A stretch of 40,573 nt of DNA from Candidatus Hydrogenedentota bacterium (GTDB lineage: Bacteria > Hydrogenedentota > Hydrogenedentia > Hydrogenedentales > GCA-2746185): NCBI GenBank assembly GCA_947486375.1, contig CANKTP010000006.1:1-40573 (forward strand), read 5' to 3'. The position numbers were made by a program, and so were the translations under genes. The notes under the pieces are model-generated. The model was not told where the DNA came from. It saw nothing but the letters and a program-made list of their open reading frames with translations, and searched no databases. Below are positions 1 through 40,573 of the stretch, one piece after another. Each line of letters starts with the position of its first letter. Position 1 is the stretch's first letter.

Positions 1-451
1 GGATGCGGTATTCGTGCGGGCGCTCGGCGAGTATCAGTTGCGTGTGGCCGCCGCTCACGATCAGGCACAGCGCGGGCCACTCGGGCGGTTTGCCCTCGAG
101 GAAGGCGGAGAAAATGTGCCCCTCGATGTGGTGTACCGGTACGAAGGGGAGCCGCCGCGCATGCGCGAAGGCCTTGGCGAAACTCACGCCGACGAGGAGC
201 GATCCCATGAGGCCGGGGCCGATGGTGGCGGCGACGGCGTCTATCGGGCCTCCCGCGCGTTCGAGCGCCCGCGAGATCATCTGCGAGATCACCCGGGTGT
301 GCTGGCGCGAGGCCAGTTCCGGCACGACGCCGCCGAACTCGGCGTGCAAGGCGATTTGCGAGGCCACGTCGTTGAGTATGACCCGGCAGCCGTCCTCGAC
401 AATGGCGATGCCAGTCTCATCGCAGGAGGACTCGATCCCGAGGACGCGCAT
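1..451 (-). CDS. tsaD: tRNA N6-adenosine threonylcarbamoyltransferase TsaD, 3' part cut off by window edge
   Basis: TsaD transfers the threonylcarbamoyl group from threonylcarbamoyl-AMP to A37 of ANN-decoding tRNAs, acting with TsaB and TsaE in the cytoplasm. The first 150 residues are present. They start MRVLGIESSCDET, carry the metal-binding HHIEGH motif and the ATP-site motifs GPGLMGSLLVG and VSGGHTQL, and are cut off at the window edge. The ATG at 451 overlaps the stop of the upstream deacetylase gene (TAATG), so translation is probably coupled and this is the last visible gene of the minus-strand operon. Family assignment is very secure. The missing C-terminal half cannot be judged. Confidence 0.97.
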   Translation of the reverse strand, partial: MRVLGIESSCDETGIAIVEDGCRVILNDVASQIALHAEFGGVVPELASRQHTRVISQMISRALERAGGPIDAVAATIGPGLMGSLLVGVSFAKAFAHARRLPFVPVHHIEGHIFSAFLEGKPPEWPALCLIVSGGHTQLILAERPHEYRI

Positions 452-1743
452 TACTTCACCAGTTCCGAGGCGTGGACAAGTTGGATGCCTTGGGCCGCGA
501 GCGTCGGCAACTTCTCGGCCAACACATCGACCGTGTTCGGGCGGAAATGGCCGATGGCGATGGCGTGGCCCTTCTCGCGCGCGATCGCGACGACCTGGTC
601 GAAGCGCGAACGAATGCGCTCCGGCTCGCCCTCGTGATCGAGGAAGAGATCGTGGGCCGCCGAGCGGACGTTGAATGCCTCGGCCATCTTGAGGGCGCGG
701 GTGTCCGCCGTGGTGCGGCTGTCGATGAAGTACAAGGGGAGCTTGCTCACGCCCTCCATGAAGAGCGCCATCGCCTTGGGATTGGCGGTGAACTTCGAGC
801 CCGTATGGTTGTTCACGCCAACCGCCCCGGGGACCTGGGCGAGCGCATTTTGCGTCAGCTCGAGGATGGTTTCCTCGGACATCCCGACATCGAGTTGGCC
901 CTCGAATTTCAACTCCGGGTCGTCGTTCTCCATCGGCATGTGCAGCATGATCTCGAATCCCAGCTCCGCCGCGCGCGCGGCGGTGTCCTTCCCCTTCGGG
1001 GTATCGGGCAAAATCGACAGCGTCAGCGCGGGCGGAAACGCCAGGATTTTCTCGGTGACCTCGCCGCCGTACCCGCCGTCGTCGAGGATTATGGCCAGCT
1101 TCGGCGCGGCGATCGATTCGGCCTGTGGTGTCCCCGGCTCCGCGGCGTGCTCATCAGGCTCGATCGCAGCCAATGCGTGGCCGCCCGTTTCGACCGGCGC
1201 CCCTGCCGTCTCGGGCGGGAATTCCTCATGGGTCGCATGTTCTTGGGGCGGGCGTTCGGGAACGGCCGGGCCGCCGGACGGATTCAGGCTGTGGGTAAGC
1301 CGCACTCGCGCGAAGGTCCGGTTCTTCAGCGAGAGACTGAGTCCCGTCTGTGAACCGCTCTCGATCAAGGGAGTCACAAAGGCCCCCTGCCGTTCCATGT
1401 GCCGCGCGACGAGGTCCTCGATGGCCGGGGCGTTCAACGAGTCGGGCAGCACCACGTTGAAATCCTCGATCGACCATACCGCGTCGCCGTCCGATTTCGG
1501 CCTCGCCGGGGTGCGCTCGACATTCGCCGCCGGGATGCGGCTGTTCAACAAGAGCGTCTCGACCGCGTCGCTGCGCCGGGCCACGGCGTCCCTCAAATCC
1601 AGGGGGCGGGTCAATAGGAAATGGGCCGTCAACATCACCGCGAACCCCGCCCCGACGGCCAGCGCCGCCATCGCCAGGACAATCCCGATCCAGGAATGCG
1701 GGTACGGGGGAAGGCCCCCGGGAGAAGCGGCGTCCTTGGACAT
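451..1743 (-). CDS. Divergent polysaccharide deacetylase family protein (DUF610/YibQ type)
   Basis: A 430-residue protein with one N-terminal membrane segment (about residues 16-44), then a low-complexity Pro/Glu/Ala stretch (about 200-250) and a C-terminal NodB-like divergent polysaccharide deacetylase domain (about 255-430). The domain begins KLAIILDDGGYGG and contains LHMPMEN, NNHTGSKFT, YFIDSRTT and AIGHFRPNT, which are typical of the family. Members are thought to act on envelope polysaccharide or peptidoglycan, but the exact substrate is unknown. The ATG at 1743 overlaps the murI stop as TGATG, and its own stop overlaps tsaD. A longer upstream reading frame exists but lies inside murI, so the short start is preferred. 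The domain probably faces the periplasm, tethered by the N-terminal helix. Confidence 0.88.
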   Translation of the reverse strand: MSKDAASPGGLPPYPHSWIGIVLAMAALAVGAGFAVMLTAHFLLTRPLDLRDAVARRSDAVETLLLNSRIPAANVERTPARPKSDGDAVWSIEDFNVVLPDSLNAPAIEDLVARHMERQGAFVTPLIESGSQTGLSLSLKNRTFARVRLTHSLNPSGGPAVPERPPQEHATHEEFPPETAGAPVETGGHALAAIEPDEHAAEPGTPQAESIAAPKLAIILDDGGYGGEVTEKILAFPPALTLSILPDTPKGKDTAARAAELGFEIMLHMPMENDDPELKFEGQLDVGMSEETILELTQNALAQVPGAVGVNNHTGSKFTANPKAMALFMEGVSKLPLYFIDSRTTADTRALKMAEAFNVRSAAHDLFLDHEGEPERIRSRFDQVVAIAREKGHAIAIGHFRPNTVDVLAEKLPTLAAQGIQLVHASELVK

Positions 1744-2543
1744 CAGAAATCCACCCATTCGACATCGTCGATGCCGTGGTTCAAAAACTCGCGGCCCGTC
1801 TTCGCAAAACTCTCGGGCGCATCGCTTACAAGATAGGTACGTTGGGCGTTTCCGCCGGACGACGCGATGCCCGCCGCCACGAGAACTTCCTCGACCACCG
1901 CCGCGGTGGCCTCGGCGCTGTCGACGATCTGCACGGAAGGGCCCACGGCGGCCCGGATGATATCCGACAACAACGGGTAGTGGGTACACCCGAGCACCAG
2001 GGTGTCGATCTCATGTTCCAACAACTCCGACAAGTACGCCGCCACCACTTGTTCCGGCACCGGGCCGCGGACCCACCCTTCTTCCGCCAGGGGCACCAAT
2101 AGGGGGCATGCGCGGCTCCATACCCGGGTGTCCGGTCGAATGGCCGCGATGGCCCTTTCATATACGCCGCTGGCCACGGTGCCGCGCGTCCCGATGACGC
2201 CGATGCGTCCCGAAACCGTGCAGGATGCCGCGGCCCGGGCCCCGGGCTCGACCACGCCGACGACGGGGACATCGAGCGCATCTTGCAGGTACTCGACCGC
2301 ATGGGCCGAGGCTGTGTTGCACGCGACCACGAGCATCTTGATTCCCCGGCCAAGCAAGACCCGCGCGCACGCCATCGCGTACCGCCGGACGGTGTCGGGG
2401 GATTTCGTCCCGTAGGGTACCCGCGCGGTGTCCCCGAGATAAACGGTACTCTCGCCGGGAAGGCGTTCCACGATCCGCCGGAGCACGGTCAAGCCCCCGA
2501 TTCCGGAATCGAAAATACCGATCGCGTCCGGGCCGTTATCCAT
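1743..2543 (-). CDS. murI: Glutamate racemase
   Basis: MurI interconverts L- and D-glutamate in the cytoplasm and so supplies D-Glu for the peptidoglycan stem peptide. The 266-residue protein has the usual family length. It begins MDNGPDAIGIFDSGIGG and carries GDTARVPYG, the first catalytic cysteine in VVACNTAS (Cys75) and the second in VLGCTHYP (Cys186). The ATG at 2543 overlaps the end of the GerMN gene by 8 bases; a longer frame upstream lies wholly inside that gene and is rejected. The position beside a peptidoglycan amidase and a GerMN protein fits a cell-wall operon. Its stop overlaps the deacetylase start (TGATG). Confidence 0.97.
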   Translation of the reverse strand: MDNGPDAIGIFDSGIGGLTVLRRIVERLPGESTVYLGDTARVPYGTKSPDTVRRYAMACARVLLGRGIKMLVVACNTASAHAVEYLQDALDVPVVGVVEPGARAAASCTVSGRIGVIGTRGTVASGVYERAIAAIRPDTRVWSRACPLLVPLAEEGWVRGPVPEQVVAAYLSELLEHEIDTLVLGCTHYPLLSDIIRAAVGPSVQIVDSAEATAAVVEEVLVAAGIASSGGNAQRTYLVSDAPESFAKTGREFLNHGIDDVEWVDF

Positions 2544-3204
2544 TGCCGGCCGTTGCCGGTGCGGACTCAAGCCAAGCCGGGTCGGGCTGCACGGGATTCG
2601 ACAAATCGAGATGCGAGGGGAAACCGTCCTGCGGCGAGCCCTCGAACAGGAACCGGACACGCTGTACGCCGGTCTCCTGGCTCCCGCGTAGGACATCTTG
2701 CGTGAGGGTCGTCACGATGCCCCTGACCATCAACAGTTCCGCGGTGGCGCTCTTCGGGTGCGTCAACTCCAAATCCCGGGAGAGGTCCACGACCAGTTCG
2801 TTCCCCTCGAGGAGATAGATCCCCCGAATCTTGACGTTCGGCGACACCAAGGGGGTCAGCGGCGCACTCGGGCCGGCGATCAGCGCCTCGAGTGCCGCGC
2901 GGCAGTTGGCCACGGTGTACTCGGCGCTATGGATCAATTTCCGGGGCTCGGCGGACAACAGGGCGCCGTCTTCGTTGGCGAAATAAACGAGCACGTCCTG
3001 CATGGTGCTGGCCGCGTCGGGCTGGGAGCCGGGCAGGGCGGGAACCGGTCGATCGGGCAGGATGGACATATCGAGCGGGTCTTGTCCCTTTTGGATCATC
3101 TCGAACACGAGCAAGACGACGCAGAACACGAGGACAAGGGTGGCCATCCCCCATGTGGCCAACAACCCGGTCGTCACCACGTCGCGCTTGCGTTCGCCGC
3201 TCAT
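2536..3204 (-). CDS. GerMN domain membrane-anchored protein
   Basis: A 222-residue protein with a short positively charged N-terminus (MSGERKRD), one membrane helix (about residues 12-36), a Pro-rich linker and a GerMN domain (about 75-200). Family-like features include VYFANEDGALLSAEPR, a run VANCRAALEALIAGPS and VDLSRDLE. GerMN domains occur in spore germination protein GerM and in envelope proteins next to N-acetylmuramoyl-L-alanine amidases, as here; a role in peptidoglycan binding or sporulation-like wall remodelling is suggested by the family, not proven. The start at 3204 is preferred because AGGGA lies just upstream; the frame stays open further upstream but overlaps the amidase. It follows the amidase gene by 13 bases and overlaps murI by 8. 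Confidence 0.85.
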   Translation of the reverse strand: MSGERKRDVVTTGLLATWGMATLVLVFCVVLLVFEMIQKGQDPLDMSILPDRPVPALPGSQPDAASTMQDVLVYFANEDGALLSAEPRKLIHSAEYTVANCRAALEALIAGPSAPLTPLVSPNVKIRGIYLLEGNELVVDLSRDLELTHPKSATAELLMVRGIVTTLTQDVLRGSQETGVQRVRFLFEGSPQDGFPSHLDLSNPVQPDPAWLESAPATAGNG

Positions 3205-3217
3205 TCGATCCCTGCCT

Positions 3218-4345
3218 TCATGCCGGTGGCGGTGCCGGCTGGGAGGCCAGGTAGTCCGAGATACCGGAGGCGATGTCCGCGGCGATGGCATCCGCGAATT
3301 CGGCCGTTTGAAAGCGTTGGGCGTCCTGTTCGTTCGTGATGCAGCCCACCTCGATCAACACTCCGCGCATTCTCGCCAAGCCCGGAAGACGCAACGGCGC
3401 CTCATAGATCCCCCTAACGGGGAAGGAATCGGGCCCCGCCAATTTCTCCGCGATCGCCCGCGCCATGGCCTCTGCCCTCCCGGGGGACTTGGCTGCGGTT
3501 GAAGGCGCGTCCGGGGTATAAAACAACGCGGGCCCCCTGCTGGCCGGCGAGAAGGAAGCGCCGACGTGAATCGTGACGACAAAATCCGCTTCCCCATTGG
3601 CCGCGAGCAATGCCCGCTGCTTCACGCCAATGTCCGTGTCGGCCTCGCGGGTCGCCACAATCGTCGCCCGCGCCTCCCGTTCGAGCAGGGCCTTGACTTT
3701 TAACGCGATCGCGAGCGTGACGTTCTTTTCCTGAAGGACTGGCCCGAGTTCGGCGCCCGAATCGTATCCCCCGTGGCCCGCGTCGATCACGAGCACGCGG
3801 ATCGGTTCGTCCGCCGGCGCCTCCGGCTCCGCGTGCGCCGCGTCCCGCGATATTCGCCCCAGCGACTCGGCAACCGGCATGGCGACTTCTCGAGGGTCTC
3901 CCGGAAGGCGCGGCGCTAGTCCCGGCGCGTTCGAAATCGTCACCTCGGTGCGGAACGCGCTCTCGAAAAACAACGGCACATCGTCCCGGGCGATGAGCAC
4001 GTCGTCGTCCAGCTTGATGGCTTTCCATCGCAGGCTGAACAACGACATCGCGTTCACCCGCGTGTCGTCGTATTGGACCCAGGCGGTCATATTGGCGAAA
4101 TCGGCGCGCATCCGCGACGCGAGCAACGAGTGTCCCCCGCCGAACTGTTCCAAGATGCGCACCAGCGAAACGTAGCGAATGTCATCGACCGTCTGGATCT
4201 CCACGGCTGCGGCACGCTGTTCGCCCCGAAGGACGGTGACGAAAGTCACGTCCTCGGCGCTCGCACGGACGGCGCACGCCGCAAACATGCACATCAGCGC
4301 GGCAAACGCGCCCCCCCTTGGCCGGTGTTCAGGGACACGATTCAC
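3218..4345 (-). CDS. N-acetylmuramoyl-L-alanine amidase (Amidase_3), secreted
   Basis: This zinc hydrolase cleaves the bond between MurNAc and L-Ala of the stem peptide. Counting from a GTG at 4345 the protein has 375 residues, with a signal peptide ending ...CAVRASA, a domain resembling the copper-amine-oxidase-like N-terminal domain (about 32-125), and a C-terminal Amidase_3 domain (about 180-365). Visible zinc and catalytic residues are His191 in DAGHGGYDSG, Glu206 in LQEKNVTL, His260 in VTIHVGAS and Glu332 in LIEVGCITN. An ATG at 4444 in the same frame would overlap the upstream gene and bury the signal peptide, so GTG is preferred, although its ribosome site is weak; an internal ATG at 4294 is possible. 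It is the second gene of the wall operon. Confidence 0.9.
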   Translation of the reverse strand: MNRVPEHRPRGGAFAALMCMFAACAVRASAEDVTFVTVLRGEQRAAAVEIQTVDDIRYVSLVRILEQFGGGHSLLASRMRADFANMTAWVQYDDTRVNAMSLFSLRWKAIKLDDDVLIARDDVPLFFESAFRTEVTISNAPGLAPRLPGDPREVAMPVAESLGRISRDAAHAEPEAPADEPIRVLVIDAGHGGYDSGAELGPVLQEKNVTLAIALKVKALLEREARATIVATREADTDIGVKQRALLAANGEADFVVTIHVGASFSPASRGPALFYTPDAPSTAAKSPGRAEAMARAIAEKLAGPDSFPVRGIYEAPLRLPGLARMRGVLIEVGCITNEQDAQRFQTAEFADAIAADIASGISDYLASQPAPPPA

Positions 4346-4409
4346 GAGTCGCCGCGCCCCGCCGGCCCTCGGCCGCGCAACGCGGATATCGCGCCCGCCG
4401 ATCCGCCGC

Positions 4410-4835
4410 TCAAATGCGCTTGTCGTCCAGCGTCTTGCGAACATTCGTCGAGAACTGGCCCAGCTCGACTTTTTTCCGCCCGCCTAGCCGCATGTCCTTC
4501 TGGGCCATCGCCACCTCGCGGTTCAATGCATCGAGGCACGACTGGCAAAGTTTTTTCGAGGCGCTGATCGCGGGCGCGCCGCACCGTCCGCAGGTGACGC
4601 TGGTGTCCCCGGCAAAGACCAGCTTCACCTTCCCGGTGTCGAGCATGCGCTTCACCACGACCAAGTCGATGCCGCATTCCTCGGCAACTTGTTCCGCGGA
4701 CATATCGGAGTTGACCGCGAGCGCGTCCTTTACCAGGGCGTAGTCCGCTTCCTCCAATTCTCGGCAGGCATTGCACACGGGGAAATTGGACTTGTCGAAA
4801 ATCTTCTCGCAACGGGGGCACTTGGACAGCGGCAT
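4410..4835 (-). CDS. Small zinc-ribbon protein resembling YvyF (TIGR03826, flagellar operon protein)
   Basis: A 141-residue protein. The N-terminus has two CxxC pairs (KCPRCEK and VCNACRE), followed by a helical segment resembling a helix-turn-helix (SDMSAEQVAEECGIDLVVV), then a second zinc ribbon (CGRCGAPAISASKKLCQSC) and a basic tail. The order 'CPRC..F....CxxC...EE.DY..VK' followed by the helical segment resembles YvyF/TIGR03826 proteins, which sit in flagellar operons beside flgM. No flagellar gene is visible here, so that role is not supported by context. AGGAG lies 8 bases before the ATG. It is the first gene of the minus-strand wall operon. A general regulator or ribosome-associated zinc protein is an alternative. 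Confidence 0.6.
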   Translation of the reverse strand: MPLSKCPRCEKIFDKSNFPVCNACRELEEADYALVKDALAVNSDMSAEQVAEECGIDLVVVKRMLDTGKVKLVFAGDTSVTCGRCGAPAISASKKLCQSCLDALNREVAMAQKDMRLGGRKKVELGQFSTNVRKTLDDKRI

Positions 4836-4901
4836 GGCAGGGTCTCCTTATTCATCCATCGTCCGCGGGAAAGGGTCTTGCTGCTACCCCGCTCTCAGGC
4901 T

Positions 4902-4931
4902 AGTCTAACAAGTCCCCGCCGGAACCGTCAA
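4902..4931 (-). promoter_or_regulatory. Candidate sigma70-type promoter of the wall operon
   Basis: On the minus strand TTGACG (4931-4926) is followed after 18 bases by TAGACT (4907-4902). It lies about 70 bases before the first gene of the operon. The 354-base gap 4836-5189 holds this promoter, the divergent marR promoter and the marR palindrome; I see no gene in it. Confidence 0.5.
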
Positions 4932-5127
4932 ACGATTCGATTAGCGTCCCGAATTGAGACCCTCAGCGGGCAATACCCTCCGGCTTCATTCTTCGCCGTG
5001 TAATTGAGTTCGAAAAAATGTTAGAAGTATTACAAGTTAATCGAAACTTTTCCTGCCCTCCGGGCATTGTGGGTATAGGCTGCGCCTTACGGAATCATTC
5101 CCCAATGGTGTGTCCCGAAAATAATAC

Positions 5128-5157
5128 TTGACATCAAACGGTTTTATGTGATACATT
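5128..5157 (+). promoter_or_regulatory. Candidate promoter of the marR operon
   Basis: A perfect -35 box TTGACA (5128-5133) is followed after 18 bases by TACATT (5152-5157, four of six matches). The expected transcription start near 5164 falls in the centre of the palindrome at 5148-5177. The region is AT-rich compared with its surroundings. AAGGA (5178-5182) lies 7 bases before the marR ATG. Confidence 0.65.
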
Positions 5158-5177
5158 ATCTATAGACACTGTATGAC
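5148..5177. promoter_or_regulatory. Imperfect 30-bp palindrome, likely MarR operator
   Basis: The sequence is symmetric about 5162.5. A perfect core TCTATAGA (5159-5166) is flanked at equal distance by ATACA (5151-5155) and TGTAT (5170-5174). Over the full 30 bp, 12 of 15 pairs match. It covers the -10 box and the predicted transcription start of marR, the usual place for a MarR autorepressor site. Binding itself is inferred. Confidence 0.6.
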
Positions 5178-5189
5178 AAGGAACAAATC

Positions 5190-5693
5190 ATGAGCCTGCA
5201 AGAAGAACTGGGACTACAAAATCCGTTTATCGACATCCGCCATGAGGCGGTGTTGAACATTGTCCGGACGTCCAATCTACTGTCGCTCCGGGCGGCACAG
5301 ATATTTCGCGGGTTCGACCTGACCGAGGCCCAGTTCAACGTGCTGTTTTCCCTGCATTTCACCAAGGGAAACGTCACACAGGCGGAATTGGGCAAGCGGC
5401 TCGTGGTGACGCGGGCCAGCATTACCTCGGTTTTGGACAAGCTCGAGGCGAAGGGGCTGGTGCGGCGGGCCAAGGTGGCCGGGAACCGCCGCATCCACCA
5501 CGTGATTATCACCCCCGAGGGAACGAGGGTGGTCCAACAATTGGAACCGCCGTACCGCATGGGAATCCACCTGGCCCTGGCGGGCATGGAAGACGAAGGC
5601 TGCCGCCATTTAATCGGCGAGCTCGAGGAAATACGCGAACGCCTGCGGCAAATGATGGGCAACGGCGAACTTGATGAACCCGAGGACAGTTGA
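5190..5693 (+). CDS. MarR-family transcriptional regulator
   Basis: A 167-residue winged-helix regulator with the normal MarR length. The DNA-binding part includes LTEAQFNVLFSLH, VTQAELGKRLVVTRASITSVLDKLE and the wing GLVRRAKVAGNRRIHHVIITPEG, flanked by N- and C-terminal dimerisation helices. MarR proteins usually repress their own gene and a neighbouring function and respond to a small ligand. Here a palindrome overlaps the promoter directly upstream, and the genes downstream encode a lipid acyltransferase fusion and a hydrolase, so a lipid or fatty-acid signal is a reasonable guess. The ligand is unknown. The ATG is supported by AAGGA at proper spacing. Confidence 0.93.
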   Translation: MSLQEELGLQNPFIDIRHEAVLNIVRTSNLLSLRAAQIFRGFDLTEAQFNVLFSLHFTKGNVTQAELGKRLVVTRASITSVLDKLEAKGLVRRAKVAGNRRIHHVIITPEGTRVVQQLEPPYRMGIHLALAGMEDEGCRHLIGELEEIRERLRQMMGNGELDEPEDS

Positions 5694-5697
5694 CCGA

Positions 5698-5743
5698 TTT
5701 CCCGCTCCGCGATGTTCCCGGCCCGCGCGGCCCGAGCGGGAAA
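5698..5743 (+). other. Intergenic hairpin between marR and the acyltransferase fusion gene
   Basis: TTTCCCGCTC (5698-5707) and GAGCGGGAAA (5734-5743) form a perfect 10-bp stem, and the enclosed bases contain a second GC-rich self-complementary stretch. It lies between two co-directional genes with no T-tract after it. A processing site, attenuator or leaky terminator that lowers expression of the downstream gene is more likely than a full terminator. Confidence 0.5.
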
Positions 5744-5764
5744 CCCCGAACGAGGACTTAGTCC

Positions 5765-8700
5765 ATGAGCAAATCATCGACCTATAGCAGAGATCAATAC
5801 CGCCCGGGCTTTTGGGCCTTGATGGCGACGCAGGCCCAAGGGGCCTTCAGCGACAATGTGTTCAAGTTTCTCTTGATCTTCTTCCTGGTGAAGTACGGCG
5901 GTTTTGTGACCGCCACCGTAACGGAAGAAGAAGCGGCCTCGACGATTACGTCCATGGCGACCTTCTTGTTCTCGCTCCCCTTCATCCTGCTGCCGGGAAT
6001 CGCCGGGGCCTTGGCCGACCGATATAGCAAACGCAAGGTGATGATCGGCGTCAAGGTATTCGAGATCGGCATCATGGCGCTGGGCGGCCTCGCGTTGCTG
6101 GCCCACAATCCCGCCTTTTTATGGGTGTTGCTGGTGCTCATGGCGGTCCACAGCACGTTTTTCGGGCCGTGCAAGTATGGCATCCTGCCCGAGATGCTCC
6201 CTGAGGAGAAGCTCTCTTGGGGTAACGGGATGGTCCAGATGGCGACGATGGTGGCCGTCATTGCCGGCACCGGCCTGGCGGGTCCGCTCTTTCACTGGCT
6301 GGACGGAATGGACTCGGTCCACTACGCCTCCGTTATCTTGGTGGCCCTTGCCGTCGGGGGCACCTTCAGTGCGCGGGGCATATCGAGGGTGGCCGCCGCC
6401 AACCCAAGCCAGCCCATCCCCCTGAACCCCTACTACGGGATGTTGCCGCATATTAGGGCCTTCATGGCCGATCGCTGGCTATTCCTGACGGTGATTGGCT
6501 ACGTCTACTTCTGGTTCGTGGCCGCGCTGCTGAACATGAACATCCTCGTATACGGGGAGTCGCTCCATCTCGACGAAACGCAAACCAGCATCATGCTCGC
6601 CTTCATCGGTCTCGGGATCGGCTCGGGCGCCGCCGCGACAGGGTATCTCTCGCGCGGAAAGATCGAGGTGGGCCTAATCCCCCTCGGGGCCTTGGGGATG
6701 ACGGTCTTCAGCGGGTTGCTGGCGCTCGATCTCTTCAACTTCCAAGGGTCCCTCGTGTTGCTTCTTGGCCTCGGGTTCTTTGGCGGCATGTTCGACGTCC
6801 CCCTGGCCTCGACGCTCCAACATCGCGCGCCGGAAAAGATGCGCGGCGGCATCATGGCGACTGCAAATATGCTGACCTTCGTCGGCATGGCGGTCGCGTC
6901 GATGTTGTTCTACGGGTTGGGTCAATTGGGCGTTTCGCCGCGCGGCATCTTCCTGCTTACGGCGGTGATGACGTTTGTGATGGGCATCTACATTTGCTTC
7001 ACCATCCCCGTCTTTGTTGTGCGCCTTGGGCTTTGGTTCCTCGGAAACACGCTGTACCGGCTGCGGATAATCAATCGCCACCATGTGCCCGAGCAGGGCG
7101 GGGGACTGTTGGTGTCGAACCACAGTTCGTTTCTCGACGCGCTCGTGGTGTTGGCCGCGATCGACCGGCCCGTGCGGTTCCTGATGTATCAACCGATATA
7201 CGAGGTCCCCTGGATTAAGCCGCTCGCGAAGATGATGGGCGCGATCCCGGTCATGCCCGGCGGCGGCCCCCGCGAGGTGGTCAATTCGCTCCGCACCGCG
7301 ACCGAGGCGATCCGCAATGGCGACTTGGTCTGCATCTTTGCCGAGGGACAGATCACGCGGACCGGCCAGATGCTCCCGTTCCGGCGCGGTTTCGAGAAGA
7401 TCATGAAGGGTCTCGACGCGCCGATCATTCCCGTATTTATCGACCAGGTCTGGGGCAGCGTGTTCAGTTTCGCGGGGGGACGGTTCTTTTGGAAGTGGCC
7501 GCGCCGCTTCCCGTTCCCGATCACCATCGGGTTCGGGGGCCCGATGCCTTCGACGACGAGCGCGTACGAACTTCGGCAGTCCATCCAGCAAGTCGGCACG
7601 GAGGCCTACGCGACGCGGAAGATGCGCGCGGAACTGTTGCACCGCGCATTTATCCAGCAAGCGCGGCGGCATCCCCGGATGCTCTGCGTCGCCGACGGAC
7701 GTTCCGGGGCGCTCCCGTATTGGAAGACCCTCGCGGGGGCCATCGTCCTCGCGCAAAAGCTCAAGCCGTTGCTCGGGCCTGAGGAAATGGTCGGCGTGCT
7801 TTTGCCCCAATCGGTGGGCGGCGCGCTGGTGAACATCGCGTTGCCGCTGATGGGCAAAGTCCCGGTGAACCTCAACTACACGGGATCGAACGACGCGTTG
7901 ATGGCGGCGGCCCGCCAGTGCGGGATGAAGCAGATTGTCACGGCGCGGGCCTTTCTCGAGCAAGTGCCGGTCCAGCCCCCGGGGGAAACCCTGTTCGTCG
8001 ACGACATCCTGCCCACGGTGACCCCGAGGGACCGCATCAAGGCGTTGCTGATCGGATTGTTCATGCCGGTCAAGCGCATCGAGCGGATGCTCGGGGCGCC
8101 GGCGAACCGCACGCGCGACGAACTGGCCACGGTGATCTTCTCGAGCGGCAGCGAGGGCGAGCCGAAGGGAATCATGCTGACGCATTTCAACGTGATGAGC
8201 AACATCGAGGCCGCGATCCAGGTTTTTCCCCACAAGAAGGGCGACGTGATAGTCGGGATGCTGCCCTTTTTCCACTCGTTCGGATACACCGGCACGCTGT
8301 GGGTGGTGTTGACGCAGAAACTCAGCGGGGTCTATCACCCGAACCCGCTCGATGCCCGGGCGATTGGCGAACTGATCCAAAAGTACAAGGGGAAGATTCT
8401 TTTCAGCACCTCGACTTTCCTGCACGGCTTTATCCGGCGGTGCAGCGCGGCGCAGCTGAGCACCCTCGAGCACATTGTGACGGGGGCGGAGAAACTATCG
8501 CCGCGGGTCCGAGACGCCTTCAAGGAGAAATTCGGGGCCGAGCCGCTCGAGGGATACGGCACGACGGAGTGCGCCCCGATTGTCTCGTTGAACCTTCCCG
8601 ATTTCCGTGCCCCTGGCCTGTACCAACGGGGCCTCAAGCGGGGAAGCATTGGCCACCCCTTGCCCGGGATCAGCGTGAAGATCATCGACCCCGACACGCG

Positions 8701-9205
8701 CGAAATCCTGCAGAACGGCGACGCTGGACTTCTGCTGGTCAAGGGACCGAACGTCATGAAGGGTTATCTCGGAAACCCGGACAAGACGGCCGAGGTGCTT
8801 CGCGACGGCTGGTATGAGACGGGCGACATGGCGACCATCGACGAGGACGGCTTCATCACGATCACCGACCGGCTCTCGCGGTTCAGCAAGATCGGCGGCG
8901 AGATGATCTCGCATACCATCGTCGAGGAATCGCTGCTGAAGTTGCTCGACGAATCGGAGCGCGTGTTGGCGGTCGCGGGCGTCCCGGACGAACACAAGGG
9001 GGAACGGCTGGTTGTCCTCCATACCATGTCCGACGACCGTTTCGACGAATTGCTTGGAAAGCTCGATGAGACCGGATTGCCGAACTTGTGGGTCCCCAAG
9101 GCGAAGGCCTTCTACAAGGTCGACGCGATCCCGCTCCTGGGCACCGGCAAGATGGACCTCAAGGCGGTGAAAACGCTGGCGCGGCAGTTGGATATCGGCG
9201 AATGA
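5765..9205 (+). CDS. aas: LplT-Aas fusion: MFS lysophospholipid transporter, PlsC acyltransferase and acyl-ACP/CoA ligase in one chain
   Basis: A 1,146-residue trifunctional protein. Residues about 8-420 form an MFS-type membrane domain like LplT, which flips lysophospholipid to the inner leaflet. Residues about 430-620 are a PlsC acyltransferase with NHSSFLD (HX4D, near 452-457), FAEGQITRTG (near 525) and PVMPGGG. Residues about 640-1,140 are an AMP-forming ligase with FSSGSEGEPKG (near 791), GYGTTECAP (near 928), YETGDMATID and a C-terminal GTGKMDLK carrying the catalytic lysine. In Escherichia coli LplT and Aas are separate proteins that import and reacylate lysophosphatidylethanolamine; the fusion should couple these steps. 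It follows marR by 71 bases and overlaps the hydrolase gene (ATGA). GAGG precedes the ATG. Confidence 0.93.
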   Translation: MSKSSTYSRDQYRPGFWALMATQAQGAFSDNVFKFLLIFFLVKYGGFVTATVTEEEAASTITSMATFLFSLPFILLPGIAGALADRYSKRKVMIGVKVFEIGIMALGGLALLAHNPAFLWVLLVLMAVHSTFFGPCKYGILPEMLPEEKLSWGNGMVQMATMVAVIAGTGLAGPLFHWLDGMDSVHYASVILVALAVGGTFSARGISRVAAANPSQPIPLNPYYGMLPHIRAFMADRWLFLTVIGYVYFWFVAALLNMNILVYGESLHLDETQTSIMLAFIGLGIGSGAAATGYLSRGKIEVGLIPLGALGMTVFSGLLALDLFNFQGSLVLLLGLGFFGGMFDVPLASTLQHRAPEKMRGGIMATANMLTFVGMAVASMLFYGLGQLGVSPRGIFLLTAVMTFVMGIYICFTIPVFVVRLGLWFLGNTLYRLRIINRHHVPEQGGGLLVSNHSSFLDALVVLAAIDRPVRFLMYQPIYEVPWIKPLAKMMGAIPVMPGGGPREVVNSLRTATEAIRNGDLVCIFAEGQITRTGQMLPFRRGFEKIMKGLDAPIIPVFIDQVWGSVFSFAGGRFFWKWPRRFPFPITIGFGGPMPSTTSAYELRQSIQQVGTEAYATRKMRAELLHRAFIQQARRHPRMLCVADGRSGALPYWKTLAGAIVLAQKLKPLLGPEEMVGVLLPQSVGGALVNIALPLMGKVPVNLNYTGSNDALMAAARQCGMKQIVTARAFLEQVPVQPPGETLFVDDILPTVTPRDRIKALLIGLFMPVKRIERMLGAPANRTRDELATVIFSSGSEGEPKGIMLTHFNVMSNIEAAIQVFPHKKGDVIVGMLPFFHSFGYTGTLWVVLTQKLSGVYHPNPLDARAIGELIQKYKGKILFSTSTFLHGFIRRCSAAQLSTLEHIVTGAEKLSPRVRDAFKEKFGAEPLEGYGTTECAPIVSLNLPDFRAPGLYQRGLKRGSIGHPLPGISVKIIDPDTREILQNGDAGLLLVKGPNVMKGYLGNPDKTAEVLRDGWYETGDMATIDEDGFITITDRLSRFSKIGGEMISHTIVEESLLKLLDESERVLAVAGVPDEHKGERLVVLHTMSDDRFDELLGKLDETGLPNLWVPKAKAFYKVDAIPLLGTGKMDLKAVKTLARQLDIGE

Positions 9206-10179
9206 TTGACGGGGCCGGTATAACGCGTCGGCCGGGCATTTTCCGCCGGGCCTTGGGCCTTGCCTTTCGTACGGCGTGGCGGGTGTCGCCTTGGGCCGTG
9301 CGGATCGCGATCGTGCTCATGGCCATTCACGGAGTCGCAAACATCTTCGTGGATCGCGCGGACGCCGCCGCGGCGCGGGGGGCGTCAGGAATTCTCCTGG
9401 GCGCGGAGGAACGCGACTTCGGCCCGGCGGACGCCAAGACGGCGGTTCTGTTGGTTCACGGGTTCCTCGGGGGCGGGAGCAATTTCGGGGCCTTGCCGGA
9501 AGCCTTGGCCACCCAAGGGGTCCGCGTGCGCGTGATGCGGCTTCCGGGACATGGCGACTCGCCGCGCGACCTCATCCCCATTCCGCCCGCGCGCTATCTC
9601 CAGTCCGTGTTGGATGAAATTCGGAAGCTGAAGGAACATCACGAACGCGTGGTAATAGGCGGGTTCTCGATGGGCGGCACCCTGTGTACCCTCGCGGCGG
9701 GGATCGAGGAAGTCGACGGCCTCGTTCTCGCGGCCCCGTTCTTCCGTATTCCCCACCGTTGGTACTATGGGTTTCGCGTCGAGTCTTGGTCCGCCCTCAC
9801 ATCGCCCTTTCTCCGGTGGAGCTACAAGGGCAACTCCTTTGTCTGCGTCAAGCGGCGCGAGGCGGTCCCCGAGGTGCTTTCCTACCGTTGGGTCCCCGCC
9901 GCCGGTTCGCTGGCGTTGTTCAATCTCGCCAAGCGGGCCCGCGATCCCGAGTTGCTTGGCGAGATCGAATGCCCGGTGCTGTGGATTCACTCGCCCGACG
10001 ACCGCGCCTCGAGCTTCGCCGACGCGGAGAAGGCCCTCGCCGCGCTGGGCTCAAAGACGGTCGAGCGGATGCCCCTGGCCAACTCCGATCACCATGTGTT
10101 CCTCGACTACGAGCGCGAGGAAGTAGTTGCGCGGATTGCGAGATTCATCGGCGAAATCGGAGTTGCCGGACCTTCCTAG
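9202..10179 (+). CDS. Alpha/beta hydrolase (esterase/monoacylglycerol lipase-like) with N-terminal membrane segment
   Basis: A 325-residue serine hydrolase. A hydrophobic segment (about residues 30-50) probably anchors or exports it, and the fold follows with the oxyanion motif LLVHGFLGGGS, the nucleophile elbow GGFSMGGT, the acid in HSPDDRAS and the catalytic histidine in SDHHVFLDY. The pattern matches carboxylesterase/S33-type lipases that act on short- or medium-chain esters or monoacylglycerols; the substrate is not known. Its ATG overlaps the stop of the LplT-Aas gene (ATGA), which argues for co-translation and a role in the same lipid-turnover unit. A longer frame starting earlier lies inside the upstream gene and is rejected. 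Confidence 0.88.
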   Translation: MIDGAGITRRPGIFRRALGLAFRTAWRVSPWAVRIAIVLMAIHGVANIFVDRADAAAARGASGILLGAEERDFGPADAKTAVLLVHGFLGGGSNFGALPEALATQGVRVRVMRLPGHGDSPRDLIPIPPARYLQSVLDEIRKLKEHHERVVIGGFSMGGTLCTLAAGIEEVDGLVLAAPFFRIPHRWYYGFRVESWSALTSPFLRWSYKGNSFVCVKRREAVPEVLSYRWVPAAGSLALFNLAKRARDPELLGEIECPVLWIHSPDDRASSFADAEKALAALGSKTVERMPLANSDHHVFLDYEREEVVARIARFIGEIGVAGPS

Positions 10180-10341
10180 ACGCCCTCGCGGAGACCACGG
10201 TTCCCGGCGCGAGTCCAGCCCGGGTCCGGTCCCGCAAACCGCGCTTTGCCGCCGCTCGCCTGTGTGCGGGTTCGACGTGGAATTTTCCCGCGGCGTTCCG
10301 TATGCTTCAGCGTATTCATCGAACCCAAGGAGACTCTTTCC

Positions 10342-11124
10342 ATGAACAGACGTAACTTTCTGGCGGCGACTTCCGGCGTGGGCCTTGGCCTTGCGGCGGG
10401 CGCGGGTAATACCGGTACGGCCGAGGCCGCGGAGGGGCGCGAGGTATACGAGCTCCGCCGTTACCTCTTCGAGACGCAGGCCCAGGCGGACGCCTTCATC
10501 GACTTCATGGGCAAGGCGGGCGTGCCCGCGTTGAACCGCGCCGGGGTCGAGACCGTGGGCGTGTTCGTCTCGGCGGACGCGTTCAGCCCGGTGTATGTGC
10601 TGCTTCCCCACGCGAGCATGGATTCGGTGGGCTCCCTCCGGGGTAAACTTCTCTCCGACGAGACCTTCAAGAAGGACGGCGCCGATTTCTTGAACGTCTC
10701 CTACGAACACCCGAATTACTCGCGCATCGAGAGCGCGTTGCTCCTGGCCTTCGAGGGCATGCCGCGCATGGAGATTCCCACGAAGAGCGCCGACCGCGTG
10801 CTCCAGCTTCGCATTTACGAAAGCCCGACCCTCGTCGCGGCGAGCAAGAAGATCGAGATGTTCAACTCGGCGGAAATCGGCATCTTCCGCAAGACGGGCC
10901 TCAATCCCGTATTTTTCGGCGAGACCCTCGCCGGGGCCGCCATGCCGAACCTGACGTACATGGTCGGGTTCGAGAATAAGGCCGCCCAAGACGCGGCATG
11001 GAAGGCCTTCTTGGCGCATCCCGAGTGGAAGAGCCTCAGTTCGCAGCCGGAATACGCGAAAAAGAACCTGGTCAGCAACATCACGAACCTGGTGTTGAAG
11101 CCCGCGGCGTGTTCGCAGGTCTGA
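10342..11124 (+). CDS. NIPSNAP family protein with Tat signal
   Basis: A 260-residue protein with an obvious twin-arginine signal (MNRRNFLAATSGVG, cut near TAEAAEG) and two NIPSNAP-type ferredoxin-like repeats: the first begins EVYELRRYLF (about 35-140), the second VLQLRIYESPT (about 155-255), ending in FLAHPEWKSL. NIPSNAP proteins are common as secreted proteins in planctomycetes and Hydrogenedentes, but their biochemical role in bacteria is not established. AAGGAG (10327-10332) is well placed before the ATG. The 162 bases before the gene contain no clear promoter; a poor TGGAAT-17-TATGCT match lies at 10276-10304. The gene sits 13 bases before a GNAT gene, so the two are probably co-transcribed. 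Confidence 0.88.
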   Translation: MNRRNFLAATSGVGLGLAAGAGNTGTAEAAEGREVYELRRYLFETQAQADAFIDFMGKAGVPALNRAGVETVGVFVSADAFSPVYVLLPHASMDSVGSLRGKLLSDETFKKDGADFLNVSYEHPNYSRIESALLLAFEGMPRMEIPTKSADRVLQLRIYESPTLVAASKKIEMFNSAEIGIFRKTGLNPVFFGETLAGAAMPNLTYMVGFENKAAQDAAWKAFLAHPEWKSLSSQPEYAKKNLVSNITNLVLKPAACSQV

Positions 11125-11137
11125 GGGAGATCGGCGC

Positions 11138-11611
11138 ATGACGATCGTCGAGGCGGATTTCGACAATCCGTCGCACGCGGCGGCGATTCGCGGGATGACG
11201 AACGATTACGCGATGGGCGAATTCGGCGGTGGGGCGCGTCTTTCGCCGGAGGTGCTGGATCGGATCGTGCCCGGACTTCGGTCGGCGGGGAATGCACTGG
11301 TGTTCCTCGCGTTCGAGGAGGAAGTGCCGGTGGGGATCGCGACCTGTTTCACCGGATTTTCGACGTTCCGCGCACGCCCGTTGATCAATATCCACGATCT
11401 TGCGGTCGAGGAATCGCACCAAGGGCAGGGCATCGGGAAGCAGCTGATCGAGGCGGTTGCGGAGAAGGGGCGGGAGCTGGGTTGCTGTACGCTGACGCTC
11501 GAGGTGCGCTCGGACAACCGGAACGCGAAATCGCTCTACGAGCGGATGAAGTTCACGGGTTCCGGGCCCCGGGGGCGGTCGTTGTTCGAGTTCTGGTCCA
11601 GCCCGCTGTAG
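11138..11611 (+). CDS. GNAT family N-acetyltransferase
   Basis: A 157-residue protein of normal GNAT length. The acetyl-CoA pyrophosphate-binding loop is visible in LAVEESHQGQGIGKQLIEAV, followed by LEVRSDNRNAKSLYERMKF, the typical motif B region. It is cytoplasmic, acetylating an unknown amine, small molecule or protein terminus. GAGGGAG precedes the ATG. It follows the NIPSNAP gene by 13 bases and converges on the small gene at 11630 with an 18-base gap. Confidence 0.93.
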   Translation: MTIVEADFDNPSHAAAIRGMTNDYAMGEFGGGARLSPEVLDRIVPGLRSAGNALVFLAFEEEVPVGIATCFTGFSTFRARPLINIHDLAVEESHQGQGIGKQLIEAVAEKGRELGCCTLTLEVRSDNRNAKSLYERMKFTGSGPRGRSLFEFWSSPL

Positions 11612-11629
11612 GCGAGGGGCGGTTGGGGG

Positions 11630-11824
11630 CTACCGGATGTCCGCGTCAAACCAGCGCAACACGCCGACGACGCCCCTGGCCTTGCGCAACATGGTGGCCT
11701 TTAGGCCGCGCTCGCGCAGTTTCTCCTTGGCGTCATGGCGCGATTTCGCGATGACGGCGCCTCCCACGAAGGATTTCTCGTCGTCGCCCTCCGCCCGGAT
11801 GGCGTGATACTCGTATGTCGGCAT
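11630..11824 (-). CDS. Miniprotein resembling the N-terminus of GspF/PilC-type proteins
   Basis: A 64-residue reading frame beginning MPTYEYHAIRAEGDD, with a central SRHDAKEKLRERGLKATML. This pattern (MPT(F/Y)EY.A....G....G...A.....A...L...GL) is the start of the first GspF/PilC domain of type II secretion and type IV pili, but nothing else of that protein follows. GGGAGA lies about 9 bases upstream of the ATG, which supports real translation. No pilus gene is nearby. It may be a stand-alone domain or a decayed remnant. The resemblance is by eye and short. Confidence 0.6.
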   Translation of the reverse strand: MPTYEYHAIRAEGDDEKSFVGGAVIAKSRHDAKEKLRERGLKATMLRKARGVVGVLRWFDADIR

Positions 11825-11875
11825 AGGCTGCTCTCCCAAGCTACCGGCACAAAGTATATCATTTCGCGGGGAACT

Positions 11876-13300
11876 TCATATCGCGAGGTCCTTCAGCCAA
11901 AGGCCCGCGGCGATGACGGCCGCCGAGGCCGCCACCGCGGAGAGGTCGAGAAGCGGCATCCAGGTCTTGTAGGGGCGGATTGCCCAGGCAAGCATCGGGT
12001 AATAGGCGAATGACGACGCGGCGAACCCCATGACCAGCCCCATGGGTTGCGACATCGTCACGCCGCAAAACGGCTGACCGTCCATCGACAATCCGGCGTA
12101 GCCCCCGATAAACATCGCCACGACCGCCGCGGCCGAGCGCGTCGATTGCAGCAACATGTGCCGGTAGGAATCGCCGGAAGCCAGCAGGACATTGGACGAC
12201 GGCAGGAGGATCACCGAAAACAGGGTCCCCACCCCGAGCACCGGGAGAAACTCGCCCGCGGCGGCCATGTTTTCGGGATAGAGCAACCCGACGATCTCGG
12301 GCCCGAAAACCACGAGCGCACACGCCGGGGGAAGGGTCAGCGCCATCAATCCCGCGCGAATCTTGAAGACCTGTCCGCGCAACCCGCTCGCGTTCGTCCG
12401 GATTATTTCCGAGTACACCGGCAACAGCACCCGGTTCGCGACGACGGTCACGACCTCGGTCACCCCCCGCGAGACAAGGCTCGCCCGGGTGTAAATCCCG
12501 AGCGTCGCCGCCGTCATGAACATCGACATCACGATGTCACCCGCGTAGGTCGCGAGAAAGGTGAGGATGGTCGAGATGAAAATCCATTTGCCGAAATGGA
12601 GCAGCTCGCGCGACGCACCGCGATCGAACTGAAACCGCATTGCGGGGCCGGGGACCATCGCGTGGCTCATCGCCACCAACACGGCGGTGCCGATCCAGCC
12701 GCCGACGATCAATGCCCAAATGCTGCGCCACCAATAGGCCAGGCCGATGGTCGCCGTCATGGCGATGAGGGCACCCGACACGTCGATCGCCGTCGAGCGC
12801 TTCATGTCGAGGCGCCGGTTCAAGGTGAAGACGGTCGTCGCCTTGAACCCGGCGAGGATCGTGCCAAAGGCGGCGGCGGGTAGATACCACAGCAGTCCCC
12901 ATTCGCCCTTCGCGGCGGCAAGCGGCCATGCGCACAACGACGCGATGCCCGCGATCAGCGCCGCCCGCGCGATTTGGATGGTCCACGCGGTGCGGAGGAA
13001 CCCGGGGTCCTCGCCGCGTTTGCTTTGGATTATGTTCAAGCCGAGCCCGAGGTCGGAGAACATGGCCAGGCCGCGCATGAATACGTTGACGATCGTCATC
13101 AAGCCGAACACTTCGGGCGCGAGAAGCCACGAGAACACGACGCTCCCCGCGAACCGTGTCCCCTGGTCGGCCGCGTGGCCGACTAGCGACCATGCGCCGG
13201 CCTTGGCGACGCGTTTGCGGGTCATACTCCCGGCGCCCGGCGGCTGAGTCGCCTCGCGGGCAGGGGGCATCTCTCCGGCGGGATTTTCGGTATCGTTCAT
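11876..13300 (-). CDS. Oligosaccharide flippase family protein (Wzx/MOP superfamily)
   Basis: A 474-residue integral membrane protein with about 12-14 hydrophobic segments. The start of the flippase domain is KAGAWSLVGHAADQGTRFAGSVVFSWLLAP, shortened here to its key parts VAKAGAWSLVG and LLAPEVFGLM, the hallmark region of Wzx/O-antigen flippases, with ATLGIYTRASLVSRG later. Such proteins move lipid-linked sugar repeat units across the inner membrane. No glycosyltransferase is next to it, so its export substrate is unknown. ATG at 13300 is chosen over a TTG seven codons earlier. A TATAAT box lies about 45 bases upstream. Confidence 0.88.
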   Translation of the reverse strand: MNDTENPAGEMPPAREATQPPGAGSMTRKRVAKAGAWSLVGHAADQGTRFAGSVVFSWLLAPEVFGLMTIVNVFMRGLAMFSDLGLGLNIIQSKRGEDPGFLRTAWTIQIARAALIAGIASLCAWPLAAAKGEWGLLWYLPAAAFGTILAGFKATTVFTLNRRLDMKRSTAIDVSGALIAMTATIGLAYWWRSIWALIVGGWIGTAVLVAMSHAMVPGPAMRFQFDRGASRELLHFGKWIFISTILTFLATYAGDIVMSMFMTAATLGIYTRASLVSRGVTEVVTVVANRVLLPVYSEIIRTNASGLRGQVFKIRAGLMALTLPPACALVVFGPEIVGLLYPENMAAAGEFLPVLGVGTLFSVILLPSSNVLLASGDSYRHMLLQSTRSAAAVVAMFIGGYAGLSMDGQPFCGVTMSQPMGLVMGFAASSFAYYPMLAWAIRPYKTWMPLLDLSAVAASAAVIAAGLWLKDLAI

Positions 13301-13342
13301 CCGGACGCGGCGCCTTTCCAATATTGCTTCCGAGGAGGCCGC

Positions 13343-13348
13343 ATTATA
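13343..13348 (-). promoter_or_regulatory. Candidate -10 box for the flippase gene
   Basis: A perfect TATAAT on the minus strand (13348-13343), in a GC-rich context and about 43 bases before the flippase ATG. No good -35 box is visible 17 bases upstream (GTGTAT at best), so the assignment rests on the -10 match and position. Confidence 0.4.
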
Positions 13349-13402
13349 AGGGAGCGGCGCGCCGCATACACCCGGCGGCCTATGTGCGAGGCACGAATGT
13401 CT

Positions 13403-14956
13403 TTAGGCGACGTGCATCCCCGCCGAGAAGTTCCCGTGGAACCCGAGCGGGAAATGGTTCCCGGTCCAGACGCGGGCCTGGAATTCGAGGCTGCCGGCGT
13501 CGTTGATCTCGAGGTAGGTCTCGTCGCGCGCGCCGTCGTACCCGAGGGTCAGGAGCCAGCCGGCATCCTCGGCGTCCTTGCCGGGATGCGCCACGAAGAC
13601 CGTTTCGCCGTAGGTGCGGCCCTTGCCGGCGTCGATTTTCGCCGAGGTCTTGGTGGCAAAGTCATGGCGAACGATGCTCGGCACCGCCAAGGGATCGTCG
13701 GGAATCCCAGCGCCCGCCACATAAAGGTATTTCAGGTCTTCGCCGCTGCGGCGAATGTCGAAGCGAGGAAACTCCTGGTCCGCGGCGAACTCCGTCCGGC
13801 TCACCACGGCACCCGTGGCCGGATTCAACACAAGGCGCGTTGCCTTCGGGCCGGGGTACTCGGGGATGTCGTTGCCCGCGGACCATTTCGATAGCATGTC
13901 GAGGACGGTACCGTCGGGACTGAGGAAGGTATCCAGGACCAAATTCTCGCCCCACTCGAATGCGTTGCCGTTGTGAAATACCATGCTGGCCGGCTGCTCG
14001 ATTGTCACGGGTTTGCCGGTTCCGTCGCGCCGCATAATGACGAATCGAAGTGGTTCGTTCTCGAACCAACGCAGCGCCATCGCGGGGGTGGCCTTGCCGG
14101 AAAACATCTCGCCGACATTGAATCGAACGGGAGGTATCGCGAAGATCAGGTGTTCCTTGGACATGAACATGTCATGCACCATGAAATAGCCCTTCTGGGG
14201 AATCGAAAATAGTTGGGTCAGCTTTCCGTTCGGTTCCATCCGATACACCGTGAGGGCCATGGTGGGGCCTTGCATGACGCCGTAGGCATACATGTCGCCC
14301 GTATTGGGGTCGAATTTCGGATGGGCCGTGAAGGGCATTGACGCGGGCAAGGTCCCGTAAAAATCCCAATACCCGGCGAACGACAAGTCCTTGGGGTTGA
14401 TAGCCGTGGGATGCCCGCCTTCGGAAAGGCCGAGCAATCGCCCGTCGTAGGCGATGACGTTGACGCTCGGTTGGTTTTTCCCCTGGTATTTCGGTTTCGG
14501 GGCGCCTTCCGCGGCGGGCGGCGCGAGGGTGCCGAATTCGTTGTAGATCATCCGGCCCGCCGCGAGTTCCTCGAGTCGCTGGGGCGTCTCGACAAACTTT
14601 GCGCGGAGGCGGACCTTGCCGTCGCGAATGCTGTAGCCGGACACAAAGGCGTCGCCATCGAATAGGTGATTCAACGTGACCCCGAAGGTCTCCTTCTGGC
14701 CCGGGGCGATGCGATAGAGCGTCCCGTCGAGTTCCTTCGGAATGGCGCCCTCGATGTCGGCCAGATCCCAGACTCCTTCCGCCCCGGCGGCCCGGTTGGA
14801 CAGCCAACCCAGACGGCGTTTGTCCTCGGTCAATGCCATCGCGGCGGTCGTGCCGTCGATATATCCCAGCATTCCGAGCGCCGCCACCATGCGGCCGAAA
14901 TCGCGCCGCGTCAACGTGGGAAACTGGTTCAAATGGGCCAATGATTCAGGATTCAT
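13403..14956 (-). CDS. Carotenoid oxygenase family protein with Tat-type leader
   Basis: A 517-residue member of the carotenoid cleavage dioxygenase/RPE65 family, Fe(II) enzymes that split conjugated or stilbene-type double bonds. The four iron-binding histidines can be seen in FTAHPKFDPN (near 210), FMVHDMF (near 261), MVFHNGNAF (near 328) and GFHGNFSAGMH near the C-terminus. The N-terminus contains TRRDFGRMVAALGMLG, a twin-arginine-like signal, which would place the enzyme outside the cytoplasm. ATG at 14956 is chosen because AAGGAGG lies 6 bases upstream; the frame stays open 48 codons further. The substrate is unknown; no carotenoid biosynthesis gene is present in the window. Confidence 0.92.
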   Translation of the reverse strand: MNPESLAHLNQFPTLTRRDFGRMVAALGMLGYIDGTTAAMALTEDKRRLGWLSNRAAGAEGVWDLADIEGAIPKELDGTLYRIAPGQKETFGVTLNHLFDGDAFVSGYSIRDGKVRLRAKFVETPQRLEELAAGRMIYNEFGTLAPPAAEGAPKPKYQGKNQPSVNVIAYDGRLLGLSEGGHPTAINPKDLSFAGYWDFYGTLPASMPFTAHPKFDPNTGDMYAYGVMQGPTMALTVYRMEPNGKLTQLFSIPQKGYFMVHDMFMSKEHLIFAIPPVRFNVGEMFSGKATPAMALRWFENEPLRFVIMRRDGTGKPVTIEQPASMVFHNGNAFEWGENLVLDTFLSPDGTVLDMLSKWSAGNDIPEYPGPKATRLVLNPATGAVVSRTEFAADQEFPRFDIRRSGEDLKYLYVAGAGIPDDPLAVPSIVRHDFATKTSAKIDAGKGRTYGETVFVAHPGKDAEDAGWLLTLGYDGARDETYLEINDAGSLEFQARVWTGNHFPLGFHGNFSAGMHVA

Positions 14957-15096
14957 GATGGGGCCTCCTTGGGTTGCAGAAGTCAATTCTACCGGATTCT
15001 GACTGGCGTAATCCCGTGCGGGTTTTCGATATACATGGGGACTATCCATCGGTGTCATCGGTGGATTCCCATCGCGTGCAAACCGATCGATCCGCG

Positions 15097-15837
15097 TCAC
15101 GGAAGTTCGCGAATACGCAGTTCCTTAAATTCAACCGGCGACCCCTCGGATTCGAGCGCGAGATAGCCGGTGCTGGGCGTACATCCCGTCCCGCCCGAGA
15201 CTTCCTCGCCGTTTACCCAAAGTCGAACTTCGCCGTTGATGCAGCGGACGTAGTAGTGGTTCCATTCGCCAACGCCCTTGCTGAGATTCTTCGTGGGGAA
15301 GCTGCGCTTGCCATCAGGCGCGACGGGCGGGAAGGGTTTCATGTCGGAAGTCCCGACGGGGAACACGTCGCCGTTGGAGGTGAACCAGTCGGCTTTCTTT
15401 CCGGATTCTTTCTCGTACTTTTCGGTGTAGCCGTGGTCGAGCACCTGCACCTCGATGCCGTGCGGAAGTTTGTCGTGCCCGAGACCCTCGAGCGACGCAA
15501 GCGGCACCCAGACAAACACGCCCGAATTGCCTGCGGAGCGCATGTGCCGCCACTGCACGCATAACTCGAAGTTGGTCACCGTGTTCTTCGTCCGGATGAC
15601 CCCGACCGGGAGGCCCGTGCAGTAAATGGTCCCGTCTTTCCACGACCATGTGTCCGCGTCGCAATTGACGTTGACAAAGTCCTCTTGCCAGAGGGCGCGC
15701 CATCCAGGGCCTTGACCGTCGATAAAGGCCTTCGTGACCTCGCCCTCCGCGCCGAACGCCGGATCCACCACGGCGGACAAACACGCGAAGCCGAACAGCA
15801 TCGTCAAATAGGGGGGGACAATCCACAATTGTTTCAT
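15097..15837 (-). CDS. Secreted DUF1080 (3-keto-disaccharide hydrolase) domain protein
   Basis: A 246-residue protein with a signal peptide (MKQLWIVPPYL...FGAEG) and a single concanavalin-like DUF1080 domain. Family features are FELCVQWRHMRSAGNSGVFV, GIEVQVLDH, EWNHYYVRC, VRLWVNGEEV and GYLALESEGSPVEFKELRI. Characterised members hydrolyse 3-keto-glycosides; the family is greatly expanded in planctomycetes and Hydrogenedentes. ATG at 15837 is preferred: an upstream in-frame ATG at 15879 falls in the predicted -10 box and would be before the transcription start. It precedes the carotenoid oxygenase gene by 140 bases in the same direction. Confidence 0.87.
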   Translation of the reverse strand: MKQLWIVPPYLTMLFGFACLSAVVDPAFGAEGEVTKAFIDGQGPGWRALWQEDFVNVNCDADTWSWKDGTIYCTGLPVGVIRTKNTVTNFELCVQWRHMRSAGNSGVFVWVPLASLEGLGHDKLPHGIEVQVLDHGYTEKYEKESGKKADWFTSNGDVFPVGTSDMKPFPPVAPDGKRSFPTKNLSKGVGEWNHYYVRCINGEVRLWVNGEEVSGGTGCTPSTGYLALESEGSPVEFKELRIRELP

Positions 15838-15877
15838 CTCGATAAATCCGGGGGCCAAGGGGTTGGTTACGAGTTTC

Positions 15878-15906
15878 ATGATGCCCGTGCGCGGCAAGCT
15901 TGTCAA
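15878..15906 (-). promoter_or_regulatory. Candidate promoter of the DUF1080 gene
   Basis: On the minus strand a perfect TTGACA (15906-15901) is followed after 17 bases by CATCAT (15883-15878, four of six). The predicted start near 15871 leaves a short leader to the ATG at 15837. Confidence 0.5.
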
Positions 15907-15936
15907 TTCCTACGTTTCGGAAAGGTAAACAATCTC

Positions 15937-15965
15937 TTGACGGCCACGAAAATCTGGGATACGAT
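15937..15965 (+). promoter_or_regulatory. Candidate promoter of the secreted metalloprotease gene
   Basis: TTGACG (15937-15942), a 17-base spacer and TACGAT (15960-15965). Transcription would start near 15972, giving a leader of about 110 bases that can fold extensively. The promoter is divergent from that of the DUF1080 gene, the two -35 boxes being about 30 bases apart. Confidence 0.6.
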
Positions 15966-15971
15966 GGAAGG

Positions 15972-16081
15972 AGTCGCCGGGTGGCTCCCGGCCCGTGTCG
16001 GCGCTTGCACCGCCGAGGGATGTTCTTGGGGAGGGCCGATGGGCATACCGTCCTTCGGAAACGGTGCAAGGAGGTAGTGGC
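15972..16081 (+). promoter_or_regulatory. Structured 5' leader that may sequester the ribosome binding site (riboswitch-like)
   Basis: The leader contains three pairings read directly from the sequence: GCCGGG/CCCGGC (15976-15981 with 15987-15992), TCGGCG/CGCCGA (15998-16003 with 16011-16016), and ACCGT/ACGGT (16047-16051 with 16061-16065) around a CCTTCGGAA loop. The seven-base loop of the second hairpin, CTTGCAC (16004-16010), is exactly complementary to GTGCAAG (16064-16070), which runs into the Shine-Dalgarno AAGGAGG (16068-16074). Alternative pairing CGGCCC/GGGCCG (15990-15995 with 16033-16038) would enclose the second hairpin. The pseudoknot and the third hairpin compete, as expected of a switch. 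No known riboswitch class was recognised. Confidence 0.5.
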
Positions 16082-17800
16082 ATGAAGTTTCGTACCTTAT
16101 TCCAATCTGGGGTGGCGCTGGGGCTGGCCTGCGGCGGGGCGGCCCAGGCACAGACGATGGTGTACTATGCGCCGCATTCGGGCGAGCGGGTCGAGTTCGA
16201 CGCCAATAATCCCCCCGCCCGCTTCAAATCGAGCGGCGCGCCGACCGTCCAACACAAGTCGAAGAGCACTGCGTTCAACCTGACCTTCACGGATGTCGAC
16301 AACAACAACGGCCTTGGCTTCGACGACCCGGGCCAGGGCGCGACCCGCCAGGCCTTGGTGCTGGACGTGTTGGACTATCTCGACGCGGTGCTCGGGGAGA
16401 ACGGGGTGTGCGACATCACGTTCGAGGTCTCCGAAACGGGCGGCAATGGTTTCCTTGCCGCCGCAGGGACCCTCTTCTTTACATCGCCCAACGGGTTCCA
16501 ACCCGGGATCGCGTTCGAACACATCACCACGGGTGTCGATGTCGCGGGGCCGACTTTCGATGACATTTTCGTGACGGTCGATTTTGGGTACAACTGGAAC
16601 GCGACGCTTGCCAACCCGGGAGGGGCGCAGTTCGACTTGTTCTCGGTATTGTTGCATGAGATTACGCACGGACTTGGCATCACCTCCTTGACCAGCGGAA
16701 CAAGCGGGAACAGCTCGGTCAGCGGTTCCAATCCCGGCGTCTATACCAATTGGGACGATTTGCTCCAGACAGGCAACGCGACGAAGTTGTGGAATTCCGC
16801 GACCACGGTGTTCCAGTCCAACGCCTCCGGGATGCAAGGCGGCGCCAACGGCATCAAGTTCCTGGGCGCGAATGCGACGGCGGCCTTCGGAAGCAATCCG
16901 CCGGTGTATGCGCCCGCCACGTTTGCCGCGGGAAGCAGTATCAGCCATTTCAGCACGGGGGACATCCCCGGCGGCGCGGTCATGGAACACGCGATTTCTC
17001 CCGGGACCCAAAAGCGTACCTACGCCCCGGTCGAGATCGGCACGTTTATCGACCTGGGGTACGTGAACGCGGCGGCGGTCGCCGAAACCCCCACGGTCGC
17101 GCTGAGCGCCACGACCTACAACACGTCCGAAGGCGCGGGCACCGTTAGCGTGACGATCACGGTGAACCAAGCTCCCGGCACGACCGAGTCCGTCACCATC
17201 CAATCCGCAGTGGGCACTGCCGGCGGACTCGATTACACGCCGATTAGCCAGTCCGTGAATGTTGGCCCGACAGCCGCCTCGGTCATTGTGCCCATCGCAA
17301 TAGCCGACGATCCCGACGTGGAAAACGCCGAGTCCTTCACCGTCACCCTGAGCGGCCCCTCGGCCGGCATCGTCCTTGGGACGCCGATCACGGCCACGAT
17401 CACCATTGCCGCGAGCGACGGGGTGAGCGAGGACGTCACGGTCGTCTCGCAGTCCAACGGCGGGTTTGTCGAGGAAGGCTCCACCCGGATCCTCAGCGTT
17501 GTGTTTTCCGGAATCACCGGTAGCCCCGAGTATCTATGGAAGCATGACGGCGGGGACAGTTTCGGGGACGTGACCGGCGTGGATACCGCCACGTTGACGA
17601 TCAATAACGTCGGGCCCACGGACGGCGGCACGTACATCCTCACCGGGATCGACGAGGCCAAGGGCACCTTCGAGAGCGGCCCGATCGTGTTGGTTGTTGC
17701 ACCACCCGATTCGTTGCCCGTCGCGGGCATGGTCGGGCTCGGCGTCCTGGCCGTCTCGTGCCTTATGGGCGGCGCGGTGGCCTTCCGCAAGCGGAAGTAG
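16082..17800 (+). CDS. Secreted zinc-metalloprotease-like protein with Calx-beta and Ig-like domains and C-terminal anchor
   Basis: A 572-residue exported protein. It has a signal peptide (MKFRTLFQSG...AAQAQT) and an N-terminal catalytic-looking region with the zinc motif HEITHGLG (His192, Glu193, His196). A Calx-beta domain follows (about 336-445, starting PTVALSATTYNTSEGAG), then an Ig-like domain (about 455-545). The C-terminus is LPVAGMVGLGVLA, a hydrophobic stretch and RKRK, the layout of a sorting signal processed or retained in the membrane. The third metal ligand of classical metzincins (HExxHxxGxxH) is not present at the expected place. AAGGAGG precedes the ATG. Its leader may control translation. 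Confidence 0.82.
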   Translation: MKFRTLFQSGVALGLACGGAAQAQTMVYYAPHSGERVEFDANNPPARFKSSGAPTVQHKSKSTAFNLTFTDVDNNNGLGFDDPGQGATRQALVLDVLDYLDAVLGENGVCDITFEVSETGGNGFLAAAGTLFFTSPNGFQPGIAFEHITTGVDVAGPTFDDIFVTVDFGYNWNATLANPGGAQFDLFSVLLHEITHGLGITSLTSGTSGNSSVSGSNPGVYTNWDDLLQTGNATKLWNSATTVFQSNASGMQGGANGIKFLGANATAAFGSNPPVYAPATFAAGSSISHFSTGDIPGGAVMEHAISPGTQKRTYAPVEIGTFIDLGYVNAAAVAETPTVALSATTYNTSEGAGTVSVTITVNQAPGTTESVTIQSAVGTAGGLDYTPISQSVNVGPTAASVIVPIAIADDPDVENAESFTVTLSGPSAGIVLGTPITATITIAASDGVSEDVTVVSQSNGGFVEEGSTRILSVVFSGITGSPEYLWKHDGGDSFGDVTGVDTATLTINNVGPTDGGTYILTGIDEAKGTFESGPIVLVVAPPDSLPVAGMVGLGVLAVSCLMGGAVAFRKRK

Positions 17801-17827
17801 TCAGCGCATCGAGAACTTCGGTCCTTT

Positions 17828-17864
17828 ACGCGGGCCGTCACGCTCATGGCGTGGCGGCCCGCGT
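17828..17864 (+). terminator. Strong hairpin after the metalloprotease gene, terminator-like
   Basis: Bases 17828-17843 pair with 17849-17864 as a 16-bp stem with one G-U pair and a five-base loop, 28 bases after the stop codon. There is no T-tract, so termination would be Rho-assisted, or the hairpin may protect the 3' end. Confidence 0.55.
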
Positions 17865-18010
17865 TGCACTGCTACCCGCCAGAATCTTGTTTTCTTTCGC
17901 AGAAATTCACACGGCGAAAACTACTTCCCGGTGCGACGCCCGCGCTCGTTGGGGAGACTCTTGGCGAACCATATCAGACCCCGTGGCTACCATCCCTGCG
18001 TGAGAACTTG

Positions 18011-18106
18011 GGAACCACGAATGAACACCAATGGACACGAATGCCGACACCGTCCCACGCTGATGCAAAAGAATATTCGTGTCCATTGGTGTTCATTCGT
18101 GGTTCC
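18011..18106. repeat. Perfect 32-bp inverted repeat between convergent units
   Basis: GGAACCACGAATGAACACCA and the next 12 bases (18011-18042) are repeated exactly as the reverse complement at 18075-18106, with a 32-base spacer. It lies in the 397-base gap 17801-18197 between the metalloprotease gene (plus) and the permease operon (minus), so it could terminate both. The units are built from short words of the GTCCATTGGTGTTCATTCGTGG kind; a related tandem version lies at 40368-40412. Apart from this repeat and the hairpin at 17828 I see nothing else in the gap. Confidence 0.85.
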
Positions 18107-18197
18107 GTCCCAACCCAACGCAATACCGATATCTCGAATAGCAGGAGGGTATTCGTGTCAGTTCCGGATTTGGTTGCGGTAATGCCGCGCCGTTTTC

Positions 18198-21100
18198 CTA
18201 TCCCTTCGCGGCGACCACGAACGCGACGTCGTCCGCCTTCCTGTTTTCGTCCGACTTCTCTGTCCCGCCATCGTCCTTTTGGTTGCGCCCGATGCCGTAG
18301 ATCACGAATCCGCCGTCGCGAACGACGTATTTCACCGGCGTGGGCCTGCCCTCGGGCGCGTTGACGTCGGCCGGGACCTTGTCTATATACGCGGGCACAA
18401 GCTCTGCGAGCGTCGCGGGTAAACGGCCGTTGGTGCGGCGGAACTGTTCCGCGCCAAGGGCGGCCTGGGCCATGTCCAGCCGCATGCGGATGTTCCATTC
18501 GCTTTCGTAGGCGTTTCGCATGCCGCCCATGTAGATTCCCGCGAAGGGGGCCATGAAACGGCTTTCCTCGATGAGCCGACTCTCAAGACCGCCATAGGCG
18601 CCTTTTTGGACCGCATGAGGGTCCACCGCGAGGGTACTGCTGAAGTAGTAAATCATCACGATGCGCCCACCGGCCGAGGAAAACACAAGCCTCGACGCGA
18701 CCTCCGAGGGATGAACTGCCCGGGCGCTCGGATCCAAGGAACCCGGCCTTCCCTGTCCATCCACGAGGTCGGGCAAGCCGATCATCTCTGAGTACGCGAG
18801 GCTCATCGCAAACTCGGACTTCATGGCGGCCTCGAGCACCATGCCCTCCTCGACGGGCGGCAATGCGTCCGCGAGGGCCGTGCGCAGGCGGTCGAGGTCC
18901 CCGTCAGTGAGGGCCGCGCGGTTCATGAGGGTTTGCACACCATCCAGCGCCAACCGCGCCATGCCGAATCGCGTGAACTGCGAGATGAGTAGCGGCTCGG
19001 AAGCAAGCGAGGCCTGGAGGGGCAGTATGGCCAGCGTGGACTCGACCGCCTTGCTCGTGTCGCCCGCGACGGACCAATGGAGTGAATCGAGTGCAAGCTC
19101 GCGGCCTAGGGCTCCGATTTTCTCGAGATACGAAAGGTTCATGTTCCAGCCGTCCCGCACGTCGACCGGGTATCTGCCGGGGCGGGACCCCGCAGCGGCA
19201 ATGTTCACGAGGGCGGGCGCCACATGGGACGTGACCGCCGTCCAGTACTTCTCCGTCTCGTCCCAGACATTCTCGGGAATGGCGCCGGAATCGGGCACCT
19301 CGGCCTGGCCAACGATAAGAATGTTTTCACGTCTGAGGTAGTCGACTCCCGTAGCGCCACCATGGGCGTCGGGATAGAGAGTCTGAAAGTAAGCGTACCG
19401 GCCCTTGCGGGCAACATCGCCCGCGGCGAGGTAGTCCGACGCGACGTTTTCCGAATCGGGCAAGGATGCATACGAATCGTTTAGCGCCTTGAGCGACGGG
19501 GCGATTCCCCGTGCTTGCAGATACGCAACCGACGGCGACTCGGCGGGCCAGCCGAGCCAGGCGACAAAGAGGACCAGCGCGCCCGCCGTGGACAAGGTGA
19601 GCGGTCGCGGGGCGCTCTTCGTTGCGGACATCGAAGGCGCGTCCTGCACCGGGGTCGAATCGTGTCGGCGGCGCGCGATGTCGTGTATGAACGCCACATA
19701 GGGCAAGGGAATGAGCGACGCATAGACGAGACTGACGTGCAACTGGCTCCATGCGGCGGAGAAGCTCGAGGGCCACGGCAACGCGGCCCGCAAAAGCCAT
19801 GCGCTCAACAGCCACACGCAGCCCCACAAGACGATGGCGCGCGTCGACAGCAAACGCTTGCGCCATGCGTCGGCATATGCCGCGACGGCGATCCCAACGG
19901 CGGCGAGTAAGAATATCCAGTACGAGAGAAATAGAGCAATGTCAGGCGATTCGGAGCGTGTAAAGACGATATCGTCCACGATCAATACGGCCACGGGGAT
20001 GCAGATTCCGGCCCCCACGAATGCCAGGACTAGCCGCGTTCCCACGGCCATCAGCGGCCACGCAACCAGCGCAACGAGAATGCCGCGGCTCAGCAGGACC
20101 CACGCGATTTCGCGCACGCTTGCCGCGCCGGAGTTGTAGGCGAACGAGAGGATCTTCGTGACGAAGCCGGTTCCGGAAAGGCCGAAATGCAACGCCAACA
20201 CCAGGAACACCGTGGGGATGAGCACGATGAGGTTCGTCAGGATTTTTGCCGTCGCATAGTCCTGCGTGGACATCGGCCGGAGGTACTCGAAACCCGCGCG
20301 TCCCGACGGACGCTTCAGCGCAATCGCGCTCGTGGCCCCGGCGTGGCATATCGCCCCCGCGAGCAACGCGATGAATGGCAAGACCCCGGCGATGCCCACC
20401 GCGTCTTGCTCGGTGTATAAGCCGACGGGAATGCACATCAACAACCAGAGGCCCACGGTGGCGGTGGGCAGTATCCACCCCTTGCGCCGCAGCTCGAACC
20501 AGACCTGCGCCGCGATGGGCGACGAGAATGCGGCGCGAACCGCGGTCGCCCCGTCGCCGATGCCCATGCGGCCCGGCAACTCCCACAACTCCGGAATCCC
20601 CACGCGGCGGCCCACCCGCGTGGCGTTCACCGCGACAAGCGACACGCCGTAGGCCGTGGGCAAGAGCACGGCGGCCATGACGGCATACGCGCCGGAGACG
20701 GAGGCATCGGCCGCCGCAAACTCGCGCGCGATTTCCTCAACATTCGCGAACACCAGGAACAACGCGCCGGCCACCGCAATGGCAATGAAACTCGACAGGC
20801 CCGACACCGGCGCGCGAAGCCAGTCCGCGGTTTGCGCGACCAGGTAAAGCACGACAAACATAAACGCCAGCGAGAGCACCGGCCCTTCCGTGAAAAGCGC
20901 ACGCGTCGCCACCAATAGTATCGATGTCGCCGCGAATACGAGCAACGTCCGCGCAAGCAGCGACACCGCAACCGCGATATGCGTCGGTACCGGCAACCAC
21001 AACACACGCCGCGAGTATCCACCGGAAAGGTGGCCCGCATTGTTCGGATTCAGGATCAACAACAGCCCGATAAGCGCCGGCGCGGCCACGACGAACAGAA

Positions 21101-21251
21101 TCAAGCCCCCTTCGTTCCGCCCCCATGCCTCCACGCCCAACACCGCGCGCAGTTCACCGAGAAACAGCAACGCGAACACGACGCACGTCGCCGCAATCGC
21201 CCCGCCCACGCGGAACTCTTCCCAGACTAGCGCCCGGACTTTTGTGCTCAT
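18198..21251 (-). CDS. ABC-2 permease-like double-half membrane protein with pseudopilin-like tail, copy A
   Basis: A 1,017-residue membrane protein, third of three tandem paralogues. Residues 1-560 contain two permease-like halves, each opening with a similar word (LVWEEFRVGG near 9; QVWFELRRKG near 255) and carrying a later similar word (GHLSGGYSRRVLWLPVPT; AGFEYLRPMSTQDYA). This suggests internal duplication and a full permease in one chain. After a further membrane helix (about 565-590) a soluble helical domain follows (PDSGAIPENVW, VTSHVAPALV, HWSVAGDTSKAVE, EPLLISQ), and the last 100 residues resemble a pseudopilin tail (EQFRRTNGRLPATLAELVP). It is the last gene of the GntR/ABC operon. 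AAAGGA lies 8 bases before the ATG. What it transports is unknown. Confidence 0.75.
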   Translation of the reverse strand: MSTKVRALVWEEFRVGGAIAATCVVFALLFLGELRAVLGVEAWGRNEGGLILFVVAAPALIGLLLILNPNNAGHLSGGYSRRVLWLPVPTHIAVAVSLLARTLLVFAATSILLVATRALFTEGPVLSLAFMFVVLYLVAQTADWLRAPVSGLSSFIAIAVAGALFLVFANVEEIAREFAAADASVSGAYAVMAAVLLPTAYGVSLVAVNATRVGRRVGIPELWELPGRMGIGDGATAVRAAFSSPIAAQVWFELRRKGWILPTATVGLWLLMCIPVGLYTEQDAVGIAGVLPFIALLAGAICHAGATSAIALKRPSGRAGFEYLRPMSTQDYATAKILTNLIVLIPTVFLVLALHFGLSGTGFVTKILSFAYNSGAASVREIAWVLLSRGILVALVAWPLMAVGTRLVLAFVGAGICIPVAVLIVDDIVFTRSESPDIALFLSYWIFLLAAVGIAVAAYADAWRKRLLSTRAIVLWGCVWLLSAWLLRAALPWPSSFSAAWSQLHVSLVYASLIPLPYVAFIHDIARRRHDSTPVQDAPSMSATKSAPRPLTLSTAGALVLFVAWLGWPAESPSVAYLQARGIAPSLKALNDSYASLPDSENVASDYLAAGDVARKGRYAYFQTLYPDAHGGATGVDYLRRENILIVGQAEVPDSGAIPENVWDETEKYWTAVTSHVAPALVNIAAAGSRPGRYPVDVRDGWNMNLSYLEKIGALGRELALDSLHWSVAGDTSKAVESTLAILPLQASLASEPLLISQFTRFGMARLALDGVQTLMNRAALTDGDLDRLRTALADALPPVEEGMVLEAAMKSEFAMSLAYSEMIGLPDLVDGQGRPGSLDPSARAVHPSEVASRLVFSSAGGRIVMIYYFSSTLAVDPHAVQKGAYGGLESRLIEESRFMAPFAGIYMGGMRNAYESEWNIRMRLDMAQAALGAEQFRRTNGRLPATLAELVPAYIDKVPADVNAPEGRPTPVKYVVRDGGFVIYGIGRNQKDDGGTEKSDENRKADDVAFVVAAKG

Positions 21252-21274
21252 GAGGCTCGTCCTTTCATCGCGTC

Positions 21275-21414
21275 CAAAGTGGAAGCGTCACGCCCTGGCG
21301 TGATTTAGACCCTGTCCAACGTCTATCCCTTGCTTGGTCGCCACGCGACGCCATCCACTGCTGTTTCGACGTCCTGGCGTAACGCTAAAGCGGCGAGACG
21401 CCGCTTCCACTTTG
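21275..21414. repeat. REPIN/BIME-like inverted-repeat element a
   Basis: The element begins CAAAGTGGAAGCG (21275-21287) and ends with its exact reverse complement CGCTTCCACTTTG (21402-21414). Each arm also contains its own short hairpin: TCACGCC/GGCGTGA on the left, GCGGCG/CGCCGC on the right. It fills the gap between copies A and B and runs into the end of copy B, encoding its last residues. Confidence 0.8.
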
Positions 21415-24400
21415 CGCCGCCCCACCGACCTCGAACACAATGTCGTCGGCTTCACGCTTCGACCCCGCAAATCCCCTTGGACCGTCGTCCACGTACACGT
21501 GATCGTCCGAATCCACGCCGCGATCGTCCAACTTGTCGGTCCCGATGCTATAGATGACGAACGAGCCATCGTCGTCGGCTCGATACTTCACCGGAAGGCC
21601 GCTACGTGTATAGACGTCGACGGGAATACTTGGTAGATAGTCCGGAACTAACTCCGATAGGTCAAGGGGAAGGCGACCGTTGGCCCGGCGGAACTGTTCG
21701 ACAGCAATGCCCGCCCGCGCCATTCCAAGTTTCATCGTCAAACGTCGCGTCAGTTCGGCGGTTACCCCTTGCTGCTGCTCCATGGAAGTTATCAACCACG
21801 GGTAAGGAATTCCCCCCGCTCGATGGTTTCCGTCTCCGTTGTCAGCTCGCTTGTTTCCGTAGACAGCCCATCGGTTTCTGTAGAAGGCATCGATGGATGA
21901 CGCGGAACGCCCCAGGGGATCGTCGCCTAGCACACTCCATGAGGCGCTATAAACCATGAGCATTTGTTGGCTTGATATCGGACGTGACAGGCCCGACAGC
22001 ACCCACGATGGATCAAACCAAGGCGCTCGCATACCGATTTGATTGCCCGAAGGATTGAGGCCAACATCGTCGAAAAATGAAATCTGCATCATGCATGCGC
22101 CGCGAAGCGCATCTAGCATCGTCTCGTCCCGCTCGAAGGACGCATCAAGCCGGGCGAACCCATCGCGGAGTCGCGCTAACTCGCCGTTGGTTAGGCTGGC
22201 CCGATTCATGATGGTTTGCAGCGACTCGATGGCGATGTTCTCGGCCATTCGAATTCGGACCAACTGCGACAGGAGGAACGGGTCCGCTTCGAGTGCTTCC
22301 TGCAGGACCAACGTCGCAAGCGTCGAATCCACCGCCTTGGCCGAGTCTCCCGCCACCGCCCAATGCAAGGCGTCCAACTGCATCTCTTCCGCCAGATACC
22401 GGAGCCGTTCGATCTGCGGGCTTTCCGACTCCTTCAGAATAAATCGATTGTGTTGCGGCTGGACCGCGACGACGGCGATCACTTCCGGCGCAATGTGCGA
22501 CGTCACCTGTTCCCAATACAATTCGGTCATTAGCCAAACACGATCAGGGATCGGACTAACGTCTGGGAGCGAGGCTAGGCCCCGGATCAGGACAAAGTCT
22601 ATCGGGTGGGGAAGCGGGTCTCCATCCTCGTCAAGTACGAATGGATCCGGCACATTTCTCTTTTCGAAAATCACGGCAAGCCGGTTCCCCTCCACCGCCG
22701 CCGCCGAGTATTTCGATGCCAAGTTGAGCTTCGCCGGGACCTCCGGGTATCGCGCCGCCTGTTCGGCCCAAGTAGACGGAAGGCCCCGTTCGCGGAGGTA
22801 GCCCTTGTACGAAGGCTCCGTCGGCCAGCCCAGCCATAGGATTGTGGCGACGATTATCCCCGTCGCGACCCATACACGGGCACGATGCGCCGGGGTCGCG
22901 GCGGCCTTGGGGGCATGGCCGAGCAAAGAAGAGTCTTGCGCGACGGTGGCCCCGTGCCGGCGCAAGGCGATATCGAGCGTCAGGGCCGCGAAGGGGAGCG
23001 GCACAAGCGAGGCGTATCCGAGGCACACCAAGGCCTGGCTAAGGATCCCAATTGGTGTGGACGGGGCGAGCAGTCCGCCGCGGATTAGCCACGCCACGAG
23101 GAACCACGCGAGGCACCATGCGCCGATGGCCCGCGCGGTAATCAAGCCCTTGCCCCACGCATAGGCGTACGTCCCGGCAGTGAGCGTGGCTGACGCGATC
23201 CCGAACACGAGGAAAACGGGTGGAAAGACGGTCTCTATCGTGGAGTCGCCGAGGGCGAACAGGACGCCCATCGCCGCCGTGGGCACGAACACGGCGGGCA
23301 GCCATGCCGAGCGAAACACGCGCGTGCCGATGACCATGAGACCCCATGCGGGCAACGCGACGAGAATGCCCCGGCCGATGAAGAGCCACACGAACTCGCG
23401 AACGCCATCAAGGCCCAGGCCGAACGCAAAGGGGACCAACGCGAGGGGAAACCGATCGATGACCATCGCGTAATGAATCGCAAGAACAAGGACACACGAA
23501 GGAACGAGAATGAGGAGATTCGCGAACACCCTCGCCCCGGCGAACTGCGCGCTCGTGAGGGGTTGTAAATACGAGAACCCGGCAAGTCCGACCGGCTTCC
23601 GGAATCCCACCACCCGCGTGCGCAATCCATGTATCGCGGCCGCGAGCAACAGCGCCGGGAACGGCAGAAACGAAATCGGCGTCCACGATCCCTTCGGGTC
23701 GTATAACCACAACGGCGCCGATACCAGCGCCCAGATGGCGACCGTCGCGACGGGAAGGGTGTTCCCGGCGCGCTGTACCTCGAACCAAGTCTGCGCGGCC
23801 AAGGGTGACTGAAAGATGCGGTCGGCCCGGACCCGCTCCGGCATCAAGCTGCGGCGCCACTCCCAGATTTCGGGAATTCCCGTGCGGCGTCCCAGGCGCA
23901 CCGCATGGACCGAGTAAACGGATACACCGTAGATCAGCGTCCCGGTCAACGCCGTCGCCAATGCAAGCGTCCATGTCCCGCCGCCCGCGCCGAGCGTCCA
24001 TAGGCGCTCGCTGAACTCTGCAAAATCCAAGAACCATAAGTTGACTGCGGTCCCCCACGCCGTTTCCCGGTGATAGACAGCGGCCCCGACCAATTGCGTG
24101 GCCACCAAGACCAGTAGAAATGCCGCGATGACCAGCATGAGGCTTGTGATTCCCGAAACCGCGCCGCGAAGCCATTCGACGCCCTGCACGACCAGGTAGA
24201 ACATCACGAACAGCGGCACCATGAACAGGCCGGGCCCGTCGACATACATCTGGCGCGTGGTCATGAGGAGGATCGCGGTTGCCGCACCCAACAGCAAGGC
24301 CCGGACGCCGAGCGACACCGCCACCGTCATCCACGTCGGGACCGGCAACCACAACACCCGCCGCGAATACCCGCCCGAGAGGTGCCCCGAGTTGTTCGGA

Positions 24401-24603
24401 TTGAGCACCAGCAACAGTGACACGAACAGCGGCACGCCCAGCACCAGCGGCGTCACTAGTTCATCGATGTTCCCCCACGCCTCCGCCCCGAGCACCCATC
24501 GCGATTCGACGATGCAGATCACCCCGAACATCGCGCACACCGCCGCGATCGCCCCGCCCACGCGGAACTCTTCCCAGACTAGCGCCCGGACTTTTGTGCT
24601 CAT
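21385..24603 (-). CDS. ABC-2 permease-like double-half membrane protein with pseudopilin-like tail, copy B
   Basis: A 1,072-residue paralogue of copies A and C with the same order of parts. The first 21 residues are identical in all three (MSTKVRALVWEEFRVG...). It has the first-half word GHLSGGYSRRVLWLPVPT, the second-half words TWFEVQRAGNTLP and AGFSYLQPLTSAQFA, then the soluble part (PIPDRVWLMTELYWEQVTSH, HWAVAGDSAKAVDS) and the pseudopilin-like tail (EQFRRANGRLPLDLSELVP, SFVIYSIGTDKLDDRG). It differs from the others by an extra acidic stretch before the end (VDSDDHVYVDDGPRG) and by a repeat-encoded C-terminus, QSGSGVSPL, that reads into element a. AAAGGA lies 8 bases before the ATG. Confidence 0.75.
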   Translation of the reverse strand: MSTKVRALVWEEFRVGGAIAAVCAMFGVICIVESRWVLGAEAWGNIDELVTPLVLGVPLFVSLLLVLNPNNSGHLSGGYSRRVLWLPVPTWMTVAVSLGVRALLLGAATAILLMTTRQMYVDGPGLFMVPLFVMFYLVVQGVEWLRGAVSGITSLMLVIAAFLLVLVATQLVGAAVYHRETAWGTAVNLWFLDFAEFSERLWTLGAGGGTWTLALATALTGTLIYGVSVYSVHAVRLGRRTGIPEIWEWRRSLMPERVRADRIFQSPLAAQTWFEVQRAGNTLPVATVAIWALVSAPLWLYDPKGSWTPISFLPFPALLLAAAIHGLRTRVVGFRKPVGLAGFSYLQPLTSAQFAGARVFANLLILVPSCVLVLAIHYAMVIDRFPLALVPFAFGLGLDGVREFVWLFIGRGILVALPAWGLMVIGTRVFRSAWLPAVFVPTAAMGVLFALGDSTIETVFPPVFLVFGIASATLTAGTYAYAWGKGLITARAIGAWCLAWFLVAWLIRGGLLAPSTPIGILSQALVCLGYASLVPLPFAALTLDIALRRHGATVAQDSSLLGHAPKAAATPAHRARVWVATGIIVATILWLGWPTEPSYKGYLRERGLPSTWAEQAARYPEVPAKLNLASKYSAAAVEGNRLAVIFEKRNVPDPFVLDEDGDPLPHPIDFVLIRGLASLPDVSPIPDRVWLMTELYWEQVTSHIAPEVIAVVAVQPQHNRFILKESESPQIERLRYLAEEMQLDALHWAVAGDSAKAVDSTLATLVLQEALEADPFLLSQLVRIRMAENIAIESLQTIMNRASLTNGELARLRDGFARLDASFERDETMLDALRGACMMQISFFDDVGLNPSGNQIGMRAPWFDPSWVLSGLSRPISSQQMLMVYSASWSVLGDDPLGRSASSIDAFYRNRWAVYGNKRADNGDGNHRAGGIPYPWLITSMEQQQGVTAELTRRLTMKLGMARAGIAVEQFRRANGRLPLDLSELVPDYLPSIPVDVYTRSGLPVKYRADDDGSFVIYSIGTDKLDDRGVDSDDHVYVDDGPRGFAGSKREADDIVFEVGGAAQSGSGVSPL

Positions 24604-24626
24604 GAGGCTCGTCCTTTCATCGCGTC

Positions 24627-24755
24627 CAAAGTGGAAGCGTCACGCCCCAGCGTGATTTTAGAATGTCCGATAGTTACACCCATGCTCGGTGTCCGAAAAC
24701 GGCCCGGTTGCCGAAGGTTGCCTAAATCACGCCGTGGCGTGACGCTTCCACTTTG
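24627..24755. repeat. REPIN/BIME-like inverted-repeat element b
   Basis: This copy has the most symmetric arms. CAAAGTGGAAGCGTCACGCC (24627-24646) and its continuation GCGTGATTTTAG are mirrored at 24722-24755, with only a few mismatches over about 35 bases. The outer 13 bases are identical to those of element a. The centre (about 60 bases) is not obviously shared with elements a and c. It fills the gap between copies B and C and ends three bases before the stop of copy C. Confidence 0.8.
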
Positions 24756-24757
24756 GG

Positions 24758-27700
24758 TCAATTCCGCGCGGCGACCTCGAACGCGATATCGTCGCTGCCC
24801 CGATTCTCCGGCGAATGCTCCATACCGCCGTCGTCCCGTCCATTTCGCCCGATGCTGTAGATTAGGAAAGAGCCGTCGTCCCGGGTTGTCATTTGGACGA
24901 ACGATTCCGTAGGGGCATAGATGTCCAACGGCACGGCATCGAGGTAGGCGGGCACTAAATCGGCGAGTCGCGCAGGAAATCGTCCATTTGCGCGACGGAA
25001 CCGCTCGACAGCGATCGCCGACCTGGCCATGCCGAGCTTCATTCGTACGTGCCACTCGCGGACGTACTCGTTCTCGATACGCGGCAAGTAGATGCTGGAC
25101 AAGATCGAGAAGATGGACATCGAAGCATCGAACTTCTCTTCCAAGTTTTCCAGTCGAGCCCGGCGGACCGGCGATATTTTTTCCGCAATATCCATCGATT
25201 GGACGATTGGGTAAACTGCGGACAAAAAATCCCCATTCGATGGAACGAATGGTAGAGCGGCAATCTGTATCGGACGCACAATATCCTTGGCGCCGTCATC
25301 TTCCGAATCGTCCAACCAGATCGTATTCTTGTAGTTGTCAAAGTAGAGTACGTACTCGGAAAGCAACGCCTCTCCGATCTCCTTGCCCCCGGCGTATGGG
25401 GGAAGGATTTTGTCCAACGCATCGTTGAGACGGGCAAGTTGCGCATCCGTGAGGTTGGCGCGCGTCATCAAGACACCGACAGAGTCTACAAAACCGGACG
25501 CCAGCGAATTCCGAACCTGCCCCGCCGAGTAGCGCAGCGGTTCGCGGACCAGCGAAGCGCATAGCGGCAACAGCGACATTGCCGACTCGACGGCCTTTCC
25601 GCTCTCCCCCGTTATGGAGCGGAATGCCACGTCCAACTCCAATTCGGAACGGAGGGCCGACAATTTCCCAAGGTGCGACATATTAAACTCTCCATTTTCG
25701 GAGGGATCAATGGGGTACCGGCTTGGATCGCCGCCTTTCGCCCCAAGTTCAACGAGCGCTGGCGCAATCTTGGAGGTGACGCGGGTCCAATATGTCTCGG
25801 TCGCACCCCAGACGTCATCGGGTATCGGGCCCGAGCCGGGCATCTCGGTATCGCCGACAATGAGGATGTGGGTATCTGCCGAGAATTGTATACGCCGTAG
25901 TGAGGCGTCTCCGCCGGATTCGGGCAAATCTAGGCCGAGGAACTGGGCTTGTAACGCGTCCAATCGACGGGAAATCGCGAGATAGTCCAACGCAACATTC
26001 TGGTTCTCCGGTACCTCGGGATAGGAGGCATTCAGTTCTTCGGCGGTTACGGGAATACCCTGTGCCCGGAAGTAATCCCAATAGGCAGGCTCCGCGGGCC
26101 AGCCCAGCCACACAGCGGCAGCCGCTCCGAGAGCGACGATACCCCGCGAATAAGGAATTGCCTTGCCATCCGGTTGGGCCCCGCTGATGCTGTCTTGGAC
26201 TGGGACCGTGCTGTGGCGTTGGCGGGCGATGTCGATAAGGAACGATACGTATGGCAAGGGCATCAGCGCCCCGACTCCCAGGCAGATGACTGATTGCGTG
26301 ACCAGTCCCATGACGGTCGACGGCCACGGAAACGCCGCCCTTATCAGCCAGGCGCACAGCAGCCAGACCAAGCCACAAGTCGCGGCATGATGCCAGGTCA
26401 GCAGACGTTTCTTCATGGCATATGCAAATACCGCGAACGACCATGTCGTAGTAGTCGCCAATAAGATCCAGTCCGCAGCGTTGGCAAAAACGTTCTTGGT
26501 CTCTCCGATCATCAGGGTCGCCGCGTTATCTACCAGCGACACTAACACGTCAACGAGCAATAGGGTCGAGACACAGCGCGTGCCAGCGGACATGACAACC
26601 CAGGCGATCATTCCGACGACGAAGCATCGACCGAGGAATATCCAGGCGAACTCGCGTGCATCGGTCATCCCGGATCCCCACGCGAACGGAATGACCTCGG
26701 TGCGAAATACCGTCCCGGTGGTCCAGAAATGCAGGGCCGCCGCAAGCGCGAGCGCGGGAATCAAGACTATGGCGTTCGTCAAAACTTTTGCCAGCGCGTA
26801 ATCCGCGGTGGACATTGGCCTGAGATACTCGAAACCAGCCTTTCCCATCGGCGTTCCGAATCCGGAAACATAGGTGACAGCGGCATGAGGAAAAGCGGCG
26901 ACAACGAGCGCGATATACGGGATGAACACAACTAGCATTCCAGCCGTATTCCGGCCCAACACCCATAGGGGGATGTACATCAAAAGCCCGATTCCAACCG
27001 CGGATACCGGGTAGACCCAACCGCGACGGCGCAGACCGAACCATATCTGGGCGGCCACAGGAGACGAGAAGGCCCTGATCCTGCCTTCCCAAGGTAGCGA
27101 AATTCGGTCCGGCCATTCCCAAATCTCAGGAACGCCCACGCGCCGTCCGACTCGAGTGGCATACACCGCCGCGACCGACATGGCATACGCCACGGGAATC
27201 GCTAGGAGCGCCACGATGATCGCCGGAAACCAGGCCACTTCGGCCAACGAGAAAACCTGCTGGATTTCATGGACGCGCACATATGCCAGCGAATACACCA
27301 GCCCTAAAAAAATGCATAGGCCGGCCAGGCTACTCAATCCAGAGACCGGTGCGCGGAGCCAATCGAATACCTGGGCGATCAGGTACATCATGAGGAAGCC
27401 CAGCGCAAGGGCGAGGCTCGGCCCGCCTTCGAAAAGGCCCCGGGTGACCCCCAACATCACGAACGCCACAGTAAGAACAAGCAAGGAACGCACACATAAT
27501 GGGACCGCCACGGCAAGCGGTGTTGGCACGGGCATCCACAAAATGCGCCGCGCGTAACCTCCCTCAAGATGTCCGGAATTATTCGGGTTCAGGACTAACA
27601 ATAATCCAATGGCAATCGGGCCCGCGATCGATGCAATGGCGAGCCACTCTTCCCCATTGACCCAGGCTTCCGCTCCCAATACCCAGCGGCATTCCACCAA

Positions 27701-27790
27701 GAACAACACGCCCATCACGGAGCACAGTGCGGCGATCGCCCCGCCCACGCGGAACTCTTCCCACACCAGCGCCCGGACTTTTGTGCTCAT
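24758..27790 (-). CDS. ABC-2 permease-like double-half membrane protein with pseudopilin-like tail, copy C
   Basis: A 1,010-residue paralogue and the first of the three to be transcribed. The first half has GHLEGGYARRILWMPVPT, the second half IWFGLRRRGWVYP and AGFEYLRPMSTADYALAK. The soluble domain contains PIPDDVWGATETYWTRVTS and FRSITGESGKAVESAMSL, and the tail contains ERFRRANGRFPARLADLVP and SFLIYSIGRNGRDDGG. The pseudopilin-like tail is a module seen by eye in many planctomycete-type proteins; its function outside true pseudopilins is unknown. It lies 160 bases after the ABC ATPase gene, separated by repeat element c. AAAGG precedes the ATG by 8 bases. Confidence 0.75.
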   Translation of the reverse strand: MSTKVRALVWEEFRVGGAIAALCSVMGVLFLVECRWVLGAEAWVNGEEWLAIASIAGPIAIGLLLVLNPNNSGHLEGGYARRILWMPVPTPLAVAVPLCVRSLLVLTVAFVMLGVTRGLFEGGPSLALALGFLMMYLIAQVFDWLRAPVSGLSSLAGLCIFLGLVYSLAYVRVHEIQQVFSLAEVAWFPAIIVALLAIPVAYAMSVAAVYATRVGRRVGVPEIWEWPDRISLPWEGRIRAFSSPVAAQIWFGLRRRGWVYPVSAVGIGLLMYIPLWVLGRNTAGMLVVFIPYIALVVAAFPHAAVTYVSGFGTPMGKAGFEYLRPMSTADYALAKVLTNAIVLIPALALAAALHFWTTGTVFRTEVIPFAWGSGMTDAREFAWIFLGRCFVVGMIAWVVMSAGTRCVSTLLLVDVLVSLVDNAATLMIGETKNVFANAADWILLATTTTWSFAVFAYAMKKRLLTWHHAATCGLVWLLCAWLIRAAFPWPSTVMGLVTQSVICLGVGALMPLPYVSFLIDIARQRHSTVPVQDSISGAQPDGKAIPYSRGIVALGAAAAVWLGWPAEPAYWDYFRAQGIPVTAEELNASYPEVPENQNVALDYLAISRRLDALQAQFLGLDLPESGGDASLRRIQFSADTHILIVGDTEMPGSGPIPDDVWGATETYWTRVTSKIAPALVELGAKGGDPSRYPIDPSENGEFNMSHLGKLSALRSELELDVAFRSITGESGKAVESAMSLLPLCASLVREPLRYSAGQVRNSLASGFVDSVGVLMTRANLTDAQLARLNDALDKILPPYAGGKEIGEALLSEYVLYFDNYKNTIWLDDSEDDGAKDIVRPIQIAALPFVPSNGDFLSAVYPIVQSMDIAEKISPVRRARLENLEEKFDASMSIFSILSSIYLPRIENEYVREWHVRMKLGMARSAIAVERFRRANGRFPARLADLVPAYLDAVPLDIYAPTESFVQMTTRDDGSFLIYSIGRNGRDDGGMEHSPENRGSDDIAFEVAARN

Positions 27791-27812
27791 GACGTCAACC
27801 TTTCATCGCGTC

Positions 27813-27948
27813 CAAAGTGGAAGCGGCGTCTCGCCGCTTTAGACCGCGTCCAATGACAACGTCCTACTCGTTCGACCCGCATCACCGTCATCCAATGTTT
27901 CGACGATTCGACGTACCTCTAAAGCGGCGAGACGCCGCTTCCAATTTT
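27813..27948. repeat. REPIN/BIME-like inverted-repeat element c
   Basis: The left arm CAAAGTGGAAGCGGCGTCTC (27813-27832) continues into GCCGCTTTAGA, and the right arm (about 27919-27948) mirrors it with a slightly decayed outer end (CGCTTCCAATTTT). Each arm folds on itself as AAGCGGCG/CGCCGCTT around TCT. The inner sequence shares GTCCAA and GTTTCGACG with element a at similar positions. It separates the ABC ATPase gene from copy C. Confidence 0.75.
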
Positions 27949-27950
27949 CG

Positions 27951-28868
27951 TCACGCCACCGCCTCGCCGCTTCGGGCGCCGGTTACTCGCGCGACGAACA
28001 CGGCGTCGAGCGAGGGCGTCGATTCTTCAATGATTTTGCCGCCGATGGCCTCGAGCGCCTGGCGCGTGGCGGCGGCGTCGCCGTGGCTGACGACGGCCCA
28101 TTCGCGGCCTTCGCCCTCGACGTGGATGACGCCGAAGGCCTCGGGGAACGCATCGAGGTCCTTGCCGAACTCGACGATTCGCCGGTGGTGCGTCGCGCGG
28201 ATTTCGTCCATCGACATGAGCAACGCGAGTTTGCCCGCATGGATCATCGCGACATCGTCCGCGACGCGCTCGACTTCGTCGAGCAGGTGCGACGAGAACA
28301 CGACCGTCCGGCCTTCCTCGGCGACGGAACGGATGACGACGGCGAGGATCTCGCGCCGCGCGACGGCGTCGAGGCCGGACGAGGGTTCGTCGAGCAGCAA
28401 CACGGGCGGCTTGTGCGACAGCGCCACGAGCAAGCCGGCCTTGGCGAGTTCTCCGCGGGACAGCGCGCGAATCTTTGCGTTCGGGTCGAGCCGGAGTTGC
28501 CCGAGCATGCGCTCGGCGTAGGCCTGGTCCCAATCCGGGTAGAAGGCCTGGGTGTAGCGGAGCAATTCCTTGATGCGCATCCACCGGGGCATGTCGCGGT
28601 CCTCGGAGACATATCCGATCTTGGACAGCAGCGTGGCGGGGTTGCGCGTGGGCTCGATCCCGAGCACGTGGACGCTGCCCTGTTGCGGCGTGAGCGCGCC
28701 GAGCAGGTGCTTCATCAGCGTCGTCTTGCCCGCGCCGTTTTCGCCGACGAGGCCGAAGACCCGCCCGGGGCGGACCTCGAAGCTGACCCCGTCGAGCGCG
28801 ACCTTTTTGCCGAAGTGACAGCTCAGGTTGCGTACCGCGATGATGGGTTCCGTTCCTTGCTCATTCAT
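27951..28868 (-). CDS. ABC transporter ATP-binding protein
   Basis: A 305-residue ATPase of the ABC-2/drug-export type. Visible motifs are Walker A GENGAGKTT (near 43-51), a signature written LSRGE instead of LSGGQ (near 136), Walker B VLLLDEPSSGLD and the switch histidine in VVFSSHLLDEVE. A C-terminal tail of about 80 residues follows. It powers export through partner permeases; the only candidates nearby are the three paralogous double-half permeases downstream. Its ATG overlaps the GntR stop (ATGA), so regulator and ATPase are coupled. The order GntR then ABC matches YtrA-type operons. Confidence 0.95.
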   Translation of the reverse strand: MNEQGTEPIIAVRNLSCHFGKKVALDGVSFEVRPGRVFGLVGENGAGKTTLMKHLLGALTPQQGSVHVLGIEPTRNPATLLSKIGYVSEDRDMPRWMRIKELLRYTQAFYPDWDQAYAERMLGQLRLDPNAKIRALSRGELAKAGLLVALSHKPPVLLLDEPSSGLDAVARREILAVVIRSVAEEGRTVVFSSHLLDEVERVADDVAMIHAGKLALLMSMDEIRATHHRRIVEFGKDLDAFPEAFGVIHVEGEGREWAVVSHGDAAATRQALEAIGGKIIEESTPSLDAVFVARVTGARSGEAVA

Positions 28869-29290
28869 ACTTGGGCTCCTTCTTCGTTCGCGTTCTCGCG
28901 CGCAGTCTCGCGCCGCAAGTCGCGGTCACATTCCATCACGAGTTTGACGATTTTGTCCGCATCGAATCCGAGGTGGCGTCCCTCGACAAGCAGCGCCTCG
29001 ATGCGCTGGCCGAGAATTCGCCGGCACTCCTCGTCGGTGTAGGGCGTCCCCTTGGCGGAGACATAGGTCCCCGCGCCGCGACGTTTGTAGACAAGCCCGG
29101 CCACCTCGAGCTCGCGGTACGCGCGAACCACCGTGTTGGGATTGATGACCAACTGCTGGGCCAGCACGCGGACGGGGGGTAATTCGCTGTCGGGACGGAC
29201 TCTTCCAGTGGCGATCAGGTGCTTAAGCTGTTGCACCAATTGGAGATAGAGGGGGACGCCGTCGCCGGGGTTGATGGAGAGATGGAGCAT
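28865..29290 (-). CDS. GntR family regulator, YtrA type
   Basis: A 141-residue regulator. An N-terminal winged helix is visible (PLYLQLVQQLKHLIATG, LPPVRVLAQQLVINPNTVVRAYRELE, GLVYKRRGAGTYV), followed by a short helical C-terminus without a ligand-binding domain of the FadR or HutC kind. This is the YtrA layout, whose members usually repress an adjacent ABC transporter operon and often respond to envelope-active compounds. It is the first gene of the operon, overlaps the ATPase gene, and a perfect palindrome overlaps its promoter. GAGG lies 11 bases before the ATG. Confidence 0.92.
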   Translation of the reverse strand: MLHLSINPGDGVPLYLQLVQQLKHLIATGRVRPDSELPPVRVLAQQLVINPNTVVRAYRELEVAGLVYKRRGAGTYVSAKGTPYTDEECRRILGQRIEALLVEGRHLGFDADKIVKLVMECDRDLRRETARENANEEGAQV

Positions 29291-29321
29291 GGAGCAGGAT
29301 ACCTCGAAGCCGTCGATTACT

Positions 29322-29347
29322 TATTGTGTCGAAACTGTAACACAATA
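29322..29347. promoter_or_regulatory. GntR (YtrA-type) operator palindrome
   Basis: TATTGTGT (29322-29329) and ACACAATA (29340-29347) are perfect 8-bp inverted arms separated by ten bases. The -10 box of the operon lies within the spacer, so a bound dimer would block RNA polymerase. AT-rich arms stand out in this GC-rich DNA. Confidence 0.7.
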
Positions 29348-29362
29348 CGAAGGCCTTGTCAA
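29334..29362 (-). promoter_or_regulatory. Promoter of the GntR/ABC/permease operon
   Basis: On the minus strand TTGACA (29362-29357) is followed after exactly 17 bases by TACAGT (29339-29334, four of six). It lies about 45 bases before the GntR ATG and is overlapped by the operator palindrome. Confidence 0.7.
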
Positions 29363-29411
29363 TACCCGAATCGGGTTTGGCCCGCCCGCAGCGAATCCTG
29401 TCCGTTCGCGT

Positions 29412-32400
29412 TCAGCCTCGCGACCTAATCATCATGGGGCGTCGTAGACCCGTCGCCAACAGGCCAAGCGCCGCACCCATCAGAATGACCAAGTCCCCGG
29501 CGGAGCCGACAGGGCCTCGTGTCTCCGCGCCGGAAGCGGAAGCGTTGCAGGTCACGAACCGGGACGCGACCTCGATCGTGACGGTCCTGCTCTCGGACAA
29601 GACCGGGTCGCCGTTGTCGGCGGCCTTAAACGTCGGCGTGTAGGTACCGATTTGGGCTGGCACCCACAAAAACACGCCCGTGGCCGCATTGAATATGGCG
29701 CCGACCGGCAAGTCCGTGACGCTCAGCGTCACCGTATCGCCGACGTCCGCGTCGGTTGCCGACACATGAAACTCCACCAAGTCGCCGGTTTGGACGCTTC
29801 GGCCCTCGGGCACGACAAATAGGACCGGCGTGTGATTCGCTTCTCCCTCTCCCTCGCCTTCTCCCTCGCCTTCTCCCTCGCCCTCGCCTTCTCCTTCGCC
29901 TTCGCCTTCACCTTCAGATGCGCTTGCCTGAATCACGTTGATCTGTTTTGGGCTGCCGTTAGCGCCGGGGGCCGTCACCTCGATGCCGCCACTGCGGATT
30001 TCCCGCGTGGAGGTATTTTCGGTGTAGGACACGGTGATGGTCCCGTTTCCGGATATTTTCGCGGTGGTGACGGTCAACCAATCTTGGCCGGTGGTCACCA
30101 ACGCGCTCCATTCGAGGGAGCCCGAGCCGGCGTTGGTCACCTGGACCGGGGTCGAGCCGGCAGCCGCGCTGAGGTTCAAGAGGGAAGCCGACACGGTGAG
30201 CACGGGCGCGGATGTCCGGGCTTGGGTCACGAGGATCGTGAAGGGCGCGTTGTCCGCCTGATCGCTATCGAGGGTAATCGCGCCTTCGCGCACGCTCGTG
30301 AGCGTGTTTTCCTCGTAGGTCACGGTCAGCATGCCCGGACCAAGTACAGGCCCACTGGAAACCGAAAGCCAGTCGCCGCCGGCGCTAACCGATGCCGTCC
30401 ATGCGAAGGTACCGGCGCCGTCGACGAAAATCCCGGTGCTGCCGGCCGCCGGAGGGACGAACAGGTCCTTGCGTTCGGGAAACAGCCAGGCCGTTCCGAA
30501 GGGCGCCAGCTCGAAATCAGCGGTCGCCGTCCCCCCGCCCGCCAGAATCGATGCGGTGATCAATCGGGGGTAGTGCCCCGGCGCCTGCGCGGTCAGGTCA
30601 TATTCGCGCGCCGGCAACTCCTCGTGGAGGTAGTCGCCCGAGGCATCGGCGACGGCCGGGACATTGCCAAAGTTCGTCAACAGGACCGTCGCGCCCGCCA
30701 ATTCTTCATGGGTGACGATGTCCCGCACGGTCCCGCGGATGCTCCCGAGCGGCTCGCCGTTTTGGCGCGTCACGGTCATCAACTTGGGCATGGAAACGGA
30801 GTAATCGTCGCGGCTCGAGGCCGTCACGGCCACGCGATAGGCGCCCGATTGCTGGAACCCGCCGAAGGCCGCCTCGAACACGGTTCCTCCGCTCGCCATG
30901 AGGTCGAATGATGGAAGATTGATAATGGGGACAGGCACCGCGAAATTCTCGACGGTTGGCGGAAAGACCACCGCGGCGACCCGGCCGAGCCTGCCGGTCG
31001 TGGTCACGTACTCCGCGCGCACCACGGCCGAGGAAGAGGCCGGCAGCGAAATCGAGGAGGGCAGGCCGCGCACCAGGGGCGTGTCTTGCGCGAAGCGAAG
31101 CCCGGACTGAAATCGCTGCGCCCGGGCGCGGTTTCCGTCGGTGGGCCCGTTCGGTTGCCCGTCGCCATCGTCGTCGATCGCGGGGCGCTGCTCGCTTCCC
31201 GTGGCGGCGAGGGCCCCGCCGGCGAACGCGAATGCGTCGAAGACCGTGTACCCGTCGAGGGCCCTTGACCAGAAATAGCGGGAGAAGGAGATGTCCCCGT
31301 CCAGCGCGAACATCGCGGATGCGTCGCCGAGGACGCTCGCGATCACGGTGCGGCGGTCCGAGGCCAAGGGTCCGATGAAACTGCCCGAGGCCGGAGCATC
31401 GTATATTATCGTCACGCGGATGGGCGCGCCGGGGCCGGCCCCTTCGTCGAGCGCGTCCTCGAGGGCATCGAGGATTCCGTCGAGCGCGTCCGCGGCCAGG
31501 TCTTCCTCGGGCCCAATTCGGAAAATACCCGGGGCGCCGTCGCCCACCAAATAGACGACCACGTCCGTCGTGTTTTCGCCATTCCATCCGGCCACGCCCG
31601 CCTCGAGCGCGTCGAACGAACCATGGCCGTCGAACCCGTGTTCGCCGTCGCCGGGAACGCGCGGAGTCAGGAAAAGAATGTCGTCCTCGCGGTATCCGCG
31701 CAGGATCAAGGCATCGTAGGCCCGTTCGCTTGCGTTTGACACCGCCGGCCAATGGCTGTCGCGGGTCGATCCGCCCGCCAACACGATTGCCCTGGCCACT
31801 GGCGGGGCGCCCGATACCTGGACCGATTTGGTCCGGGGCCATCCCGAGTAGCCCAGCATGTCGATCGGGATCAGGGACACGTTATAGGTACCGCGCATGG
31901 TGAAGCCCGCGTAGGCCCGGCTAAACACGCCTCCCCCTGGACCCTCGTCCGTGGCGTCGAGATCGAACACGTCGACGGCCTGCACGGGCCGGTAACTCAC
32001 GTAGGGATTGCGCAACTGCGCGCGATCGGGTCCCGGGGGCACTATCGACGCGATCACCCGGGACACCCCGTCGGTGTCCGTGGCGGTGCCTTCAATCGTG
32101 GCCGTGGTTGCCCCGCCGGTGTCCAATGGAATCGAACTTACGACGGCATCCGGGAGATCTCCCAGGGCCTTGTTCCCCGCGCCGATAAAGGTGCGTCCCG
32201 CCAGGGCATCGTCTTCCCGATCCTCCAACAGGGGAGATTGGACCGAGATGGTCGCGCGGACCTTCTCGTAGGCCTCGAGTACGGTGCGCCCCTGGGACAC
32301 CTGGCCCCAAAACACCCGCGAGAAGTTCGGGCCTTCGCTGGGAAACCACGCCCGCTCGGTCGAGGCGCTCGAAATAACGATGCGGTCGCGGCCCGCGGGG

Positions 32401-33806
32401 GGCGTGAGGGCCGGAACGAACGCGCCGGAGGCGCCGGCCTCGACGATGACCGTGACGACGGCGGCGCTTGACGCTTGGAACGCATCCAGCATGGCGTCCA
32501 GTTGCAACGGGGTGACGATCGTGCGCTCATCGAGCCGGAAGCCGCCGCCGTCCCCGCCCCCGTGGCCCACGGCATAGAGGGTCAGCGAGTCGGCCCCCTG
32601 GGCGAACACGTTGATGGCGAAATCGAGACTATCGAGAGACGGGAGTTCGTCGACGTCGTCGTCGACGCCGTTGCCGTCGATATCGAGCGAGAGGGGGCCG
32701 TGCAGCACGTATATCGACTCGTTGTCGAAACCCTGCTGGTACAAGGCGCGATGGGCACGCGCGACGGCCTTGGCGATGGCCGGGCCGAGATCGTCGCGCT
32801 CGGGGCCCTCGACGTGGGGGGCCGTGCCCACGATGATTGCCATGTGCGTTCCCGGGCGCTGCACAAATTGCGACACCCGGTGAGTACCCGTCTCGGCGAC
32901 CGCGATTCGGCCTCCGGGGCCTGCCGCCAAGGCGGATGGCCCGCTCAATTCCCCGGGCGAATCCCCGGCGGTTCCGAACTTCCCAAGAAATTCGCCCCCG
33001 GGAGAAAAGTACTGCACCCGGTGGTTCCCCATGTCGGCGACAGAGACGGTTCCATCCGGGGCGATGGACACATCCGATGGCGACCGGAATTGGCCGTCGA
33101 GGATCCCCTCCGAGCCGAACGAAAATAACGGGGAGGCGTCGTCGCCGGAAAACTTTCGGATGCGATGGTTCCCGGTGTCGGCCACATAGACGTCTCCCGA
33201 CGCATCCGCCGCGACGCCCGCGGGCGAGTCAAGCTCCCCCTCGCCAGTCATGAACGCCGGCACGGGCGGGCCTTCCGCGCCGAACTTCTGGATGCGATGG
33301 TTTCCGGTGTCCGCCACGTACACGAAGCCGTCCGGATCGACCGCGACGTCTTGGGGATCGATAAACTCCCCGGGGTCCGATCCTTCCGCGCCGAAGTCCA
33401 GCAGATAGCTGCCGTCGGCGGTCGCGAATTTGGCCACACGGTGATTTCCCGAATCGGCCACATACAGGATCAGGCCGGCGCCATCGACCGCGATACCGCG
33501 CGGAAGGTGAAACTGGCCGGGCCCGTCCCCGTCGCTTCCCCATTGGCGCGTCTGCAATCCTTCCAAGGTCAATTTGCGGATGGTGTGGTTGCCCGTGTTT
33601 GCCACGTACAGGTCGTTGTTCGCGCCGTAGGCGATCCCCTTGGGTTCGAGATAGCGCCCCGCCTCGGCCCGCGCGCCCCAGGATGCGCGCGGCGTACCGT
33701 CGTCCGTGAACAGCTGCACCCTCGAGTTCCCGGTGTCCGCCACGATGAGGTCGCCGCCCGGGGTACACGCCACGCCGTGAGGGGAAGAAAGCTCCCCGCG
33801 TTGCAC
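29412..33806 (-). CDS. C-terminal part of split NHL-repeat protein with two degenerate caspase/C13-like domains, BACON domains and (EG)n linker
   Basis: A 1,464-residue frame in the same reading frame as the fragment upstream, from which it is separated only by one TAA. It holds seven NHL motifs (VADTGNHRIQKF type, residues 1-315). A caspase/C13-like domain follows (about 320-520) with GHGGGD, but EAGASG where the catalytic Cys is expected; a second (about 670-860) has GDG for GHG and DAPASGSF without Cys. Then come a carboxypeptidase-regulatory-like domain (about 1,020-1,095), two BACON domains (to about 1,292), an (EG)12 linker, an Ig-like domain and a C-terminal hydrophobic anchor followed by basic residues. 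The start at 33806 is a GTG with no ribosome site, so independent translation is doubtful. The function is probably extracellular binding. Confidence 0.75.
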   Translation of the reverse strand: MQRGELSSPHGVACTPGGDLIVADTGNSRVQLFTDDGTPRASWGARAEAGRYLEPKGIAYGANNDLYVANTGNHTIRKLTLEGLQTRQWGSDGDGPGQFHLPRGIAVDGAGLILYVADSGNHRVAKFATADGSYLLDFGAEGSDPGEFIDPQDVAVDPDGFVYVADTGNHRIQKFGAEGPPVPAFMTGEGELDSPAGVAADASGDVYVADTGNHRIRKFSGDDASPLFSFGSEGILDGQFRSPSDVSIAPDGTVSVADMGNHRVQYFSPGGEFLGKFGTAGDSPGELSGPSALAAGPGGRIAVAETGTHRVSQFVQRPGTHMAIIVGTAPHVEGPERDDLGPAIAKAVARAHRALYQQGFDNESIYVLHGPLSLDIDGNGVDDDVDELPSLDSLDFAINVFAQGADSLTLYAVGHGGGDGGGFRLDERTIVTPLQLDAMLDAFQASSAAVVTVIVEAGASGAFVPALTPPAGRDRIVISSASTERAWFPSEGPNFSRVFWGQVSQGRTVLEAYEKVRATISVQSPLLEDREDDALAGRTFIGAGNKALGDLPDAVVSSIPLDTGGATTATIEGTATDTDGVSRVIASIVPPGPDRAQLRNPYVSYRPVQAVDVFDLDATDEGPGGGVFSRAYAGFTMRGTYNVSLIPIDMLGYSGWPRTKSVQVSGAPPVARAIVLAGGSTRDSHWPAVSNASERAYDALILRGYREDDILFLTPRVPGDGEHGFDGHGSFDALEAGVAGWNGENTTDVVVYLVGDGAPGIFRIGPEEDLAADALDGILDALEDALDEGAGPGAPIRVTIIYDAPASGSFIGPLASDRRTVIASVLGDASAMFALDGDISFSRYFWSRALDGYTVFDAFAFAGGALAATGSEQRPAIDDDGDGQPNGPTDGNRARAQRFQSGLRFAQDTPLVRGLPSSISLPASSSAVVRAEYVTTTGRLGRVAAVVFPPTVENFAVPVPIINLPSFDLMASGGTVFEAAFGGFQQSGAYRVAVTASSRDDYSVSMPKLMTVTRQNGEPLGSIRGTVRDIVTHEELAGATVLLTNFGNVPAVADASGDYLHEELPAREYDLTAQAPGHYPRLITASILAGGGTATADFELAPFGTAWLFPERKDLFVPPAAGSTGIFVDGAGTFAWTASVSAGGDWLSVSSGPVLGPGMLTVTYEENTLTSVREGAITLDSDQADNAPFTILVTQARTSAPVLTVSASLLNLSAAAGSTPVQVTNAGSGSLEWSALVTTGQDWLTVTTAKISGNGTITVSYTENTSTREIRSGGIEVTAPGANGSPKQINVIQASASEGEGEGEGEGEGEGEGEGEGEGEGEANHTPVLFVVPEGRSVQTGDLVEFHVSATDADVGDTVTLSVTDLPVGAIFNAATGVFLWVPAQIGTYTPTFKAADNGDPVLSESRTVTIEVASRFVTCNASASGAETRGPVGSAGDLVILMGAALGLLATGLRRPMMIRSRG
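29841..29912. repeat. Hexanucleotide repeat coding for (EG)12
   Basis: Twelve successive six-base units of the CTCGCC/TTCTCC/TTCGCC kind on the plus strand encode alternating Glu-Gly on the minus strand. Synonymous differences between units show that the repeat is not recently expanded throughout. Confidence 0.85.
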
Positions 33807-33821
33807 GCCCCGTGTGCCCCA

Positions 33822-33824
33822 TTA
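33822..33824 (-). other. In-frame TAA that splits the NHL protein gene
   Basis: The codon lies in the phrase LIA-stop-WGTRG, where a sister NHL repeat reads LVAQWGGEG. A Gln codon CAA changed to TAA by one base (33824) explains it. The reading frame is unchanged on both sides. Confidence 0.8.
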
Positions 33825-34643
33825 CGCGATCAGGACCCCCTCGGCCGACAGCGCGACGACGCGGTCGTTCCCGGTGTCCCCGACAAATATCTCGCCAGCG
33901 GCGCCCGCCGAGACCGACATCGGTCCGTTGTACGCGGGTCCGGTCACCGCGCCGAAGTTGGAACGCACTAGGACGCCATCGGGAGAAAACTGTTGGATGC
34001 GGTTGTTGCCCGAATCCGCCACGAAGATCGCATTGTCCGCGTCGCGGACCGAAATCCCCGCGGGACGGTCGAGCATTTCGTCGCCGTTGCCCGAAGTCCC
34101 CCATGCACGCACGAAATTTCCGTCCGAATCGAAGACCTGGATGCGGTCATTCCCCGTGTCCGCGACGTACACGCGGCCCGTATTGTCAACCGCGATTCCC
34201 CGCGGCGAATCGAATTGGCCCTGGCCCTGGCCCGCGCTCCCCCACTGGCCCCGAAATTCCCCATCGGGATCGAAAACTTGGACACGGTTATTGCCGGTAT
34301 CGGCCACGTATACCCTCGAGGGCGCATCGAGTCCGGCGCGCGACCAGGCCACGGCCGAAGGGGATTGAAACTCTCCCGCCAGCGGACCCTCGCCGCCCCA
34401 CTGCGCTACCAGCATTCCCGACGCGCCGAAGACGCGAATCCGGTCGCGTCCCGTGTCCGCCACGAAGACGAGGCCCCCGTCCGAGACCGCCACGCCCGAG
34501 GGGGCGTCGAAATGCCAAGGCTCGGCCAGCGCCGGCACGCTGCTCTCGAAGGCGAATACATCCTGCGCGAAGGCGCCCGGGGGAAGCACCAGCGATAACC
34601 ACGCGACAGACCACACCGCAACGACACGAAGGCTGAACACCAT
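33822..34643 (-). CDS. N-terminal part of split NHL-repeat protein, secreted
   Basis: A 273-residue fragment from the ATG at 34643, with a signal peptide (MVFSLRVVAVWSVAW...GAFAQD) and five NHL motifs (VADTGRDRIRVF, VADTGNNRVQVF, VADTGNDRIQVF, VADSGNNRIQQF, VGDTGNDRVVAL). NHL propellers usually have six blades; the sixth motif lies just past the TAA in the next fragment. Together the two fragments carry 12 motifs, enough for two complete propellers. A GTG ten codons earlier is possible, but the ATG gives the better signal peptide. As it stands, the fragment would make an incomplete propeller. Confidence 0.75.
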   Translation of the reverse strand: MVFSLRVVAVWSVAWLSLVLPPGAFAQDVFAFESSVPALAEPWHFDAPSGVAVSDGGLVFVADTGRDRIRVFGASGMLVAQWGGEGPLAGEFQSPSAVAWSRAGLDAPSRVYVADTGNNRVQVFDPDGEFRGQWGSAGQGQGQFDSPRGIAVDNTGRVYVADTGNDRIQVFDSDGNFVRAWGTSGNGDEMLDRPAGISVRDADNAIFVADSGNNRIQQFSPDGVLVRSNFGAVTGPAYNGPMSVSAGAAGEIFVGDTGNDRVVALSAEGVLIA

Positions 34644-34738
34644 GAGACTCGACTCCAATTTGCGCCCGGACACCCGTCACGCGGCGATGATATCACACGA
34701 CATTACTCCCCTATAATGTCCGGAATTTCGACCCGCCG

Positions 34739-34766
34739 TTGACAGGTCCAAGGGGCATATGATAGT
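34739..34766 (+). promoter_or_regulatory. Candidate promoter of the TPR-like protein gene
   Basis: A perfect TTGACA (34739-34744), a 16-base spacer and GATAGT (34761-34766). Transcription would start near 34773, about 100 bases before the TTG start. A TATAAT at 34712-34717 lies in the same divergent region but has no convincing -35 partner. No clear promoter for the minus-strand NHL gene was found. Confidence 0.5.
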
Positions 34767-34872
34767 TTCGTGCCAAGGTGGATATATCGATTCGCCGAAC
34801 CGTCCCCGCCGTTCCGGGTGTCCGGGATGCATTGGGGAGCGTTGGTTCTTGCCCGGTCGCGAGGAGAGTACG

Positions 34873-36531
34873 TTGCTTTCGCCTATACGTTACATGAGCT
34901 TGGGGCTTTGCCTCGCGCTGTGCGCGACGGATGCCCTTGCCTGGGGCCCGCGTGCGCGCAAGGCGATTGGCATGGCCGCGCTGCAATCCATCCGGGAAGA
35001 ATTCCCGGGGGTATTTCGCGCGGGCGAGGCGAGTTACGATGCCGACATCCTGCGTGGCGCGGAAACCGGCCTCGATATCATTTACGCGGCGGCGCCGATT
35101 CACTCGGATGAACAGGCCATCGCGGGGGTCTCGAACCAGATTCAACTGCTTCGCGCGGCAAAGCAGGCCGGAGCGGGGAGCTATTTTGCCTTTCGGATGG
35201 GGGCCCTGTCCGCCTTGGCGGCGAACTTGGTCGAACCCTTCGGCGTCGCGTTCTCGGACGAGGATCGTTCGTTGGGTCAACGTGTCGATTCCGACATGGA
35301 GGCGACGCTCGAGCGGTTCTCCGTGACCCCGAAGGCCGGGAAGTATGAGTATATGCGCGACGTGGCGGTGTATTTCGCCGCAAAGCGGACATTTTATCCC
35401 GACGACTTGGCCATCATCGCGGACGACTACAAACGCGGGAACGGCGCCAAGGGCTTTCTGGCGCAGGCGGGGCAGTCCTACTTCGAGCGCTCCGTCGAGG
35501 CGGCAAGGGACACTTGGTTTACCGTATTGCGTCCCGCGGGCGACACCGACGACTTGGAACCGTCGCCGGACGCATTGGCAGCGTATTTCGTGGATGAAAT
35601 CCGGTATTTGCTCGAGGTGCGCAAGAACCCCAGGGAAGCCGACCGGGCTTACGAGAATTTCGCGAAGGTTGAGGGCGTGGACAAGCGGTTGGACTATGAA
35701 ACGATCGGGGACCTGTACTACGCCAGCGGAGAAAGTGCGAACAATGACAGCTCCCGGGAACGGGGCGTTCGTGAGTGGCAGTTGGCGCAGGGTAAGCCCG
35801 GCCCGCAGCGGCAACGGAGTTCGAGCAAGCTGGCAAAACATTATATTTCCCAAGGGGAGGTATGGTTCCGCCGCTCCGACTCGCCCGAGGCCACGGACAC
35901 CGATCTGGAAGAGGCATTGCGCTCGTTCCAACGAGCGCTCGAATTCGATCGCGCCAACGACATCGCCGCGGACCGGATTAACGAGACGACGATTGCCATT
36001 GCCGAGCGCCGCGAGGCGTTCAACATGCAGACGGGCTTTATCGAGCGCGCGCTGGGCATTGGCCAGGAGGCCGACAAGCTCCGCGTCGAGTCGCAATTCG
36101 AGCAGGCGATCTCGAACTACAATACGGCGTTGAGCGTGCTCGAGACGGTCGACACCCGGTTCCGGCAGTTGAGCGAAACGGCAAAGGCCGAGACGAACAA
36201 GATTGACAAGAGCATAAAGGAAATCGTCAACCAAATGCTCGACAGCGCCGACAAACTGATTGAGGAAGGCGAGGGACTCGTGCAGACCAATCGTTTTTCG
36301 GACGCGGTCGCGAAGTATGGCGCCGTGAACACCGTGGTCGCCGCCATCCCGGATTCGGCCGGCGGGGCCAATGCGAAACGTAGGGAAGATGTCATCAAGC
36401 GCTCGCAAGACAAGATAGTCGAGGCAGAAGCCGCGGAAAAGGATTTCAAGGCGAAACAGGAAGCCGCCAAGAAGGCGCCGGCGGCCCCCGCCGGCAAGGC
36501 ACCCGCCGCCAAGAAGTCCCCTTTTAACTGA
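34873..36531 (+). CDS. Secreted protein with TPR-like helical repeats, function unknown
   Basis: A 552-residue protein if it begins at the TTG at 34873, which has GAGGAG 6 bases upstream; an in-frame ATG (34894) follows a few codons later, and the frame also stays open further upstream. The signal peptide reads MSLGLCLALCATDALA and the mature protein starts WGPRARKAIG, reminiscent of the 'AWG' start of zinc-dependent nuclease/phospholipase C families, but the required histidines are not evident. The middle and end are helical, with a TPR-like phrase LEEALRSFQRALEFDRANDIAADR, coiled-coil character and a low-complexity Lys/Ala/Pro tail. I do not recognise the family. It lies 12 bases before the glycosylase gene. 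Confidence 0.7.
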   Translation: MLSPIRYMSLGLCLALCATDALAWGPRARKAIGMAALQSIREEFPGVFRAGEASYDADILRGAETGLDIIYAAAPIHSDEQAIAGVSNQIQLLRAAKQAGAGSYFAFRMGALSALAANLVEPFGVAFSDEDRSLGQRVDSDMEATLERFSVTPKAGKYEYMRDVAVYFAAKRTFYPDDLAIIADDYKRGNGAKGFLAQAGQSYFERSVEAARDTWFTVLRPAGDTDDLEPSPDALAAYFVDEIRYLLEVRKNPREADRAYENFAKVEGVDKRLDYETIGDLYYASGESANNDSSRERGVREWQLAQGKPGPQRQRSSSKLAKHYISQGEVWFRRSDSPEATDTDLEEALRSFQRALEFDRANDIAADRINETTIAIAERREAFNMQTGFIERALGIGQEADKLRVESQFEQAISNYNTALSVLETVDTRFRQLSETAKAETNKIDKSIKEIVNQMLDSADKLIEEGEGLVQTNRFSDAVAKYGAVNTVVAAIPDSAGGANAKRREDVIKRSQDKIVEAEAAEKDFKAKQEAAKKAPAAPAGKAPAAKKSPFN

Positions 36532-36543
36532 GCCTGTGCCGGC

Positions 36544-37215
36544 GTGGGAGTGAAGCGGGCCCTTTCCGCGTTCTATTCCCGCATGGCGGGCCACTTTGGG
36601 CCCACGGGCTGGTGGCCGGGAGAGTCGGCCTTCGAGGTGGCCGCCGGGGCGATTCTCACCCAGAACACGGCATGGGGTAACGTCGAGAAGGCAATCGTCA
36701 ACCTGAAGGCCGGGCGCCTCTTGTCGCCCCGCGCGATTCTCGATTCGCCCATCGAAATCGTCGAGGCCGCCCTCAGGCCCTCCGGATATTTTCGCGTCAA
36801 GACTCGTCGGCTTCGCAGCTTCTGCGAATACCTCGTCGAGCGACATGCGGGTAGCATGAAGCGAATGTCGCGCAAGCCGCTCGGCGAACTCCGCCCCGAG
36901 TTGCTCGCGGTCCACGGCATCGGCCCGGAGACGGCCGACGACATCTTGCTGTATGCCTGCGGACATCCGGTATTCGTGGTGGACACCTACACGCGGCGGA
37001 TTCTTTCGCGGCACGGCCTCGCGGCGCACAACGTGGGATACGAGCCCTTGCGGGAATTGTTCGAGAAGAACCTGGGACCGGACGTCGAGCTGTTCAAGGA
37101 ATACCACGGCCTCATTGTCTTGACGGGCAGCCGGTACTGCAAGGCGACCCCGAAGTGCGGCGAATGCCCGCTTCGTGCCACGCTGAAAACCGGCCAGCCG
37201 ATCCTAGGCGCGTAA
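36544..37215 (+). CDS. Endonuclease III-like (MagIII-type) DNA glycosylase
   Basis: A 223-residue HhH-GPD protein. Helix-hairpin-helix VHGIGPETADDILLYA and catalytic Asp in VFVVDTYTRRIL are clear, and three cysteines in YCKATPKCGECPL resemble the iron-sulphur loop of the family with altered spacing. At the place of the endonuclease III lyase lysine (GVGRKTA) there is Glu, as in monofunctional relatives such as Helicobacter MagIII (3-methyladenine glycosylase); base excision without strand cleavage is therefore likely. The start is GTG at 36544, without a strong ribosome site; GTG 36550 is equally possible. Its end overlaps the convergent flavoprotein gene by 12 bases. Confidence 0.88.
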   Translation: MGVKRALSAFYSRMAGHFGPTGWWPGESAFEVAAGAILTQNTAWGNVEKAIVNLKAGRLLSPRAILDSPIEIVEAALRPSGYFRVKTRRLRSFCEYLVERHAGSMKRMSRKPLGELRPELLAVHGIGPETADDILLYACGHPVFVVDTYTRRILSRHGLAAHNVGYEPLRELFEKNLGPDVELFKEYHGLIVLTGSRYCKATPKCGECPLRATLKTGQPILGA

Positions 37216-38742
37216 CGCGAGCAACCGGGCCAGCACCCAGCGCGCGCTTGGCGTGAGTTTCGTCTTCCGGTACTGTCCGGCCGCTTTCTTGATGGCCTCG
37301 GACTGTGTCGGATATGGATGCACCACCGTGGCCAACGCGCCCAGCCCTAGTCCATTCGTCATGGCCAGGACGATCTCGCCCATCATGTCCCCCGCATGAC
37401 GCGCAACGATGGTCGCGCCCAGGATCCGATCGGTCCCGCGCGCGGCGAGCACCCGGACATATCCCTCTTCGTCGCCATCGAGTATGGCCCTGTCGACCTG
37501 CGACATGGGCTGGGTGTACACGTCCACCTCGATTTTCCGGAGCGATGCCTCATGTTCGTACAACCCCACGTGGGCGACTTCAGGATCGGTATAGGTCGTC
37601 CACGGGAGCACCACCGAGGACAACTTTCGCCGGCCAATCGGACCCAGGCTGAAGAGCGCGTTCTGGACGACAATCTGGGCCGCCACGTCGGCGGCGTGAG
37701 TGAACTTCCAAGCCATGCAGATGTCGCCCGCCGCATAGACCGAGTGATTCGAGGTGCGCAGATGATCGTCGACGGTCACGCCGCTTACGCGGTCGTACTC
37801 GACCCCCGCGGCCTCCAAGCCGAGGCCCTCGACGTTGGGCATGCGTCCGGCCCCGACGAGAATCGCGTCCACCTCGACCGTCTGTTCGTGGATGCCGGTG
37901 ACCGCCTCGATGCGCCTTGCGCCCTCCTCGCGGCGGACGCGCCGGATTGCCGTGTGCAGGAGGAACTCGACGCCGTCGCGCTCCATGGATTTCCGGACCA
38001 AGGCGGCCGCGTCGGGCTCTTCCTTGCCGAGGATGCCGGGGGTCATCTCGATTACCGTGACGGCGCTCCCGAGGCGCTGGAAGGCTTGCGCTAGTTCACA
38101 GCCAATCGGACCCGCGCCGATGACGGCGAGCCGCGCGGGAAGTTCCGCCAGGTCGAATACGGACTCGTTGGTGAGGCACCCGGCCTCGGCGAGTCCGTCG
38201 ATGGGCGGAATGGCCGCGCGCGCGCCGGTCGCGATTACCGCCCGCGCGAATCGCAGGGTCTTTCCGCCGACCTCCACCGTGTTGCGCCCGGCGAACGTTC
38301 CGCGCCCGAAAAACACGTCGACTCCGTGGTCCTTGTACCGTTGCGCGGAGTCGGCCTCGCCGATATGCGCGCGTAGCCGCCGCATGCGCGCCATGACCTC
38401 CGCGAAATCGGCCCCGCCCTCGCCGGGCCGCACGCCGAAGCGTCGGGCGTCGCGCATGGCGGCTGCGGCGCGGGACGATGCAATGACGCTCTTCGAGGGG
38501 ACACACCCCACGTTGAGGCAGTCGCCGCCCATGAGGTGTTGCTCGACAATCGCGACCTTCGCTCCCAGGCTGGCCGCGACAATGGCACTGATCAGCCCCG
38601 CGGCCCCGGCGCCGATGACGACAAGGTGATAGTGGTCCTTCGGCTCGGGATTGACCCAGTCCCCGGGACGGACACGATCCAGGAGGAGACGGTTGTGGGG
38701 GTCCAACGCGAAAGCGGCGGCGTTCGTGTCGGCGGGGGGCAT
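37204..38742 (-). CDS. Mercuric reductase-like pyridine nucleotide-disulfide oxidoreductase
   Basis: A 512-residue flavoprotein. FAD-binding GAGAAG (44-49), a redox-active pair CLNVGC (Cys75, Cys80), a second nucleotide-binding motif VIGAGPIGCELAQ, GRMPNVEGL and YAAGDIC, and the C-terminal HPYPTQSEA with the catalytic histidine (near 475). The N-terminal extension PHNRLLLDRVRPGDWVNP is usual in this subfamily, often annotated as mercuric reductase, but there is no MerA-type heavy-metal-binding N-domain and no C-terminal Cys pair, so the substrate is probably not Hg(II). ATG at 38742 has AGGAG 9 bases upstream; an ATG at 38769 would overlap the upstream stop (ATGA). It is paired with the TVP38 gene. 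Confidence 0.93.
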   Translation of the reverse strand: MPPADTNAAAFALDPHNRLLLDRVRPGDWVNPEPKDHYHLVVIGAGAAGLISAIVAASLGAKVAIVEQHLMGGDCLNVGCVPSKSVIASSRAAAAMRDARRFGVRPGEGGADFAEVMARMRRLRAHIGEADSAQRYKDHGVDVFFGRGTFAGRNTVEVGGKTLRFARAVIATGARAAIPPIDGLAEAGCLTNESVFDLAELPARLAVIGAGPIGCELAQAFQRLGSAVTVIEMTPGILGKEEPDAAALVRKSMERDGVEFLLHTAIRRVRREEGARRIEAVTGIHEQTVEVDAILVGAGRMPNVEGLGLEAAGVEYDRVSGVTVDDHLRTSNHSVYAAGDICMAWKFTHAADVAAQIVVQNALFSLGPIGRRKLSSVVLPWTTYTDPEVAHVGLYEHEASLRKIEVDVYTQPMSQVDRAILDGDEEGYVRVLAARGTDRILGATIVARHAGDMMGEIVLAMTNGLGLGALATVVHPYPTQSEAIKKAAGQYRKTKLTPSARWVLARLLALRA

Positions 38743-38765
38743 CCCAAACTCCTTTCCGTTCCTGG

Positions 38766-39482
38766 TCATCCGGCCGTGCCGCTCCCATCGATCCGTTGCC
38801 GGAGCGCGTTCCGGGCGATGCGGGTGAGCAGCGCCGTGACCGCCGCCGTCGCGGCCAATCCGATGCCGAGCATGGTCCATTCGAGCGGGCCTCGTTGGCG
38901 CGCCTCGCCGCCCGATTGCACGAGGTCCCCGGCAATGCCGCCGATGTATACGTAGAGCAGAATCCCGGGGAACATGAAGAACCATGACGCGAGGACGTAG
39001 TGGCCGAAGGCGACGCGGGTCAGCCCGAGACCGTAATTCAACAGGTTGAACGGGATCGCCGGGGACAATCTCGTGAGCGCCACGATCTTCCATCCTTCCG
39101 CCGCGATCGATTCGTCAATCGCCCTGAATACGGGGTTTCCCTCGATGCGCTTCATAATCCAGTTCCGCGCGAGGTAGCGCCCGGCGAGGAATGCCGCCGA
39201 TGCCCCGAGGGTCGCCGATACCGATACCAGCGCGGTTCCCACGGCCACGCCATAGATGGCGCCCGCGCCCAGCGACAGCACCGAGGCGGGCAACAGGAAG
39301 ATGCATGCGGCGACATAGACTGCGATGAAGAGGCCCATGCCGGCCCACCCCATGCCGTCGATGCGGTCGAGCGACTGCGTCAGGGCCCCGCGCAGGTCCA
39401 CGAGTTGGCCCAAGACAACGACCCCGGCGATGACGGCGGCCGCGACGAGTAGTTTTACGCGCGAATTCGGCATGGCGTTCAT
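38766..39482 (-). CDS. TVP38/TMEM64 family (VTT domain) membrane protein
   Basis: A 238-residue membrane protein with a VTT/SNARE-associated domain. About six hydrophobic segments are visible. The family words are ACIFLLPASVLSLGAGAIYG, VSATLGASAAFLAGRYLAR, and LTRLSPAIPFNLLNYGLGLT, followed by a short cytoplasmic C-terminus. Bacterial VTT proteins such as DedA relatives affect membrane lipid and ion homeostasis. The gene precedes the flavoprotein gene and ends near its start, a pairing commonly seen in bacteria. The start could be ATG 39482 or ATG 39473; neither has a strong ribosome site. It is divergent from truA. Confidence 0.9.
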   Translation of the reverse strand: MNAMPNSRVKLLVAAAVIAGVVVLGQLVDLRGALTQSLDRIDGMGWAGMGLFIAVYVAACIFLLPASVLSLGAGAIYGVAVGTALVSVSATLGASAAFLAGRYLARNWIMKRIEGNPVFRAIDESIAAEGWKIVALTRLSPAIPFNLLNYGLGLTRVAFGHYVLASWFFMFPGILLYVYIGGIAGDLVQSGGEARQRGPLEWTMLGIGLAATAAVTALLTRIARNALRQRIDGSGTAG

Positions 39483-39539
39483 ACTACCCGATCGTCCGAT
39501 GGGAGCAAACCCGCGCTGGAGCGGCGATCATGGGTTGGA

Positions 39540-39545
39540 TACAAT
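39540..39545 (+). promoter_or_regulatory. Candidate -10 box close to the truA start codon
   Basis: TACAAT (five of six) ends 7 bases before the truA ATG, which would put the transcription start at or next to the start codon. The -35 position (39517-39522, TGGAGC) is a weak match. Confidence 0.4.
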
Positions 39546-39552
39546 CCCGCGC

Positions 39553-40311
39553 ATGGCGTGTACCCTCAAAGTAGTCGTCCGGTACGACGGGACCAATTTC
39601 GTCGGCTGGCAGACACAGCCGAACGGGCCCTCGGTCCAAGCCGCCATCGAGGCGGCCATGTCGCGCATCGCCCACGGGCCCGTCCGCATCCACGGCGCCG
39701 GCCGGACCGATTCCGGGGTCCATGCGCTCGGGCAGGTCTTCAGTTGCCGGTGGCCGTTGCCGGAACGGCCCGCCGCGCTGCAAAAGGCCTTGTGCTCCCT
39801 GTTGCGCCCGGACATCAGCATCGTGTCCATCGACATCGTTCCCGACGATTTCCACGCCTCGTTCTCAAGCGCGGGAAAACGCTATGCCTATGTGATCAGC
39901 ACGGCAAGATTCCCGGATCCGTTTTCTCGCCGCTACGCCTGGCGCGTGAAATGGCCCATCAACCCCGCGCGTGTCGAGGACCTGGCAAAACGTCTCGTCG
40001 GCACGCACGATTTCGCCGGGTTCCGTTCCGCGGGCCACGGATCGAAGACTTCCGTCCGCACGATCCATTCCATCACGGTTCGCGATGGGGGCGTCGCCGG
40101 ACCGGCCGACGCCGAGGGCCTGTTTCGCATCGAGTTCGCCGGGAGCGGGTTCCTATACCGCATGGTGCGCAACATTACCGGCACCTTGGTCGACGCCGCG
40201 CGCGGGCACATCCCCGATTCCGCGATCGACGAGCGGCTCGCCGCGCCGGGACCCTACGCCGGCTATAGCGCCCCCGCGCACGGACTCTTCATGATGGCGG
40301 TCATGTATTAA
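39553..40311 (+). CDS. truA: tRNA pseudouridine synthase A
   Basis: TruA makes pseudouridine at positions 38-40 of the anticodon stem. The 252-residue protein has the normal length, with RYDGTNFVGWQTQ at the N-terminus, the catalytic Asp53 in GAGRTDSGVHA, SAGKRYAYVI, THDFAGFRS and the C-terminal GSGFLYRMVRN. The ATG at 39553 is preferred over a longer upstream frame because the family begins a few residues before 'RYDGT'. No Shine-Dalgarno is visible, in line with the -10 box just 7 bases upstream. It is followed by a non-coding stretch. Confidence 0.97.
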   Translation: MACTLKVVVRYDGTNFVGWQTQPNGPSVQAAIEAAMSRIAHGPVRIHGAGRTDSGVHALGQVFSCRWPLPERPAALQKALCSLLRPDISIVSIDIVPDDFHASFSSAGKRYAYVISTARFPDPFSRRYAWRVKWPINPARVEDLAKRLVGTHDFAGFRSAGHGSKTSVRTIHSITVRDGGVAGPADAEGLFRIEFAGSGFLYRMVRNITGTLVDAARGHIPDSAIDERLAAPGPYAGYSAPAHGLFMMAVMY

Positions 40312-40367
40312 ACACATGGGACGCTTCACAAAAACACTTCATTGGTAGGACCGTTACCGTCCCCATC

Positions 40368-40412
40368 GTCCATCTAGTCCATCGTGTCCATCGTGTCCAT
40401 CGTGTCCATACC
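40368..40412. repeat. Tandem 9-bp repeat (GTCCATCGT family)
   Basis: Five successive 9-base units beginning GTCCAT, three of them exactly GTCCATCGT (40377-40403), with diverged units on either side. The words resemble those in the inverted repeat at 18011-18106. It lies in the 196-base gap after truA (40312-40507), in which I see no gene. Confidence 0.8.
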
Positions 40413-40507
40413 CAATGCACGCGTCCGTGGATCGGGCCGTTCGCAATTTCGCGCATGCCGGTGATACAGTCGCCCATTCGCCAACCCTCGCCCCTTGGAT
40501 TGCCCCC

Positions 40508-40573
40508 ATGTCCCCGATTCGTATCCTTGTTGCACTCTTCTTGTGCCTTGCCGCCCGCGCCGCGGACGTACCC
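40508..40573 (+). CDS. Start of a secreted protein, cut off by window edge
   Basis: The first 22 codons read MSPIRILVALFLCLAARAAD, then VP: a short basic start, a hydrophobic core and an Ala-x-Ala cleavage region typical of a signal peptide. The rest lies outside the window, so the function cannot be judged. No strong ribosome site is visible. A weak TTCGCA/TACAGT pair at 40440-40470 might serve as promoter. Confidence 0.5.
   Translation, partial: MSPIRILVALFLCLAARAADVP

Follow-up and report, generated by a model that had tools for sequence, protein, structure and literature searches.

GntR regulators of the YtrA type have a short C-terminal domain and measure ~120–140 aa overall, and their operator is a long palindrome, typically ~24 bp, at the regulator's own promoter. 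One repressor of this type binds a palindrome at its own promoter (PMC6746942). In Staphylococcus, the YtrA-type PmtR is encoded upstream of the phenol-soluble modulin exporter that it represses, a transporter of four genes, pmtA–D, and it leaves the pmt promoter on meeting the exported peptides (PMC5080381). The Bacillus subtilis YtrA-YtrBCDEF operon likewise pairs a GntR repressor with a type V ABC transporter (PMC7828314, PMC11466899), which comprises two ATPases, the separate membrane proteins YtrC and YtrD, and YtrF; cell-wall antibiotics elicit a response of the ytr genes, and the wall becomes thicker when YtrA is lost (PMC7828314, PMC8060467). In AlbCD, EcsAB and YthPQ, both membrane domains lie in one polypeptide that works with two copies of one ATPase (PMC11466899), and Rv1217c-Rv1218c, a system with 12 predicted TM helices (PMC7761784), is perhaps also a fused type V exporter. 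A large C-terminal extracytoplasmic module and a multi-permease array are not described for fused type V exporters in this cited literature.

We analysed contig C6 of a Candidatus Hydrogenedentota genome (3.8 Mb, 253 contigs) over its whole length of 40,573 bases, hereafter the window. A GntR regulator, an ABC ATPase and three paralogues of 1,010–1,072 aa, which an earlier sequence-only reading had reported, were all recovered at the same positions on the minus strand (Table 1). The GntR and ABC ORFs overlap by 4 nt, and spacers of 160, 154 and 133 nt precede the permease genes of P3, P2 and P1. The locus thus shares with Pmt and Ytr a YtrA-type regulator next to a transporter, but differs from them in make-up: Pmt has four genes; Ytr has two ATPases, its membrane proteins are separate, and it has neither a duplicated chain nor a module or tandem array; the locus holds a single ATPase with three long fusions of permease and module. 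As in AlbCD, EcsAB and YthPQ, both membrane domains would lie in one polypeptide. The sequence-only reading had found no known ABC system to match; no curated family of Pfam or NCBIfam indeed covers the architecture, although the locus does look like type V exporters whose membrane domains are fused.

Table 1. Features of the GntR-ABC-permease operon and their positions in the window
Feature	Position	Strand	Detail
GntR regulator, YtrA subfamily, 141 aa	28865..29290	-	PF00392 E 2.3e-15
ABC ATPase, 305 aa	27951..28868	-	PF00005 E 3.8e-26
Paralogue P3, 1010 aa	24758..27790	-	permease 26165-27790; TM anchor and predicted extracytoplasmic module 24758-26164
Paralogue P2, 1072 aa	21385..24603	-	permease 22906-24603; module 21385-22905
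Paralogue P1, 1017 aa	18198..21251	-	permease 19614-21251; module 18198-19613
GspG-like head, C-terminus of P3	24761..25051	-	equivalents: P2 21415-21744, P1 18201-18494
Promoter overlapped by predicted operator, ahead of GntR	29325..29362	-	operator 29325-29344, TGTGTTACAGTTTCGACACA
Near-identical leader block of P3 (leader, RBS, ATG, first ~21 codons)	27729..27825	-	
Leader-block copies	P2 24541-24639; P1 21189-21287	-	
Long inverted repeat, ABC/P3 spacer	27814..27947	-	
Similar inverted repeats in other spacers	P3/P2 24626-24756; P2/P1 21274-21414		

Regulator, ATPase and operator across the phylum

At the family level, the GntR and ABC ATPase assignments are certain from sequence. The regulator, 141 aa in total, matched short YtrA-type regulators of the PDB (3neu, 3by6, 4r1h, 4ham, 2du9) over 107–121 residues, a near-full-length match that places it in the YtrA subfamily, and it matched the PmtR model over residues 11–115 (E 5.7e-14). 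Walker A (GENGAGKT), the LSRGE signature, Walker B, the D-loop and the H-loop are all intact in the ATPase, giving the complete set of NBD motifs of an ABC-2/type V exporter. Its nearest NCBIfam model was PmtA (E 9.3e-46), at 156 bits against a cut-off of 350, and GldA was also among its nearest models. The closest PDB sequences were the NBDs of ABCA proteins and Rv1218c, the latter matching over residues 9–292.

Ahead of the GntR gene we found a promoter with a -35 box TTGACA (29357-29362), a 17-nt spacer and a sigma-70-type -10 box TACAGT (29334-29339) that is overlapped by the palindrome TGTGTTACAGTTTCGACACA. The palindromic element over the -10 box, read as 26 nt with 8/9 pairs, is by its sequence a candidate operator. 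The pattern TGTRTTANNNTNTYRRYACA had a single match in this genome. Over the wider set it gave 47 matches at 42 distinct sites, spread over 33 of 67 genomes; the control gave one match. Some of these loci supplied the pattern, so that finding it there is in part built in, and the independent part of the evidence is its rarity elsewhere together with newly located GntR-ABC operons. Twenty-eight of the 30 operator sites that we fetched lay 28–66 nt upstream of a GntR gene followed by an ABC gene; one of the other two had the GntR gene on the opposite strand, and one was truncated by the contig end. The operons newly found through the operator carry 1–4 permeases of ~500–600 aa with 12–16 predicted TM helices and no fused module, so that the fused triplet is a single branch within a GntR-ABC-permease family that spans the phylum. 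Across the phylum, the promoter-overlapping predicted operator turns up again upstream of GntR-ABC operons, and the operon in the window is probably regulated by its own GntR.

A contig scan with the three paralogues alone matched nothing, as the patterns drawn from them fit this genome only; a contig scan that included 16 relatives succeeded. A permease profile matched 39 of the 68 genomes in the lineage and none among 318 from outside it. Named relatives were nearly all MAGs of Candidatus Hydrogenedentota (Hydrogenedentes), apart from two labelled 'uncultured bacterium' and one record labelled Rhodothermaeota. As far as searched, the permease type is restricted to Hydrogenedentota, and a literature search returned no description of such a system in this phylum. 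A GntR-ABC pair starts the operon in 20 of the 20 intact fused loci with enough upstream sequence (the window, L040, L041, L042, L044-L050, L055-L060, L064, L067 and L068). The linkage is therefore kept in all intact fused loci examined in relatives, and together with the shared promoter-operator it backs the earlier proposal that the regulator, the ATPase and the three paralogues form one system.

No other neighbouring gene recurred in more than four loci; we saw scattered DUF1559/N-methyl proteins and a few families in 2–4 loci, and no cargo gene linked to the operon was found among these neighbours. In one locus (L089), a redoxin gene lies between two permease-module pairs. A role in anti-phage defence was rejected, the permease fusions having no PADLOC match.

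Permease halves and the outer module

P1–P3 matched nothing in Pfam at E up to 1 and gave no NCBIfam hit of any weight, and a PDB sequence search with the full-length profile returned noise only. The profile search proposed in the sequence-only reading thus revealed no established ABC family of Pfam with the full architecture, and the ABC-2 membrane families of Pfam and NCBIfam gave zero matches to any permease, fused or single. By hydropathy, P1 has 14 predicted permease helices, arranged 6 + 8 around a ~51-aa charged loop, and a fifteenth helix at 550–568 that is followed by 449 residues to the C-terminus; this separate TM anchor was also seen in P2, and that of P3 fell slightly below threshold.

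With 58 sequences that included module-less relatives, hhalign aligned the two halves of the permease with each other at E 1.6e-9, against 0.08 and 0.14 for the reversed controls. With 17 sequences the same halves aligned in register at an E of only 0.011, which is suggestive, and the internal repeat became significant through the addition of the module-less relatives. The second half matched the ABC-2 profile (E 7.6e-4; reversed controls 0.13 and 0.48), and the first half alone had no significant match to that profile. In the earlier 17-sequence alignment the ABC-2 link was weak, with the match falling on P-M-S-T-A-D-Y-A-L-A-K where ABC-2 permeases have P-L-R-D-R-D-I-V-F-G-K. The second half has ~8 predicted TM helices rather than 6, so that the duplication would be inexact. 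Genes of 836 aa consisting of the second half and the module only (L026, L053, L054) support two separable permease halves; no GntR-ABC pair adjoins this gene in L053 and L054, and L026 is a short contig. An AF2 model of the permease from 17 sequences was of moderate quality (pLDDT 75.7, pTM 0.62), and its most probable folds in Foldseek were NosY (probability up to 0.95), CcmB (0.80) and ABCG5/8 (0.6), with no significant E-value (NosY 0.83 and worse). Taken from these alignments, an origin of the permease by internal duplication is well supported, the duplicated unit being probably ABC-2-like. Being internally duplicated, a single permease chain could provide the two membrane domains that a dimer of the ATPase needs.

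The module measures ~440 aa, and in P3 residues ~545–1010 comprise the TM anchor, a helical region and the terminal head. Hydropathy predicts it outside the membrane, in agreement with the extracytoplasmic position first suggested for the soluble domain. The AF2 model of the module (pLDDT 74.0, pTM 0.78) gave weak helical-repeat matches in a Foldseek search of the PDB, none of them significant. A profile of the C-terminal ~95 aa placed seven GspG entries at the top of the PDB list (best 2kep, E 1.4e-4), and Pfam T2SSG matched 4 of 15 family members (best E 1.9e-4), identifying the tail as a head domain of the GspG type. The head carries a conserved Y-S-x-G...D-D-x-G...D pattern, in the part that binds calcium in GspG. 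GspG is the major pseudopilin of type II secretion, but here the shared head comes after a permease and a helical module in the same chain, and a sequence scan found no prepilin signal motif in P1–P3, which rules out that the tail is a true pseudopilin. Of the original description as a permease-like part joined to a soluble domain with a pseudopilin-like tail, both parts were confirmed and the pseudopilin identity was lost.

The module also occurs in other settings. In the same genome it is found as ~460-aa anchored lone proteins (C64, C19), and it also forms the outer portion of a Hanks-type Ser/Thr kinase (G000:C91, L073:5790-8216). In five loci it is a gene of its own adjoining a ~525–610-aa permease (L089, L090, L093, L036 and L065, where the separate module is split into two ORFs). 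That module and permease are neighbours elsewhere and fused here argues for a joint function. The head domain alone was present in 60 of 68 genomes inside the lineage and in 41 outside. Carriage of the module by a kinase and by lone proteins fits sensing as well as transport.

The paralogue array and its spacers

P1, P2 and P3 aligned end to end at 40–46% identity. In a tree with 26 relatives they formed one clade (support 98/94) with P1 and P3 as sisters (99/96), indicating that the triplication arose within this lineage. Triplets also occur in G014 and G059, but they took other places in the tree and are independent of it. Most loci have one fused permease copy; three occur here and in G014, at least three in G059 and at least two in G049, and in G038 and G053 two permease-module pairs follow one ABC gene. 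The three-copy array singled out in the sequence-only reading is present, but it exemplifies a wider pattern across the phylum, with 1–4 tandem permeases, fused or unfused, per GntR-ABC pair. Between P2 and P3 the most divergent stretch, codons 726–876 at 20% identity, lies within the module.

All three genes share, without a mismatch, a leader stretch of 27 nt before the start codon. Over the 99-nt block of leader and start, P1 and P2 agree at 99% and P2 and P3 at 93%, set against 40% identity of the P1 and P2 proteins. Codon identity at shared residues drops from 0.74–0.95 in the first 21 codons to mostly 0.3–0.5 in later long windows, ruling out protein constraint alone as the source of the identical N-termini. 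P1 is sister to P3, yet its leader is closest to that of P2, making gene conversion or leader exchange among the paralogues likely from sequence comparison. The inverted repeats of the spacers have arms of 30–35 nt and predicted energies of -75 to -85 kcal/mol; they may have helped duplication and could affect co-transcription. Matches to Rfam miRNA families at 18010-18107 were discarded, their scores being far below gathering scores and the sequence being a perfect inverted repeat.

Proposed function and its rivals

We consider it reasonably probable that the whole set is a YtrA-repressed ABC-2 (type V) exporter with diversified permeases, whose module would handle or sense the substrate outside. 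Two copies of the ATPase would dock on one permease chain, and P1, P2 and P3 would be three alternative complete transporters of differing specificities sharing one motor. The sequence-only reading had left open alternative or cooperating permeases on one ATPase; we retain the former, cooperation being less likely since each chain carries both half-permeases. The module with its GspG-like head would meet the substrate or the envelope at the outer face and would gate or receive the moved material. As substrate or envelope damage accumulates, the GntR would come off its operator, and all parts would be produced together. By analogy with PmtR/PmtABCD and YtrA/YtrBCDEF, the cargo would most likely be amphipathic, lipid-like or cell-wall-active compounds.

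An unlikely alternative, though the one that we weigh most heavily against export, is that ATP hydrolysis moves the outside module to act on cell-wall or secretion parts without transport, as in mechanotransmission by FtsEX or in the assembly systems NosDFY, CcmAB and GldFG. The best folds of the permease model (NosY and CcmB), the nearness of GldA to the ATPase and a helical module with a secretion-type head all fit this, as do the lack of a conserved cargo gene and the redoxin gene of L089. The 12–14 TM helices in a duplicated ABC-2 arrangement speak for export instead, and many sister operons keep the GntR-ABC-permease core with no module nearby, so that the core works without it. A bolder version, which we hold to be improbable, is a new class of ABC machine in which the duplicated ABC-2 permease would drive an outside scaffold with a GspG-like, possibly calcium-binding head, assembling or remodelling an envelope structure peculiar to Hydrogenedentota, and the paralogous permeases would take turns on a shared motor.

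Equally doubtful is a sensor complex in which the module would be the receptor and the ABC part would read its occupancy and inform the regulator, in the way that Bce-type transporters sense and feed their kinase. The same genome places the module outside a Hanks-type Ser/Thr kinase, and the most divergent stretch of P2 and P3 falls in it, but the operon has a one-component GntR as its regulator and no linked kinase, and most module proteins of relatives have no recognised signalling domain. That the permeases or their tails belong to type II secretion or a pilus-like fibre, with the tail incorporated as a pseudopilin, is highly improbable: the GspG similarity, including the Y-S-x-G...D-D-x-G...D pattern, stands against the missing prepilin signal motif in P1–P3, the position of the head C-terminal to a helical module behind ~15 TM helices, and the absence of secretion genes among the recurrent neighbours.

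The locus defines a lineage-restricted ABC permease family in an uncultured phylum, unrecognised by the family libraries searched. The permease would unite two ABC-2-like half-domains with a predicted extracytoplasmic module that it has in common with a Ser/Thr kinase. The operator predicts a regulon of one operon, and through it a DNA search can locate such operons even when their permease goes unrecognised. The locus offers a clean test case for a single ATPase serving several permeases.

Inverted repeats in and after the operon

Each spacer ahead of a permease gene holds a long inverted repeat, whose stem sequence varies from spacer to spacer while its pairing is retained (AAGCGGCGAGACGCCGCTT versus TCACGCC..GGCGTGA). 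In these differing but still pairing stems, the repeats resemble paired REP/BIME elements. The genome carries three Y1_Tnp genes, and one arm of a spacer repeat had two more loose matches. A perfect inverted repeat beyond the last gene possibly marks the operon end; it also draws Rfam miRNA matches, which we rejected as spurious.

Repeats and shared leaders of the permease-module fusion genes P3, P2 and P1
Feature	Window positions	Details
Long inverted repeats	27814-27947, 24626-24756, 21274-21414	one per spacer ahead of each permease gene
Perfect inverted repeat	18011-18106	32-nt arms, 32-nt loop; directly downstream of P1
5' leader plus the 21 initial codons, near-identical	27729-27825, 24541-24639, 21189-21287	

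Neighbouring genes and relatives

The window also encodes an NHL-propeller/BACON protein of 1464 aa with a GEGEGEGE linker (29412-33806) and an adjoining NHL protein (33822-34673). Downstream of the operon, 11876-13321 and 13403-15906 encode a polysaccharide flippase-like protein, an RPE65-type carotenoid oxygenase and a 3-keto-disaccharide hydrolase domain protein.

Elsewhere in the genome, the operon's module with its GspG-like head forms the extracytoplasmic part of a Hanks-type Ser/Thr kinase (L073:5790-8216, G000:C91), and contig C123 (L114) has a second, similar tail at its end. A second ATPase, 55% identical, precedes a 576-aa permease (L113:11500-14110, G000:C61); this pair lacks GntR and module and adjoins an AMP-binding ligase.

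Among relatives, one GntR-ABC pair precedes four tandem permeases (L181:2446-9499, G018:C1). No fused module is recognisable in any of the four; the stretch ends within the fourth. In G038:C116, two permease-module gene pairs flank a Redoxin/thioredoxin-domain protein (L089:6930-8309) in a single operon. Some GntR-ABC-permease operons have beside them a protein that carries a prepilin-type N-methylation motif and matches DUF1559 (L091:4711-5616, L094:6917-7891, L041:11928-12821), with a fourth relative in L051.

Shared leaders of the permease genes

The leader and first 21 codons are near-identical although the paralogues are elsewhere only 40–46% identical. Two tandem copies in a relative's genome (G014, L056) show comparable leader sharing. 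This pattern suggests gene conversion.
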